64,000 bases of DNA from the NCBI GenBank assembly GCA_011525385.1, contig WTGF01000128.1:1-64000 (forward strand), in the 5' to 3' direction. This stretch comes from Chloroflexota bacterium (GTDB taxonomy: Bacteria; Chloroflexota; Anaerolineae; Aggregatilineales; Phototrophicaceae). The translations under genes were made by a program, and so were the position numbers. Below are positions 1 to 64,000 of the stretch, piece after piece (within the stretch, counting starts at the first letter, position 1; each line of letters begins with the position of its first letter). The notes beneath the pieces were generated by a model, which was given only the letters and a program-made list of their open reading frames with translations, was not told the origin of the DNA and made no database searches.

Positions 1-381
1 CCCTTTATGGGAGAGGGGCTTGGGGTGAGGGTCTAGGCAGTTCTTCAACAGACTCCAATGGGTCGCCCCTACGACTCACCTTGATGGTGTGGTCCAGCCG
101 CGGGGTCAACCGTAGAATACCTCGCATGCCCGCCATTCGGCCATCGTCTTGCTGAATTGAGTACATAGGAGTTGCAGATGCACGAATTTTTTCGCCACCG
201 CCGCGAGATTTGGGCATAACCTAGTGCATTTCCCCGACTCTGAAGGCAAATTGCGTGTCGCAGCTGACGCATATCCCCCATGCTCATGCAATAGAGAAGA
301 CCGGCTATTTTGTGAGGGCGCGACATTCCTAAAACTTCTTCGCCGGTTACGCGCCAAGCGGATTTTAACGCAAAAATTACA

Positions 382-1491
382 TCAGTTTCGTTTGCTTTCA
401 AGTAATTCTAATACATACGCGCTGATCCACCCCACAGCCGCAACCAAATCCTCCAGCGCGACCGTCTCCTCGGTGGTATGCGCGTTTTCCAGCACGACGC
501 CGATCAAAGCCAGGCAGCGGGTGTTCAAACTGAGCAGCATATCATCGCTGCGCGAGACGTAGCCGTAATTGAGCTTGACCGTGCCGGGCCGCGCTTGATT
601 GACCTCCTCCGCCAGGTCCGTCGCCAGCGCCTGATAATCGAGCGGGACGACCGAGCCGCGTCCATAACCGGAAACAAAAGCATGGGACGCGCCGATGCCG
701 GGCGCATGACCGGTCGACTCATCGACATTGTGGGCGTCGATATTGATGAAACCCAGGCGCGGCGCCGGCAGGGCATGGGCCAGTCGCGACGCGCCCTGCC
801 CGAAGAGACCGTCGGGCGGTCCTTCTTCTTGGTCGGTGAATGCGAAAATGACCTTGTGGCCTCGCGCGGCAAGCTGATCGGAGAAGGCGCTCAGCGCCCG
901 CGCCGAGAGCAGCCCAATAAGGACGCCTGTGGCGTTATCCAGTCCCGTGCCGATGATTCGTCCCTCGACGAGGCGCGGTTCCGCAGCCATCAAGACCGTG
1001 TCGCCCCATGCCAGTGAGCCGCTTTCGACATCGAAGCGGATCTGCCGCTGGCCATCGACCTCGTTGAATTGCAATTCTCCCTCGGCGGCGGTCTCTATGC
1101 GCCCGGCCAGGTAACGGAGGGCGATGGCGCGGCAGCGATACTGCGGATGCGGAACCCGTATCGCGCAGAGCGGATACAGCGTAGCATCAGCCAGATTCAA
1201 GACGCGAAAGGAGGGACGGTCCATGTGCGCTGTGATGAGCAAATCGGCTGCCGCGGATGCCGCGCCGACTTCAATTGCCAGAGCCCCCGTCGCTCGGATG
1301 CGCGGGTCCGCCGAAAGCGACAATCCCGATTCAGCAGCGATAGCGCCGATGATATCGCCGACCGCGCCGGGCAGGGAGGCGCCGCTGTTGGGCGCGGGGG
1401 CCGCCAGGAGACGCCTCAAATAGCCGTATATCGCATCGGCGGAATAGACCGGATCCTTGCTTATCCGAGTTATCAAGTTGTCGACGGTCAT
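382..1491 (-). CDS. M42/M20-like zinc metallopeptidase
   Basis: ORF; motifs ITAHMD, GTGLDNATGVLIG, FTDQEEG, NIDAHN typical of M42/M20 co-catalytic metallopeptidases. Confidence 0.75.
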   Translation of the reverse strand: MTVDNLITRISKDPVYSADAIYGYLRRLLAAPAPNSGASLPGAVGDIIGAIAAESGLSLSADPRIRATGALAIEVGAASAAADLLITAHMDRPSFRVLNLADATLYPLCAIRVPHPQYRCRAIALRYLAGRIETAAEGELQFNEVDGQRQIRFDVESGSLAWGDTVLMAAEPRLVEGRIIGTGLDNATGVLIGLLSARALSAFSDQLAARGHKVIFAFTDQEEGPPDGLFGQGASRLAHALPAPRLGFINIDAHNVDESTGHAPGIGASHAFVSGYGRGSVVPLDYQALATDLAEEVNQARPGTVKLNYGYVSRSDDMLLSLNTRCLALIGVVLENAHTTEETVALEDLVAAVGWISAYVLELLESKRN

Positions 1492-1502
1492 TGCAGCACC
1501 AG

Positions 1503-2435
1503 TCAGGACCCCGAGAGCGCCTTGACGAACATCGCGTGTACGCCATCGGTATCCAGCGCCTGAACAACGTGGACATTGGGCGCGTTTCCGCTCATGTGGT
1601 TGTAATCAATGACCGTTTGCCCGCGCGTATGCTGGCCGTTCAATTCGACGGTGACGAAGCACTTTTGACTCTGTCGTATTAATTCCGGTTGCAGGGTGAC
1701 GGCCATCGCCAATGGATCCGGCAGCAAGTAAGCCGGTCGACTGTAAGTATGCTGCAGGCGCTGGGCCGTTTTGCCGGAGATCTTGTCGAAGAAGCGCCCG
1801 TTGACCGTGTCGATGGCGCAAAGCGCGTTGAACTTGTCCCAGGTAAATCCATGCGCCAGCGTCGTCTCCCAACTGAGCATGGTGGCGTCGTCGAAGGCGG
1901 CCAGCGTGATGAAAGCCGCTTCGGGATCTGTGTAGATATTGTATTCGGCGGTCAGGTTGGGCGTATTGCCATGGGCCGCGATCGTGCCGCCCATGAAGAC
2001 AAATTGCTTGATGCGTGCCGGAAACTCCGGATCGAGGCGGATAGCGGCGGCCAGGTTGGTCAGTGGACCCAGCGCGATCAAGGTCAGTTCGCCCTCGTAT
2101 TGGCGCGACAGCCGCAATAGGGCCAGAACCGCATGCTCGTCCTCGATCGAGCGCGTCAATGTCGGGCGGTCGCGGAAGTCACCCAAGCCATCGCCGCCGT
2201 GGAACTCGGCCGCGTCTTCCCAGGGCTGGATCAGGGGACGGTCGATGCCGGCGTATACCGGCGCGTCCTTCTGCATGATTTCGAGGATGGTCAGCACGTT
2301 GGGATTGACCTGGCGGATATGCACATTGCCAGTCAAGGTGGTGATGGCCAGCAGGTCGACATCGGGGTGGGTCAGCGCCAACATGATCGCTTGCGCGTCG
2401 TCGACGCCGGCGTCCGTATCAATGATCAGTTTCAT
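1503..2435 (-). CDS. Nucleoside hydrolase (inosine-uridine preferring family)
   Basis: N-terminal MKLIIDTDAGVDDAQAIM metal-binding signature; ALGPLTNLA; FMGG; start placed at the internal ATG before IIDTD. Confidence 0.92.
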   Translation of the reverse strand: MKLIIDTDAGVDDAQAIMLALTHPDVDLLAITTLTGNVHIRQVNPNVLTILEIMQKDAPVYAGIDRPLIQPWEDAAEFHGGDGLGDFRDRPTLTRSIEDEHAVLALLRLSRQYEGELTLIALGPLTNLAAAIRLDPEFPARIKQFVFMGGTIAAHGNTPNLTAEYNIYTDPEAAFITLAAFDDATMLSWETTLAHGFTWDKFNALCAIDTVNGRFFDKISGKTAQRLQHTYSRPAYLLPDPLAMAVTLQPELIRQSQKCFVTVELNGQHTRGQTVIDYNHMSGNAPNVHVVQALDTDGVHAMFVKALSGS

Positions 2436-2608
2436 ATTAATTTGCTTCCCTTTCGGCAAATATTTCCACCTTAATATAGCACGGTCAAGTCGCCTGCCAT
2501 ATAAACATCGACCGAAACAAATCCATCAACAAGTGATCCGGCATGCAAACTTGGATAATTTGTATAAGTAAAATCCGATTTTATATGTGCAAAATATATA
2601 AAATATTC

Positions 2609-2637
2609 TTGACTTATGAAAAATTTGCCTTTCTAAT
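2609..2637 (+). promoter_or_regulatory. Putative sigma70-type promoter TTGACT-N17-TCTAAT
   Basis: Read by eye in an AT-rich island upstream of the 33-aa ORF. Confidence 0.4.
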
Positions 2638-2840
2638 GAGAGTGATGATGTTCATTGGATTCAGAATCACAGCCGCTCGGCGCGTAACCGGCGAATTTGG
2701 GCTACCGCGCTCACAGAAAATAATACACCTGCTCGGCTACCGCAGATCGTGGTTTATTAAAAAAGAGGGTTTAGCGCCTGTTTTCTCAATCGAGATCAGC
2801 AACAGATGTGAAGACGAACTGGATTGAAGGGGAGGAAGAG

Positions 2841-2942
2841 ATGTTTGGGGATAATCTGGTTATCGCGTTTGTCGTGGCGGTAAATGTGCTTTTGATTACC
2901 GCATGGGTGTACCTGTATCGCGATTGGTGCGAAAGTTCCTGA
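2841..2942 (+). CDS. Small membrane protein (33 aa), MFGDNLVIAFVVAVNVLLITAWVYLYRDWCESS
   Basis: ATG preceded by strong Shine-Dalgarno GGGGAGGAAGAG; one hydrophobic helix; TGA stop; upstream promoter and downstream terminator. Confidence 0.5.
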   Translation: MFGDNLVIAFVVAVNVLLITAWVYLYRDWCESS

Positions 2943-3104
2943 CTTCATATACTGGGGGATAATTGCTCTTTTTAATCCCCTTCGCGCTCGGATTGCGATG
3001 TTCCTATTCTTCAGCAATCGTAAAAGGCGCAGGTACGGTTGATGATGTTCAAATCGGACGGGGCTTGCTCCATAACTGGCATTGAGTGAGCCCCGCTATC
3101 GGAT

Positions 3105-3131
3105 AGCCCGCCCGAAAAGGCGGGCTTTTTT
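3105..3131 (+). terminator. Rho-independent terminator
   Basis: AGCCCGCC-CGAAAA-GGCGGGCT followed by TTTTT. Confidence 0.85.
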
Positions 3132-3167
3132 ATTGTATGCTCCTGCTAGCGCGCGAATCCTCCGGGC

Positions 3168-3420
3168 GGGGCAATTGCATCAGATTGTTTTTTCACCACC
3201 GAGGACACCGAGAGCACCGAGTTTAGGATCGTTTGTCGACTTTCCCGCTAATTCCGTCACTTGAATACGGCGAAGTCGCCAGCGAAACTTCATCTGTGGC
3301 TGAAAAGCGGGCCTGAAATATGATATGAGCTATGAACTTTGCTTTTCTCGGTGCCCTCGGTGGTTAATGATCGGTCCAATTTCGTACCATGTCAGTCGCC
3401 TCAATTTGATGCAATTGCCC
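3168..3420. mobile_element. MITE-like foldback element, copy 1
   Basis: Terminal inverted repeats GGGCAATTGCATCAGATTG / CAATTTGATGCAATTGCCC, subterminal inverted CACCACCGAGGACACCGAG / CTCGGTGCCCTCGGTGG, flanking direct repeat ATCCTCCGGGCGGG (3157-3170 and 3423-3436), homologous copy at ~35.2 kb. Confidence 0.65.
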
Positions 3421-3439
3421 TTATCCTCCGGGCGGGATT

Positions 3440-3469
3440 TTGCCCATTCCGAAGAAAAGCGGGTATAAT
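3440..3469 (+). promoter_or_regulatory. Putative promoter of the BMP transporter operon (TTGCCC-N18-TATAAT)
   Basis: Perfect -10 TATAAT about 50 bp upstream of the 3520 ATG. Confidence 0.5.
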
Positions 3470-3519
3470 AGCCCAATCAGAATGCATCTGATCAAACCAA
3501 GTTTTAGAGGAGGAATCAA

Positions 3520-4668
3520 ATGAGGAAGCTTAGTTTTCTGCTAGTTGTTCTGCTCGTGTTCCTGACGGCGTTCAGCGCCTTCGCCCAGGACGAGGCGCTG
3601 CGCGTCGTTTCCGTAATTAACGGGACGCTCGGCGACAAGTCCTTCTTCGATAGCGCCCAGCGTGGTATGGACGCTATTGCCGATGAATACGATATCGAGA
3701 CCGATACGGTCGAACTCGGCATTGATCCCGCCAATTGGGAATCGGGCTTGCTGGATGTCATGTCCGATACCGATTCTTACGACATTTTGATCGCCGGCAC
3801 CTGGCAGATGGTTGGTTTCATGGCGGCCAACGCCCACAACTATCCCGACAAGTACTTCATGTTTTACGATGCCGGCATGCCCTATGACGATGCGGAAACC
3901 TGCGTCGATGCCTGTGCCAATGTCTACTCAATGACTTACGCGCAGAATCAAGGTTCATTCCTGGCTGGCGTTTACGCAGCTGCCATCACCATGAGCGGGA
4001 TCGAAGGCACCAATGACGCTCCGACAATCGGCGCCGTCGGCGGGCAGCAGATTCCGGTCATTGACGACTTCATCGTCGGTTACGAGCAGGGCGCTTGCCT
4101 GGTAAATCCGGAGACCGTGAGTATCGTGCAATACGCCGGTAGTTGGAACGACCCGGCCCGCGGCAAGGAAATCACCCTGGCTATGTACGAGCAGGGCGCT
4201 GATATCGTCTTCCAGATCGCCGGCGGCACCGGCGTCGGCGTCTTTGAAGCGGCGCACGAACAAGAGCGTTACGCCATCGGCGTCGACTCCGACCAGGCCG
4301 TGATCGTGGCCGAGACCGACCCCGACCAAGCCGAGCGCATCTTGACCAGCATGCTCAAGAATGTCGACAACTCGATCTTCCGCGCTGTCACCCTGCACCT
4401 CGACGGCGAATTGCCCTATGGCTCGGTTGAGAACCTGGGTATTCCCGAAGGCGGCGTGGGCTTGGCCAAGAACGACTTCTACGACATGGCCACGTCCGAC
4501 GACATCAAAGCTATGGTGGAAGCGGCCGAAGCCGCCGTCGTCAATGGCGATATCGAAGTTCAGACGGTCTTCACCAGCGAGGACATGATGGCTGCGGTTG
4601 GAACGGCTTGCGCCGATATGCCCAGCGCCGATATGAGCATGGACGACATGATGATGGACGATATGTAG
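3520..4668 (+). CDS. BMP/PnrA-family ABC transporter substrate-binding protein
   Basis: Signal peptide; LRVVSVINGTLGDKSFFDSAQRGMDAI and FQIAGGTGVGVFEAA typical of the BMP family; SD AGAGGAGG; transporter genes follow. Confidence 0.9.
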   Translation: MRKLSFLLVVLLVFLTAFSAFAQDEALRVVSVINGTLGDKSFFDSAQRGMDAIADEYDIETDTVELGIDPANWESGLLDVMSDTDSYDILIAGTWQMVGFMAANAHNYPDKYFMFYDAGMPYDDAETCVDACANVYSMTYAQNQGSFLAGVYAAAITMSGIEGTNDAPTIGAVGGQQIPVIDDFIVGYEQGACLVNPETVSIVQYAGSWNDPARGKEITLAMYEQGADIVFQIAGGTGVGVFEAAHEQERYAIGVDSDQAVIVAETDPDQAERILTSMLKNVDNSIFRAVTLHLDGELPYGSVENLGIPEGGVGLAKNDFYDMATSDDIKAMVEAAEAAVVNGDIEVQTVFTSEDMMAAVGTACADMPSADMSMDDMMMDDM

Positions 4669-4688
4669 ATTTCGTCCTCGATTTTCAG

Positions 4689-4709
4689 CCCCCTCCCGAG
4701 GGGAGGGGG
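4689..4709. repeat. Perfect hairpin CCCCCTCCC-GAG-GGGAGGGGG after the SBP gene
   Basis: Inverted repeat; no T-run, so more likely mRNA stabilising or attenuating than a terminator. Confidence 0.6.
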
Positions 4710-4768
4710 TGGCTTCCCGTTGTTGAGGTGGACCCATTGGGACGTCCGTAAGTGAAAAGGTAGCTTTG

Positions 4769-5008
4769 ATGTCTAAACCTTTAGAGGAAGAATACGACTA
4801 TTATCTCGATATCCGTGAGGAACTGGCGCGGGAGCATAACGGGAAATACGTTGCGATAAAGGGTAAAGAAGTGCTGGGCATCTTCGACAATTACCGACAG
4901 GCGGCTGATGCCGTTTACGTCGAACACGAATACGGCACGGTGCTGATGCAAGAGCTTGGACGCGACTACGAGTATGTTCCTTCTGTGTTTGCAGTCTTGG
5001 AAGCCTAA
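4769..5008 (+). CDS. Small conserved-looking protein of unknown function (about 79 aa, DUF5678-like)
   Basis: ORF with YVAIKGKEVLGIFDNYRQAADAVYVEHEYGTVLMQ, a pattern seen in DUF5678-type small proteins. Confidence 0.55.
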   Translation: MSKPLEEEYDYYLDIREELAREHNGKYVAIKGKEVLGIFDNYRQAADAVYVEHEYGTVLMQELGRDYEYVPSVFAVLEA

Positions 5009-5128
5009 CGTATTACTGACGCCAACGAGGCACAGCTTTACAATCAAGGCAAGGCTAACGTAATTCAAAGCAGACTCATCTCGTGACGTTACATCCTCTA
5101 ATAGGTCAGTTGGCGAGCGACACATTGT

Positions 5129-6172
5129 ATGAATAACGGCATCATCTACTCCCACCGAGTGAGAGAATTGGAATACCAAGTTATCTGTGGAGATAGCGAC
5201 GCGGAGCTTTGTATGCTGGCGCCTCGCTCTGTTGATTTGGTGATCACTTCGCCACCCTACTTTCAGCAACGAGAATACGGCTCAGAGGGTCTTGGAAACG
5301 AGGAAACGGTAGAACAGTATCTTGAAAGCATCGTGACTACTTTCGCGAAAGTCGCGCGTGTCCTGAAGCCGACGGGAAACATTGTCTATAACATGGGCGA
5401 CAAGATCATTGACGGGAGCCTGCAACTCATTCCATATCAATTTGCTCTAAAAGTACTCGCTGAATTTAATTTGCGGCTGGTAAATGACATTACATGGGTC
5501 AAGTCCAATCCAACGCCACATCAGTTTTCTCGCAGGTTAATCTCAAGCACAGAACCGTTCTTTCATTTTGCGCTTGGTCGAGATTACTACTACAACAGAA
5601 AGGCGTTTCAGCGTGCCGACCGTAAACGGCCTTCAAAACCAACAAAAAAACTTGGGGCGAAGTATCGGGAGCTAATCGAATCTTCATCACTAAGTCAGAG
5701 CGAGAAGGATGGAGCGCATCGAGCTTTAGACGAAGTTATCGACGACGTGCGAAAGGGTAGAATTCATAGTTTTAGGATGAAGATTCGCGGAATTCACGCT
5801 CCCGCGTATGGTGGGCAGGAGGGCGGCAGAAAAATGCGAATTGAACGATATGGGTTTACCATCATTCGCATCACCGGCGAACCATTGAAACGAGACGTTA
5901 TTGAGAATCCGGTTGAGAGTTTGCCCGGCAACGATCATCCTGCCGTTTTTCCCGTCAAAGTCATTAGGGAGTTGATTCGGTTGCTGTGTCCCGAAGGTGG
6001 AATGGTCTTGGATCCCTATCTGGGAAGCGGCTCGACGATGGTAGCGGCACTGCTTGAAGGTCGAAGCTGCGTCGGAATTGACATCAGCCGAGATTATTGC
6101 ATTGACGCGCAAGAGCGTGTACGGGACGCCTTGGGCGAGTTGAGCGTGCCGGCAATGGAGAGACTTTTGTGA
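5129..6172 (+). CDS. Site-specific DNA methyltransferase, beta class, likely N4-cytosine
   Basis: Motif IV TSPPYF near the N-terminus, motif I LDPYLGSGSTMVAA near the C-terminus (beta-class order). Confidence 0.9.
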   Translation: MNNGIIYSHRVRELEYQVICGDSDAELCMLAPRSVDLVITSPPYFQQREYGSEGLGNEETVEQYLESIVTTFAKVARVLKPTGNIVYNMGDKIIDGSLQLIPYQFALKVLAEFNLRLVNDITWVKSNPTPHQFSRRLISSTEPFFHFALGRDYYYNRKAFQRADRKRPSKPTKKLGAKYRELIESSSLSQSEKDGAHRALDEVIDDVRKGRIHSFRMKIRGIHAPAYGGQEGGRKMRIERYGFTIIRITGEPLKRDVIENPVESLPGNDHPAVFPVKVIRELIRLLCPEGGMVLDPYLGSGSTMVAALLEGRSCVGIDISRDYCIDAQERVRDALGELSVPAMERLL

Positions 6173-7275
6173 CACAGGACGATTGGAGCCGGAAGCTTTT
6201 AGAGGAAATCTGTCAGAAAGCCGTGGATTCTTATGAAAATGATATCCCCGTGCCGGGGATTTCTGATGTGGAAGAGATTCATCTTTCGACTGTCATACAG
6301 AATCAAGAGAATAGAAAGGGAGCAATCGCAGTATTCGCAACTTTACTCGTAAAGAAAGTGCAATGTCCTAGTCAGGATATTCGCCTACACCGGGCGGAAT
6401 TCGAAAGTGGGTTTAATGCCCGAGGGTTTGACACGGATTATGTAACGCCATTCTTACGATCAAAGCAGTTTCCGGCAATGAGCGAGTCTGGTTGGTTGAC
6501 TCGATCCTTTGAGCAGCCGCATCCGTACTACATGGACTATCCCGGCAAGATCACGCCGAAGCCTCTCAAGACGGCATTTTTGAGCTTGGTTGACATTGTG
6601 CAGAATACCGGTAGCAACAAAGCGGAATCATTCCTACTTAGATTGTTCATCGGGCTGGTTGAATCAAGAGACAAAAACACGAATCTAAAGCTTGCGCGTC
6701 CGGTAAAGTTATCCATTGCGGAACTTGTGGGGAGGGTGAAGCAACACCATGATGTGAAAAAGGCAGGTGCGGCGAGATTGCCGGTATTGGCTATTCACGC
6801 TATATTGACTGTTCTTGCCAGAGAGACGGATCGATACCGCGACTGCGAACTTCTGCCACTCGAGGCGCATACTACTGCAGATGCGCGATCCAAACTTACG
6901 GGCGACATCAATGTATTGGATAACAGTGGTACACTGTTTGAAGGCTATGAGATTAAGCACAATGTACAGATTACCTCAGAACTGATACAGACTTCCTTTG
7001 AAAAACTAAAGACTACGCCTGTCAAGGTATTCTATATACTTACGACCTATAACCATAAAGACTACGACGAGTTTGTACCAGAAATTGATCACATCGCGCG
7101 GTCACACGGCTGTCAACTTATTGTCAACGGCGTCGATCGTACATTGCTTTACTATTTGCGCCTTATCGGTGATACACGTTCTTTCATTGACGAATACGTT
7201 TCTCACTTGGAAAAGGACGAAGCAATAACGTTTGAGCTCAAGGAAAAGTGGAATCAGATCGTCTCGAGCAATTAA
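6169..7275 (+). CDS. Type II restriction endonuclease, SacI-family-like
   Basis: GFDTDYVTPFLRSKQFPAMSESGWLTRSFEQ resembles the SacI family; PD-(D/E)xK-like GDINVLDNSGTLFEGYEIKH; overlaps the methyltransferase gene by 4 nt. Confidence 0.75.
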   Translation: MTQDDWSRKLLEEICQKAVDSYENDIPVPGISDVEEIHLSTVIQNQENRKGAIAVFATLLVKKVQCPSQDIRLHRAEFESGFNARGFDTDYVTPFLRSKQFPAMSESGWLTRSFEQPHPYYMDYPGKITPKPLKTAFLSLVDIVQNTGSNKAESFLLRLFIGLVESRDKNTNLKLARPVKLSIAELVGRVKQHHDVKKAGAARLPVLAIHAILTVLARETDRYRDCELLPLEAHTTADARSKLTGDINVLDNSGTLFEGYEIKHNVQITSELIQTSFEKLKTTPVKVFYILTTYNHKDYDEFVPEIDHIARSHGCQLIVNGVDRTLLYYLRLIGDTRSFIDEYVSHLEKDEAITFELKEKWNQIVSSN

Positions 7276-7276
7276 C

Positions 7277-8818
7277 ATGCCCATAATCGAAACCCAGAAC
7301 GTCCACAAGATTTATCCCAACGGCGTGCACGCCAACGATGACATCAGTTTCGCGGTCGAGCAGGGGGAGATCCACGCCCTGGTTGGCGAGAACGGCGCCG
7401 GCAAATCAACACTGATGAAGCTGCTTTATGGCCTGGAGCACCCTTCGTCGGGGCGCATTTTCATCCGCGATAGCGAAGTCGAAATCGGCAATCCACAAGT
7501 GGCCATCGAACACGGAATCGGCATGGTGCACCAGAACTTTATGCTGGTGAATTCCTTCACTGTGGCGCAGAACATCATCCTCAACCGCGAGACCAAACAG
7601 GGCATGTCCATCGACTTCCAGGGCGCCGTCAGCGATACCGTGGCGCTATCGGAAGAGTACGGCTTAAACGTCAATCCAAATGCCAAAATCGAAGATATCC
7701 CGGTGGGCATGCGACAGCGGGTGGAGATCCTCAAGGCGCTTTACCGCGGCGCAGAGATATTGATCCTCGATGAGCCGACCGCTGTCTTGACGCCAAGCGA
7801 GACGCAAGACTTGTTTGCGGCTATCCGCAACCTGGTCGAGGGCGGCAAGACTGTCATCTTCATCACGCACAAGCTCAAGGAAGTGATCGAGATATCCGAC
7901 CGCGTCACGGTCATGCGCGACGCGCGGGTGATCGGCACGGTCAATACCGCCGAGACGGATGAGCGCGAATTGGCGCGCATGATGGTCGGTCGCGAGGTCT
8001 TCATGCAGGTCGATCGACCGGAAGTGACGCGCGGCATGCCCGTGCTGGATGTGATTCACTTGACCTATGCCGACGACAGCGGTCACCAGTTGCTCAAACA
8101 GGTCAGTTTCCGCGTCTATGAAAACGAGATCCTGGGCATCGCCGGCGTGGAAGGCAACGGGCAGACCGAACTGGCCGAGGTGCTAACCGGCTTGCGTCCG
8201 CCCACTACCGGAGAAGCCTATATCAACAACGAACAAATTTTGGGGCACGGTCCTCGTTCCGTGCGCGAACATCAAGTGGCGCATATCCCGGAAGATCGCC
8301 TGACCAACGGCGTGGCCCTGACATCATCCATAGACGACAACCTGATTATTGATCGTTATTATCGTGAACCATTTACCCGGCGCGGTCTGCTGGATATCAA
8401 GTCAATCGTCGACAACGGGGTAGACTTGATCCGCGAGTTCAACATCATTGCGCCCAGCGGCGCCATCCCGGTCAACGCGCTTTCCGGCGGCAATATGCAG
8501 AAAGTTGTTGTCGCCCGCGAATTGTCCTCGACGCCCAAGCTCTTAATCGCCGCCCAGCCCACCCGCGGCGTCGATATCGGCGCTATCGAGTTCATCCATC
8601 AGGAATTGGTCGATCAACGCACCGGCGGGCTTGCCATTCTGCTGATTTCGGCCGACCTGCAAGAAGTGATGAAGCTATCCGACCGCATCATGGTGATGTA
8701 CGAGGGCGAGATCGTTGGTATCTTCCCCAATGACGAGAGCCTGACCGAGGAGCGCATCGGCTATTATATGCTCGGCGCCGAGCGGCAGGAGGCGGCCGAA
8801 ATGGAGCGATACGCATGA
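7277..8818 (+). CDS. BMP-type nucleoside ABC transporter, tandem ATP-binding protein
   Basis: Walker [22 protein letters not shown], second ABC domain with [16 protein letters not shown]; 1 nt after the endonuclease stop. Confidence 0.92.
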
Positions 8819-10515
8819 CATCGTTGAGAACCAATCTCCTGCTGATCGTCGGTGGACTGGCCGGCATTCTGGTCACGCTGTTCATCACCAACACCATGTT
8901 CGACGGCTCGATGGAAAAGATGACCGGCACGCCGACCTGGCAGAATATCCTGCTGGTCAATGTGCTGGTCGGCGCTTGCATTTTGCTCTTTGTCGTGGAA
9001 CTGCGCAGGCAGGCCATTCGCGTCTTGCTCACGGTTATTGTGGCGCTCATATTGGGATTCATCGTCACATTCGTCTTTAACCTCGACGCGGCTGATCGCT
9101 TCGCCAGTGGCGAGTTCCGCGCAGAGGTGGTTTCTGATGCCGAGCCGGCCGAAAATGACGATGTCGACTTGGAATACAACAAGCGCCGGGGCGGGCATTT
9201 CAATAAACCAAACGTGGTCGCGCCCGTCAGCGAGATCGCCTGGACATTTGCCGGTAGCGAAGGGGACGTCGTCTCGCTGCTTGCCTATGCCAAAAATCGC
9301 CGCTCCGAGGTCGATGTGCTGGTCGAATTGCGCGATGACTCCGGCGCTGTTCTGGCATCCGCCACTTCCGCCACTATGACACAGGTGGACGAAACCTTTG
9401 ACGACCTTGTCAGCAGGAAAGACGCTGTCATCGAAGGCTACGAGTTACCAGGCGATGGCGTCTACACGCTTTATTCACGACCCGAGGAGATCGGTACGGG
9501 CACGGTGCTCTCCGAAGCGATGATCCAGTCTCAACTGGCGTTTGAGGCTTTGCTGCTGGGTCCGATCGAGCGCGTCAATCGCTGGGGCGTCTGGATACAG
9601 GACGCCATCACGCTGATCTTGCTGGGTCTGTCATTCGCGATCGTCTTTCGCGCGCAGCAGTTCAGCCTGGGCGCGGAAGGGCAGCTCTATTTCGGCGCTC
9701 TGGTATCCGGCATTATCGCGCTCAACTCGCCGCATATTCCGGGCATCCTCTTGATTCCTTTCATCATCCTGGCATCGGGCACGGCGGGCTTCATATACGG
9801 ACTGATACCCGGCGCGCTGAAAGCCTATCTCGGCGCCAATGAACTGGTCTCGACGCTGATGCTCAACGTGATCGCCACGCGCTTCTTCGAGATGGTGCTC
9901 AACTTTCAACTCAAGCCGCCTGACGCAGGTTATGTCGCATCAAGTAAATTCACCGAAAACGCGATATTGCCAGTCATTGTGGAAAAGACACAGGTCACCA
10001 TCGGCGTCTTCGTGGTGGTCATCGTCATTTTCATCTCCTGGCTCTTGATCCGGCGTACGCCGCTGGGTTACGAAATTCGCATCATCGGCTCCAACCTCAA
10101 GTTCGCCGATTACGGGGGCGTCAACTCGCGGCGAACGATCATGCTGGTGATGGCCATCAGCGGTATCGTTGCCGGTTTGGCGGGCATGCATCTGGCGACC
10201 GGCATCCATCGCCAGTTGATCTTGAACATATCGTTCGCGCTGGCCTTTGAAGGGGTGGTGGTCGCCTTGCTGGCGCGCTTGAATGTACTGGTGGTGCCCT
10301 TCACCGGCTTGTTGTACGCTTATTTGCGGGCCGGGGCGCAATTCATGGAGCGCGATGCCAATGTCAGCTTCGAAGTGGTGCGCATGATCCAGGCCATCAT
10401 CATCTTGCTGATCACGGCCGAAGCGCTGGTGACCTTCTTCCAACAACGACAAAAACGCGCCGATATCGACGAAAGCGGACACGCCGTGGCAGCCGTGGAG
10501 GGCAGCGATGTTTGA
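8815..10515 (+). CDS. BMP-type ABC transporter permease (YufP-like) with N-terminal extracytoplasmic insertion
   Basis: FSLGAEGQLYFGAL and ANELVSTLMLNVIA permease motifs; ATGA overlap with the ATPase gene. Confidence 0.88.
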   Translation: MTSLRTNLLLIVGGLAGILVTLFITNTMFDGSMEKMTGTPTWQNILLVNVLVGACILLFVVELRRQAIRVLLTVIVALILGFIVTFVFNLDAADRFASGEFRAEVVSDAEPAENDDVDLEYNKRRGGHFNKPNVVAPVSEIAWTFAGSEGDVVSLLAYAKNRRSEVDVLVELRDDSGAVLASATSATMTQVDETFDDLVSRKDAVIEGYELPGDGVYTLYSRPEEIGTGTVLSEAMIQSQLAFEALLLGPIERVNRWGVWIQDAITLILLGLSFAIVFRAQQFSLGAEGQLYFGALVSGIIALNSPHIPGILLIPFIILASGTAGFIYGLIPGALKAYLGANELVSTLMLNVIATRFFEMVLNFQLKPPDAGYVASSKFTENAILPVIVEKTQVTIGVFVVVIVIFISWLLIRRTPLGYEIRIIGSNLKFADYGGVNSRRTIMLVMAISGIVAGLAGMHLATGIHRQLILNISFALAFEGVVVALLARLNVLVVPFTGLLYAYLRAGAQFMERDANVSFEVVRMIQAIIILLITAEALVTFFQQRQKRADIDESGHAVAAVEGSDV

Positions 10516-11902
10516 GAACGTCATTGACGGCATCTTCAGCGCTATATTTCTCGCCGCTATCCTGCGCGTGACCACGCCGATCCTGCTGCCGTCGCTGGGC
10601 GCGCTCATCTCTGAAAAAGCCGGTGTGCTCAACATCGGTCTGGAAGGCATGATGCTGTCCTCCGCCTTCACCGGCGTGGTGGTAAGCGCTTATTCACAAG
10701 ATTGGTTCGGCGCGGAAGCAGGACTGACGATCGGTCCCTGGTTGGGACTGTTGCTGGGCGTTTGTGTATCGTTGCTTCTGTCCTTTGTGCTGGCGCTCTT
10801 CCACCTGGATCTCAAAGGCGATTTGTTCCTGTCCGGCATCGCGCTGAATATCTTCGGCTCGTCCGCCACTGTCGCCATCATGTTCGAGTTGACCGGTGAC
10901 CGCGGCAATACCAGCACCCTGGCCAGCTTGCAGATGCCCTTCATTCAATTGCCGGAATTCATCAACCAGATTCCCATCATCGGTGAATTCATCTTCGGCG
11001 TCTTTGACAACCAAAGCGTCATGACCTGGGTGGCCTTTATCTCCGTCTTTTTCGTGACATTTTTCCTGTATCGCACGCCCTTTGGCATGCACCTGCGCGC
11101 GGTCGGCGAAAACCCCGAGGCGGCGGCCTCGGTCGGCATCAACGTCAAGCGCATCCGTTATTTCGCATTGCTGATCAGCGGTTTCTTCGCCGGCTTGGGC
11201 GGCATCCACATGAGCATGGGCTACTTGCAGCTCTTCCAGCGCGATATGACGAACAATCGCGGTTTCATCGCTCTGGTCACGCCGTCTCTGGGCGGCGGCA
11301 CTCCCACCGGCACCATGATTGCCTCGTCCATCTTCGGCTTTTTCGACGCGCTGGGCATCCGTATTGGCTCGCTGGAGATCCCGTCGCAGTTGCCGCAGTC
11401 GATTCCCTATTTCGCGACGGTGTTGGCGCTGGTGATTTATGCGCTGCAACGGCGCATTTCACAACGCGTGAGCGAGATGCGCACCGCTTCCGGCGCCGCT
11501 TTCGACGCGGCTTTCTGGCGCTCGATCCAACGTATCAGCATCTTGCACATGCTGTTGATGATGGTGGCGGTTATCGGCGTTGTGACCGGGGTCAGCATCC
11601 TGGCGGCGCCCAACGGCTTCGGCGGCGCTGACGGCGCGGTCCCGATAGGCTTGCTGATCGGCGCCTTGTCCATCGCGCTCTTCGTTATCAGCTTGCCCTT
11701 CGTCCGCGATATCTTCAAGATTCAGCAGCGTTGGAAAGCCAGCGCGGCTGTGACGGTGGTCTCGCTGGGCATTTACCTGACGCTCTTTCTGGCGCTCTTT
11801 TTCGAGCCGATCCTGGCGCTGGTCATCGGCTTGCTTGCAGCCGGCGCGATCTGGCTGATCATCGGCGGGCGCGTGCTGATGCGGGCGGACGCTGCTGACT
11901 AG
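10508..11902 (+). CDS. BMP-type ABC transporter permease (YufQ-like) with C-terminal extension
   Basis: TPILLPSLGALISEKAGVLNIGLEGMMLSSAF signature; overlaps the upstream permease gene. Confidence 0.9.
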   Translation: MFENVIDGIFSAIFLAAILRVTTPILLPSLGALISEKAGVLNIGLEGMMLSSAFTGVVVSAYSQDWFGAEAGLTIGPWLGLLLGVCVSLLLSFVLALFHLDLKGDLFLSGIALNIFGSSATVAIMFELTGDRGNTSTLASLQMPFIQLPEFINQIPIIGEFIFGVFDNQSVMTWVAFISVFFVTFFLYRTPFGMHLRAVGENPEAAASVGINVKRIRYFALLISGFFAGLGGIHMSMGYLQLFQRDMTNNRGFIALVTPSLGGGTPTGTMIASSIFGFFDALGIRIGSLEIPSQLPQSIPYFATVLALVIYALQRRISQRVSEMRTASGAAFDAAFWRSIQRISILHMLLMMVAVIGVVTGVSILAAPNGFGGADGAVPIGLLIGALSIALFVISLPFVRDIFKIQQRWKASAAVTVVSLGIYLTLFLALFFEPILALVIGLLAAGAIWLIIGGRVLMRADAAD

Positions 11903-11953
11903 ATTGCGCAGTCCATGTTATAATGGCGTAAGCGTTGCGAAAGAGAATTTGGC

Positions 11954-12451
11954 ATGGAACAGTTGGACATCAATACCTTGTTGCAAATTGTAACAGTAGC
12001 CATCATCGTGTTGGGCGCGCGATGGCAACTCCCATCCAAAGACGATATCAAGCGCCTCGAAGACCGCTTTGACACACAGGACAAAGATTTTTCCGACCGC
12101 ATAGACAAGCTGGACGCCAAGTTTGAGGCGCGCTTCGCCCAGCAAGACGCCAAGTTTGAGGCGCGCTTCGCCCAGCAAGACGCCAAGATTGAAGAGCGCT
12201 TCGTCCAGCAAGATGCCAAGTTTGAAGAGCGCCTCGCCCAGCAAGATGCCAAGTTTGAAGAGCGCTTCGCCCAGCAAGATGCCAAGTTTGAAAAACTAGA
12301 CGCCAAAATTGATGACCTGCGCCGGGAAGTGAAGGCGGATATCCAACGCCTCGAAGATCGGTTGGAGAGAGCCAACGCATACCATGCCCGCAGCGTCGAA
12401 TTGCTCGACGCTATCCATCGCGAGCTGGCCGATCGCCGCGAGCCACTCTAG
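11954..12451 (+). CDS. Membrane-anchored coiled-coil protein with hendecad repeats
   Basis: N-terminal TM (LLQIVTVAIIVLGARW) then (DAKFEARFAQQ)n. Confidence 0.7.
   Translation: MEQLDINTLLQIVTVAIIVLGARWQLPSKDDIKRLEDRFDTQDKDFSDRIDKLDAKFEARFAQQDAKFEARFAQQDAKIEERFVQQDAKFEERLAQQDAKFEERFAQQDAKFEKLDAKIDDLRREVKADIQRLEDRLERANAYHARSVELLDAIHRELADRREPL
12113..12277 (+). repeat. Five tandem 33-bp repeats encoding 11-aa DAKFEARFAQQ units
   Basis: gacgccaagtttgaggcgcgcttcgcccagcaa repeated with third-position drift. Confidence 0.9.
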
Positions 12452-12459
12452 GCAGAAAT

Positions 12460-12570
12460 ATGAATGGCATCCTCTACGCTGGCGACTGCTTGCAGGTAAT
12501 GAACAATCCGGGCAAGCCTCTGGGTTTGCCGATATATGGCGCCCGGCGCAAAGGCGCGGCGCTGATTTAG
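12460..12570 (+). pseudogene. 36-aa ORF resembling the N-terminus of a DNA methyltransferase (possible remnant)
   Basis: MNGILYAGDCLQVM resembles the motif-I region start of type II methylases but stops after 36 codons. Confidence 0.3.
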
Positions 12571-12683
12571 CTCCTCACCCCTCCCCGATGTCTTGGAGAG
12601 GGAGTTTGATCGCCAAGCAAGCAATTTCAACAGTCGAACTAAGTTTCCCCCCATTGCGATGGCGGGAGTAAGAGGAGTAAGAT

Positions 12684-13691
12684 TTGAGTATGCAAAACAA
12701 AATCCTCGGATGTCTCTACGGCCAAGCCCTGGGCGATGCCTTCGCCATGCCGGCGCAGGTCCACCCGGATGATACTGAGCGCAGCTTCGGCTGGCTCGAT
12801 AGCTGGCAAGACGCGCCCGATGACCATATCGTGCACGCCGGCTTGCCCGCTGGCCGCATCACGGATGATTCCGAGCAAGCGTTCTCTATCGCGGCTGCGG
12901 TGATTGAGGCCGGGGGCGTGACGCTCGACGCGGTCGTCCGCGGATTGGTCAGTTGGTACGATCGCGTTGGCGGCGACGACTCGCCTTATGTCGGTCCCAG
13001 CACGCGCCGCGGCATCAACGCGCTGAAAGCCGGCGGAGATCCGCGTAAGACGGGGACTTGGGGCGATACCAACGGCGCGCCCATGCGCATCGCGCCCATC
13101 GGCTTGCTCAATCCCGGCGACATACTCGCCGCGGTAGCCGATACCGTGATTGTCTGCATGCCCACGCACTACACTCAGCCGGCGGTATCGGGGGCCTCTG
13201 CAGTGGCAGCGGCTGTTGCGGCGGCGATGGTTGAAGGTATTTCGCTGGATATGGTGATTGAGGCGGGCTGGCAAGGCGCGCAACTCGGCAGAGCGAAAGG
13301 GCGCCCGTGGTTCGGTTGCTTGGTGGATTTCAAGATTGATCAGGCACTGGATATCGCCGCGAGCGGTGAGGACGATAGGACGCGCTTGCGGCGGATATTC
13401 GACGAGGTGGGCGCGACCTTAAACGTGCCGGAAACGGTGGGCGCGGCTTTTGGCTTGCTGGCGATGGGGAATGGCGATCCCAAGCGGACGGCGATTCTGG
13501 CCGCTAATCTGAGCGGCGATGCCGATACCATCGGCGCCATCGCCTGCGCCATGGCCGGTACCTACGCCGGCTTTGACGCGATTCCGGCTGAAGATGTCGC
13601 GGTGCTGGAAAAAGACGAAGTCTTCCGCGCCTATAATGTGCGCGGTATCGCCGCCGGGCTGGAAGCGCTCAATCACAGATCAGCCAACTGA
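12684..13691 (+). CDS. ADP-ribosylglycohydrolase family protein
   Basis: GCLYGQALGDAFAMP, RITDDSEQ, SGDADTIGAIACAMAGTYAG; TTG start. Confidence 0.9.
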   Translation: MSMQNKILGCLYGQALGDAFAMPAQVHPDDTERSFGWLDSWQDAPDDHIVHAGLPAGRITDDSEQAFSIAAAVIEAGGVTLDAVVRGLVSWYDRVGGDDSPYVGPSTRRGINALKAGGDPRKTGTWGDTNGAPMRIAPIGLLNPGDILAAVADTVIVCMPTHYTQPAVSGASAVAAAVAAAMVEGISLDMVIEAGWQGAQLGRAKGRPWFGCLVDFKIDQALDIAASGEDDRTRLRRIFDEVGATLNVPETVGAAFGLLAMGNGDPKRTAILAANLSGDADTIGAIACAMAGTYAGFDAIPAEDVAVLEKDEVFRAYNVRGIAAGLEALNHRSAN

Positions 13692-14647
13692 TGACTAAGC
13701 GACTTGTCACAGTTGGCGACCTGGTGGTCGATCTACTGCTGGATGTTCGGCTGCCCATCACGGCCGACGTCCATCAAATGTCGCCGACGCTGCTGCTCGA
13801 ACCCGGCGGCGCTTGCAGCACCATCCTGGCGGCGCGCAATCTGGGTTTGGATGTCGCCGCGCTGGGCGCGGTCGGCGCTGATTTCCAGGGACGGATGCTG
13901 CTCGATATCATGGCGGGAGCCGGCGTCGACACGTCGGCGCTGCTGGCGCCCGCTGGGAGCACCACGACGACTGTGGTCGCCCTCGCGGATCAGGAGGGCG
14001 GCGGGCATGTCTTCCTGGGCAACTACGGCGAAGGGCCCGACATCGCGCTGACAGACGCCGCGCGCGAACAACTGAAGCGCGCGGATGTCGTCTTTGTCCC
14101 GGGTTATTCCTTGGTCGAAGAGCGACTGCGCCCCTTGATCGAGGGCGTTTTGGAGTTTGTCAATGACGGTCCGACGCCGCTATACGTGGATGTGGGACCA
14201 TTCATGGGCCAGTTGGAGCGCGTAAGGGTGGAGCGCGTCCTGGCTTTGACGGATGTCCTGCTGCTGACCGAAGACGAGATTCCCTTTGTCAGCGATGGGG
14301 AAACCGGCATCAAGGCCTGCCGCCGATTGCTCCAACGCTATCCATCCCTTTTGATCGTGTTGAAGTTGGCGGGAATGGGCTGCCGTATTATGGCGCCCGA
14401 AATCGACATACGCTGCCGCGGCTTTCCGGCGGCGGTCATCGATACCATCGGCGCGGGCGATGTCTATGCCGCGGCCTTCATCTGGTCGCGCATCCAGGGT
14501 TATGCGCTGGCGGATTGTGGTACTATAGCCAACGCCATGGGCGCCGCAAGCGTCACAAAAGCGGGCGCCGGCCGCGGGGCGCCGACTCGCCGCGAGGTAC
14601 AGGCTTTGTTGGACAAGCACAAGACAGGATTACAACTCTCATGCTAA
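13691..14647 (+). CDS. PfkB/ribokinase family carbohydrate or nucleoside kinase
   Basis: PGGACSTILAARNLG and C-terminal DTIGAGDVYAAAF. Confidence 0.92.
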   Translation: MTKRLVTVGDLVVDLLLDVRLPITADVHQMSPTLLLEPGGACSTILAARNLGLDVAALGAVGADFQGRMLLDIMAGAGVDTSALLAPAGSTTTTVVALADQEGGGHVFLGNYGEGPDIALTDAAREQLKRADVVFVPGYSLVEERLRPLIEGVLEFVNDGPTPLYVDVGPFMGQLERVRVERVLALTDVLLLTEDEIPFVSDGETGIKACRRLLQRYPSLLIVLKLAGMGCRIMAPEIDIRCRGFPAAVIDTIGAGDVYAAAFIWSRIQGYALADCGTIANAMGAASVTKAGAGRGAPTRREVQALLDKHKTGLQLSC

Positions 14648-15048
14648 AGACCGTAGTTTTTGATACGCCGGGCGGCGATGCCCTGGTTGATATCACAGCG
14701 CATGTGCAGCAGGCGATCGATGAAAGCGGCGTAGATGCCGGACTTTGCGCCATTGTTGTTCCACATACTACCGCCGGTATCACCATCAATTCGGGACTTG
14801 ATCCGGCCACGCCGAACGATATCTTGGCTGATCTCAAGCGGCTGGTGCCGACGCGCGTCGATTTCGAGCATCAGTACGACACGCCGGCCGATGCCGCCGG
14901 GCATATCAAAGCGACTTTGGTCGGGCATAGTGTGACGCTGGTGATCGAGGAGGGCAAATTGCTGCTCGGTCACTCGCAAAGCATCATGTTCTACGAATTC
15001 GATGGACCGCGCAAGCGTCGCGCCCAAGTCAAAATACTGGGAGGATAG
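14641..15048 (+). CDS. yjbQ: YjbQ/UPF0047 family protein
   Basis: VPHTTAGITINSGLDP, HIKATLVGHSVTL, LLLGHSQSIMFYEFDGPRKR. Confidence 0.9.
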   Translation: MLKTVVFDTPGGDALVDITAHVQQAIDESGVDAGLCAIVVPHTTAGITINSGLDPATPNDILADLKRLVPTRVDFEHQYDTPADAAGHIKATLVGHSVTLVIEEGKLLLGHSQSIMFYEFDGPRKRRAQVKILGG

Positions 15049-15050
15049 CC

Positions 15051-15995
15051 ATGCCGCGCAAAATCATTATTGATACCGACCCGGGTGTTGACGACACCAT
15101 GGCGATCTTCTTCGCCTTGTGCTCGCCCGAGCTGGAAGTGATCGGCTTGACCACGATCTTCGGCAATGTGCATACCGAGCTCGCGACCACGAACGCGCTG
15201 CGCTTGCTGGAAATCGCCGGCCGGGCCGATATCCCGGTCGCTCATGGCGCTGATAACGCGCTGACCGGCCCGTTCGAAGGTCCCGTTCCTTTTGTGCATG
15301 GCAGCGACGGCCAAGGCGACGTCTTCCTGCCGGATCCGGCAGGCGCGCCTAGGGACATCAGCGCGGCGCAGTTTATCGTTGAGCAACTGCGCGCGCATCC
15401 CGGCGAGATCACGCTGGCGCCGGTCGGTCCTTTGACCAATATCGCGCTGGCGCTACGCCTGGAGCCGCGCATCACCGAGTGGGTCGACCAGGTGGTGCTG
15501 ATGGGCGGGAACGCGCTGGCGCCGGGCAATGCCAGCCCGGCCGGCGAGGCCAATATCCGCAACGATCCGGAAGCGGCCGATCTGGTATTCGGCGCCGATT
15601 GGCCGGTGACCATGGTGGGCCTGGACGTGACGCACAAGGTGCACATGCGGCCGGAAGACATCGCCGAATACGAGACGCACGGCAATCCCATGTCCGACCA
15701 TATCGTCCGCATCCTGCCGCACTATCGCAACTACTTCGAATCAAACTATCCGGCGCAGGGGATCTTCGTGCACGATTCCAGCGCCATCGCCTACATCCTC
15801 GACCCGTCGCTCTTCGAGACCAAGCGCTGGGCGATCCGCGTCGGTACGCAGGGCTTGGGGCGGGGCAAGACCTGGCCGGCCTTGGGCAAGTACATCTTGC
15901 CGCCCTGGCAAAATCGGCCGCTGGTCAATGTCTGCGTCGGCGTCGATGGCCCGCGCGTGGTGGCGCTGGAAGCCGAGCGCTTGCGGGACGCTTAG
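15051..15995 (+). CDS. Nucleoside hydrolase (inosine-uridine preferring family)
   Basis: MPRKIIIDTDPGVDDTMAI, APVGPLTNIALAL, VVLMGGN. Confidence 0.95.
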   Translation: MPRKIIIDTDPGVDDTMAIFFALCSPELEVIGLTTIFGNVHTELATTNALRLLEIAGRADIPVAHGADNALTGPFEGPVPFVHGSDGQGDVFLPDPAGAPRDISAAQFIVEQLRAHPGEITLAPVGPLTNIALALRLEPRITEWVDQVVLMGGNALAPGNASPAGEANIRNDPEAADLVFGADWPVTMVGLDVTHKVHMRPEDIAEYETHGNPMSDHIVRILPHYRNYFESNYPAQGIFVHDSSAIAYILDPSLFETKRWAIRVGTQGLGRGKTWPALGKYILPPWQNRPLVNVCVGVDGPRVVALEAERLRDA

Positions 15996-16045
15996 ACCGA
16001 TGGTCCCGGCGAGTGTATATGATTGACAGTATTTGTCGTGGGATT

Positions 16046-16408
16046 TTAGCTGTCCCGATTCGGCAACGCGCCGGCCAATCCAAGCCCTTCCAGCAGGCCA
16101 ACGACTCGCGATTGCTCGTTTTCAACGGCGCGAAGGCGATCGTCGAGAGCTTTGAAACCGGTGTCCACTTTGCCCTCTAGCCGTCGCAAATCGCCTTGCA
16201 TTTCCGTACGCAATTGCTGCATTTCGCCTAACATGTCCATACGCAACTGCTGCATATCGTCTTGCATATCCGAACGCAATTGCTGCATATCGCCGCGAAA
16301 CTCGTCGCGCATGCTTTTGCTATCGTTGCGCAGCCAACTGAACAAACCGCCTGAAACGGTTATGATGCTTGCGATCGTGAGAATGGTTTGCGCCCATTCC
16401 GTTTCCAT
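16046..16408 (-). CDS. Membrane-anchored coiled-coil protein with hendecad repeats
   Basis: N-terminal TM then DMQQLRSDMQD/DMQQLRMDMLG/EMQQLRTEMQG 11-aa repeats. Confidence 0.7.
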   Translation of the reverse strand: METEWAQTILTIASIITVSGGLFSWLRNDSKSMRDEFRGDMQQLRSDMQDDMQQLRMDMLGEMQQLRTEMQGDLRRLEGKVDTGFKALDDRLRAVENEQSRVVGLLEGLGLAGALPNRDS

Positions 16409-16549
16409 GATGTATCCTCAGTGCCTGTATTCTTGCTTTCACTCTTCTTGGCTAACAACGAGATCCGCCTAGACAACTCACGACTACAGTATACCACACC
16501 CAAGCAAGGTGATTGAAGCGCCTGGGCAGACGCATATTTGCTGTAGCTC

Positions 16550-17713
16550 TCAATCGCGAAAGATCTGCTGCATCACGGCGAACTCATTAAAGAGCATCCA
16601 TTCCGCCGTTATTACGCCGTCGACAATTCTGTGCTGGGAAATGCCCCACATTTTGATCGGCCGTCCGGTCGGCTGCCCATAGACGCCATTGCCGCGGTGC
16701 GAGCCGGCGATGCTCCAGCGCACCGCGGCCAGGTAGCCCTCGTCGTCATTGCCCATCCAGTAGATATCGTCGATTGTCAGCGCCAGATCGGGGAACATCG
16801 CCAAAATCGACAGGACATGTGACTGATAATCGCCGCGCCCACTGAAAGCGCGCCCGGTCGAGCCTCTGAATTGCAGCGAAGGATGGTAGGCGCGCATGAC
16901 CTCATTCAGCATGCGCCGGTTCCAGATGTTGTGGTAGCTGCGGCGAATGAACTCCTCGATATCGAATCCGCCGGCGCTGCTCGGCAGCAGGTAGGCCGGC
17001 TTGCCTTGTCCGGGCAGGCGCTCCCCTTCGCCGGCGACTTCGCTGTCGGCGCCGCTTTCCATCTGGTTGCCGAACTCGCGCGCCAGCTCGCGCAGGTCAA
17101 AACCCAGTTGTCGGATCATGCTGGCGGTATCGTAAATCACCCACTCTTGGAAGATCTCGTTTTCCAAGGAGACACAGTTAGCGATGCACCAAAGCAGCAC
17201 TTTTTTGCCGGTCGGCTGGCCATAGCGCGAGAAGCCGGTGTTGTGCCCGCTGATCACCGTGCGATGCGAGGTATGGAAGCCGCTGACATCGTCCCCGGCC
17301 CAGATGATCTCATCGGCGAAGAGGCGGATATCGGGGAAGGCGTTGATGGTGTGAACTGTGTCGGCGACGATCTTCTCGCTGCCGTATTGCAAGCCATAGT
17401 CATCGTAAACGCGCGAGTTATGCCGATAGGTGTCATAAATATAGCCGATGTCCTTTTCTTCCCAGATCCGGTGGGTGATGCGCACGATATAGTCGATGAT
17501 GTCGACGTAGGTATCTTCAAAGCCGCGCATACTTTGCAGGCGCTCATCCCCCGGATTAAGCAGCAGGTTGTCTGTGCCGCCTTTGGCCGCCAACGAGATT
17601 GAAAAGTCGGGCGGCATGATTATGCGCGCGCTGCTGGCGCTGGCCGCGCCGTCCGACGGACTTGGGCTGCTATTCGCTTTGCGCTTGTTCGCTGGAGTTT
17701 GCTTGTCGGCCAC
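16550..17713 (-). CDS. Tandem SnoaL/NTF2-like fold protein
   Basis: Two related segments (IWEEKDIGYIYDTYRHNSRVYDDYG..., IWNRRMLNEVMRAYHPSLQFRG...), each with FPD(I/L)..DDI.W and YGQPTG(K/R) typical of SnoaL-like polyketide cyclase domains. Confidence 0.75.
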   Translation of the reverse strand: MADKQTPANKRKANSSPSPSDGAASASSARIIMPPDFSISLAAKGGTDNLLLNPGDERLQSMRGFEDTYVDIIDYIVRITHRIWEEKDIGYIYDTYRHNSRVYDDYGLQYGSEKIVADTVHTINAFPDIRLFADEIIWAGDDVSGFHTSHRTVISGHNTGFSRYGQPTGKKVLLWCIANCVSLENEIFQEWVIYDTASMIRQLGFDLRELAREFGNQMESGADSEVAGEGERLPGQGKPAYLLPSSAGGFDIEEFIRRSYHNIWNRRMLNEVMRAYHPSLQFRGSTGRAFSGRGDYQSHVLSILAMFPDLALTIDDIYWMGNDDEGYLAAVRWSIAGSHRGNGVYGQPTGRPIKMWGISQHRIVDGVITAEWMLFNEFAVMQQIFRD

Positions 17714-17771
17714 GGCTCGTCTCTCCTACAAGGCTTGTCCGGTAATGGATCACGCTGACGCGCTTTTTTCA

Positions 17772-17796
17772 CCCCTCTCCCACAAGGGGAGAGGGG
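17772..17796. repeat. CCCCTCTCC-N7-GGAGAGGGG hairpin
   Basis: Inverted repeat between the two SnoaL-like genes; similar CCCCTYCC hairpins at 4689, 32233 and 63164. Confidence 0.65.
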
Positions 17797-17906
17797 GAGC
17801 TAAGCTTGGCGGATTTCGTAATAATATGTTGGTTTTCGCAAGGATCGCCACCATTTTTGTATTGTTTCTGTTATCAATGAGTAAGATGTGCAGTAGCAGC
17901 CAAGCC

Positions 17907-18896
17907 TTACAGACGCTTTTCTTGTCGATAGTCGCGGTAGCGCTCGAATACGTCAATGCCCATCTGCATGAAGACGTCGATCATGTCAATATGGACCCAA
18001 TTGCTGATCAACAGATCGTCTTTTCGTTCCCAAAAGTCCATAATTCTCCAACGCAATGTCCGTCCCGTTGGCTCTTGACCGAGGAAGAAACCGTCGTGAA
18101 CCGCTACCAGGCTTGGCCAGCCGCTGGATACGGCGAATCGCCCCTCGGCATAGCGGACATTGTGCGAGCCACCCCAGGCGCCACTTATGCCGCGCAGAAA
18201 TTCACTGTGAACGCGCTCCAGAAACTCTTGCAGACTGCGCGCGGTACCAACCCCGCTCGGGCTATTCCAGAACATCCCCTCGTCCCAATACAGGGACATG
18301 GGTTGGTCTTTGCGCACTAAGCCAAAAAGCATCGACTCGACCAAGCGCAATGTCAGCCGCGTTTCCGCCGGGTCTTGGATGCTATTCAGGATGCCGCTGC
18401 CGTATTTCACGGCAGGTCGCAACCCTTCTATGGCAGGGGCGTCCCAGCCCAAGTGGAAGCCGCCTTGCTGCATTACATCGATCAGATCAAGCAGGAAGTA
18501 ACTCTTGACGATTTTCCCCTGTTCCAGCGCCACGATTTCGCCGTAGCGTATCAGTGTGTTGTCCCCGGTGGCGGCAATGCCCAGCCACTCGTTCTCAAAC
18601 TTGCCTTCGAAGTACCCAGTTGCGCTGACCCAATGCTGATCGCGAAAACTGCCAGCCAAGAGCACGTCGTAGCGACGCCGCAGATCTGGGAAGGATTGAC
18701 GCAGGGGCATCCACAGTTTTTCGATTAGGCCATCGACGCCGCGAATGTCATTGAAGGGTTGTGGTCCGTGCCATTCTATATCTTTGTGGGTACAGGTTTT
18801 GACGATTTCCGGAAGTTTTTCCGCGCTCGCTGCGTCAAGTTCGCTCCAATACCGCCGAATGGTCTCTCGATTGCGCTGGGCATTATGCACTGACAA
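17907..18896 (-). CDS. Tandem SnoaL/NTF2-like fold protein
   Basis: Paralogue of 16550-17713 (IEWHGPQPFNDIRGVDGLIEKLWMPLRQSFPDLRRRYDVLLAG). Confidence 0.7.
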   Translation of the reverse strand: MSVHNAQRNRETIRRYWSELDAASAEKLPEIVKTCTHKDIEWHGPQPFNDIRGVDGLIEKLWMPLRQSFPDLRRRYDVLLAGSFRDQHWVSATGYFEGKFENEWLGIAATGDNTLIRYGEIVALEQGKIVKSYFLLDLIDVMQQGGFHLGWDAPAIEGLRPAVKYGSGILNSIQDPAETRLTLRLVESMLFGLVRKDQPMSLYWDEGMFWNSPSGVGTARSLQEFLERVHSEFLRGISGAWGGSHNVRYAEGRFAVSSGWPSLVAVHDGFFLGQEPTGRTLRWRIMDFWERKDDLLISNWVHIDMIDVFMQMGIDVFERYRDYRQEKRL

Positions 18897-18992
18897 GTTA
18901 TCTCTCCTTTTCGTTAGATACCGACAGGCAGCGTTTTACCAGACTGCGTCTATCGGGCGCGATGCGATGATTGGCGCGGCAAAGTTTCGCAG

Positions 18993-19997
18993 TTATCCCT
19001 TCACGGCGCCGGCCGCCAGCCCTTTCACCAGATGCTTTTGAAAGAACAAGATGACGACGATGATAGGAATGGTCGCCGAAACCGAAGCCGCGGCTGCCAA
19101 GGTCAATTGCGCTGGATCTTCCGCGCCGGTGTAACGCGAGATGGCAACGGGCAGGGTCCAATTGGTCTGCGTTAGTACGCGCACCAGCAAGAATTCATTA
19201 TAGGCCAGCAGAAGCGTGAAGAGCGCGGTTGAAATAATGCCGGGCCAAGCGACCGGGACGATAACATTCAGGAACGAGGTCAGTCGGTTTGCGCCATCGA
19301 CCATGGCCGATTCTTCCAGGTCTCTTGGCACTTCCATAAAGAAGCTGCGCAGCATCCAGATTGTAAAGGGCTGATTGACCGCGACCAGAGCGATGATAAC
19401 CAGGATATGGGTATCAAGCAGGTTGGTCAATGAGCCGATCCAGAAATAGGGCAGCACGAATGCCAGGCGCGGCAAGGCGCGGAAGGCCAGCGCCGCGATG
19501 AGAATCACGACCGCAGCCATGCCGGCATAGCGCGCCAGCGCATAGCCGGCCAGGCAACCGATGCTGATCGAGGTGATGATGGTAAAAACCGTGACCACGA
19601 TCGTGTTGATGAAGTAGTTGTAGTATTTCGCCATGTATACCTGCTGCGGTATTGCCCAGAGCAGAACGCCGTAGCCGATCAAACCGCCGATGTAGATCCA
19701 GGCCGGGTTGACCGGGAAGTAGCGGGCAAAGAGCATCAAGCAGGTGATGACGACGGCGGCAATCAGGATGATGTAGCCGACCGCAGAGCCGGCATCGGGC
19801 AAGGAGCGAATCCAGACTTCCTGGTAATTTTTCCAAGTGGGCTGGAATATGAAAATCGGCGCTCGCGAGAAGGCGTCTTTGAAAGTCTTGAAAGATTGCA
19901 GGGTCGTCCAGAAGAAGGGCACTAGACTGTACACAGCGAAGAGGGCGAGCACAATGTGCACGAGGACGCGGCCCGGGCGGCTGGTTACTCGGTCCAT
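18993..19997 (-). CDS. CUT1 sugar ABC transporter permease (MalG-like)
   Basis: EESAMVDGANRLTSFLNVIVPVAWPGI EAA loop; start reassigned to MDRVTSRPGR. Confidence 0.9.
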   Translation of the reverse strand: MDRVTSRPGRVLVHIVLALFAVYSLVPFFWTTLQSFKTFKDAFSRAPIFIFQPTWKNYQEVWIRSLPDAGSAVGYIILIAAVVITCLMLFARYFPVNPAWIYIGGLIGYGVLLWAIPQQVYMAKYYNYFINTIVVTVFTIITSISIGCLAGYALARYAGMAAVVILIAALAFRALPRLAFVLPYFWIGSLTNLLDTHILVIIALVAVNQPFTIWMLRSFFMEVPRDLEESAMVDGANRLTSFLNVIVPVAWPGIISTALFTLLLAYNEFLLVRVLTQTNWTLPVAISRYTGAEDPAQLTLAAAASVSATIPIIVVILFFQKHLVKGLAAGAVKG

Positions 19998-19998
19998 T

Positions 19999-20862
19999 TT
20001 AGCGCTCCTCGATTTGCTCTTTGTACATGAGATAGAGGAAGGGGACGAGCACCACCATGATGCCGATAACAGTGATGATTGCCATGGCATTGGCTTTGCC
20101 GAGGCGCTGCACCTGCATGGCAGTGAGGAAGGTGTAGGTCATGACGGTGTCGGCTTTGAATTGCGGATTGAGCTCGGAGAGCACGAAGACGCTATCGAAG
20201 ACGCGGTAAGAATCCATGATCGAAAAGAGCAAGATGAAAATCGTCAAAGAGCTTACGTAAGGAATGACGATGTGACGGATCTTTTGCATGCGGGTCGCGC
20301 CGTCGATGGAGGCGGCCTCAAACATTTCAACGGGCAGGGTTTGAAAGCCGGCGAAATAGACGACGATGGTGAAGGGCGTGACATACCAGATACCAAAAAC
20401 GATGATCAGCGTTTTGACCGAGGTCTCGTTAACGCGGAAGCGCGCGCCAGTTATCTGTTGATACAGCCAGGTCAACAATCCCGATGGTTCCCAGAGCTGC
20501 TTGAACATGATCGTGCCGATGATAGGCACGATGATAAAAGGCAGCAGGAAAATGGAGAGATAGACGCCACGGACCAAGCCCGAGACTTGATCGAGGAAGA
20601 GCGCGACCACGAAACCGATGACAACCCAACTGGGCACGACGATGGCGATGTAGAGCGCGGTGAACTCGAAGGAGCGCCAAAAGCGCTGGTCCTCAAAGAT
20701 CTCGATAAAATTGCGCAAGCCGACGAATTCCGGCGCAGTGATGTTGCGGAAGGTCATATATTGAAAGCTGAGAAAAACCGCCATCAAAAGCGGCAGCACC
20801 ATCAAAGCGAACATGATGACGATGCTGGGCGAGGCAAAGGCGAAAAAGGCATTTCGTTTCAT
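19999..20862 (-). CDS. CUT1 sugar ABC transporter permease (MalF-like)
   Basis: EMFEAASIDGATRMQKIRHIVIPYVS EAA loop. Confidence 0.92.
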   Translation of the reverse strand: MKRNAFFAFASPSIVIMFALMVLPLLMAVFLSFQYMTFRNITAPEFVGLRNFIEIFEDQRFWRSFEFTALYIAIVVPSWVVIGFVVALFLDQVSGLVRGVYLSIFLLPFIIVPIIGTIMFKQLWEPSGLLTWLYQQITGARFRVNETSVKTLIIVFGIWYVTPFTIVVYFAGFQTLPVEMFEAASIDGATRMQKIRHIVIPYVSSLTIFILLFSIMDSYRVFDSVFVLSELNPQFKADTVMTYTFLTAMQVQRLGKANAMAIITVIGIMVVLVPFLYLMYKEQIEER

Positions 20863-20995
20863 TTAGTATTCTGCCCGTCTAAATCTTCTCCCAATGCAAT
20901 GGGGGGACTTTGCTAGCCGCCAGGCGCTCGCGACAATGGCAAAGGGGACGACCCACCAGGTCGCCCCTAGGATTCTGTCGCGCATAGCGCGGGCT

Positions 20996-22288
20996 TTAGC
21001 CCTCAATATAACCTTGAGCGGCCGCTTCGGTGATGTAGTCGGCGGCGGCGGCTTGCAACGCTTCTTCGGCGGTCATGTCGCCGGGCCATACCAGCGGGAG
21101 GTACTGCTCGAGCTTGGCGATGGCGATAGAGACGGCCGGGTTGATGGCGTAGTTGCCGATGCCGTTGCCGATCGTTTCGTTGGCGGCGGGCAAGTAGGGT
21201 CCGCCGAACTCGCCGGCGGAATTGCGCGTGGTCGAGCCAACAGCGGCGGCGGCTTGCTGACTGGCGGCGTCAACCGTTTCCATGATGACCTGGAAAATCA
21301 GGTCGGGATCGTTGGTGGTGTTGGTCGGGATGAAGTAGAAATCCAGCCAGGCGGAACCGGCGCGCGGACCGCCCGCAACGACGCTCGGTGCTGGCGCGTA
21401 GCCAATAACATCGCCCAGGTCGGTGCGCTCGGGGTCGGCCATTGTGGCGGCGCGGCTGGCCCAGATCTTGGTCAGCGGCAAGCCGCCGTTGCCCATGGCG
21501 ACTTGGATCTCGTTCAAGCCGTAGGCTACGCCATCCTCACCGACACAACGATTAACTGTCTCGATCATCAGGTCAACCGCGGCGATACCCTCGTCGCTGT
21601 TGAAGGCGGGCATATTGTCGTCATCGAGGTAATCGCCGCCCATGGCGCGCAGCAGCATGAAGAATTCCAACTCCCAGGCGCGGGCGCGGGAGACATCCAT
21701 CGCATAGATCAATTCCCAATCCGGGTTGCCCAAGCCGACCTCGTCGCACCAATTGTGCAGGTCGTCATAGGTGTCGGGGACGGTCCAGCCATTTTCTTCG
21801 AAGACATCGATACGGTAAACCAGGTGCAGCGTATTGCCGACCATGGGAATGCCGTAGATGTTGCCTTGGTAGCTGCCGCTTTTCCAGTAACCCGCGGGGA
21901 TATCGTCGAGGTCGTATTCGTCGCGATACTTGTCGATCAGATCGTTGAGGGGCATGACCCAGCCGGGGGGACCCCATTCGGCAACCTGGCCATTGGCGCC
22001 ATGCAGGATGTCATAGGGCGAATCGCCACCGGCCGAAAGCGCCAGGCGAACCTGCTCTTGCAGCGAGGAGGAATCCAGCAGGTTGGTATTGATGGTCAGG
22101 TTGTCCACTTCGCTGCAGGCTTCCATTTCCGCAGCGTAGAACTCGGTAATGGCGAAGGGCCAGCTGATCATTTCGATGGTCACGGGCGCGGCTGGCGCAT
22201 CGATATTGCAGGGATCTCCGCTCTGAGCGAATGCCGGGATTGAAACAAATAATCCCAACAGCAGCAATACAAAAAGTACTAAACGCAT
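20996..22288 (-). CDS. Sugar ABC transporter extracellular solute-binding protein
   Basis: Signal peptide MRLVLFVLLLLGLFVSIPAFAQ; SBP family 1-like; adjacent CUT1 permeases. Confidence 0.88.
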   Translation of the reverse strand: MRLVLFVLLLLGLFVSIPAFAQSGDPCNIDAPAAPVTIEMISWPFAITEFYAAEMEACSEVDNLTINTNLLDSSSLQEQVRLALSAGGDSPYDILHGANGQVAEWGPPGWVMPLNDLIDKYRDEYDLDDIPAGYWKSGSYQGNIYGIPMVGNTLHLVYRIDVFEENGWTVPDTYDDLHNWCDEVGLGNPDWELIYAMDVSRARAWELEFFMLLRAMGGDYLDDDNMPAFNSDEGIAAVDLMIETVNRCVGEDGVAYGLNEIQVAMGNGGLPLTKIWASRAATMADPERTDLGDVIGYAPAPSVVAGGPRAGSAWLDFYFIPTNTTNDPDLIFQVIMETVDAASQQAAAAVGSTTRNSAGEFGGPYLPAANETIGNGIGNYAINPAVSIAIAKLEQYLPLVWPGDMTAEEALQAAAADYITEAAAQGYIEG

Positions 22289-22436
22289 AACATACTCCTT
22301 AATGTGATAGACGTTGAACGTCCCGAACATTGAAAAAAGGCGCGCTTTGCAAAAAAGCGATCGCCACCTTTTCCTTCTTCCATTGACACTCCCTTTCCGC
22401 CGTGTTTTGGCAATTCGCCGCGGGCGCAGCAGCGCA

Positions 22437-23462
22437 TTATCCTTTTGGATTCGGACCGGTGGATCCACGCACGATGAGCTCCACCGGGAGCGTATGTTGA
22501 ATCGGCGTCCGCGGCTGTTCTTCGATCAATTGCAGCAGACTCTCTACAGCCAGCCTGCCCATGTCCGACACCGCTTGCCCAACGGTAGTTAAAGCCGGCT
22601 CGGTCACACCGGAGGCCAAGATGCCATCGTAACCGGCAATGGACAGATCTTGCGGAATACGGATCTTTAGTTCTTTTGCCAGAGACAAGGCGTTGATTGC
22701 CATTGGGTCGGTGAAAAAGAGAATAGCTGTCGGCGGCGCGGGATGAGACAAAAAAGTCTTGAAGGACCGCGTATGGTAATGCGGATCGGTGGATTTTGCC
22801 GATATGACCAGCGACGGATCATAAGCGATATCCGCGTCTCTCAACGCACCCGCGTATCCCGCGTGCCTGTCGCCGTCGGTCTCGTAGACTTCCGGCAGTC
22901 TTTCGAAGCCAATGCGCCTGTGCCCCAGGGAAATCAGGTGCTCCGTCAAGGCTCTCGCTCCCTGTACATGATCAGCAGCCACAAAAGATATGCCGGTATT
23001 TGAAACGCGCCGCGGCAGGAAGACATGCGGCATCTGCTCGTCCGTCATAAGTTGCGAGAGCGCCACTGTCTCGTTCGAGCCGGGCGGCCAGGCTACGATG
23101 ATGCCGTCAACCTCGCGCGAGCGGCACAGGCTTTTGATCCGCCGCTCGTTGCCCGCCATAGAGGTGTAGAGGATCAAGTTATATTCGGCGTCTTCGGCAA
23201 CCGCTGCCATGCCGGGAATGAGCTCGGCGAGGAAATCGGCGACTCGTTGAAAAGGATAATTGACGACCAGACCAAGTTTCTCGGTGCGCTGCCGGCGCAG
23301 GTTGCGCGCAGCTGCCGAAGGCTGATAGCCCAATTCGTCCACTGCGCGCAAAACACGTTCTCTGGTAGCCGACGAGACATCGCTACGGCCATTTAAGGCT
23401 TTCGAAACGGTTGAACGTGATATGCCCAGCTCGTTTGACAGATCTTTGATCGTAACGGGCAC
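22437..23462 (-). CDS. LacI-family transcriptional regulator
   Basis: HTH VTIKDLSNELGISRSTVSKALNGRSDVS; periplasmic-binding-like C-domain; GTG start. Confidence 0.93.
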   Translation of the reverse strand: MPVTIKDLSNELGISRSTVSKALNGRSDVSSATRERVLRAVDELGYQPSAAARNLRRQRTEKLGLVVNYPFQRVADFLAELIPGMAAVAEDAEYNLILYTSMAGNERRIKSLCRSREVDGIIVAWPPGSNETVALSQLMTDEQMPHVFLPRRVSNTGISFVAADHVQGARALTEHLISLGHRRIGFERLPEVYETDGDRHAGYAGALRDADIAYDPSLVISAKSTDPHYHTRSFKTFLSHPAPPTAILFFTDPMAINALSLAKELKIRIPQDLSIAGYDGILASGVTEPALTTVGQAVSDMGRLAVESLLQLIEEQPRTPIQHTLPVELIVRGSTGPNPKG

Positions 23463-23511
23463 CTTGCGTATCTCCAATTGCCCAGCAACGGGAAAACCTA
23501 CTAAACTGTTT

Positions 23512-23525
23512 CGAAATCGATTTCG
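23512..23525. promoter_or_regulatory. LacI-type operator CGAAATCGATTTCG
   Basis: Perfect 14-bp palindrome 50 bp upstream of the LacI gene start. Confidence 0.65.
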
Positions 23526-23596
23526 TAAACTCGTACATATAATATCACCTATTTTGCCGTTTGGCAAGTTTTTCGGCTGACAAACCTGTGGTTGAA

Positions 23597-23794
23597 CTAT
23601 TCTGCGTAAGTTTTGGCGGGCTCGCCGCGCGTGTGACAGCGGCGCTCCGCGCCCGGGTTCCGCAGTAAATTGTCGGCGCCGCTTTTGGCCGCGAGTGAAA
23701 TGGAAAATTCGGCGGGCAGGTGATGCGCGCAATTTGCGCCCTGGGATTGCGTTGGCGCCTTACTGCCTTGGGAGGCGTCCGATAATCCAATCAC
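23597..23794 (-). pseudogene. Truncated remnant of a SnoaL-like gene 5' end
   Basis: FSISLAAKSGADNLLRNPGAERRCHTRG matches FSISLAAKGGTDNLLLNPGDERLQSMRG of the 16550-17713 protein. Confidence 0.6.
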
Positions 23795-23834
23795 CCGCTA
23801 TTTTGGAGCGATTGTCGCGAACTCTTTTGAATCC

Positions 23835-24647
23835 TCAGTCCAGCGCTTTTGATGATGTCTCAAAAAAGCGAATTGTCGCGTCGCGCAGCGGCAGCCAATC
23901 GTGCCCGCAGTCCGGCACGACCATAATCCTGACATCGCAGCCGATCTGCTGGTAGTGCTGATAGAGCGATTCCAGACGCTGGCGGCGTGTGATGCCGGCT
24001 CGGTTCGCGCCGGGCGCCCAGTAGGCATCGCCTTCCGTTATCTTGATATTCGCATTGTCATTTTCGCCGATCAGAAGCTGTATCGGCATATCGCGCAGCG
24101 CGCCAGCGTCGATGACCTGCCCAAATAGCCCCTCGACATCGCGGATGCCGCTCCACCAATCCAGCGAATCGTCAAGAAGTGTGATGCGACCGGGAGCCGC
24201 CAGCGAAAGGGCTTGCACATGCCCTGGATGCAAATAGGCGAAGCGATGCGCGAATTGCGCACCGCCGGAAAACCCACCCAGCATGAAGCGATCATCCGCC
24301 AGGTCATATCGCTCACGAATCTCTTCCAGCATGTCCAACAGAATCAGATCAAAGCGAAGGCCTCGGAAGAGCAATTGCTTGTAGTTGTCGACATCGTCGG
24401 GATCAATGAGGCCGGCCGGGAAGAGCGGGCAGATCAGAAGGACTCGATTCCTAATCGCGAAATCGCTGAGATGATCGCGGTAAAGGGCAGCGTCTCGGTA
24501 AGTCCCATGCACATAAACGCAGATCTGCCGGATTTCATCGGGCACGTACAAGCAGTAGGAAAAGCGCGGATCGGCGCGATGGGCGAAGAACGCCGTTCGT
24601 TTGAATAGGAAAGGGGATACTCCCCCAGTTCCTCGAGTTTTCGACAT
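23835..24647 (-). CDS. Alpha/beta hydrolase, esterase/PHB-depolymerase-like
   Basis: FMLGGFSGGAQFAHRFAYLHP nucleophile elbow; C-terminal PDCGHDWLP. Confidence 0.8.
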   Translation of the reverse strand: MSKTRGTGGVSPFLFKRTAFFAHRADPRFSYCLYVPDEIRQICVYVHGTYRDAALYRDHLSDFAIRNRVLLICPLFPAGLIDPDDVDNYKQLLFRGLRFDLILLDMLEEIRERYDLADDRFMLGGFSGGAQFAHRFAYLHPGHVQALSLAAPGRITLLDDSLDWWSGIRDVEGLFGQVIDAGALRDMPIQLLIGENDNANIKITEGDAYWAPGANRAGITRRQRLESLYQHYQQIGCDVRIMVVPDCGHDWLPLRDATIRFFETSSKALD

Positions 24648-24693
24648 TACCTCCCTCACGCCATCGGCTACGCTTACAGGGCTGCGCTTGTGG

Positions 24694-25923
24694 CTAGGGC
24701 CGCGGATAGCTGATACCCAGCATGCCTTCAATGTCCAGCGGGTCGACGCCGTAGAGCTGCTTCTGCTCCGCGCGCGAGGTGGCCTCCGATTCGAGTTCGC
24801 CCTCAAGCGGCAGCGATAGTCGCCTCCCGTCTTGAATCGCTGATTCTCGCGTGGCGACATCCATCATCATCGCCATCAGCGCGTCTTCGTCGTTGTATTC
24901 CGATGCGCGGAGACCGCGGACCGTCTCGGCGAAGTCGACGATATGACTGATCACTGCGCTGCTGTAGTAGTTGCGGCGATGATAGGCGCTTGCGCCCAAG
25001 CGATAGGGATTGACGTATTCGATGCGCCCGGTCGGCAGATCGACATGCGAGGACAACCAATCGCGCCCATCGCCCAGATGTACGATGGGGTAGGCCAGGT
25101 CGTGACGCCCGCCATTGGCCAGGGCCTCATCCGTGCAATAGCGCACTTCGCCGATACCATGCCAGCCGGCGCCCGCTTGCTGCACGATTGCCCCGCGCGC
25201 CCCTGCCAGTTCCGTATAACCCGGCCGCGGATAGCGCCCCAGCATGCTCTTGATATTGCCGGCGTGGTCGATGACCAGCGCCTCATCGGGGAACCAGAAA
25301 AAGTGGGCGCGGTACTTCTCCGATTCGTGATAGCGATGCGCCAACTGATAGTGCCCGTCTGTCGGCATCGTATGCGATATCGCCTGAACCTCGGTAGGAT
25401 GCGCGCCGAAAAAGCGGATCCAGCGCGAGTTGTTGTGGTAGCCGGTGTGATCGTGCCAGCAGGTCAAGCGCTTGATCGGCCCAATGAATCCGTCTTCGGC
25501 GATCAACTTCATCATGCGGTCGAAGGGAAAGCGGAAGAAATTCTCGGCGATGCGCAAGACCGCATCGTTGTCGCGCGCCGCCTGCACCATCTCCTGCGCT
25601 TGAATCAGCAGGCTGCACATGCTCGTCTCGACGTTGACGTGGATGCCGTGCGAAAGCAGATAGCAGCAGATCGAGTGGTGAGAGGGAATCGGGCTGACCA
25701 CGAAGGCGGCTTCCATCGGGCGCGCTTTGACCAACTCTTTGAGATCATAAAACGCCGGCACGCCCAGCGCCCCGGCGAATTCATCGGCCGAGCCTTTGAC
25801 CGGGTCGCAGACCGCCACTAGCTCGATCCAGGGTTTCAAATAGTCGAAGAGCGGCCGGTAGGTCGTTTTGGAGCGATTGCCCGTGCCGATCAGCGCCACG
25901 CGCAGCTTTTCATTCAGTGCCAT
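24694..25923 (-). CDS. Gfo/Idh/MocA family oxidoreductase
   Basis: LRVALIGTGNRSKTTYRPLF nucleotide-binding N-terminus. Confidence 0.88.
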   Translation of the reverse strand: MALNEKLRVALIGTGNRSKTTYRPLFDYLKPWIELVAVCDPVKGSADEFAGALGVPAFYDLKELVKARPMEAAFVVSPIPSHHSICCYLLSHGIHVNVETSMCSLLIQAQEMVQAARDNDAVLRIAENFFRFPFDRMMKLIAEDGFIGPIKRLTCWHDHTGYHNNSRWIRFFGAHPTEVQAISHTMPTDGHYQLAHRYHESEKYRAHFFWFPDEALVIDHAGNIKSMLGRYPRPGYTELAGARGAIVQQAGAGWHGIGEVRYCTDEALANGGRHDLAYPIVHLGDGRDWLSSHVDLPTGRIEYVNPYRLGASAYHRRNYYSSAVISHIVDFAETVRGLRASEYNDEDALMAMMMDVATRESAIQDGRRLSLPLEGELESEATSRAEQKQLYGVDPLDIEGMLGISYPRP

Positions 25924-27031
25924 TTTGCAGCCTTTCTTTGATTGCCTCGGGTATCTCCGCCTCATAAACTTGCGCGTGCCCGGTTCTGTCGCTGGTGTAG
26001 ACAACAATGCGATTATCCGGCGAGAACGAGGGGTGCGGGTGGGTATGTTGTGGCGCGTAGACCTTGATCGGACCGTCTTCGTAGGGGAAGGGTCCGTTCC
26101 AGTGCGCGCCTTCGCTGCTGGCGCCGGGATAGCAGAGCGTGATTGGAAGTCCCGCCCTGCCCAGCGGGTTAAACAGTTGCAAGCCGATATCGGGAAAGTT
26201 GGTATCGGCGACCATCATCGTGCCATCGCGATTGCAGATGGCATGCCAGGCGTTAAAAGAGGCGACTCGCCGCTCGACGCCGGTGTCGACATTGATGGCG
26301 CGGATGCCCTTGTTCCAATCGACAAATGCCAGTTCGCGCTTGCCGGGGATCCAGCTTTCGTGCGTGATCCATTCGCCCGGCGCGCGCTGATAGAGGCGGC
26401 GGTTGCCGGTACCGTCGCGCTTGATGGCCCAGACGCGATCCTTGAGCGGACCGGCATAATAGAGCAGGTCGGCATCATCGGGGCAGAACATGAGATGGGC
26501 GATGGTATCTCGCTTAAGGATGATCTCGTGCTCGCCGCTGCTGGTATCGACAACCGCCAGGCAGGCTTTCCCATTGACGCTGAAGCGGATCGCCCAAAAG
26601 CGATCATCGAAGCTGAGCGCCGTGGTGCCCATGGCATCCGCGACCATGCCCGCTTCGCGCAAGTTGATCTCGCCGAAGTCGACCAGTCGCTCTTCGCGCA
26701 AAGTCTCGGTATGGACTCGGTATGCGCCACTGCCGGCGGTGAAGTAGACGTAGCGTCCATCGTGCGAGGGATACAGCGAATACTCGCCGATGTCCTCACG
26801 CTCTGTCAATTGGATCAGATTGCCGTTCGCGCGCTCCTCGGCGTAGATCTCCGGTCGGCTCGTGCGATGTGAGACGAAAATCAAGCGCTGCATGGCATCG
26901 TCGTAAGCTGGGACGATAAAAAATGGATGGTGGTGGATCGAGGCTTGGTCGGTGACCTGCCTGATTTTGACGCCGGTGCTTTCGTCTTGAAAAGAGATCG
27001 ATTCCGACGGATAGATTTGTCCGCGCGCCAT
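25910..27031 (-). CDS. Oligogalacturonate-lyase-like beta-propeller protein
   Basis: VKIRQVTDQASIHHHPFFIVPAYDDAMQRLIFVSHRTSRPEIY and YPSHDGRYVYFTAGSGAYRV propeller blades; PL22/TolB-like. Confidence 0.65.
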   Translation of the reverse strand: MARGQIYPSESISFQDESTGVKIRQVTDQASIHHHPFFIVPAYDDAMQRLIFVSHRTSRPEIYAEERANGNLIQLTEREDIGEYSLYPSHDGRYVYFTAGSGAYRVHTETLREERLVDFGEINLREAGMVADAMGTTALSFDDRFWAIRFSVNGKACLAVVDTSSGEHEIILKRDTIAHLMFCPDDADLLYYAGPLKDRVWAIKRDGTGNRRLYQRAPGEWITHESWIPGKRELAFVDWNKGIRAINVDTGVERRVASFNAWHAICNRDGTMMVADTNFPDIGLQLFNPLGRAGLPITLCYPGASSEGAHWNGPFPYEDGPIKVYAPQHTHPHPSFSPDNRIVVYTSDRTGHAQVYEAEIPEAIKERLQNGTE

Positions 27032-27979
27032 TTAGGAGATATTCCGTTCCAGCACTGCGAACCCGGCTGCGGTCAATTCGGCGGCGATGCGATCGATCTC
27101 GTGCTGCGGCAGCGGACGAATGGGACGCCGCATGCGCATGGAAGGAAATTTGCCCAGCAAAGTCATGGCGCATTTCATGCGTTGATGCGCGTCGCTCGAT
27201 GGTTCGCCGAAGCGATAAACGATCTGCGAGAGCGGGCGCACCTTGTCTTGCAGCATATTGGCTTGTTCCAGGTCGCCGCTCAAGGCCGCCTTCACCAAGG
27301 CTGTGATCAACTCCGGCACAAATCCCGCGAAGCCAACCAGCGCGCCATCGGCGCCGTCGAGCAGCGTCACCAGCAAGTATTCGTCCAGGCAGCTGATGAT
27401 GCTGACATCGGGCGCGGAGATCTTCAGATTGCGATAGTCATGCGCCCAACGCGACATATCGCGGGTGCCCATTTTGATGCTGACGACGCGGTCGAGTTGC
27501 GCCATCGCCTGCATTTCCGCCAGCGAATAGCCGGCTTTGGTCCAGGCCGGGTACTGATGCACGATGATGTCGATATCCGCGCCTTCGGCGACATCTTCGA
27601 AGAAACCCACGGCGGTTTCGCTGGTCCTGCCGAAGCGCAGCCAATGATGCGGCGGCATCAGCAAGATGGCGTCAGCGCCGACGTCTTTGGCCGCGCGCGC
27701 CTGCGCGATGGCTTCGTCGCTGCCTTCGGCGCAAACGCCGGAGACTACCTTGACCTTGCGCCCGACTTCGTCGGCGATGATCTCGGTGACGCGAGCCCGC
27801 TCGTGATTGCGCAGGGACATGACCTCGCCGGTATGCCCGTTGCAGACCAGGCCGGTGATGCCATCCACCGAGGCCAGATACTGAACGTATTCTCGCAGGC
27901 CGATCTCGTCAATCGAGTCGTCGTCATTAAAGGGACACAGCGTCGCCGGCAGTACCCCGGTCCATGGTTTATGGAACAT
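27032..27979 (-). CDS. DapA/dihydrodipicolinate synthase family aldolase
   Basis: GVLPATLCPFNDDDSIDEIGLREYVQYL and GLVCNGHTGEVMSL. Confidence 0.9.
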   Translation of the reverse strand: MFHKPWTGVLPATLCPFNDDDSIDEIGLREYVQYLASVDGITGLVCNGHTGEVMSLRNHERARVTEIIADEVGRKVKVVSGVCAEGSDEAIAQARAAKDVGADAILLMPPHHWLRFGRTSETAVGFFEDVAEGADIDIIVHQYPAWTKAGYSLAEMQAMAQLDRVVSIKMGTRDMSRWAHDYRNLKISAPDVSIISCLDEYLLVTLLDGADGALVGFAGFVPELITALVKAALSGDLEQANMLQDKVRPLSQIVYRFGEPSSDAHQRMKCAMTLLGKFPSMRMRRPIRPLPQHEIDRIAAELTAAGFAVLERNIS

Positions 27980-28008
27980 TATTTCGCCCTTTCCAAATGT
28001 TGATTCGC

Positions 28009-29115
28009 TCAAGAAACGCGGTGCCGCTCCAGAAAGTCGTAATTCGGCGTGACACCCAGGCCCGGCCTATCCGGTATAGTCAAATAACCGTCCTCATCCA
28101 ATGTCATCTTTTCTTCAAAGATCTTGCCACGGTTGACATCCACGGTTTCGCGATAGAATTCCACGATCAATCCGTTGCTGATGGCGCCAACCAGGTGCAG
28201 ATGGATCTCTTGATCGCCGTGCGGCGCGACATGCAGGTCATGGGCGGCGATCAGCGCGGCCACGTTCATGAACTCTGTTATGCCGCCCAGGATCTGCGCA
28301 TCAGCGTTGTAGATGGCGGCGGCGTCATTGGCGATCAAATCGCGGAAGCCGTAGCGCGTGTATTCGTTCTCGCCCGTGGCGATGGGAATCGCCGTTGATC
28401 GCGCCAAAAGGCCATGGCCGCGGTAATCATCGGGCGCCAGCGGCTCTTCAAACCAGAAGACGTCGTATGCTTCCATTTTTCGAGCGATGTCGATGGCCTC
28501 GCGCAGGCTGTAGGCGCAATTGGCGTCGACCATCAGTTTGACGTCTTCGCCGATCGTTCCCCGCACGACGCGCACGCGCTCCAGATCTTCCTTGATGGAC
28601 GCGCCGCCGATCTTCATCTTGATCGCCTTTGCGCCCAGATCGAGGTTGTCTTCCATCTCGGCGGCCAAGCCGGAAAGTCCCTTGCCTTCCTGATAGTAAC
28701 CGCCGGCGATATAAGCCGGCACGCGATCGTGGAAGCCGCCCAGCAGCTTATGCACCGACTTGCCGGTCGCCACCCCCATCAGATCCCAAAGCGCGATATC
28801 AATGCCGCTGATGAAGCGCGTGGTGATGCCCCGTCTGCCCACCAGCTTGGGTTCCCAGAGCGCGTCCCAAATGCGGCGATAATTGAAAGGGTCCTCGCCG
28901 ATCAGCAGCGGCTTGAAATGCTCCAGCAAGCCATGCGCAACCTTGGCCATGCCGGAAGTAGCGGGTTTGCCCGCCCAGCCGACCCCACTCAGTCCGTCGT
29001 CGGTGTGGATGCGCAGCAAGCTCAATCCGCTATCAGTGTAAACATGCTTGCCGTTGCGGATCGGCTTGCCGCGCTCCCAGCGATAAACGCGTAATTCGAT
29101 ATCTGATATCTTCAT
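28009..29115 (-). CDS. Mandelate racemase/muconate lactonizing enzyme family protein (enolase superfamily)
   Basis: AIKMKIGG, LMVDANCAYSLREAI, FEEPLAPDD, GENEYTRYGFRDLI. Confidence 0.92.
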   Translation of the reverse strand: MKISDIELRVYRWERGKPIRNGKHVYTDSGLSLLRIHTDDGLSGVGWAGKPATSGMAKVAHGLLEHFKPLLIGEDPFNYRRIWDALWEPKLVGRRGITTRFISGIDIALWDLMGVATGKSVHKLLGGFHDRVPAYIAGGYYQEGKGLSGLAAEMEDNLDLGAKAIKMKIGGASIKEDLERVRVVRGTIGEDVKLMVDANCAYSLREAIDIARKMEAYDVFWFEEPLAPDDYRGHGLLARSTAIPIATGENEYTRYGFRDLIANDAAAIYNADAQILGGITEFMNVAALIAAHDLHVAPHGDQEIHLHLVGAISNGLIVEFYRETVDVNRGKIFEEKMTLDEDGYLTIPDRPGLGVTPNYDFLERHRVS

Positions 29116-29127
29116 GCCGGCGTGACC

Positions 29128-30249
29128 TCAAGGCGTGAACAGGGTGGCGGCGATGTGGCGAACGCCGCCATTGCATTGAATCTCGTCATCGGCCCGGTTG
29201 ATATAATAAGCGGTCATGACCTTGCCGCCACTCAGCTTGACCGTGCGCGGATAACCCAGGTCCCAGGAGCCGGCGTCGTCGCGCAGAATGAGTTCCGGTC
29301 CCCAGCTTTTGCCATTGTCTTGGGAGACGCGCGCGCGTATGCCATATGGCACGACGCGATAACCGTAGACGATCAGCAGGCGTCCGTCATCAAGCAAGGT
29401 CAACTCGCTGGGCCCGCCCCAATCGCTGGGCCGCGAAAGGAACTGCCAAGTGCGCCCGCCGTCGGCTGATTCGACGATCTCGGGCCAGGCGTTGCGGGCG
29501 TCAATCTGGCAGCGCAGCGCCGCCAGAATCCGGCCGTCTTCAAGCATGACCGGGCTGGCGTAATAGCGATTGACGTAGTGCCCGTCCACCGAGTCGGCGC
29601 TGATCGGCGCCAGATAATTCCAGGTCAGCCCGGCATCCGGCGATCCATAGACCGCGACGAAGCGATTGCCGCGCTTGCCCGAGGCGATGCCGGCAGTGAC
29701 AAAGAGCAGCACCAGCCCATCAGGACGCAGGATATAGTCCGGCTTGACCTGTATCCATTGGAAGCCGAAGGCAGGCATGCGGAAGGGACCTTCCCAGCTA
29801 TGCCCGCGATCGCGAGAATATTGAATGTAGCCGATTGACTGATCTCGTTCGGGCGGGATGCCGAAGCCGGCTGTCATGAAAAACTCTGGCGATGCCCAGT
29901 CGTAAGCTTCGCTTGGCGCGTCTTCGGCGCTCGTGAAGAGCGGTCTTTCGATCTCCTGTCGGTTGCCGAGCGACCGTAAGCCCTCAATAGGCCAGGTCAA
30001 GCCGCCGTCGCTCGAGCGCATGGTGACGTATTCGCCGCCGCGGGCATCGACCACGTGATGCGCCAAGTCGTAGGGAGATCTGTAGTTACAAGGTCCGCGT
30101 GAAAAACTGATCAGCAATTCGCTCTCCGAAAAGGCTTTGAAGCCATGATTGAAGGGCCAGGCAGCGAAGTAATCCTTGTCATAATAGATGGTGATATGTT
30201 CGGCGTCCCTTGGGTATTCGGCAGACGGATAGGCTGATGATGGCATCAA
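29128..30249 (-). CDS. Sialidase-like BNR/Asp-box exo-glycosidase
   Basis: Five Asp-boxes: SSDGGLTW, SRDRGHSW, SPDAGLTW, SADGGRTW, SQDNGKSW. Confidence 0.85.
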   Translation of the reverse strand: MMPSSAYPSAEYPRDAEHITIYYDKDYFAAWPFNHGFKAFSESELLISFSRGPCNYRSPYDLAHHVVDARGGEYVTMRSSDGGLTWPIEGLRSLGNRQEIERPLFTSAEDAPSEAYDWASPEFFMTAGFGIPPERDQSIGYIQYSRDRGHSWEGPFRMPAFGFQWIQVKPDYILRPDGLVLLFVTAGIASGKRGNRFVAVYGSPDAGLTWNYLAPISADSVDGHYVNRYYASPVMLEDGRILAALRCQIDARNAWPEIVESADGGRTWQFLSRPSDWGGPSELTLLDDGRLLIVYGYRVVPYGIRARVSQDNGKSWGPELILRDDAGSWDLGYPRTVKLSGGKVMTAYYINRADDEIQCNGGVRHIAATLFTP

Positions 30250-30270
30250 AACTCCCTTGCGCTTGCGGGC

Positions 30271-31254
30271 TTAACTGTTGCGGCGCGGATCCAGCGCATC
30301 GTTCAAGCCATCGCCGAGGAAGACGAAAGCAACTTGAATAACGCCAATCGTCACAGCCGGGATGAGGATGAGGTGTGGGAAAATCTGCCAATAGCGCCGC
30401 CCCTCCTCCAACATGGAACCCCAGCTGGCGTTAGGCGGCTGGACACCGATGCCGAGGAAGCTCAAACCGGCTTCCATCGTGACAGCGCCGCCCATGCTGG
30501 CGGTAACGGCGACTACCAGCGGTCCCAAAGCATTGGGTATCACATGTCGCAGCATGATGTGCAATTGTGAACCGCCAAGGGCGCGGGCTGCCAGCACGTA
30601 ATCCTCCTCATTGATGCTTAAGACTTGTCCGCGCACCAGCCTTGCCAAACCGGGCCAAGCGATCAATGCCAGCGCGCTGAAAACCAGTACATAATCCAAC
30701 CATAAGGTATTCAAAAAGAAGGGATTCTTGGTCTGTTCATACAGTGTGTCAAACCAATTGATGATAGGTCTGCGCAGGGTCGTATTGATCAGTATGACCA
30801 GCAGCAAGCCCGGCATGGCTTGGATTAGGTCGCTAATCCACATGAGCAATTCATCGGTCCGTCCGCCATGAATGCCCGACCAAGCGCCTACCAGGATGCC
30901 GATGGCCAGGCTGATGGTCGTGGACAAGAAAGCGACCAGAGCGGCGGTGCGAGCGCCGTGCAGCATACGGCTGAAGACATCGCGCCCCAGGTCGTCCGTG
31001 CCCAGGAAGTGTTCGGCGGTGGGACTTTGAAATGCCTGCACGATATTCTGTTCGAGGAAGTCGTAGGGGGCGATATGAGGACCGACAAGCGCCAAGGTGA
31101 GGAAGGCGGCGACGACAAACAAGCCGCACACCGCCAGCCAATTTTGGCGGAAGCGTCGCGTCGCGTCTTGCCACAGGCTGCGGTGATATTCCAGCGAAAG
31201 GCTCTTGTCATCTATGACGCGGGGGCGTCTTGGTTTGGCTGACTCCGCGTTCAC
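30271..31254 (-). CDS. Opp/Dpp-type ABC transporter permease (DppC-like)
   Basis: FLGTDDLGRDVFSRMLHGARTAALVAF. Confidence 0.93.
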   Translation of the reverse strand: MNAESAKPRRPRVIDDKSLSLEYHRSLWQDATRRFRQNWLAVCGLFVVAAFLTLALVGPHIAPYDFLEQNIVQAFQSPTAEHFLGTDDLGRDVFSRMLHGARTAALVAFLSTTISLAIGILVGAWSGIHGGRTDELLMWISDLIQAMPGLLLVILINTTLRRPIINWFDTLYEQTKNPFFLNTLWLDYVLVFSALALIAWPGLARLVRGQVLSINEEDYVLAARALGGSQLHIMLRHVIPNALGPLVVAVTASMGGAVTMEAGLSFLGIGVQPPNASWGSMLEEGRRYWQIFPHLILIPAVTIGVIQVAFVFLGDGLNDALDPRRNS

Positions 31255-32201
31255 GGTGCTCTCACTCGCGGGTCCAGAATCGGATAGATGATATCGACTA
31301 GAAAATTGCTAATGAAAATGATCAAGGTGCCGACGACAGCCACTGCCATGATGATGGGATAATCGACCTTTTTGATGCCCTCGATGGTCAGCAAGCCGAA
31401 ACCTGGGATATTCAAGATGTATTCCACAAAGAGTGAGCCGTTGATGAGACCAATCATGATGAGACCAAGGGTAGTTACCACGGGCGTCAGCACTGGACGC
31501 AGCATGTGGCGCAGGATAATGCGCGATTCTGGCAAGCCCTTGGCTCGGGCAGTGCGCACATAGAGCTGGCTTTTGACTTCCAGCATGGCGGAGCGGGTCT
31601 GGCGCACGACGATGGGCAGAATGCCTATCGATATGACCGCGACGGGCAAGGCCGCGTCGATATGAAATAAGCCGTTCCAGCCATAGGGCACATCAATGAC
31701 TTTGAGTTGCAAGACGAGGAGAAGCAGCAGCATCGGCAGGATGACAAAAATGGGAATACCGTTGATGAACAAGACGCTGCTAACAGTCAACCGGTCAAGC
31801 CAGCGGTTGTGATATAGCGCGGCGATGACGCCCAGCGCAAGGCCGATCACGGAGCCGATGACGGTGGCTGCGAAACCCAACTGCATGGAGATAGGCAGGC
31901 GAAACCTGACGATATCCAGCACCGGACGATCGACCTGTAGGCGTATCGATCGCCCCCAATCGCCCTGTCCAAGCTTGCTGAGATAGTTGCCGAACTGTAC
32001 CAGGAAGGGTTCGTCCAAGCCGTATTTCTTGCGTAGCGCCTGCATGACGACTTCGTCTTCGCTATCGAAATCTTCGCCCTGAATAAACATCATGCGGATG
32101 GGATCGCCGGCCCCGTAATACATCATCGCATAGGTCACGAAGAGGATGAGCAAAAGCCCAACCGACCAGCGCAAGAGACGTATCAGCAAGAATGATGCCA
32201 T
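31251..32201 (-). CDS. Opp/Dpp-type ABC transporter permease (DppB-like)
   Basis: LIRLLRWSVGLLLILFVTYAMMYYGAGDP; RTARAKGLPESRIILRHMLRP; ATGA overlap. Confidence 0.93.
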   Translation of the reverse strand: MASFLLIRLLRWSVGLLLILFVTYAMMYYGAGDPIRMMFIQGEDFDSEDEVVMQALRKKYGLDEPFLVQFGNYLSKLGQGDWGRSIRLQVDRPVLDIVRFRLPISMQLGFAATVIGSVIGLALGVIAALYHNRWLDRLTVSSVLFINGIPIFVILPMLLLLLVLQLKVIDVPYGWNGLFHIDAALPVAVISIGILPIVVRQTRSAMLEVKSQLYVRTARAKGLPESRIILRHMLRPVLTPVVTTLGLIMIGLINGSLFVEYILNIPGFGLLTIEGIKKVDYPIIMAVAVVGTLIIFISNFLVDIIYPILDPRVRAP

Positions 32202-32232
32202 AATGGTTTCCTAAGTTTACCCCATCCCCCAG

Positions 32233-32307
32233 CCCCTTCCCCAACATGAGGGAAGGGGGGAACTTGACGCAAGGGAAAGTCCCTCCCTCTTGATGGGGGA
32301 GGGACTT
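32233..32307. repeat. Double hairpin between SBP and permease genes
   Basis: CCCCTTCCC..GGGAAGGGG and AAGTCCCTCCC..GGGAGGGACTT. Confidence 0.65.
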
Positions 32308-32327
32308 ATGGTGGAGGTGAAAGGCGT

Positions 32328-33944
32328 TTACATCCGCTCGATGTAGATCTTCCAGGGTTCGATCACGCTGACGTCGGGACCGCTGTAATATTCCTTGACG
32401 TGCTCGCGCGCGTTGGCGGTGCGCAAGGGCTTGCCGAAGTGCATGATGACGTAGTCGCCCTCATATTGCGCCTGCGCCTCCAGCGCCAGTTCGCAGCGCC
32501 GCGGATCATCCGGCGCCAGGGTCAGCGCTTCGTTGACCGCCGCTTCCAGGGCCTCGTTCATGTAGCCGTTCAACATGGAACTGCTGGGAACGGGACCCGA
32601 CGAGTGGCCGGCCGCCCACATATAGGTAGCGGCATCGGGGAAGCGGATGACAACATCGTCGCGGCTCAAGTTGATCTTGTCAAAGTCATCGCCGAAGCTG
32701 TTGGGATCTTGCTGGAATTCGACATTCTCGATGCCCAGGTTCTGGCGCCAGAACTCAATGACCGCTTGCAGCGCGCGGTTGTTGAACTCGTTGCTGCCGC
32801 GCGGCGTTACGCGCAGTTTCGGCAAGTTCTCGGCGCTGCCATAGCTCGAGGCGGCCAATGCGGCTTGCGCGCCTTCGACATCGTAGGGATAGCCGGTCGC
32901 GTCCGGGTTCTGGCAGGTCACGATATCGTCCAGGGTCTGCGTGGTCATGACACCGCTGCCTTCGATCGGGAAGGCGGCCTGGAATACAGCGCTCCAGTCG
33001 ACCGACTTGATCAGCGCTTCACGGACCATCGGGTCGCTGGTCGGCTCGCGTGTCGGCTGCAGCCAGAAGGTGTTGAAGCCGATGGCGTCGAACTGACGGA
33101 AGTAATCGGGCATGGCCGAGCGCAGGACCGAAGGCGCCGCAGCCAGGCTGGCGTCGATTTGATCATTCAGCGCCATCGTGCCGACAATCTGCTGATCGGG
33201 GACGAACTGGAAGGTAACCTTTTCCAGGATCGGACCGTCTTTCCACCATTCCGGGTTCGGTGTCAACTCGGCTGTCTGCAGGTCGGCGTCAAAGCTGGTG
33301 AGGATGAAGGGACCGTTGACGATGGGATTATTCTCGGGCTTCCAGAATTCGTTGAAGCCATGTTCCAGCACGTCCTCGGCGCGGGCGATAGCCATATGCG
33401 CGGTGGCGATGCGCCAGAAGAAGATCGGATCCGGCAGGACCAGCTCAACCTGGACGGTCGAGTCGTCAAGCGCCGACAAACCGCTGACTTCGACGCTCAT
33501 GGCGTCTTCGGCAGCCATCTCGCGCGCGTCAGCGAAGCCGGCTACGTTGCCCAGATAAGTGCGGATACGGCCGACGCTGTTGAGCGGCGCCGCTTGCACT
33601 TGCCAGGAATCGATGACCTGCTGCGCGGTGATTGATGTGCCATCGGACCAGCGAGCCTCCGGATCGACGGAGAAGGTCCAAGCGGTGCCGTCGTCGTTGG
33701 AACTCCAATCGTTGAAATAGCCGGTCTTCAAATTGAAGTCGACATCAAAATAGAGTGGCGGCACCGACTGGAAAGTGATCCAGTTCTGCTGGTCGCCGCC
33801 GGCGGACAGGATCTGGAAGCTGAAATTCGCGACGCCGGACGAGCCGGTGGCGATCCTCAGCACTTGATCTTGCGCCATTGCGCCGGTCGCGCCAAGCAGC
33901 AAGACCAACGCGATCAGTGTTAGGGTGAATAACTTTCTCGACAT
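32328..33944 (-). CDS. Opp/Dpp-type ABC transporter substrate-binding protein
   Basis: Signal peptide MSRKLFTLTLIALVLLLGATGAMAQ; SBP family 5 features. Confidence 0.9.
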   Translation of the reverse strand: MSRKLFTLTLIALVLLLGATGAMAQDQVLRIATGSSGVANFSFQILSAGGDQQNWITFQSVPPLYFDVDFNLKTGYFNDWSSNDDGTAWTFSVDPEARWSDGTSITAQQVIDSWQVQAAPLNSVGRIRTYLGNVAGFADAREMAAEDAMSVEVSGLSALDDSTVQVELVLPDPIFFWRIATAHMAIARAEDVLEHGFNEFWKPENNPIVNGPFILTSFDADLQTAELTPNPEWWKDGPILEKVTFQFVPDQQIVGTMALNDQIDASLAAAPSVLRSAMPDYFRQFDAIGFNTFWLQPTREPTSDPMVREALIKSVDWSAVFQAAFPIEGSGVMTTQTLDDIVTCQNPDATGYPYDVEGAQAALAASSYGSAENLPKLRVTPRGSNEFNNRALQAVIEFWRQNLGIENVEFQQDPNSFGDDFDKINLSRDDVVIRFPDAATYMWAAGHSSGPVPSSSMLNGYMNEALEAAVNEALTLAPDDPRRCELALEAQAQYEGDYVIMHFGKPLRTANAREHVKEYYSGPDVSVIEPWKIYIERM

Positions 33945-34119
33945 AATCTCCTCCTCATTTGAACGATATGTCACCTTGCTATAGGACGGACACATTATTC
34001 TATGTCCACAGCTTTGATTGAGCTGTCATAACGAAGTAAGTTTCTCGCGCTCCCCTGCTCCTTTCAATAAATGACTCTAAAACAGTTGACCGCAAATCGT
34101 CTCGTCATCCGCCGCTGAA

Positions 34120-35151
34120 TCACCCGTCGCAAAGATAATCCGATGACTCGCGGATCACGAGTCGCGTCGGCAATTTGATGACGCGATCGGTCCTGTTTCC
34201 ATTATTCGCAATGCCCTGCAACAACAAGCGGGCGGCCGTTTTCCCCAATAAGTTCAGGTCGCGGCGGATCGCCGTGACCGGTGGACGATATAACCGCGTC
34301 AGGTGGATGTCGTCACAGGCGACCAGCGCAATGTCGCGCCCGACCGCCAGTTGACGATCTTGCAGCGCACCCAGCGCGCCGATCAATATGATATTGCCCG
34401 CCACGATCAAGGCTGTTGGCAGCGGTCGATTTCGCATCAGCAAGAGCGCCTCGGCAAAGGCGTCGGTTTCAGTGAAGGACGCGAAGCGTATCAATTCGCC
34501 CCGTAGCGGAATCCGGGCTTCGGCGAGCGCCTCTTGATAGGCTCGCAATCGTTGCTGTGTGGGATAAAAACCTTGAGGCCCGCCGATGAATCCGATATTG
34601 CGATGCCCGTTTTCGACCAGATGAAAGACCGCTTTCCGTATGCTGCTTTCGTGATCGGACTGTACGGCGAAAACGCGCTCGCCGTCGACGGGCTCGCGAT
34701 CCAGCATCACCGTCGGTATCTTCGTCTCCTGAATAAAGCGGCGCGATGGTTCGGGCGATTCCGAGGCGGACGAGACAATTAATCCGCTGACTTGCCGGCT
34801 GGCCAGCAGCCGCAAACAGGCGATATCCAGATCGGCTTGATTGCGCGAGGACACCAGTGTTACGGCGTAGCCATTGGTGGCAAGAGCCTCGGCAGCGGCT
34901 TCATATATGGTCGAGATGACCGGATTGGCGATGCTGCCAACCAGAAAACCAATCGAGTTGGTCTCTCCCCGGCGCAGACTATGCGCCAGGAAGGCCGGCT
35001 GATAATCCAATTCCTCAGCGGCTTCTACCACGCGCATCTTCAAAGCCTCGGAGACATGCGGGTAATTGTTCAATGCCCGGGATACGGAGCTAACCGAGAC
35101 CCGCGCATGATGCGCCACATCGTGTATGGTTGCCTTCTGCGACAAGGACAA
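34120..35151 (-). CDS. LacI-family transcriptional regulator
   Basis: ATIHDVAHHARVSVSSVSRALNNYPHVSE HTH; IGFLVGSIANPVIS. Confidence 0.95.
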   Translation of the reverse strand: MSLSQKATIHDVAHHARVSVSSVSRALNNYPHVSEALKMRVVEAAEELDYQPAFLAHSLRRGETNSIGFLVGSIANPVISTIYEAAAEALATNGYAVTLVSSRNQADLDIACLRLLASRQVSGLIVSSASESPEPSRRFIQETKIPTVMLDREPVDGERVFAVQSDHESSIRKAVFHLVENGHRNIGFIGGPQGFYPTQQRLRAYQEALAEARIPLRGELIRFASFTETDAFAEALLLMRNRPLPTALIVAGNIILIGALGALQDRQLAVGRDIALVACDDIHLTRLYRPPVTAIRRDLNLLGKTAARLLLQGIANNGNRTDRVIKLPTRLVIRESSDYLCDG

Positions 35152-35163
35152 TCCCTGGGACTC

Positions 35164-35177
35164 TGAAAACGATTTCC
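35164..35177. promoter_or_regulatory. LacI half-degenerate operator TGAAAACGATTTCC
   Basis: 12/14 match to the perfect operator at 35544. Confidence 0.55.
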
Positions 35178-35180
35178 GAA

Positions 35181-35209
35181 ACTTTAACGCATCAATTGAC
35201 GTTTGTCAA
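35181..35209 (-). promoter_or_regulatory. Putative promoter of the LacI gene (TTGACA-N17-TAAAGT on the minus strand)
   Basis: Read by eye; operator lies just downstream of the -10. Confidence 0.4.
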
Positions 35210-35226
35210 ACGAATTTATCATGCAC

Positions 35227-35489
35227 GCAGGGCAATCGCATCGAACTATTTTTCACCACAAAGGCACGAAGGACACAGAGTTTAGGGAATTGTGACGACT
35301 ATTCCTCTAAATTCATTGCCTGAATATGGCAAAGGCCGCCAGTAAGACTTCATCTGTCGCACGAAAGCACGCCAAAATAAGACAAGCGTATTCATTTCGT
35401 TGCTATTCTCGCTGTTCTCGATGCCCTCGGTGGTTAAATGTCCAATTTCGCCTCATGCCAGTCGCCATCGTTTGGAGCGATTGCCCTGC
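35227..35489. mobile_element. MITE-like foldback element, copy 2
   Basis: 13-bp perfect terminal inverted repeats GCAGGGCAATCGC / GCGATTGCCCTGC; collinear similarity to 3168-3420 across its length. Confidence 0.65.
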
Positions 35490-35508
35490 GGCAGGTGATG
35501 AGCGGACT

Positions 35509-35536
35509 TTGACATTTGATCGCCTTTCGCTATACT
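35509..35536 (+). promoter_or_regulatory. Promoter TTGACA-N16-TATACT of the DapA-sulfatase operon
   Basis: Near-consensus boxes, 47 bp upstream of the 35584 ATG. Confidence 0.6.
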
Positions 35537-35543
35537 CTTCTGC

Positions 35544-35557
35544 TGAAAACGTTTTCA
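35544..35557. promoter_or_regulatory. LacI operator TGAAAACGTTTTCA
   Basis: Perfect 14-bp palindrome overlapping the expected +1. Confidence 0.75.
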
Positions 35558-35583
35558 AAAGCAATCGCTTGCGGAGATTGGCG

Positions 35584-36507
35584 ATGCCCGATTATCAGGC
35601 GCCCGACGGCGCGTATCCTATTCTTCTGACCGCCTTTAACGAGAACGATGCGCTCGATTTGCCGGCCATCGGCAGCCTACTCGACTTTTATAAGAGCCTT
35701 GGCGTTCCCGGCGTGCTGGCCTTGGGTCAGGCCAGTGAGGTGCTTTATCTCGATGACGACGAACGGTTGCGGGTGGCGCAGCATGTGGCGGATCACCCCA
35801 GCGGCGGCATGACCATCGCCACTGTTGGCAACTTCGGCGCGACCCTGTCCCAGCAAGCGGCCAGCTTGCAGAGCATCTACGAAATGGGCAGCGATGTTGC
35901 GGTCGTGGCTCTGTCCCTGTTGCCCAGCGCACAAAACCTGGCCGACCAGTTGCTGGCGATCAGCTCCCTGGTCGGCGATCATGTCCGGCTGGGCATATAT
36001 GAATTGCCGCAGCCGGAGCACCGCCTGCTGACGCCGGCTGAAGTCGGGCGTGCCGCGGCGAGCGGTCGCTACTATTTCATGAAGGACACCTGTCGCGAAA
36101 TCGCCCCCTTCAGCGCCAAGCTGAGGGCCGCTGCCGGCAGCGCGCTCAAGCTCTTCCAGGCCAATCTCAAAGTGCTGCCGCCGTCTATGGAAGCCGGCAG
36201 CCACGGATTCTGCGGCTGGCTGCCTATGGTTTCTCCCGAGTTGAGCGCGCAAGTCTGCGATATGTCGCTGCCGGCCGAGATCCGCAAGGAAGCGCATGAC
36301 CGCTTGACGGCTTTCAACGAAGTCATGGTGGCGGGGGGCTTTCCCGCTTCGGCCAAGCATATCCTGGCGCGGCGCGGCGTCGCGATTCAGCCCTATAGCC
36401 GGGCCGAGTCGGCGCGGCGATTCTTCGAGGCGGGACCAGCAGCCCTGGATCAATACATCGCGGAGAACGAGCCCTTCACGGCGGTCGCGATGGCGGAGAC
36501 TCGATGA
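35584..36507 (+). CDS. DapA family aldolase
   Basis: PILLTAFNENDALDLPAIGSLLDFYKSLGVPGVLALGQASEVLYL; YYFMKDTC; start moved to the internal ATG downstream of promoter and operator. Confidence 0.87.
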   Translation: MPDYQAPDGAYPILLTAFNENDALDLPAIGSLLDFYKSLGVPGVLALGQASEVLYLDDDERLRVAQHVADHPSGGMTIATVGNFGATLSQQAASLQSIYEMGSDVAVVALSLLPSAQNLADQLLAISSLVGDHVRLGIYELPQPEHRLLTPAEVGRAAASGRYYFMKDTCREIAPFSAKLRAAAGSALKLFQANLKVLPPSMEAGSHGFCGWLPMVSPELSAQVCDMSLPAEIRKEAHDRLTAFNEVMVAGGFPASAKHILARRGVAIQPYSRAESARRFFEAGPAALDQYIAENEPFTAVAMAETR

Positions 36508-37871
36508 AGTCCAACATTATCGTCTTCTTCAGCGACGACCATGCCGCTTGGGCGCTGCCATCCTACGGCAACAGCGAGATCAGCGCGCCCCATATCAGCG
36601 AGTTGGCCGAAACCGGCGCCCTGATGGATAAGGCCTTCACGCCCTGTCCGGTCTGCTCGCCGGCGCGCGCCTCATTTTGGACTGGCCTGTATCCCTCGCA
36701 ACACGGCGTCCACGACCATCTGGCCGAGGACGATCCGGAGGTGGGGGCGACACCCTGGCTACACGGCATTCCGACGCTGGCCGATTACCTGCGCGCTGCC
36801 GGATACACCAGCGCCATGTGCGGCAAATGGCACTGCGGCGCGGGCGAAACCCCGAAATCCGGCTTCGATTACTGGTATAGTTCCTGGCGCAAGACCCCCA
36901 AGTACAGCACGATGACCCACAAATACAGCGATCAAGGTCAGGTGGTGGAGCGAACCGGTTACGATACGCGGATCGTCACCGACGCCGCCATCGACTTCCT
37001 GCGACAACGCGATGGAGAGAAACCTTTCTTTCTCTTCATCGGATACGCGACCACGCACAATCCCTGGATCAATCGCGACGAAGGACTGGTTTCGGGCTAT
37101 CGCAATGCGACATTCGGCGATATTCCTGACGATATTCCCTATGCCTTTGGCGAACCGGGCAGGCATCCCGTCGCGCCGGATGATCCCGGGGAGGCGCTGG
37201 CGCAATACTACGCTTCGGTAACGATGATCGATGAAGGGGTAGGGCGGGTGCTGGACGAACTGGCGGACGAACGTGATGAAACGCTGATCGTCTACACTTC
37301 CGATCACGGGCTGAACATGGGGCATCACGGCATCTGGGGCAAGGGCAACGGCAGCGAACCGCTGAACATGCTCGAGGAGTCCATTCGCGTGCCGCTGATC
37401 CTCAATCATGCCGGGCAGATCACGGCAGGCCAGAGGCGCGCCGAGCTAGTCAATCACTGCGACTTGTTCATGAGCTTGCTGGACTTCGCTGGCGCGCGGC
37501 CACAAGCGGCCGATCGCTTTCCCGGCAAGAGCTTCCGCCACATGCTGGCAGGGGAGGACGCGCCAGCATGGGACGACAAGACTATCGTCGAATACGGTGT
37601 CGTTCGCGCCATCCGCGACGCGCGCTACAAGCTGGTTCAACGCCGCGATAGTTACCAGAACCTCTTGCACGACCTCGAGCGCGATCCGCGGGAGACTGTG
37701 AACCTTTATCGTGATCCACAGTGCCAAGACATTGTCAGGCGCTTGACCGCCGCGCTGGAGAGCTTCTTCGCGAGATACGAAGTGGCGGCGCGCAGCGGCC
37801 TGCGCGGGGACGATCTGCCAGTCCATAACCGGAATGAAGCGTGGCGAAGCAAAAATGTCTCTTATTCATAA
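36504..37871 (+). CDS. Sulfatase (formylglycine-dependent type)
   Basis: CSPARASFWTGLYPSQHG (C-x-P-x-R), SDDHAAW, YTSDHGLNMGHHG. Confidence 0.95.
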   Translation: MKSNIIVFFSDDHAAWALPSYGNSEISAPHISELAETGALMDKAFTPCPVCSPARASFWTGLYPSQHGVHDHLAEDDPEVGATPWLHGIPTLADYLRAAGYTSAMCGKWHCGAGETPKSGFDYWYSSWRKTPKYSTMTHKYSDQGQVVERTGYDTRIVTDAAIDFLRQRDGEKPFFLFIGYATTHNPWINRDEGLVSGYRNATFGDIPDDIPYAFGEPGRHPVAPDDPGEALAQYYASVTMIDEGVGRVLDELADERDETLIVYTSDHGLNMGHHGIWGKGNGSEPLNMLEESIRVPLILNHAGQITAGQRRAELVNHCDLFMSLLDFAGARPQAADRFPGKSFRHMLAGEDAPAWDDKTIVEYGVVRAIRDARYKLVQRRDSYQNLLHDLERDPRETVNLYRDPQCQDIVRRLTAALESFFARYEVAARSGLRGDDLPVHNRNEAWRSKNVSYS

Positions 37872-37959
37872 ACCGCGTCGCTCATGCGACGAGAAGGCAT
37901 ATTATTTTGAGTGGGAGCGGTAGACTTTCTCGCGGCCGCCGAGCGACTGAAAGGCTTTT

Positions 37960-39123
37960 ATGAAAATAACAGCGATTCGCGACCGCGTCGTGCCCATACG
38001 CTCGGATATCCGCAACGCCTTCATCGACTTTTCACAGATGACCGCTTCGATTGTCGGCATCCAGAGCGATGTCATCCGCGCCGGGGCGCCACTGATCGGC
38101 TATGGATTCAACTCCAACGGGCGCTACTCGCAGAGCGGCATCCTGCGCGATCGCATCATTCCCCGCCTGCTCGCGGCGCGGCCCGAGGCGCTGCTCAATG
38201 ATGACGGCAGCAACTTTGATCCCGCCCGGGCTTGGGACATCATGATGCGCAACGAAAAGCCGGGCGGCCATGGCGAGCGCTCGGTGGCGGTCGGCGTCAT
38301 CGATATGGCGCTCTGGGATCTGGTCGCCAAGATCGAAGGCGCCCCGCTTTATCGCTTGCTGGGCGAGCGCTATCGCGGCGGCGAGGTCGACGACGATGTC
38401 TTCGTCTATGCCGCCGGCGGCTACTATTATCCCGGCAAGGATCTGGGCGCGCTGCAAGACGAGATCAAGACTTATCTCGATTTGGGTTATAACACGGTCA
38501 AGATCAAGATCGGCGGCCTACCGCTGGCGGAGGACCTCAAACGCATCGAGGCGGTCATCGACATCGTCGGGGGCGGAAAGCGCCTGGCGGTCGATGTCAA
38601 CGGGCGCTTCAACCTGAAGGAGGCGCTGGCCTATGCCCAAGCCCTGGAACCATACAACCTGTTCTGGTACGAGGAGCCGGGCGATCCGCTCGACTACCTG
38701 CTCAATGCCGCGCTGGCGGGTTCGACCAGCTTGCCGCTGGCGACGGGCGAAAACCTTTTCTCGACCATCGACGCGGCCAACTTGATCCGCTACGGCGGCA
38801 TGAGGCCGGATAAGGATTTCCTGCAAATGGATCCCGCCCTCAGCTATGGCTTGGTGGAATACCTGCGCACACTGAACATGTTATCGGATTACGGCTGGTC
38901 CCCGCGGCGCTGCATCCCGCATGGCGGTCATCAATTCGCTTTGCATATCGCCGCCGGTCTGGGGCTTTTCGGCAACGAATCCTACCCCCATGTTTTTCAG
39001 CCTTTTGGCGGCTTCGGCGACGGTATCGCCGTGCGAAATGGGCGAATCCAGCCGCCCCAAGTACCCGGAATCGGCTTTGAACTTAAAGCCGATCTGATGA
39101 GAGAATTCGACGCGCTTTTCTAA
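37960..39123 (+). CDS. Enolase-superfamily sugar-acid dehydratase, D-tartrate-dehydratase-like
   Basis: TVKIKIGG, AVDVNGRFNLKEAL, YEEPGDPLDY, PHGGHQFALHIAAGLGLFGNESYPHVFQPFGGF. Confidence 0.88.
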   Translation: MKITAIRDRVVPIRSDIRNAFIDFSQMTASIVGIQSDVIRAGAPLIGYGFNSNGRYSQSGILRDRIIPRLLAARPEALLNDDGSNFDPARAWDIMMRNEKPGGHGERSVAVGVIDMALWDLVAKIEGAPLYRLLGERYRGGEVDDDVFVYAAGGYYYPGKDLGALQDEIKTYLDLGYNTVKIKIGGLPLAEDLKRIEAVIDIVGGGKRLAVDVNGRFNLKEALAYAQALEPYNLFWYEEPGDPLDYLLNAALAGSTSLPLATGENLFSTIDAANLIRYGGMRPDKDFLQMDPALSYGLVEYLRTLNMLSDYGWSPRRCIPHGGHQFALHIAAGLGLFGNESYPHVFQPFGGFGDGIAVRNGRIQPPQVPGIGFELKADLMREFDALF

Positions 39124-39154
39124 CGGCGCGGGACCATACAGCTAGGGCGGCCGC

Positions 39155-39919
39155 ATGATCAGCTTTGTCACCTTCTACATTGATGTCACGGCGCGGACGA
39201 TGGGCAACATTCATCGCAGGACCTCGACCATCACCGTGACCGAGCCGCATGAGTACATCCGGACCATGTTCGCTTCGGCCAGGCGATTCCACAGCCAATG
39301 CCGGCAAGTCATCCTCAGCGACCGGGGCACGATCTTCCCCCCGCATCCGGACACCGACATCATCCGCTACGATCTCGATTCCGAAAATCCGATGATGTCG
39401 CGCTCTATCGCCTGGCTTGACTACATCAAAGAGGCGGCGGGCCATATGATATTTCTGGATTCCGATATCCTGATCAATGGCGATCTGTCGCGGGTCTTCG
39501 ACTACGACTTCGATGTATCATTGACTTACCGAAATGAGGACAAATGGCCGATCAACGCCGGCATCAATTTCGCGCATGGACGACGCATCGACGGCGCCGC
39601 GCGCTTCCACAGGCGCTGGCTGCGGCGCTTCCGGGGGCAGCATCATGGCAGCAGCGTTTGGGGTGGCGATCAAGACGCCCTGCGCGAGATCTTCAGCGCG
39701 GTGGACTTCGCCCGCGACGATATCTTTTGCCATGATCTCGACGGCATCAAGGTCTTGTTTCTTCCTTGTTCGATTTACAACTTTTCGACATCAATGGAAT
39801 GCGAAATGGACGGGCATTACCCGGAAAAGAAGGTCTTGCATTTCAAAGGCAGGCGCAAACCGCATCTGTTTCCTTATTGGCGGACTTATATCAAGCCAGG
39901 AGCGACCGAAAAAGGATAG
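39155..39919 (+). CDS. Putative GT-A fold glycosyltransferase-like protein
   Basis: HMIFLDSDILINGDLSRVF (DxD context), WPINAGINFAHGRRID, HGSSVWGGDQDALREIF. Confidence 0.6.
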   Translation: MISFVTFYIDVTARTMGNIHRRTSTITVTEPHEYIRTMFASARRFHSQCRQVILSDRGTIFPPHPDTDIIRYDLDSENPMMSRSIAWLDYIKEAAGHMIFLDSDILINGDLSRVFDYDFDVSLTYRNEDKWPINAGINFAHGRRIDGAARFHRRWLRRFRGQHHGSSVWGGDQDALREIFSAVDFARDDIFCHDLDGIKVLFLPCSIYNFSTSMECEMDGHYPEKKVLHFKGRRKPHLFPYWRTYIKPGATEKG

Positions 39920-39922
39920 GCG

Positions 39923-42900
39923 ATGGAACTGATTCCTCATATTGACATCATCGAGCCGGAGCGCATTGAGGCGCTCTTCGCGGACCAAGCCAACTACTGC
40001 TGGCGCGCGGTGGATTGCGAAACGCTGGATACCTGGTCCCCCGATATCGGCCTGACCGCCTATCCCAAGCCCAGCATTTATCGCGCCAACGTCCTCGCCG
40101 AATCCGAGCGGTCGTCGACATTGCGCCATCGCTTCTGGCAAACCATCGAGGGCCAAGCCGATCACACCGGTCGGCGCTACATCGGCATCCTGATCTATTG
40201 CAAGGCGGGTGAAACCTGCCCGATGGAGCTGCGCCTGGCCAGTCAAGAGATCGGGCGCGTGGAGCCGAGCCGACACGACAACCGCCCCCACTTGATTGTG
40301 GTCGACAAACCAGTCCAATTCATGGGCGCGATGGAGGTTTTTCGTTTGACCGCGCCGGGGCCCGGCAGCTATCGCATTGAAGGATTTGTCCTATTGCGCG
40401 AGCGGCCGCAGCCGAGCCGCTTCGCGCCGGAGATCGCGAATTTGACCCTTCGCGCGAGCCGCGCCGAGAACGGGAACTGGACGGCGCGGCTGCAGTTCAC
40501 CACCTCTCGGCTCGCGCGCGTTGACGCGACCATCGTCGAACATGGCTCCGCGTTTCGCGCCCGGCAGACGGCCGAGCCGGCGCGCCTGCATCATCTCCTT
40601 TTTTCCGATTTGCCCGCCGAGCGCAGCTTCGAGGCCGAAGTCACAGCGACTGACCCCTCCGGTGAATCGGTTACGGAAGCGCTGAGGTTTCTCACCTCGC
40701 AGACTGAGGGACGGCCGACGGAGAGAGTCGTAGTTCCGCTGGAACTGATCAATCTTAATAATTCCGATCTCGCTGGTCTGCCTCTGTCATTTGGCCTTCC
40801 CTTTAGCAAAGGCGCGCTTCCTCGGATCGCGACTTGCCACCTGCAGGCGGGAGGACAAGTCCTGCCGGCGGGGGCGCAAGCGCAAAGTCACTGGGACGAT
40901 GGCACGGTACGTTGGGCGCTGGTGGAAAGCCGCATTCCCCAAGACTTGACAAGTGAACGGTCGCTGTCGGGGGAGTTCCATGTCAACGCGCCCGACCTGA
41001 ATGCCGTCCCATTCGGCGGAACTGTTTCCGACGGGAACGACGATGTGCTGCGTTCGCAATCCTGCGATGGCGACCTTGTGATCGAGAGACGTCTGAATGA
41101 CAACTGGGACAAAGCTTTCTCCTTGTCGGACCTGCGCTTCCGGACGAATCTGAGCAACGGCGCGACGCTTCAATCGAGCCCGGTCCGCTGGCTGAGCCGC
41201 GATTCTCGTACTTTCCAGTTCGAGGTCAAGCACGAAGACGAACGCGGCGTCGCCCATTTACGCAGCAATATGCGCCTTCAGTTTTATCCGGACCAGAGTT
41301 TCGTCAAGCTGCATCACCGCCTGGAAGTCATCAGCCCGGCGCTGGCGCCCGCAGCCGCTGGCGGACAATTGCCCGGGGACAGCGACGAAGCGATCACTTC
41401 CGCTATCGTGGGCGACAGCGGCGAAGAAAGCACCCTGCTCAAGCTGCATTCCTTTTCCATTGGCATCCCATTCCCTGGCGCAGCGGTCGTTCACCACGCC
41501 GAGCAAAGTTGGAGCGCTACCGATGGCGACTGGCAACTGCGCCATGATCACGACCTGGCGTACAGCGCCGGCGGCGAAACCCGAGAAGGGAGGGCGCCCG
41601 GTCATATTCGAGTCGACGGTGATTTGGGCGCGCTTGGCATCGGCCTGCGCCATTTTTGGCAGACCTATCCCAAGGCGATTACGGTGGCTGGCGACGGGGT
41701 CGATATTGAACTCTTCCCCGAACGGAGCGGCGTCGACTTGCCCGGGGACGAAGACGCTCCCCACCGACTCTACTTCTGGCTCGCTGATGACGGCTATATC
41801 CTGAAATCCGGCCTGGCGCTGAGCAATGAAATCCTGCTCGATTTTGGCGGCGATCAGCCGGCCGCATTTGACTGGCTGGAACAGGGCGTCGTGGCGCGGC
41901 CGGATATCGGTTATCTCAATAGCACGGGCGCGCTTTATCGGCTCGGCGCGCGGCGGGATTCGATCTTGCCCGACTACGAGAAACTCGCCGACAGCGCCCT
42001 GGAGTCTTTTCACGACGATCGCGAGCATTTCCGCGCTTATGGACAAGTCAACTTCGGTGACTGGTACGGCGAGAGCGGCTGGTCCTGGGGCAATAACGAA
42101 TACGACCCGGCCTACTGCGCCTATAGCGAATTCCTGCGCGGCGGCGATCCAGGCTGGGCAGCCTGGGCCGCCGAGTCGGCGCGGCACCTGGCTGATGTCG
42201 ATACGATCAACTTCTCGGGCGATCCCGCAGAAATCGGCGGACAATCCATGCACATGCCCGGGCACCTGGGCGGATACTTGCCGCCGCTTTTCCGCAGCAA
42301 GATGGCGGGTACCAAGACAATCCCCTCGCATACCTGGATCGAGGGAACGATGCTGCATTATTTGTTGACGGGCGATGACTTTGTTTATGAATCGCTGCAG
42401 AAGACCAGAAACTGGCTTTTGCAGAAACATTTCTTCGACCATTATGATTTCACAAATGCGCGCGAAGCCGGCTGGCATTTGATCCATCTTTGCATGTTGG
42501 CCGCGGCGCAGGACGATCCCGACTGCCTGAATGCCGCCTCAATCATCGTCGAGCGGGTTTTGGAGCGCGCGGAGCCCGAAGGCGGCTGGGTGCGCAACTT
42601 GACCGAGAGTCATTGCGGCTGTGGCTATCCGCGCTGCAGCGGCGAGGCCGGTTTCATGGTCGGCGTTTTGCTCTCTGGCTTGAAGCGCTATTACAATCTC
42701 ACACAGGACCCGCGGGTCGGCGAGGCGATCATTGGCGGGGCGCGCTGGCTGATCCGCGAGACCTTCGATCACGAGAGCGGGCACTTCCGATATACCTCTT
42801 GCCGGAAGCGCACGCTCGGCGGCAACTTTCGCTGTACGCAGTGGGTTCTGGAAGGCTTGGCGGCCGCCTGGGAACTTTCGGGCGATACCGATATCGCCCT

Positions 42901-43054
42901 TCACGTGAAAAAGGGCCTGCCCACCATCGGCATGTTTCCCGAATGGATTTCTCATTTGGGCATGGGCAAGGCCATGTCACAGCAAATGCGCTATGTGCCG
43001 ACAATTTTGGCGACGCTGGAATCACGACCTCTGGGAGGAGAAAATGATGACTGA
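39923..43054 (+). CDS. Large multidomain protein with PcRGLX/YetA-like (exo-rhamnogalacturonan lyase-like) RIFT barrel and alpha/alpha-toroid region
   Basis: LSFGLPFSKGALPRIATCHLQAGGQVLPAGAQAQSHWDDGTVRWALVESRIP; SHTWIEGTMLHYLLTGDD; WLIRETFDHESGHFRYTSC. Confidence 0.6.
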   Translation: MELIPHIDIIEPERIEALFADQANYCWRAVDCETLDTWSPDIGLTAYPKPSIYRANVLAESERSSTLRHRFWQTIEGQADHTGRRYIGILIYCKAGETCPMELRLASQEIGRVEPSRHDNRPHLIVVDKPVQFMGAMEVFRLTAPGPGSYRIEGFVLLRERPQPSRFAPEIANLTLRASRAENGNWTARLQFTTSRLARVDATIVEHGSAFRARQTAEPARLHHLLFSDLPAERSFEAEVTATDPSGESVTEALRFLTSQTEGRPTERVVVPLELINLNNSDLAGLPLSFGLPFSKGALPRIATCHLQAGGQVLPAGAQAQSHWDDGTVRWALVESRIPQDLTSERSLSGEFHVNAPDLNAVPFGGTVSDGNDDVLRSQSCDGDLVIERRLNDNWDKAFSLSDLRFRTNLSNGATLQSSPVRWLSRDSRTFQFEVKHEDERGVAHLRSNMRLQFYPDQSFVKLHHRLEVISPALAPAAAGGQLPGDSDEAITSAIVGDSGEESTLLKLHSFSIGIPFPGAAVVHHAEQSWSATDGDWQLRHDHDLAYSAGGETREGRAPGHIRVDGDLGALGIGLRHFWQTYPKAITVAGDGVDIELFPERSGVDLPGDEDAPHRLYFWLADDGYILKSGLALSNEILLDFGGDQPAAFDWLEQGVVARPDIGYLNSTGALYRLGARRDSILPDYEKLADSALESFHDDREHFRAYGQVNFGDWYGESGWSWGNNEYDPAYCAYSEFLRGGDPGWAAWAAESARHLADVDTINFSGDPAEIGGQSMHMPGHLGGYLPPLFRSKMAGTKTIPSHTWIEGTMLHYLLTGDDFVYESLQKTRNWLLQKHFFDHYDFTNAREAGWHLIHLCMLAAAQDDPDCLNAASIIVERVLERAEPEGGWVRNLTESHCGCGYPRCSGEAGFMVGVLLSGLKRYYNLTQDPRVGEAIIGGARWLIRETFDHESGHFRYTSCRKRTLGGNFRCTQWVLEGLAAAWELSGDTDIALHVKKGLPTIGMFPEWISHLGMGKAMSQQMRYVPTILATLESRPLGGENDD

Positions 43055-43841
43055 TTGGACGACGCGCCTGGCGATCATCAGCGACGAAGCCGATGATTCC
43101 TTCCGCGACGCTGTTGAATTCTGCCTGCCGCTGGGTATACGAAACTATGAGATCCGCAAGCTGGGCGGCGGTCGCTTTCCGGACGTCAGTGACGAAGCGA
43201 TTCAAGAAGTGATCGATACCGTCGCCGAATACGACCTGAACCTGATCGGCGTCAGCCCCGGTTTTTTCAAGCACGACCTGGCTGAGGCGACAACCGAGCA
43301 AACCTTTCATGACGGCTTGCCGCGCGCTATCACCTTGATGCACAAGCTGGGGGCGACGCGCATGACGCTCTTCACTTTCAAGCGTGGCAGCGACCCTAAC
43401 GCGCCGATTCCCGGGCGGATTTACGACTACCTGGGACGCGCAATCGAGATTTGCCGCGGCGAAGGCATCGAAGTTCTGCTGGAAAATGCCGCCAGCATCT
43501 GGAGCAATACCGGCGCGAATCTGGCGCAGATCGCTGGTACGCTTGGCGCGCGTGTGGTGTGGGATCCAGCCAATGCCGCCGCTTCCGGAGAGCTGGCCTA
43601 TCCCGATGGCTATGCCGAGGTCCGCGATCTGATCGCCCATGTCCACTTCAAGAATTGGACCAAGGCGGACGGGTTCGTGGCGATCATGGACGGTGTGGCT
43701 GACTTGACCGGACAGGTAGCGGCGCTTAAATCCGACGGCTACAGCGGGCACTATTGCCTGGAGCCGCATCAATGGGGGGATCGTCATAATGCCGTGCGAG
43801 CGAACAGCGCGCAACTATTGCAACTCTTGGAAGGGGAATGA
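43044..43841 (+). CDS. Sugar phosphate isomerase/epimerase (xylose isomerase-like TIM barrel)
   Basis: IISDEADDSFRDAVEFCLPLGIRNYEIRKLGG; LIAHVHFKNWTK. Confidence 0.9.
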   Translation: MMTDWTTRLAIISDEADDSFRDAVEFCLPLGIRNYEIRKLGGGRFPDVSDEAIQEVIDTVAEYDLNLIGVSPGFFKHDLAEATTEQTFHDGLPRAITLMHKLGATRMTLFTFKRGSDPNAPIPGRIYDYLGRAIEICRGEGIEVLLENAASIWSNTGANLAQIAGTLGARVVWDPANAAASGELAYPDGYAEVRDLIAHVHFKNWTKADGFVAIMDGVADLTGQVAALKSDGYSGHYCLEPHQWGDRHNAVRANSAQLLQLLEGE

Positions 43842-44902
43842 GACAGATCATGCATTTCGACAAGATTCGCACGATGATCCTTGGCATGGGCGGCATCAGC
43901 CGAACCATGCTCCGCGCGCTGGAAAGCAAAGAATGGCATGAGTTGGTCGCCGTCGTCGATGTCAATGAAGACGCGCTGCAAAGGGCGGCGACAGATTATT
44001 CACTGCCGGCAGCGGCGCTTTTCACCGATCTGGGTTCGGCCTGCCGGGACTCGTCGGCAAATGTCGTCTTGATCAACACGCCATCCGAACTGCACTATGC
44101 GCAGACCAAAACCGCGCTGGAAGCCGGCTTGACGCCGCTGGTCGCCAAGCCGCTCGCGAATCGCTATGCGCAGTCCAGGGACTTGGCGAATCTCGCTTTC
44201 GAGAAGCGTATCAAGCTCTGTGTGGGCCAGCAAATGCGCTATCGCCGCCATTATCTCAGCGTGGCCGAATTCGTGGCGAGCGGCGCTCTGGGCAAGGTCG
44301 AGCAGATCTATTTTCTCAGCGCCAAACCGCGACATCAGGCGCGCAACTTGAAAGGCTTCCTGCAACCGGTGCTCTACGAGATGACCTGCCATCACCTTGA
44401 CACGCTCTTCGCTATCTTGCCGGACCTGGCGCCGGAAGCCGTCATTTGCGATGGCTTTGTGCCGTCCTGGTCTCCCTATGGTAGCGACTGCATGATCAAC
44501 GGACTGCTTCGCTTTCGCGGCGGTGTACATATGCTCTATCACGCCGGTTATTCAACGCAATCGAGCTGCTACGAGCTCCGCTTGGAAGGCACAAGGGGCG
44601 CCCTGCGCTGCCGCGGCATCCATATGTCGAACGATACGATGGAATATGAATTCGCCGAGCGCGGCGCGGCCTTCCGCCCGATCGATCTCGACCGGGGCAG
44701 GTCATCGTCCGATCCTTGGAGCCATTTCTTTGACCTCTGGTACGACTATCTCAATGGCGGGGAAGAGCCGCCCTTCAGCGGGCACAATAACCTGAAGATC
44801 TTGTCCGTCATCGACGCCGCGATAGAGTCCCTTGAACGAAAGGCCTTTGTCGAGATCCCGAACAGCCCGACTTGCCAATCTCTAGCTGAGAGCCTGTCAT
44901 GA
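43838..44902 (+). CDS. Gfo/Idh/MocA family oxidoreductase
   Basis: TMILGMGGISRTMLRAL; GLTPLVAKPLANRYAQSRDL. Confidence 0.9.
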   Translation: MRQIMHFDKIRTMILGMGGISRTMLRALESKEWHELVAVVDVNEDALQRAATDYSLPAAALFTDLGSACRDSSANVVLINTPSELHYAQTKTALEAGLTPLVAKPLANRYAQSRDLANLAFEKRIKLCVGQQMRYRRHYLSVAEFVASGALGKVEQIYFLSAKPRHQARNLKGFLQPVLYEMTCHHLDTLFAILPDLAPEAVICDGFVPSWSPYGSDCMINGLLRFRGGVHMLYHAGYSTQSSCYELRLEGTRGALRCRGIHMSNDTMEYEFAERGAAFRPIDLDRGRSSSDPWSHFFDLWYDYLNGGEEPPFSGHNNLKILSVIDAAIESLERKAFVEIPNSPTCQSLAESLS

Positions 44903-45876
44903 TCATAGATTGCCAGAGCCACGTTTTCCCCCGTGCCTATGCTGAGTTGCTCACGCGCAATACCAATACCCTGCGCACAACCCGCGTCGACGATGGCGTC
45001 TACCTGATCAATTACGGCGATGTGCAGCGCTTCCGCCTCGACCTCGATAGCTACAGCGCCGAGCGCAAACTGCGCGACATGGATGCCTCCGGCGTTGATA
45101 TGAGCGTGATCAGCGTCAATATCCCTACCCCCGATATGCTGGACCCCGATCTGGCAAGTGAAGGCGCGCGCATCTGCAACGATGCCTTGGCCGAGCTTTG
45201 CGCGAGGCATCCCGACCGCTTTGTTGGCCTCGCCAGCCTGCCCCTCAATGATGTGCCGGCTGCGATTGCCGAACTGGACCGCGCCATCGACGAGCTTGAT
45301 CTGCGCGGCGTATTTTTACCCTCGCACGTCAAGGGCGCGCCGCTTGACGCGCCGCAATTCGAAGCCTTTTACGCGCATGTCGCCGGGCGGGGCGTTCCGC
45401 TGGTTTTGCACCCGGCCGTGCCGGTCTGGGGTGAAGCGGTCAACGAACACAGCATGATCCCGATGATGGGTTTTATGGTCGATACGTCTTTTGCCATGCT
45501 GCGGCTGATACTGGGCGGCGTCATGGAGAGACGTCCGACATTAAAAGTCCTGCATCCGCATGTCGGTGGGGTATTGCCCTATCTGATGGGACGTGTGGTC
45601 GAGCAGACCGAAGTCAAAGGGCGCGGAGGCGATCACATCTCGCAGTCGCCGCGCGAAACCTACAAGCGCGTCTACCTTGATCTCGTTTCGCCTGATCCGC
45701 TGGCGATCCGCTACGCTTACGACTTCGCCGGCGCTGATCGGCTGCTCTTCGGCAGCGATCATCCCTGGGTCAGCATCGACGCCATTCTTGATATCGTTCG
45801 GGGGCTGGATATTCCCGCAGGTGACAAAGACATGTTGCTCGAAAGCAATGCGCGGGAATTGTTTCGCATTGATTGA
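44899..45876 (+). CDS. Amidohydrolase family protein (ACMSD-like)
   Basis: MIIDCQSHVFP; PLVLHPAVPVWGE; LLFGSDHPW. Confidence 0.88.
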   Translation: MIIDCQSHVFPRAYAELLTRNTNTLRTTRVDDGVYLINYGDVQRFRLDLDSYSAERKLRDMDASGVDMSVISVNIPTPDMLDPDLASEGARICNDALAELCARHPDRFVGLASLPLNDVPAAIAELDRAIDELDLRGVFLPSHVKGAPLDAPQFEAFYAHVAGRGVPLVLHPAVPVWGEAVNEHSMIPMMGFMVDTSFAMLRLILGGVMERRPTLKVLHPHVGGVLPYLMGRVVEQTEVKGRGGDHISQSPRETYKRVYLDLVSPDPLAIRYAYDFAGADRLLFGSDHPWVSIDAILDIVRGLDIPAGDKDMLLESNARELFRID

Positions 45877-46007
45877 CCCTCGCCGGGAGTGGCAAGCAAC
45901 ACGTATATATGCTTTGTAGCGAACTATGCACAGGCTTTTCACGACCGAGGGCACAGAAGCAGGACAAACAAAGTCATGCTAATGCACTCCAAAATAATAG
46001 TCGGCGG

Positions 46008-46076
46008 TAGGGGCGACCCGGCGGGTCGCCCGCAAAACCTAGCCGGAACGTTGGGCGAGCCAAGGTTCGCCCCTAC
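46008..46076. repeat. BIME/REP-like double hairpin (GTAGGGGCGA...TCGCCCCTAC)
   Basis: GGGCGACCC-GGC-GGGTCGCCC plus GGGCGAGCC-AA-GGTTCGCCC within an outer inverted repeat. Confidence 0.8.
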
Positions 46077-46353
46077 AGTCACCTTGCATTTTGTTGCATT
46101 ATTTTCTCGGAATTACTGAGATTTTTGTTTGTTAGCGAAGTTATCATCATATCGGAATTTATCGCTCCTTTTGCGGGAAAACAGTGACTCGTCCCGCGAA
46201 AATGGTTACAATCGATTGGTGACTTGGGGAGACAAGGACGCGATTTCGCGCCGGTCCAGCCTCATACGAGATTGAGTTGAATTTAAGAACATCCGCTTAG
46301 AAGATGTCCGTATGTACGCCAGCTATTTGAATGAATTGACATAGGAGAGAGCT

Positions 46354-47658
46354 ATGAAACTTTTTGATTATGCTGACTTTGTTGAAGGCTGGGACCTCAC
46401 GATAAACCGCTATGCAACCCAAAAGGTCGAATTCGGCGCGCAAGGCGTCGCGGAAAAAGTGGCGGAGATTGAAGCGCTGCTCCAGCAGAAGATAGCGGAG
46501 CTGGATGCGCTGCCCAACGACCCCGAGCTGGAAAAGGCGGAACCCGACGATCTGGCATCCATCCTGGCCTTGCGCCCGGACGGCAGCCGCCGCATGCTGT
46601 CGTCGCTGCCCGACGACTTTCGCGATCGCCTGGAAGGGGCTTGGCTGGCTCGCTGCGCCGGCTGCACGCTCGGCTCCATCGTCGAAGGCTGGAAAGTGGA
46701 GCGGATGGAGCGCTGGGCCGCCTACCTTGGCGACCAGTTCCCGCTGGTGGATTATTGGAGCCAGGCGGAACAGCCGCATCTGCCCCGTTTGAAGATGAGC
46801 GTACGCCACGATTACACGCCCTCGAAGATGAATGGCGTCCCCTCCGATGACGACCTCAACTACACGCTGCTCGGCCTGCTGGTCCTGGAAGAATACGGCC
46901 CCGACTTCACCGTCGACGACATGGGCGAAGCCTGGGTCAAATACCTGCCCTTCGCCTTCACCGCCGAGGGCATCGCGCTGGAAAATCTGCGGGCGGGCGT
47001 GCCGGCCATGCAAGCGGGCGCGCTCAATAATCCCTGCCTCAACTGGATCGGCGCCGATATTCGCTCCGACCCCTGGGGCTACGCCGCGCCCGGCTGGCCG
47101 GAAAAAGCGGCGGAATTCGCCTGGCGCGACGCCACCATCAGCCACCGGCGCAACGGCGTCTACGCCGCTATGTATTTCTCGGCGGCGATTTCGGCAGCCT
47201 TCGCCGTGGACGATCCGATGGACGCGCTGAAAATCGCGCTGGAAGAGATTCCAGCGGACAGCATTACCGCGCGTGAAATACGCTGGGCGCTCGACAAAGC
47301 GCCTTCCATTACGGGGTACAAAGATGCCGCCGCTCTCTGTGAAGAGCGCTACCCTGGTTTGTGGAAGTCGCATTCCTTCCAAAATAACGCCTTGACGATC
47401 TGGGGCTTGGCTGTAGGTGGCGATGACTACACCAAAGTCATCGGCGAGACGGTCGCCATGGGCCAAGACAACGACTGCACCGCCGCCACAGCCGGCAGTA
47501 TCTTCGGCGCTGTCTACGGGGCGAGCGCCATCCCCGAACACTGGACCCGCAATTTCAACAACAAGATTCATTGCTACCTGAACGGGCATCCGACATTCGC
47601 GCTTGACGACGTGGTTGATCGCTTCGTCGCGCAGGCGGAGAGGGTCATGGCGGGCTAA
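46354..47658 (+). CDS. ADP-ribosylglycohydrolase family protein, tandem copy 1
   Basis: DRLEGAWLARCAGCTLGS, PSDDDLNYT, GADIRSDPWGYAAPG, GQDNDCTAATAGSIFGA. Confidence 0.88.
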   Translation: MKLFDYADFVEGWDLTINRYATQKVEFGAQGVAEKVAEIEALLQQKIAELDALPNDPELEKAEPDDLASILALRPDGSRRMLSSLPDDFRDRLEGAWLARCAGCTLGSIVEGWKVERMERWAAYLGDQFPLVDYWSQAEQPHLPRLKMSVRHDYTPSKMNGVPSDDDLNYTLLGLLVLEEYGPDFTVDDMGEAWVKYLPFAFTAEGIALENLRAGVPAMQAGALNNPCLNWIGADIRSDPWGYAAPGWPEKAAEFAWRDATISHRRNGVYAAMYFSAAISAAFAVDDPMDALKIALEEIPADSITAREIRWALDKAPSITGYKDAAALCEERYPGLWKSHSFQNNALTIWGLAVGGDDYTKVIGETVAMGQDNDCTAATAGSIFGAVYGASAIPEHWTRNFNNKIHCYLNGHPTFALDDVVDRFVAQAERVMAG

Positions 47659-47670
47659 TGAGAATTTATG

Positions 47671-47735
47671 GGGCGACCAACCTGGTCGCCCTTGTGGCAG
47701 TAGGTTGCGTTTTCGGGCGACCTGATAGGTCGCCC
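47671..47735. repeat. Two GGGCGACC hairpins between ARH copies 1 and 2
   Basis: GGGCGACCA-ACC-TGGTCGCCC and GGGCGACCT-GAT-AGGTCGCCC. Confidence 0.8.
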
Positions 47736-47794
47736 CTACAACTATCCTCGATATTTCCGCATTCGGTAATGAAAAATCTAGACAGGAGAGAACC

Positions 47795-49102
47795 ATGCGA
47801 CTATTTGACTACCCGGACAAAGTGGCGGCCTGGGAACGGGTGATTAACGCTTACGCGCAGCAGAAGGTCGAATTCGGCGCCAGCGGCGTGGCGGAAAAGG
47901 TGGCGGAGATCGAAGCGCTGCTCAAGCAGAAGGTGGCGGAGTTGGACGCCTTGGCCAACGATGCTGAATTGGCAAAAGCGGAACCCGATGATCTGGAGAC
48001 GATCCGCAGCCTGCGCCCGGACGGCAGCCGCCGGATGTGGACGAGCCTTTCGGAGGATTTCCGTGAGCGCCTGGAAGGATCCTGGCTGGGGCGCTGCGCC
48101 GGCTGCACGCTCGGCTCGATCGTCGAGGGCTGGACCGTCGAGCGGATGGAAGAATGGGCGCAATACCTCGGCGATGAATATCCGCTGGTGGATTACTGGA
48201 GCGTCGCCGAACAACCCCATAATCGCAAGTATCAGACCAGCCTGCGCGAAGACTTCACGCCCGCAAAGATGGATGGCGTGCCCACGGATGACGACCTCAA
48301 TTACACGCTGCTCGGTTTGATGATCCTGGAGGAATACGGGCTCGATTTCACTACTGATGACCTGGGCGAAGCCTGGATCAAGTACCTGCCCTTCGCCTTC
48401 ACCGCCGAAGGCATCGCGCTTGCCAACTTGCGGGCGGGCATCCCCCCCATGCAAGCTGCTGAAGTCGACAATTGCTTTCTGAACTGGATCGGCGCTGACA
48501 TTCGCTCGGATCCCTGGGGTTATGCCGCGCCCGGCTGGCCGCAGAAAGCGGCGGAATTCGCCTATCGCGATGCCTACGTCAGCCATCGGCGCAACGGCAT
48601 CTATGCCGCCATGTTTTTCTCGGCGGCGATTTCGGCCGCCTTCGCCGTAAATGATCCGGTCGAGGCGCTGCAAATCGGCTTGGAGGAGATACCCGCCGAC
48701 TGTCTTCTGGCGCGGGAAGTGCGCTGGGCGCTGGAGGTAGCGCCATCGATCGCGAACTATCGCGATGCCGCCGCCGCCATTGAGGAGCGTTATCCACAAA
48801 TGGGCGGGGCGCACGCAATCAACAACACCGTTCTCACCGTTTGGGGTTTGACCGTCGGCGGTGACGACTACACCAAGGTCATTGGCGAAACCGTCGCCAT
48901 GGGCAAGGACAACGACTGCACCGCCGCCACCGCCGGCAGCATCTGGGGCGCCGTCTATGGCAAGAGCGCCATCCCCAAGCACTGGTACAAGAACTTCAAC
49001 AACAAAGTGCATACCTTCTTGTATCACCAATCGACCTTTGCCATCGACGATGTCATCGATCGCTTCGTCGTCCAGGCGGAGAAAGTCATGGCGGGGAATT
49101 AG
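47795..49102 (+). CDS. ADP-ribosylglycohydrolase family protein, tandem copy 2
   Basis: Same core motifs as copy 1; own SD AGGAGAG. Confidence 0.88.
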   Translation: MRLFDYPDKVAAWERVINAYAQQKVEFGASGVAEKVAEIEALLKQKVAELDALANDAELAKAEPDDLETIRSLRPDGSRRMWTSLSEDFRERLEGSWLGRCAGCTLGSIVEGWTVERMEEWAQYLGDEYPLVDYWSVAEQPHNRKYQTSLREDFTPAKMDGVPTDDDLNYTLLGLMILEEYGLDFTTDDLGEAWIKYLPFAFTAEGIALANLRAGIPPMQAAEVDNCFLNWIGADIRSDPWGYAAPGWPQKAAEFAYRDAYVSHRRNGIYAAMFFSAAISAAFAVNDPVEALQIGLEEIPADCLLAREVRWALEVAPSIANYRDAAAAIEERYPQMGGAHAINNTVLTVWGLTVGGDDYTKVIGETVAMGKDNDCTAATAGSIWGAVYGKSAIPKHWYKNFNNKVHTFLYHQSTFAIDDVIDRFVVQAEKVMAGN

Positions 49103-49145
49103 GGTTGGAGGATTCGATTCCTTCCCAGGGTAGATTTTGGATTGC

Positions 49146-49166
49146 GGGCGACCTGATAGGTCGCCC
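49146..49166. repeat. GGGCGACCT-GAT-AGGTCGCCC hairpin between ARH copies 2 and 3
   Basis: Perfect inverted repeat identical to the one at 47715-47735. Confidence 0.85.
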
Positions 49167-49229
49167 CTGCAGCTATTTCTGATTTTGTGATTTAGCGGGA
49201 CAAAGCTGAAATCGTTTTAGGAGGAGCGC

Positions 49230-50540
49230 ATGACCAATTATAACTACCCCGAGCCATTGGAAGACATCGACAGGTCAATCAACCACTGGGCACAGCTCAA
49301 GGCGGAAACCGGCGCCGACGGCCTGGCGGATAAAATGGCGGAAATCAAATCCGTGATCGCGGAGAAGCTGGCCGAGTTGCGCGCCCTGCCCGAAGACCCC
49401 GCCCTGCGCGCGGCGGAACCGGATGACCTGAACGCCATTCGCGCGCTGCGTCCGGATGGCGCCCGCCGTTACTGGTCGGCGCTGCCGGAGGAGACCTTCC
49501 GCGATCGGCTGGAAGGGGCGATTATGGGGCGATTCGCTGGCTGTGTATTGGGGTCGATCGTCGAATGCTGGGAGATCGAAAAGATGGAGCGCTGGGCGGC
49601 TTATCTCGGCGATGCCTTCCCGCCCGATGACTATTGGAGCGAGGCGGAACGCCCGAACGATCTCAAGTATCAGACCAGCCCCCGCGAGACCTTCACGCGG
49701 TCAAAAATGGACGGCGTGCCCACCGATGACGACATCATCTACACCCAGTTGGGTATGCTCATCCTGGAGGATTACGGACCCGATTTTAGTGTGGACGACG
49801 TAGGCGCTGCCTGGGTGAAATATTTGCCGCACGCGGCTACCGCGGAAGGCGTTGCCCTGAGGAATCTGCATGCGGGACTACCGCCTGCGCAAGCGGCTGT
49901 CGTGGACAATCCCTTCATGTTTTGGATCGGCGCTGATATTCGCTCGGATCCCTGGGGCTATGCCGCCCCCGGCTATCCCGAAAAAGCCGCCGAGTTCGCC
50001 TGGCGCGATGCCACCATCAGTCACCGGCGCAACGGCATCTACGGCGCCATGTACTTCTCCGCCGTCATTTCGGCCGCTTTCGCTTTGGCCGATCCGCTGA
50101 AAGCGCTGGAAGCCGGCCTGGCGGAGATTCCAGCCGATTGCCTGTTGGCGCGCGAGCTACGCTGGGCGCTGGACAAAGCGGACGACATCAAGCACTTCCG
50201 CGAGGCGCGCGAAACCGTCGACAGACGTTACGCCGGCATGCACAGAATACATACCATCAACAACGCTGTGCTGACTGTTTGGGGGCTGAAAGTCGGTGGC
50301 GATGATTACAGTAAAGTGATCGGCGAAACGGTGGCGATGGGCTTGGACAACGACTGTACCGCCGCCACCGCCGGCAGCATCTTTGGCGCGGCTTATGGGG
50401 CAGACGCCATCCCCGAGCATTGGACCAGAAACTTCAACAACAAGGTCTACTCGTACATCATCGGCGTGGAGAAATTCGCTCTCAATGATATGGTTGAGCG
50501 CTTCGCCGCGCTGGCGGGGAAGGTCCTGGCAGCGGAATAG
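49230..50540 (+). CDS. ADP-ribosylglycohydrolase family protein, tandem copy 3
   Basis: PTDDDIIYT, GADIRSDPWGYAAPGYPEKAAEFAWRDATISHRRNGIYGAMYF, GLDNDCTAATAGSIFGAAYG. Confidence 0.88.
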   Translation: MTNYNYPEPLEDIDRSINHWAQLKAETGADGLADKMAEIKSVIAEKLAELRALPEDPALRAAEPDDLNAIRALRPDGARRYWSALPEETFRDRLEGAIMGRFAGCVLGSIVECWEIEKMERWAAYLGDAFPPDDYWSEAERPNDLKYQTSPRETFTRSKMDGVPTDDDIIYTQLGMLILEDYGPDFSVDDVGAAWVKYLPHAATAEGVALRNLHAGLPPAQAAVVDNPFMFWIGADIRSDPWGYAAPGYPEKAAEFAWRDATISHRRNGIYGAMYFSAVISAAFALADPLKALEAGLAEIPADCLLARELRWALDKADDIKHFREARETVDRRYAGMHRIHTINNAVLTVWGLKVGGDDYSKVIGETVAMGLDNDCTAATAGSIFGAAYGADAIPEHWTRNFNNKVYSYIIGVEKFALNDMVERFAALAGKVLAAE

Positions 50541-50589
50541 ACTGGAAGCTTCCGATACGCTTTTGCGCTTGTCTGGGAGTGGTGATATG

Positions 50590-50651
50590 CGAGGACCAAG
50601 TCCTCGGTTGTACCGGGAATGTAGGAGCGACTATCAGGTCGTCCGCCTTAC
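50590..50651. repeat. Degenerate hairpins between ARH copies 3 and 4
   Basis: CGAGGAC-CAA-GTCCTCG and GTAGGAGCGACTATCAGGTCGTCCGCCTTAC. Confidence 0.6.
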
Positions 50652-50676
50652 CGAGTAAAATGTTGAGGAGACGTCC

Positions 50677-51981
50677 ATGACAGCTTACAATTACCCCGAC
50701 CCCTTGGAAGGCCTGAGCCGGAATATCAACCTCTGGGCGCAGCTCAAGACCGAAACCGGCGCCCCCGGTGTGAAAGAAAAGCTGGCTGAAATCAATGCCA
50801 TCATCGCGGAGAAGCTGGCCGAGTTGCGCGCCCTGCCCGAAGACCCCGCCCTGCGCGCGGCGGAACCGGATGACCTGGACGCCATTCGCGCGCTGCGTCC
50901 GGATGGCGCCCGCCGTTTCTGGTCGACGCTTCCGGAGGCGACCTACCGCGACCGGCTCGAAGGCGCTTGGCTGGGCCGCTGTGCCGGCTGCACGCTCGGC
51001 TCGATCGTTGAACTTTGGGAACCCGACAAAATGGAGAGCTGGGCGGCTTACCTCGGCGATGCCTTCCCGCCCGTCGATTACTGGAGCGAGGCGGAACGGC
51101 CCTTTGAACTCAAGTATGAGACGAGCTTGCGCGAGGCCTTCACGCCCTCAAAGATGGACGGCGTGCCCACCGATGACGACCTGATCTACACGCAACTGGG
51201 CCTGCTGATCCTGGAAGATTACGGGCCCGACTTCACGGTAGACGATGTCGGCGCTGCCTGGGTCAAGTACTTGCCTGTCTCGCCAGCGTCGCCCGTGCTC
51301 GGTAATCTGCAAGCCGGCGTAGCGCCGCTGAAGGCGGCTGAAGTTGACAATCCCACCATGTTCTGGATCATCGGCGATATCCGCTCCGACGCCTGGGGCT
51401 ATGCCGCGCCCGGTTATCCCGAGAAAGCGGCCGAATTCGCCTGGCGCGACGCCACCGTTTCCAGCCGCCGCAACGGCATCTACGGCGCCATGTACTTCTC
51501 CGCCGTCATCGCTGCCGCCTTCGCACTGGGCGATCCCATGGCTGCGCTGGAAGCCGGCTTGAGCGAAATCCCGGCTGACTGCGTGCTGGCGCGGGAAGTG
51601 CGCTGGGCATTGGACGCGGCGGGCGACATCAAAGATTATCGCGCGGCGCGCGCCGCCGCCGACGAGCGTTACGCCGGTATGCACCTGGTGCACACCATCA
51701 ACAACGTGGCGCTGACCATTTGGGGGCTGAGCATCGGCGGCGACGACTTCTCCAAGGTCATCGGCGAGACGGTAGCCATGGGCATGGACAACGACTGCAC
51801 CGCCGCCAGCGCCGGCAGCATCTTCGGCGCCGCTTACGGAAAAGGCGCTATCCCCGGGCATTGGACACGCCATTTTAACAACAAGGCGCATTCCTTCATC
51901 ATCGGCACAGAGTCATTCGCCATTGACGATATGGTCAATCGCTTCACCGCGCTGGCGGGGAAGGTGCTGGCGGGGGAATAG
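50677..51981 (+). CDS. ADP-ribosylglycohydrolase family protein, tandem copy 4
   Basis: PTDDDLIYT, GDIRSDAWGYAAPGYPEKAAEFAWRDATVSSRRNGIYGAMYF, GMDNDCTAASAGSIFGAAYG. Confidence 0.88.
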   Translation: MTAYNYPDPLEGLSRNINLWAQLKTETGAPGVKEKLAEINAIIAEKLAELRALPEDPALRAAEPDDLDAIRALRPDGARRFWSTLPEATYRDRLEGAWLGRCAGCTLGSIVELWEPDKMESWAAYLGDAFPPVDYWSEAERPFELKYETSLREAFTPSKMDGVPTDDDLIYTQLGLLILEDYGPDFTVDDVGAAWVKYLPVSPASPVLGNLQAGVAPLKAAEVDNPTMFWIIGDIRSDAWGYAAPGYPEKAAEFAWRDATVSSRRNGIYGAMYFSAVIAAAFALGDPMAALEAGLSEIPADCVLAREVRWALDAAGDIKDYRAARAAADERYAGMHLVHTINNVALTIWGLSIGGDDFSKVIGETVAMGMDNDCTAASAGSIFGAAYGKGAIPGHWTRHFNNKAHSFIIGTESFAIDDMVNRFTALAGKVLAGE

Positions 51982-52207
51982 GCGGTTTACATACATTAAG
52001 CGTAACCGACTGAGAATCACCCACGTTATTGGCTATGTTCCATATAAGCTTGGGACGCTAAGTTTTAGAGCACCCAAGCTATTTCGGAATTAGCGCTTTG
52101 TAGAATTACTGTAAAGATCTAGCTACAGGTCTTGTTTTCCGAGGTCGGGAGTAGTGAGGTTTTTCGATTCAAGGCAATTAGAGTTTGTTCTATAGCATTC
52201 GTGTTCT

Positions 52208-52570
52208 CTAATCTAAAGTTATTCCACGGTTTTCCAAAGCCGTTTCAATAGATTCGAGTTTACGAAATATTTGGTCATTAGTCTCTTCAATTTGTGCCAT
52301 GCGCTGGTCAACCCTCTCCCATGCTTCGCCACTTGCCCGGTTATAATCGCGTTGTTCCCTGATGAATTCATCCAATCGTCTGTTGGTGGCGTGTTGCGCA
52401 TCTGCAAGCGCCTCAAGGCGCGTAGCAATTGCATCAAAACGGCTGTCGACGGCATTGAAGCGCGTATTAAGAATCTGCAATACCTCAGCGAACTGATCCC
52501 GAGTTACAAAAACCGGAATCTGCTGTTCTACTTGCGCGAGTCTTCTGTCTAATTCTTCCATGCGAGACAC
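52208..52570 (-). CDS. Small coiled-coil protein
   Basis: MSRMEELDRRLAQVEQQIPVFVTRDQFAEVL; heptad-like pattern throughout. Confidence 0.6.
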   Translation of the reverse strand: MSRMEELDRRLAQVEQQIPVFVTRDQFAEVLQILNTRFNAVDSRFDAIATRLEALADAQHATNRRLDEFIREQRDYNRASGEAWERVDQRMAQIEETNDQIFRKLESIETALENRGITLD

Positions 52571-52837
52571 CTAAATCATGATACCATGACGTAACCATAA
52601 CATAGGACCATGCCAAAGTGCAAGTTGTCAAGACATTCGGGATGTGTCGCAAAACGCGGATACAGAATCTCCGCGCAGAGGGTCAATCCATACAATTAGA
52701 CACTCCACTCGAACTCTGAGTCGCTTGCGAATTGACCGTGTAGTGCTTTTACGAGCGCGTTGAACGTGACGCCTATGAGGCACTGACACTGACGTGCCTG
52801 GAACTGGATTGCCTCAAAGCAGCGAAGAAAGGGATTT

Positions 52838-54271
52838 ATGCCACCTTCGAATTTTCCTTTGCTGGCGCTGGATGCGCGCAACTTCTCGACCATCGAGCAT
52901 GCCGACCTGCAATTGGGCTCGGTCGAGAAGAGCGAGCGCAATCCGCTTTTCCGCGAAGACTTCTTCGCGGATCCGCCCAAGCGCTGGGAAGCGCGCTTCG
53001 ACAATGTCTATCCCAGCGTCATTTATGACGAGGGAGAAGGCCTTTTCAAGTGTTGGTACAAGTCCTTCATCGTCGATGAAGCATCGGTCGCGACGCCTCT
53101 GACGCGGCGACCGCAGACGCGCTACACCGGCGGTAAACGTGAAGAAGGCCTGCTCTACGCGACCTCGAACGACGGTATCCATTGGAAAAAACCGGCGCTG
53201 GGCTTGATCGAATTTGGCGGCTCGCGCGCCAACAACATCGTCATGCGCCGCGCCACACATGGCATCCACGCCGGCGGCGTACTCAAAGACCCGCGCGATC
53301 CCGATCCCGCCCGTCGCTACAAGTTCATCCACCGCAATCCGCGGGCGGGGCGCATGGCGACCTGTTTTTCCGCCGATGGGCTGCGCTGGTCCCAGCCCCG
53401 GCTCTGGCCCGAACACGATGCTGTCGGCGATACGCACAACAACGCCATCTGGTCGCCGGCGCTTGACAAGTATGTCTGCATCACACGCGGGTGGTCGGGC
53501 GGACCCTATCAGGGACTCCGCACCGTCCTGCGCGGCGAAAGCGCGGACTTCCTGCATTGGACCGAGCCGGTTGAGGTCATGCGCGGCGGCGACGCTCACG
53601 ATCAGATCTATTCCATGCCCATCTTTCAATACGCCGGCCTATACATCGGCTTGCCGGCGATATTCCACAAGGGCGACGAAAAGGCGACCGATTGGGATAC
53701 GGTTGATACCGAACTGGCCTGGAGCGCCGACTCGGTCAACTGGCGGCGCATCTGTCCGGGCGAAGCCTTTATTCCGCGCGGAGGGGGCAGTTATCCCGAC
53801 GGCGAATACGACTGCGGCTGCATTTACGCCGCCGCTCCCATCGTACGCGGCGAAAGGGTTTTGATCTATTACGGCGGCAGCAACGGCTTGCATAATAACT
53901 GGCGCGAAAGTTCGCTTAACCTGGCGACGCTGGATATCGACCGTTTCGCCGGTCTCGCGCCTCGCGAGCAGCGGCAAACGGCGCTCGTGATGACTACGCC
54001 GTTGCGGCTGGACGCGGACATGATCACCGTCAACGCCAGGATCGCGGCCGGCGGGGGTATCCGCGCCGCGCTGCTTGACGCCGCTGGCTCGAGCTTGCCC
54101 GGCTGCACGCTTGAGGATTGCTTGCCTCTGAAAAAGAGCGGCATATCCTGCCAGCTTCAATGGAAGGGCCAGCCACAAGCTTGCCAGCCAGGGCAGACCC
54201 GGCAACTGCTATTCGCTTTGGACAATGCCACGCTCTATGCCATCAAGGGCGCAAGCCGTCTTTCCGATTGA
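52838..54271 (+). CDS. GH32/GH43-like five-bladed beta-propeller hydrolase-like protein
   Basis: VYPSVIYDEGEGLFKCWYKSF, LLYATSNDGIHWKKPALGLIEF, CFSADGLRWSQP. Confidence 0.7.
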   Translation: MPPSNFPLLALDARNFSTIEHADLQLGSVEKSERNPLFREDFFADPPKRWEARFDNVYPSVIYDEGEGLFKCWYKSFIVDEASVATPLTRRPQTRYTGGKREEGLLYATSNDGIHWKKPALGLIEFGGSRANNIVMRRATHGIHAGGVLKDPRDPDPARRYKFIHRNPRAGRMATCFSADGLRWSQPRLWPEHDAVGDTHNNAIWSPALDKYVCITRGWSGGPYQGLRTVLRGESADFLHWTEPVEVMRGGDAHDQIYSMPIFQYAGLYIGLPAIFHKGDEKATDWDTVDTELAWSADSVNWRRICPGEAFIPRGGGSYPDGEYDCGCIYAAAPIVRGERVLIYYGGSNGLHNNWRESSLNLATLDIDRFAGLAPREQRQTALVMTTPLRLDADMITVNARIAAGGGIRAALLDAAGSSLPGCTLEDCLPLKKSGISCQLQWKGQPQACQPGQTRQLLFALDNATLYAIKGASRLSD

Positions 54272-54372
54272 TCTGCGCCGGAACAATATCGGTCTTGCCC
54301 GACGATTCATCAACTATTCACCACAGAGACGCAGAGGGCACAGAGAAAAACCCACAGAGGGATATATTTTTC

Positions 54373-54515
54373 GGGCGTCATCAAAGTCGCCCGCAAAAAA
54401 CCCTCCGCGCCCAAGAACACTCCCGTTGGACAACAACAACAGGAACTGTTGTCCAACGGAGTGTGGGTTCAGTTTGGCCAGTTTTTCCTTCCCTAAGGGT
54501 GTCCAAACTGGGAAA
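54373..54515. repeat. Multi-hairpin non-coding segment
   Basis: GGGCG..CGCCC; CACTCCCGTTGGACAACA / TGTTGTCCAACGGAGTG (17-bp stem); AGTTTGG..CCAAACT interleaved with AGTTTTTCC..GGGAAAACT. Confidence 0.6.
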
Positions 54516-54624
54516 ACTAAATGAGCTGTGTCGGCTTGCGGGGCTGGTCGGCGTCCACAGCCCCCGCTGGATTGCATGACAGATTGCCCGCGTCTCGGCA
54601 AGGCCACCGATGTTTCGTTACAAA

Positions 54625-55776
54625 TCAAGCTGATGACTTGCCACAAATCAATCTGATTAATTCCGCCAGCAGCGCCGTGCGCGGGAGGATGCTGCTCTTT
54701 AGAATGTACTCGTCCGGTCCGTGATCCAGGCCGCCGATCGGTCCCAGCCCGTCCAGCGCCGGCACCCCGGCTTGTGCCGCGAAAGCGCTGTCGGCGGCGC
54801 CGCCCGTGCTGACGCCGCGCAACTCAAATCCCAGATCGGCGGCCGCGCGGATCGCCAAATCTTCCAGGCGCGCGACCGCTTCGCTGCGGGGCATGGGTGG
54901 CGAGGCCAGACGATGCTTCACGGTGAATCTTATGTCATCGACCGCCGGGCGCGCGAATATCCCCTCGATTTCGGCGACAATGCGATCCAGGTCGCGCTGC
55001 TCGAAGGCGCGGATGTCAATGCTCGCGCTAGCATGGTCGGGCACCACATTCGGCATAGTGCCGCCATTGATGATGCCGATATTGATGGTGACGCCGCTCA
55101 CGGGATGCGCCAGCGCCTCGGCTTGCAGCAGCCGACGCAGTAAGCCGCTGATGGCGTTGCGGCCCTTTTCCGGCTCAACGCCGGCATGCGCGCCCCGCCC
55201 TTGCGCCTCGACGCGCATCACCACATTGCCCTTGCGCGCGGTGACGATATCGCCATTTTCCCGCGCCGCTTCCAGCGTTAGCACAGCGTCGGCGCCCGCC
55301 ATGGATTGACAGATCAACGGGACTGATGTCCGCTCGTCCACCTCTTCATCGGCGACGCAGAGCAGCGTCAAGGTCCTGAAGTCGTCAAAGCCGATCGCTT
55401 CCAGGGCTTCTACGGCAAAAATCCCGGCCAGCAAACCCGCTTTCATATCGCAGGCGCCGGGTCCCAACAGCTGGTCGCCCGCCTGTTTCAGCGGTCGCCG
55501 CGCCGCCGTGCCGCGTGGATACACCGTATCGCTGTGTCCAAGCAGCAGAATCTGGGCGCTGCCATGGCCACCCAAGCGCGCCAGCAGGTGATCGCCCGTG
55601 TCCGGTTGCGGGAAGCGCTCGATGGAAAAGCCCAGGGGTTCAAGGCGCCCCTCCAGCCAGTCATTGACGCGATTGCAGCCCTCTTTGTCGTATGTGCCGG
55701 AGTCGATCGCTACCAGAAGCTCAAGCTCCGCCAGGTAACGATGCAGTTGCGAGCGCAGATAATCGAGGATCGTCAT
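54625..55776 (-). CDS. M20 family metallopeptidase (glutamate carboxypeptidase-like)
   Basis: LLLGHSDTVYPRGTA, GPGACDMKAGLLAGIFAVEAL, CVADEEVDERTS. Confidence 0.92.
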   Translation of the reverse strand: MTILDYLRSQLHRYLAELELLVAIDSGTYDKEGCNRVNDWLEGRLEPLGFSIERFPQPDTGDHLLARLGGHGSAQILLLGHSDTVYPRGTAARRPLKQAGDQLLGPGACDMKAGLLAGIFAVEALEAIGFDDFRTLTLLCVADEEVDERTSVPLICQSMAGADAVLTLEAARENGDIVTARKGNVVMRVEAQGRGAHAGVEPEKGRNAISGLLRRLLQAEALAHPVSGVTINIGIINGGTMPNVVPDHASASIDIRAFEQRDLDRIVAEIEGIFARPAVDDIRFTVKHRLASPPMPRSEAVARLEDLAIRAAADLGFELRGVSTGGAADSAFAAQAGVPALDGLGPIGGLDHGPDEYILKSSILPRTALLAELIRLICGKSSA

Positions 55777-57104
55777 CTATTCCCGTCTATTCCGGCAATG
55801 CCGCACCAGCGCAAAACGATGCCGGCGAAAACCTTGGCGGTTTCGATCACCGAATCCAGTTCCACGTATTCATTGTCGCCGTGCAAGCCCGCCCCCGCCG
55901 GACCCAGGATGATCGGCGTCATTTCGGCGCCGGCGTAAAAGGCGGCATCGGTCACGGCGCGCTTGCCGGTCAAGACCGTTTCGATGCCCAATTGCCGATG
56001 CGTATCTCGTACTGCCTGAATCAGCGGATGATCGGGCGCTGTGGAAAAGGGCGGGAAGTCAATATTGGATAAATGCCACTGCAAGGTCGGCGGGTGATCG
56101 CGCAGCCAGGGATCGGTGCGCGCAAAAGCCGCCACAAAGGCTTCAAATTCCTCGCGTACTTGCTGGAAAGTTTCAGTCGGCAGGTATTTGAAATCGAAGT
56201 CAATCACGCAGACATCGGGGATCATGGCCGGGTTGGAGGTGATTTGCGGCAGGCCGTCTCCGCCCAGCCCAACCCCGCCGACCATCACGCCGGGATTGAT
56301 AGTGGTGATGCCCGGCGGCATCAGCGGATGATGGCGGGCGCGCGCCCATTCGCGCTCCAGTTCACGGACAGCAGCCACGAACTTCACGCCCTTTTCGATC
56401 GCGTTGATGCCTTCGGCGTTTTCCGCATTCGGCTCCGCTTGCGGGTAGATCTGCGCGAAGCGCCAGCCAGCGTGCGCGGCCCGCCCGCGGATGGTAACGC
56501 GCAGCCAACTGAGCCCGCCCTCCGCCGCGTCGATAAAGCCCGATGTCGGTTCGGCCACGATGACGCCGTCGGCGCGATAGCCGCGCTTGATGACATCGCG
56601 CGTACCCGCGAAGCCGCCCGCTTCTTCGTCCACCACGATATGCAGTTGCAGATCGCCCTTGAGAACAATTCCGGACTTGCAGATCGCCTCGGCAGCCGCG
56701 ATGAAAGCCGCCACCCCCGCTTTCATGTCAACCGACCCGCGCCCGTAAAGCTTGCCGTCGACGATGTCACCGCCCCAGGGATCATAGTTCCAGCCCTCCC
56801 GGTCGCCGATGGGCACGACATCAATGTGCCCGTTGAAAGCCAGGCTCCGTCCTCCGCCGACCCCGCGACACCGCGCCACCAGATTCGGTCGGCGCGCTTC
56901 CGCTTCCCACCGCGTGACCTGCAGATCCAGGGCCTTCAGCCTGGTTTCGAGATAGTCCTGTAGATCGCTTTCCTGGCTGTCTTCAGGCGTCGACATGAAG
57001 CGCGGATTGACGCTTTTGAAAGCGATCAAGTCCCTTGTCAGCTTGATGATGTCGTCGCGCATGGCGTCGAGGCGCCGGTAAACTCCCGCTTCAATCGCGT
57101 CCAT
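55773..57104 (-). CDS. M20 family ArgE/DapE-type deacylase
   Basis: LAFNGHIDVVPIGDREGW, YGRGSVDMKAGVAAFI, VDEEAGGFAGT. Confidence 0.93.
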   Translation of the reverse strand: MDAIEAGVYRRLDAMRDDIIKLTRDLIAFKSVNPRFMSTPEDSQESDLQDYLETRLKALDLQVTRWEAEARRPNLVARCRGVGGGRSLAFNGHIDVVPIGDREGWNYDPWGGDIVDGKLYGRGSVDMKAGVAAFIAAAEAICKSGIVLKGDLQLHIVVDEEAGGFAGTRDVIKRGYRADGVIVAEPTSGFIDAAEGGLSWLRVTIRGRAAHAGWRFAQIYPQAEPNAENAEGINAIEKGVKFVAAVRELEREWARARHHPLMPPGITTINPGVMVGGVGLGGDGLPQITSNPAMIPDVCVIDFDFKYLPTETFQQVREEFEAFVAAFARTDPWLRDHPPTLQWHLSNIDFPPFSTAPDHPLIQAVRDTHRQLGIETVLTGKRAVTDAAFYAGAEMTPIILGPAGAGLHGDNEYVELDSVIETAKVFAGIVLRWCGIAGIDGNR

Positions 57105-57115
57105 TGGCTCGTTTC

Positions 57116-57892
57116 CTATCCGCTCAAGGGCAGGTTCTGCCCGGCGGCGCTGCCGCCGTCGACGATCATGACCGAACCGGTGATGAAATCGGCTTCATCG
57201 GATGCCAGATAGCGGACCATGGCCGATATATCATGCGGATAGCCGATGCGCCCGCGCGGGGTCATGCCGACCAGGGCGTCAATATAGGCCTGATCCAAGC
57301 CCCAGTCCGGCACCTCGACCAGGCCGGGCGCCACCGCGTTGACTTGAATATTGTGCTCGGCCGCTTCCAGCGCCAGCACTTGCGTGAACATCGAGATCGC
57401 CGCCTTGGACGAGCAATAGTGCGAAGCGCCGACCCGGGCGCGGATTGACGCGGTCGAACTCATGTTGATGATTTTCCCGCCGGACTTGAGGCCGATCATC
57501 CGCCGCAGCGCCGCGCGACTGAGCAGGAACATGCCCTTCATGTTGATATCCCAGACGCGGTCCCATTCTTCCTCGCTCATGTCGACGATGAGGCAGTTGG
57601 GATAGACGCCGGCGTTATTGACCACTATATCGGGCGCGCCGAATTGGGCCTTCAGTTCGTCCATCATGCCTTCGACTTGCGCGGCGGAGCGTACATCAGC
57701 GACCAGCGCCAGTGATCTGCCGCCGGCCCCGGCGATCTCCGCCGCCACCGCCGACGCCCGCTCGCCATCGACATCGTTGACGCCGACGCCCGCGCCCTCG
57801 GCGGCGAAATCCAGCGCGATCTGCCGACCGATGCCGTGCCCGGCCCCGCTGATCAAGACCGTCCGCTTTTGAAATCGCGACGGCATCGTCAT
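57116..57892 (-). CDS. SDR family oxidoreductase
   Basis: VLISGAGHGIGRQIALDFA; NNAGVY; SHYCSSKAAI. Confidence 0.92.
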   Translation of the reverse strand: MTMPSRFQKRTVLISGAGHGIGRQIALDFAAEGAGVGVNDVDGERASAVAAEIAGAGGRSLALVADVRSAAQVEGMMDELKAQFGAPDIVVNNAGVYPNCLIVDMSEEEWDRVWDINMKGMFLLSRAALRRMIGLKSGGKIINMSSTASIRARVGASHYCSSKAAISMFTQVLALEAAEHNIQVNAVAPGLVEVPDWGLDQAYIDALVGMTPRGRIGYPHDISAMVRYLASDEADFITGSVMIVDGGSAAGQNLPLSG

Positions 57893-58764
57893 TCGATCCA
57901 TTTGGCGGCTGGCATATCGGTATTGGCGCGGGGCAGCGTCGGCGCGACATCCTCTTGATGACAATAATCGGCGATCTCGCTCAGCTTGGCCCACCACACG
58001 CGCGGGAAACCCCGCATGTAGCGAATCAAGCGCTCCAGCACGATCAAGCCGGAGGGACGTCCCGCCAGGAAGGGGTGCATGGTCATATTGAAGAGCCCGC
58101 CGTGCGCGAAGAGACCATCGAACTCGGCAGTGAAAACTTCCAAGCCGATTGAGGGCGGGCTGATGCCGTTGCCAATTGCCGGCACCGATACAAAGCCGAA
58201 TTGCACCCAGTCGTCGTTGCGCCAACTGACCGGCAGTTCCAGCAGATCACCCTCGGACGTTTCCACCCAGTAGGGAATGTCGTATCCCATTAAGCTGCTG
58301 TCGAACTGGAAGCCGTAGCGCTTGAGCAGGGCGGGGGACGATGGTTTCAGTTCCCAGGCCGGCGAGCGATAGCCGACGGGCCTGCTGCCGGTGATCTTCT
58401 CGATGACGTCGATGCCGGCGCGCAGCACCTTTTCTTCCCGCTCGTCGCTCAAGCCATCGGGGCGCTCGTGCATGAAGCCGTGATGTCCCAGGTCATGGCC
58501 GCGCGCCACGATCTCGCGCGCCAGATCCGCGTGCAATTCCAGCGTGCGAGCGGGCGAAAAGAAGCTGGCTTTGATCTCGTAGAGATCGAGCAAGTCGAGG
58601 ATATGCGGCATGCCGACATTGGGTCCGTAACTGAACTCGGACATCAGCGCCATGCGCTTGGTGGCGTTGGGCGGGTCGAGCATGTAGGGGATGGTCTCGC
58701 CGTCCAGGTCAAATGTCAGGGCGGCGGCGCAGATACGATCGTTTTTCCATTTGAAATCGCCCAT
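57889..58764 (-). CDS. Polysaccharide deacetylase family protein
   Basis: AALTFDLDGE, IVARGHDLGHHGFMHERP, VGYRSPAWELKP. Confidence 0.9.
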   Translation of the reverse strand: MGDFKWKNDRICAAALTFDLDGETIPYMLDPPNATKRMALMSEFSYGPNVGMPHILDLLDLYEIKASFFSPARTLELHADLAREIVARGHDLGHHGFMHERPDGLSDEREEKVLRAGIDVIEKITGSRPVGYRSPAWELKPSSPALLKRYGFQFDSSLMGYDIPYWVETSEGDLLELPVSWRNDDWVQFGFVSVPAIGNGISPPSIGLEVFTAEFDGLFAHGGLFNMTMHPFLAGRPSGLIVLERLIRYMRGFPRVWWAKLSEIADYCHQEDVAPTLPRANTDMPAAKWIE

Positions 58765-58806
58765 TGGATTCTCCTCCCGCCGCACTATTGCCGGTCTATT
58801 GCCCGT

Positions 58807-59688
58807 CTATTGAAAGTGCGGCAGCACCTCTTCGGCAAACAAGTTGATCTTCGCTTCGAGTTCGTCCCAACTCTCATGGAAGAGCCAAATAACCGCGTAT
58901 TCCAAGCCGGCATCCCGGTAAGCCTCGAGTTCGGCGACGACCTCGCCGGGACTTCCGCGCGGGACGTGACCCGGCGCGCTGTAGCCCTGCGCCGATTCGC
59001 CTTCAGCCAGCAATTCGATATTAGTGCGCAGACTGGCAACGACCGTCCGCCCGTCCGAGCGCGAATGCAATTCAGCCAAGCCGTCGCTCAGCTCCGCCGG
59101 GGTCAATCCCACCGGATGCCAGCCGTCGGCGATTTCGGCGGCGCGGCTAATCGCATATGAACTATTGCCGCCGATCCAGACCGGCGTTTCCCGGCCCCGC
59201 GGCGGCCGCGGCGCGAAGAGGGCGTCGTCAATCGCTTTGCTTTCGCCCGTGAAAGCGCCATCGCCGTTCCAGAGCGCGCGCATCAGCGCCAGCCATTCAT
59301 CGAAGCGCGCGCCGCGGCTCTCATAATCGGCGCCCAGATAATTGAATTCCTGCTCCAGCCAGCCGACCCCCGCGCCCAATATCAAGCGCCCGCCCGAGAC
59401 GACATCAATCCCCGCCAGTTGCTTGGCCAGCAGGACCGGTTCGCGCTGCGGCATAACGATAATCGACGTGCCCAGTCCCACGACTTCGGTGGCGGTCGCG
59501 GCGATAGTCAAAGCCACCAGCGATTCGATCAAGTTGCCGTAGGGCTCGGGCATGTCGGCGGGCATCAAGACGTGGTCGGTGGTCCAGACCGAATCGAAGC
59601 CGCGCGCTTCCGCCAGGCGCGCGCTGGCGGCGATCGTTTCGCCGCTGGCGATCGCGCCAAAGTTGGGAAGTAACAAGCCAAACTTCAT
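58807..59688 (-). CDS. LLM class (F420/flavin-dependent) oxidoreductase
   Basis: MKFGLLLPNFG, GFDSVWTTDHVLMP, LILGAGVGWLEQEF. Confidence 0.92.
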   Translation of the reverse strand: MKFGLLLPNFGAIASGETIAASARLAEARGFDSVWTTDHVLMPADMPEPYGNLIESLVALTIAATATEVVGLGTSIIVMPQREPVLLAKQLAGIDVVSGGRLILGAGVGWLEQEFNYLGADYESRGARFDEWLALMRALWNGDGAFTGESKAIDDALFAPRPPRGRETPVWIGGNSSYAISRAAEIADGWHPVGLTPAELSDGLAELHSRSDGRTVVASLRTNIELLAEGESAQGYSAPGHVPRGSPGEVVAELEAYRDAGLEYAVIWLFHESWDELEAKINLFAEEVLPHFQ

Positions 59689-59713
59689 CGCGTCTTACCC
59701 TTTCTTTAGGCTA

Positions 59714-61144
59714 TCAGGGGGCGCCAAAATCATGCGGCGCCTGCCGTGTATGCCAGTCGTGCGCACCCTCATACGCGTAGGCGATGCGGAACAAGGTCGC
59801 CTCGTCGAAAGGCCGCCCCATCAATTGATAGCCGATGGGCAAACCGTCCCGCGTGAAACCGCAAGGCGCGCTCAGCGCCGGCTGCCCGCCCAAATTGGCG
59901 GAGAAGGTGTGATGAATGATCGAGATCATCGGCGTCTCGCCGATGTCCATATCGGCGCGCGGTTGGTGCAAATCGGTCAGGCGTGGCGCCGGCAGCGGCA
60001 TGGTCGGCGAGATCAAGGCGTCGAGCTTCTGGCCGCGGAAGAGCTCCTTCATGGCGCTGCGATAGCGCTCGCGGGCGCGCAAGCCGGTGACGTAGTGCGT
60101 GGCGGGGATTAGCTCGCCCATCTTGAGCGTGGCGCGGGTGGCGGGATCGTAAAGATCGCCCTTCTCGCGCAGTCTCCCCCGGTGATAGGCGCTGGCTTCC
60201 GCCATCATCACGGTGAAAAGCGTTTCCGGCGTCAATTCAAATTCCGGCAAGCTGATCTCGATGATCTCCGCGCCCATCTCCGCCAACTCGCTGATGACAG
60301 CTTCAGTAGCCGCGCGCACATCATCGATCACCCCGGGATACAAGACGAATCCACGGTCGATGCCGATGCGCATGCCCTGAACGCCCTCGTCGATGGCGGC
60401 GCTGTAATCCGGCACTTTTTGCCGCGCCGAGGTCAGATCCTTGGGGTCGTGCCCGGCAATCGCGTTCAGCATCAAGGCGTTATCCAGGACTGTGCGCGTC
60501 ATCGGACCCACATGATCCAGCGTCCAGGACAGCGGAATCACGCCATAGGCGCTGATGCGCCCATAGGTCGGCTTCAAGCCGACGATATTGTTGATCGAGG
60601 CCGGGATGCGGATCGAGCCGCCGGTATCGGTGCCCAGCGCGCCAAATGCCGAGCGGACGGTGACCGCCACGCCCGATCCCGTGCTGGAACCGCCGGGGTA
60701 GCTGTTCAATTCCCAGGGCGAGCGGGTCGGCGGTTCGTTGACGCCGTAGGCGAATTCGTGCGGCATCGTCTTGCCGATCATGATGGCGCCGGCTTCGTCC
60801 AGCTTCCGCACCACCGTCGCGTCGAAATCGGGCAGGAAGCCCCCCATGACTTTGGAGCCGCATTCGGTGGCGACGCCTTTGGTGTAAATGATGTCCTTGA
60901 TGCCAATAGGGATGCCATGCAAGGGCCCGCGCGTATTGCCCCCCGCGATCTCTTGATCGGCTGCTTCAGCCTGCGCCAGCGCCGCTTCTTCCGGCACTGC
61001 CGCATAAGCGCGCACGGTCGGCTCAGTGCGCTTGATGCGCTCGAGCGTAGCCTGGGTCAATGCGAGCGATGTCGTGACGCCGGTTTGTAGCGCCTCCGCC
61101 GCTTCGCTGATGGACAAGTTGATGAGATCCTTTGAATCAGTCAT
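59714..61144 (-). CDS. Amidase (amidase-signature family)
   Basis: GPLHGIPIGIKDI, NSYPGGSSTGSGVAVTVRSAFGALGTDTGGSIRIPAS. Confidence 0.95.
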   Translation of the reverse strand: MTDSKDLINLSISEAAEALQTGVTTSLALTQATLERIKRTEPTVRAYAAVPEEAALAQAEAADQEIAGGNTRGPLHGIPIGIKDIIYTKGVATECGSKVMGGFLPDFDATVVRKLDEAGAIMIGKTMPHEFAYGVNEPPTRSPWELNSYPGGSSTGSGVAVTVRSAFGALGTDTGGSIRIPASINNIVGLKPTYGRISAYGVIPLSWTLDHVGPMTRTVLDNALMLNAIAGHDPKDLTSARQKVPDYSAAIDEGVQGMRIGIDRGFVLYPGVIDDVRAATEAVISELAEMGAEIIEISLPEFELTPETLFTVMMAEASAYHRGRLREKGDLYDPATRATLKMGELIPATHYVTGLRARERYRSAMKELFRGQKLDALISPTMPLPAPRLTDLHQPRADMDIGETPMISIIHHTFSANLGGQPALSAPCGFTRDGLPIGYQLMGRPFDEATLFRIAYAYEGAHDWHTRQAPHDFGAP

Positions 61145-61349
61145 ACCAGCCGGCATCCATTCTCAGTATCGGTGGAAAGTCTTCCAGGTCAAAGGCTTCC
61201 AGGACGGCGATCGACGGCAGTTGATCCGACAAAGCCGCCGCCAGCCCCTCAAGATCTTCACTCCCCACGTCCACGTCAAACAACGCCGCCAGCGCCGCGA
61301 TTTGATCCGCCTTGATGTTCAAGTCGGATTTGCTTCTGCCATAACTCAT
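61137..61349 (-). CDS. Small AtzG/GatC-like amidase partner (70 aa)
   Basis: IAALAALFDVDVGSEDLEGLAAALSDQLPSIAVLEAFDLEDFPP; overlaps the amidase start by 8 nt. Confidence 0.55.
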   Translation of the reverse strand: MSYGRSKSDLNIKADQIAALAALFDVDVGSEDLEGLAAALSDQLPSIAVLEAFDLEDFPPILRMDAGWYD

Positions 61350-61396
61350 GTGGATCTCCTCTTCATTTGGTCCTGCCAGTCCGCCAGCTGGGGCGA

Positions 61397-62323
61397 TCAC
61401 CCGGCGTAAATGCCATACTCCCAGATTTTCTCGGCCATGCGCGCGATGGTGTCTTCCAGGTTTTCCCAGATGCCGCGATGCCCCGCCACCAGCACGCTGA
61501 TGATGATCGGCGCTGCTTCGTGTGATTCGATCACGCCGACATCATTGGCGATGAAGGGGTTGAAATCTCCCGTTTTGTGCGCCACCTTGGCTTCCGGCAA
61601 GTACTTCGGCAGGCGCGAGCGCGAGATTTGCCTGCCCAGTATCTCCCGCATGGCGGCGCATGATTCGGGGCTGGCGCAGCCGTCCGTCCAGATCATGTCC
61701 AGCAGCTTGCCGATGCAGCGCGCCGTGGCGCGGCTAAAGGGACGCGCCATTTCTACTTGCTCGAAGTGGAAGCGCTCGCGCGCACTTTCCCACTCGGCCG
61801 GGGACATCTCCGGATAACCGGCGCGGAACAAAGCCGCCGGACCCAATTCGCCCAAAGCCGGATCGATCGACGCCGCCAAGGCCGAAAACCAGTCGAAGCC
61901 GTCCCCCATAACATCAATATCATCCAGGCCCAGTTCGCGCATGGTCTCATTAACGGCATCGGGCCCGCCTACCGCATCGTAACAGTAATCGGTGGCGGTA
62001 TTGTCGCTTTCGATGATCATCAGTGTGGCGGCATCGCGCAAGCTGAAAACCATGCCATCGTCCATCGCCTGGAGTACACCCGTGCCGAAGCGCTTAAAGC
62101 GCGTCTCCAGCGTGTACTTTTGAGCCAGGTCAAGCGCGCCCCTGTCACAGGCGCGGAAGAGCGTCACCAGCAGCGGGATCTTGATCACGCTCATGGTATC
62201 CATCATGGTGTCGGCATTAAAAGCGATTTCTTCGCCGGAGCCGGTGAATTTCACATAAAGCGCCCATTCGGCGCGGACACCCAGCATGAGGCGTCGCAGA
62301 CTTCGTTCCAGCTCGCTATGCAC
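61397..62323 (-). CDS. Serine hydrolase with class A beta-lactamase fold
   Basis: SVIK (SxxK), ESDNTATD (SDN), HKTGDFN (KTG). Confidence 0.88.
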   Translation of the reverse strand: MHSELERSLRRLMLGVRAEWALYVKFTGSGEEIAFNADTMMDTMSVIKIPLLVTLFRACDRGALDLAQKYTLETRFKRFGTGVLQAMDDGMVFSLRDAATLMIIESDNTATDYCYDAVGGPDAVNETMRELGLDDIDVMGDGFDWFSALAASIDPALGELGPAALFRAGYPEMSPAEWESARERFHFEQVEMARPFSRATARCIGKLLDMIWTDGCASPESCAAMREILGRQISRSRLPKYLPEAKVAHKTGDFNPFIANDVGVIESHEAAPIIISVLVAGHRGIWENLEDTIARMAEKIWEYGIYAG

Positions 62324-62336
62324 TGTGCGTCACTCC

Positions 62337-63134
62337 TTAGCGCCGCACCACGCCGCCGGCCAGCCCGAGGGTCACGCCGGTGATGTAGGCCGCTTCCTCA
62401 GATGCCAGGAATGCAACCAAGGCGCCCATCTCTTCCGGTGTGCCGTGGCGCCCCAGCGGCACCAGATCCCAAACGCGCTGGACTTCTTCTTCAAAGCTGA
62501 TGCCGGCATGCGCCGCCCGCTGCCGCAAGCCCGCCCATTGCATCTCGGTGGCCATATAACCGGGCGCTATGCTATTGACGCGGACATTGTGCGGCGCCAT
62601 TTCCATTGCAAAAGCCAGGGTCATGGCGATGACAGCGGCTTTGCTGCCGGAATACGAAGCCACGCGCGGGTAGGGTTCCTGCCCGAATATCGAACTGACG
62701 GTGATGATGTTGCCGCTGCCTTGTTCCCGCATGACGCGGCCGGCGTATTTGCAGGTCAGGAAAACGCCGCGATAGTTGACGTTGACGATCTCCTCGAAAT
62801 CCGCGACCTCCAGATCGACCAGGTCGACTTCGACGCCGCCAATGCCGGCGTTGGCAACAGCCAGATCAAGCCCGCCAAAGCGAGCAATCCCCAAGCTGAC
62901 GACCGCTTCGGTGACCTCGGCGCTGGTGACATCGTGCTCGACGGCGATGACGCGCTCCGTATCGAGACCCAGTTCGTCGACGATCGCCGCCGCCGTGTCA
63001 TGAATCGCTGGACTGGCGTCGGTCATCAGAACCGACCAGCCGTCCTTCGCCAGACGCCGGGCGATGCCCTCGCCCAATCCGCGGGCAGCGCCGGTGATGA
63101 AGGCTCGTTTTGCTCCCGCTGCGTCTGTGGGCAT
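62337..63134 (-). CDS. SDR family oxidoreductase
   Basis: AFITGAARGLGEGIARRLA; NAGIGG; SYSGSKAAV. Confidence 0.93.
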   Translation of the reverse strand: MPTDAAGAKRAFITGAARGLGEGIARRLAKDGWSVLMTDASPAIHDTAAAIVDELGLDTERVIAVEHDVTSAEVTEAVVSLGIARFGGLDLAVANAGIGGVEVDLVDLEVADFEEIVNVNYRGVFLTCKYAGRVMREQGSGNIITVSSIFGQEPYPRVASYSGSKAAVIAMTLAFAMEMAPHNVRVNSIAPGYMATEMQWAGLRQRAAHAGISFEEEVQRVWDLVPLGRHGTPEEMGALVAFLASEEAAYITGVTLGLAGGVVRR

Positions 63135-63163
63135 GTCCTGACCGATTTTTACCTTTCCCCTGG

Positions 63164-63185
63164 CCCCTCCCTGACTGAGGAGGGG
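63164..63185. repeat. CCCCTCC-N8-GGAGGGG hairpin
   Basis: Inverted repeat upstream of the SDR gene. Confidence 0.5.
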
Positions 63186-63244
63186 ACACCCTTGTAATCA
63201 GGCGCGATATTGTCACAAAACCTGAAATTATCTCGCTGATTTTC

Positions 63245-63265
63245 GGGCGACCTATCAGGTCGCCC
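63245..63265. repeat. GGGCGACCT-ATC-AGGTCGCCC hairpin
   Basis: Perfect inverted repeat, same family as 47715 and 49146. Confidence 0.85.
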
Positions 63266-63400
63266 CTACAATTCCTATCATAAATGAACCTTGTAGGGGT
63301 CAGGGCGCGTAGGTCGCGTATACACTGACCGCCGACACAGCCCTACGCTATTAGCTGACCCGTCGCTATCGTAGCCATCTTGCGATCCTGTTTAGCGATC

Positions 63401-63991
63401 CTATGCGCGCTTTTCAGCAACGGCTTTTCGCGCCTCCCGGGCGCGGGCGCTGAAGCGCTTGACCAATCCCCAGACGCCTTCGGGAAAAAATCGCATTGTC
63501 AGCACGATCAGCACCGCTACGAACATGAAGCGCACCGGTCCCCGCGAAATGCCGAAGACATCCGACATCCAGGCGCTGGATGCCATTAACTCGCTGACAT
63601 AAGTCATTACTACGCCCACGATGACCGGTCCATAGATGGTCGCCACGCCGCCTACCAGCACCATACTGAGCAGCAGGGTCGTCAGGGAAAAACCAAAAAT
63701 ATCGGGCGAGGCGACAATCAAGAAATGAGCGTAGACGCCCCCCGCCAAGCCAGGAAAAATCGAACTCAGCACGAATGCCAGCAAGCGCTGCCGCGCCAGC
63801 GGAATGCCGCGAGCCACCGCGTACTCTTCAAAGTCGCGCAGCGCGATCAAGCTCAAGCCGAAGTCCGATGTCACCAGTCGCCGCAAGAAAATCGTCGAGC
63901 AGAGTAGCAGAAATCCCACCAGATAGAAGTGGGCGAACCGGCTCTCGCGGAAGCGAAAGTCGCCGATCTGCAATTGTGGCACGCCGGTCAA
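63401..63991 (-). CDS. Branched-chain amino-acid-type ABC transporter permease (LivM-like), N-terminus outside window
   Basis: LIALRDFEEYAVARGIPLARQRLLAFVLSSIFPGLAGGVYAH; runs to the window edge. Confidence 0.85.
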   Translation of the reverse strand: MTGVPQLQIGDFRFRESRFAHFYLVGFLLLCSTIFLRRLVTSDFGLSLIALRDFEEYAVARGIPLARQRLLAFVLSSIFPGLAGGVYAHFLIVASPDIFGFSLTTLLLSMVLVGGVATIYGPVIVGVVMTYVSELMASSAWMSDVFGISRGPVRFMFVAVLIVLTMRFFPEGVWGLVKRFSARAREARKAVAEKRA

Positions 63992-64000
63992 ACCCTGCTG

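What the first reader, a model, noticed from the sequence alone, without database searches (positions are those of the whole stretch)
46354..51981. Tandem quadruplication of ~435-aa ADP-ribosylglycohydrolases
Seen: four consecutive same-strand paralogues, each with its own SD. All share an N-terminal ~80-aa extension (AEKVAEIEALL.QK.AELDAL...EPDDL) before the ARH core, plus motifs DRLEG(A/S), (P/T)(S/T)DDD, G.DIRSD.WGYAAPG, and G.DND(C)TAA(T/S)AGS. Copies 1/2 and 3/4 form two sequence pairs, implying stepwise duplication. Knowledge: PF03747 hydrolases reverse ADP-ribosylation or cleave ADP-ribose and N-riboside bonds. Inference: the array may be diversified for several related substrates, or may counter ADP-ribosylating toxins. 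A run of four is unusual for this family.
Basis: partly seen in the sequence, partly recalled or inferred. Interest (0 to 1): 0.78.

Follow-up and report, generated by a model that had tools for sequence, protein, structure and literature searches.

The report
Conserved four-copy ARH-fold enzyme array
A group of sponge-associated Chloroflexota carries, beside sugar-breakdown genes, four anciently duplicated enzymes of the ADP-ribosylglycohydrolase fold, kept distinct across many species, the fourth with its metal site intact but its substrate pocket rebuilt; they probably cut sugar bonds from host or algal glycans rather than undoing ADP-ribosylation.

Summary
Four intact 434-436-aa genes at 46354-51981, each with its own Shine-Dalgarno, match PF03747 over the whole profile and fold like DraG/ARH3. 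It is not an assembly artefact: 30 of 34 species of the genus carry the gene, 10 have all four copies on one contig, and the order 1-2-3-4 is never violated. A tree gives four orthologue groups, pairs 1+2 and 3+4, so the array is ancient; every copy is under purifying selection (median dN/dS 0.10-0.17). The toxin idea is unsupported: no ART partner nearby, no defence or immunity match, and a variant metal motif (E...[S/T]DDD...DNDC). The array ends a glycan-type operon (sulfatase, enolase-superfamily dehydratase, PL26-like protein, oxidoreductase, amidohydrolase), and single-copy homologues elsewhere in Chloroflexota sit beside glycosidases and sugar kinases. New here: copy 4 keeps every metal ligand but has lost 12 of 83 family-invariant positions, mostly in three segments that bind the substrate in ARH1/ARH3. 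Most likely these are diversified, metal-dependent glycoside hydrolases of sugar catabolism, copy 4 re-specialised. The substrate is untested. Whether single-copy species never duplicated or lost copies is unresolved (p-AU 0.079).

The parts
46354..47658 (+). ARH copy 1 (group 1), 434 aa
   Evidence: PF03747 E 1.6e-46; orthologue group of 21 sequences
47795..49102 (+). ARH copy 2 (group 2), 435 aa; model pLDDT 91.8
   Evidence: PF03747 E 9.9e-47; model and fold search
49230..50540 (+). ARH copy 3 (group 3), 436 aa; has lost only 1 of 83 family-invariant positions
   Evidence: PF03747 E 1e-44
50677..51981 (+). ARH copy 4 (group 4), 434 aa; metal ligands kept, substrate-contact segments changed
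   Evidence: PF03747 E 1.9e-34; model pLDDT 86.5
51277..51297 (+). Copy 4 segment VSPASPV, in place of FAFTAEGIA, two residues shorter; TAE is invariant in all other members of the subfamily examined
   Evidence: TAE lost and 2-aa deletion in 18/18 group-4 proteins
51370..51372 (+). Copy 4 Ile in place of the family-invariant Gly (G233 of copy 2)
   Evidence: I15 C1 V1 of 18 (one other); G in all of groups S,1,2,3
51463..51465 (+). Copy 4 Ser in place of the family-invariant His (H264 of copy 2), aligned with the DraG ITH His
   Evidence: S13 N3 C2 of 18
52838..54271 (+). Conserved downstream gene, 477 aa, no Pfam, NCBIfam or PDB match; has YATS.DGIHW-type motifs; present in 20/20 genomes with copies 3 or 4
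44899..45876 (+). Amidohydro_2 (ACMSD/LigW-like) operon gene
   Evidence: synteny
43838..44902 (+). Gfo/Idh/MocA oxidoreductase
42993..43841 (+). Xylose-isomerase-like TIM barrel protein
39923..43054 (+). PcRGLX (PL26)-like protein, 1043 aa
39155..39919 (+). Weak glycosyltransferase-8-like protein
   Evidence: 22.6 bits, below the 24.3 cut-off
37960..39123 (+). Enolase-superfamily dehydratase close to Bll6730 (PDB 2dw6/1tzz)
36504..37871 (+). S1-type sulfatase
35326..36507 (+). DHDPS-family aldolase-like protein
34120..35151 (-). LacI-family regulator, divergent

Best explanation
The array is a genus-specific, ancient tandem expansion of a PF03747 subfamily that works in carbohydrate catabolism. 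Each copy is predicted to be a cytoplasmic, dinuclear-metal (Mg2+/Mn2+) hydrolase. As in ARH1/ARH3, the metal pair would chelate vicinal hydroxyls of a sugar, and a flap glutamate (E111) would help cleave the glycosidic bond. Here the substrate would be a glycan-derived glycoside released by the operon's sulfatase and lyase-type proteins, not an ADP-ribosylated protein. Copies 1-3 keep the ancestral pocket with group-specific edges. Copy 4 keeps all metal ligands but lost the helix-start TAE segment, the Gly and the His that in ARH1/ARH3 contact the distal ribose and diphosphate, so it should act on a differently shaped or uncharged substrate. Shown: fold, motifs, orthologue groups, purifying selection, synteny. 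Inferred: metal binding, hydrolysis, substrate class, division of labour.
For: Fold: model pLDDT 91.8, Foldseek top hits DraG, MJ1187, ARH3 at E about 1e-7 with TM 0.71-0.78 by target length; copy 4 also folds as ARH. Metal positions E111, D165, D166, D372, D374, C375 are identical in all five groups. Four monophyletic groups, bootstrap/SH-aLRT 100/100, 100/98, 89/73, 100/96; pairs 1+2 98/96 and 3+4 99/98; order 1-2-3-4 always kept. Median dN/dS 0.12, 0.10, 0.15, 0.17, maximum 0.25. Copy 4 lost 12 of 83 family-invariant positions, against 5, 6 and 1 for copies 1-3; most of the 12 lie at 203-205, 233-237 and 256-264. In hARH1 the corresponding contacts are the first turn of helix alpha8 and the conserved Gly130 and His163 (PMC6309922); helix 203-213 of copy 2 shrinks to 207-212 in copy 4. 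Context: operon sulfatase, MR_MLE, RGLX, TIM, GFO, Amido2, ARH conserved in many genus members, including single-copy species; single-copy homologues outside the genus lie beside GH1, GH35, glucoamylase-like, GH16, GH106, GlcNAc 2-epimerase, or PfkB plus TIM barrel genes.
Against: No member of this subfamily with a solved structure or known activity was found, so the substrate is inferred from neighbours alone. The array also occurs without the RGLX operon in about ten genus members, so the link to that one pathway is not strict. His and Gly of the diphosphate site are kept in copies 1-3, which leaves room for a nucleotide-sugar or ADP-ribose-like ligand. MAG data carry no expression evidence. 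The clustering of copy-4 losses was noticed after the fact.
Confidence: 0.52

Rival explanations
1. Copy 4 (and perhaps the array as a whole) has become a non-catalytic or regulatory subunit: it binds metal for stability and forms hetero-oligomers with copies 1-3 through the N-terminal helices, rather than having its own substrate.
For: Loss of invariant substrate-contact residues with fold and metals kept. Fixed order and linked presence of copies 3/4. ARH-fold proteins occur as parts of larger assemblies, e.g. ARHL in the Ycf2-FtsHi motor (8xks/8xqw).
Against: All metal ligands and the catalytic Glu are kept in 18/18 copy-4 proteins, which a pure scaffold would not need. On present assemblies some genomes carry copy 2 alone or copies 1-2 alone.
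Confidence: 0.2
2. The proteins act on ADP-ribose, nucleoside or N-riboside metabolites (salvage), with copies tuned to different leaving groups.
For: Canonical ARH chemistry; another PF03747 gene in the same window (12684-13691) adjoins a PfkB kinase and lies near a nucleoside hydrolase and a PnrA-like transporter. Two distant homologues of the array lie beside PfkB kinases. The diphosphate-site Gly and His are kept in copies 1-3.
Against: That salvage-type gene is a different subfamily (20-25% identity). The array's own neighbours are sulfatase and lyase-type genes, not nucleoside genes.
Confidence: 0.15
3. ADP-ribosylation erasers or immunity proteins that counter ADP-ribosylating toxins.
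For: Membership of PF03747, which includes DraG, ARH1, ARH3 and the Tri1-type immunity proteins; fold hits to the two ART toxin-immunity pairs.
Against: No ART among the window genes scanned near the array, no PADLOC match, NCBIfam DraG and Tri1 scores far under cut-off, variant metal motif, operon-type synteny kept over the genus. The DRAT search found nothing but its control did not ring, so it is uninformative.
Confidence: 0.08
4. Gene dosage: near-redundant copies kept for high expression.
For: Tandem, same strand, each with a strong SD.
Against: Paralogues in one genome are only 58-77% identical while orthologues reach 97%, there is no concerted evolution, and each group has fixed residues.
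Confidence: 0.05

Closest known systems
DraG, ARH1 and ARH3 (ADP-ribosyl)hydrolases, PF03747
   Same: Fold (TM 0.59-0.78 by target length); flap Glu, [S/T]DD and DxD metal motifs; conserved Gly and His in copies 1-3
   Different: About 12-19% identity; N-terminal ~88-aa helical extension; [S/T]DDD and DNDC in place of [S/T]DDT and D[S/T]D[S/T]; GC in place of GD in the first motif; copy 4 lacks the Gly, His and TAE; sugar-catabolic context
Tri1-type and Lmo0067 ARH immunity proteins (6dre, 8za7)
   Same: Fold
   Different: No adjacent ART toxin; NCBIfam Tri1 score 27-30 bits against a cut-off of 490
Uncharacterised single-copy PF03747 proteins with the DTDC/DNDC motif in other Chloroflexota
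   Same: N-terminal extension, EPSDL, TAE, IGA.IR.D, SH...(N)GIYGE and GxD[TN]DC..AT motifs
   Different: Single copy, no tandem array
ARHL in the Ycf2-FtsHi motor (8xks, 8xqw)
   Same: Fold, larger ARH-like chain
   Different: Eukaryotic organelle assembly component; 13-16% identity only

Membership tests
PF03747 ADP_ribosyl_GH | Score above the curated cut-off over the full profile | tested here: met
   120-160 bits against 26.2, positions 1-287 (copy 4: 1-286)
PF03747 ADP_ribosyl_GH | ARH all-alpha fold | tested here: met
   Models pLDDT 91.8 and 86.5; DraG/ARH3 top hits
ARH1/ARH3 class of (ADP-ribosyl)hydrolases | Metal motif E...SDDT...DSDS or E...[T/S]DDT...DTDT (PMC6309922) | tested here: not met
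   All groups read E...[S/T]DDD...DNDC: the acidic ligands are kept, the fourth residues are not
ARH1/ARH3 class of (ADP-ribosyl)hydrolases | Absolutely conserved Gly and His that contact the diphosphate | tested here: inconclusive
   Met at the aligned positions in copies 1-3 (G233, H264), not met in copy 4; equivalence to hARH1 Gly130/His163 rests on profile alignment to DraG and on motif context
ARH1/ARH3/DraG | Hydrolysis of ADP-ribosyl substrates | not testable with these tools
   Needs biochemistry
DraG equivalog | NCBIfam TIGR02662 cut-off 337 bits | tested here: not met
   28-38 bits
Tri1 immunity hydrolase | NCBIfam NF041672 cut-off 490 bits; adjacent ART toxin | tested here: not met
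   27-30 bits; no ART among the scanned neighbours
Anti-phage defence protein | Match to a PADLOC model | tested here: not met
   No match
Glycan-catabolic operon member | Conserved linkage with carbohydrate-active genes over several species | tested here: met

The most novel reading that the evidence does not exclude
The ARH fold has been turned into a family of metal-dependent glycoside hydrolases of glycan catabolism, outside present ADP-ribosylation biology. In this sponge-associated genus it was amplified into four specialised enzymes, one of which (copy 4) evolved a new substrate pocket around an unchanged dinuclear metal site.
Probability: 0.35. Interest if true: 0.72.

Novelty: new variant of a known kind. 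Interest (0 to 1): 0.52.

Why it matters
PF03747 genes are routinely annotated as ADP-ribosylation erasers. Here a subfamily spread over many Chloroflexota families sits in sugar-catabolic surroundings with a variant metal motif, so that annotation is probably misleading for a sizeable set of genes. The array gives a natural experiment: four paralogues, a single-copy relative and a pocket-altered copy with intact metals make it directly testable whether the ARH chemistry was moved to other glycosides.

Tried and rejected
(1) Assembly artefact: rejected; ten genomes hold all four copies on one contig, and orthologues across species match copy by copy. (2) Recent amplification or concerted evolution: rejected. 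(3) Copy 4 as pseudogene: rejected; intact in 18 copies from 17 genomes, maximum dN/dS 0.25. (4) Never-duplicated state of the single-copy species: the first tree with a very distant outgroup suggested it, but nearer outgroups put the single-copy genes with copies 1+2 at 100/99, implying loss of the 3/4 lineage or long-branch attraction; the AU test does not settle it (p 0.079). (5) Defence system: no PADLOC match. (6) DRAT search in the genome: uninformative because the control did not ring. (7) The downstream 477-aa gene: no match in Pfam, NCBIfam or PDB even as a profile. (8) Literature: no paper on this array or on ARH proteins in glycan operons found in the library searched. (9) Rfam and tRNA scans of the window: empty.
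Full report
OBSERVATION. The four ORFs exist at the stated coordinates on the + strand. Each matches PF03747 over essentially the whole profile, has its own AGGAG-type Shine-Dalgarno, and the spacers between copies are 127-136 bp. Identities are 74% (1/2), 77% (3/4) and 63-64% (cross-pairs). The genome (4.9 Mb, 131 contigs, 94% complete) has ten PF03747 matches, four of them this array. In 60 other Chloroflexota genomes there were 0-4 matches each and no same-strand run, so a run of four is unusual in this phylum.

DISTRIBUTION. Records found by protein similarity are MAGs titled Chloroflexi, Chloroflexota or Anaerolineae. Prefixes such as RHO and COS fit the sponge MAG set of PMC8163846; the link of prefix to host is my inference. 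Of 34 genomes of the genus, 30 carry array-type proteins; G014, G015, G031 and G033 do not. Ten genomes hold 1-2-3-4 on one contig, and no contig violates the order. Six genomes have a single gene (group S). Outside the genus the best homologues (about 630 to 200 bits) were nearly all single copies (one genome, G698, has two far apart), found in 23 of the class-level genomes (33 hits less own and nine congeners, 396 searched) and 19 of the phylum-level genomes (20 hits less own, 400 searched; the two samples share two hits) at E <= 1e-58.

HISTORY. All four copies form orthologue groups: 1 (21 sequences), 2 (23), 3 (19), 4 (18), each monophyletic, with pairs 1+2 (98/96) and 3+4 (99/98). So the array predates most of the sampled species, and copies have not been homogenised. 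With nearer outgroups group S joins 1+2 (100/99); holding 1-4 together costs 20.5 log units with p-AU 0.079. Whether single-copy species lost the 3/4 lineage or never had it is therefore open, and the faster evolution of 3/4 makes long-branch attraction a real concern. Purifying selection acts on all groups: median dN/dS 0.071 (S), 0.120, 0.099, 0.149, 0.172. G020 keeps copies 1-2 and a broken 80-aa remnant with a stop just downstream, a loss in progress.

ACTIVE SITE. The copy-2 model (pLDDT 91.8) matches DraG, MJ1187 and ARH3 structures; copy 4 (86.5) does as well. Flap Glu E111, D165, D166, D167, D372, D374 and C375 (copy 2 numbers) are identical in all five groups, and T164 is S in group 1. 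Against the published ARH motifs E...[T/S]DDT...D[T/S]D[T/S] (PMC6309922) the fourth residues differ (D and C), and the first motif reads GC in place of GD. The same DxDC form is found in the single-copy homologues, so it is a subfamily trait. Of 83 positions invariant (at most one exception) in 14 distant homologues plus six single-copy genes, groups 1-4 have lost 5, 6, 1 and 12. Group-4 losses concentrate at TAE 203-205 (with a two-residue deletion in 18/18), G233-A234-R237, and A256-D259-H264. By profile alignment to DraG the H264 position falls on the DraG ITH histidine and TAE on the loop before the ribose helix. In hARH1 the matching contacts to the ligand are the first turn of helix alpha8, Gly130 and His163. 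In the models, helix 203-213 of copy 2 shrinks to 207-212 in copy 4. Copy 4 thus keeps the metal site and has a rebuilt ligand site. The segments were singled out after seeing the data, so the clustering should be read as strong description, not a planned test.

CONTEXT. Upstream on the same strand: DHDPS-family aldolase, sulfatase, enolase-superfamily dehydratase, a weak GT8-like protein, a 1043-aa PL26-like protein, TIM-barrel isomerase, Gfo/Idh/MocA oxidoreductase, ACMSD/LigW-like amidohydrolase, with a divergent LacI regulator and an oligopeptide-type ABC transporter. The dehydratase is very close to Bll6730 (540 bits), which I know from the literature as D-tartrate dehydratase. This order recurs in genus members, including single-copy species. 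In other members the array lies near an enolase-superfamily gene and a BNR-repeat gene, without the RGLX operon. Homologues outside the genus lie beside GH1, GH35/42, a glucoamylase-like gene, GH16, a GlcNAc 2-epimerase-like protein, GH106, or PfkB plus a TIM barrel. The 477-aa gene after copy 4 is present in all 20 genomes with copies 3 or 4 and in 4 of 10 others; species are related, so this is suggestive only. Published work reports a massively expanded carbohydrate-degradation repertoire and many arylsulfatases in sponge Anaerolineae and Caldilineae (PMC6306507), which fits.

INTERPRETATION. Shown: an old, ordered, selected array of four ARH-fold proteins with one pocket-altered member in sugar-catabolic surroundings. 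Inferred: dinuclear-metal hydrolysis of glycosides, with specialised copies. The ADP-ribosylation or toxin reading has no support beyond family membership. The annotation 'ADP-ribosylglycohydrolase' is correct for the fold and untested for the activity.

Noticed in passing
window 20946, 46011, 47671, 47715, 49146, 63245: REP-like palindrome GGGCGACC-N5-GGTCGCCC: 6 in the window against 0.09 expected, and 160 exact core copies in the genome against 3 for the reversed control; three lie in the spacers between array copies 1/2 and 2/3.
   Followed up: partly
window 12684-15995: A different, canonical-looking PF03747 gene followed by a PfkB kinase and an inosine-uridine nucleoside hydrolase, downstream of a PnrA-like/ABC nucleoside-type transporter (3520-11902): a likely nucleoside salvage cluster.
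   Followed up: partly
window 5129-6172: An N6/N4 DNA methylase gene lies between the PnrA-like binding protein and its ABC genes, in a stretch of lower GC (about 0.51-0.53 against about 0.59): possible insertion.
   Followed up: no
L002/L006 (G000:C74:52093-54117): A 1118-aa open frame with two PF03747 domains in one protein.
   Followed up: no
L078 (G020:C152:41004-41243): Broken 80-aa remnant of an array copy, with a stop codon, just after copies 1-2: gene loss in progress.
   Followed up: no
L084 (G028:C124:228-3063): Two adjacent group-4 genes in one species: a further local duplication of the pocket-altered copy, one of them fast-evolving.
   Followed up: no
window 52838-54271: Conserved 477-aa protein with YATS.DGIHW-type motifs and no family or structure match even as a profile; present whenever copies 3 or 4 are present.
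   Followed up: partly
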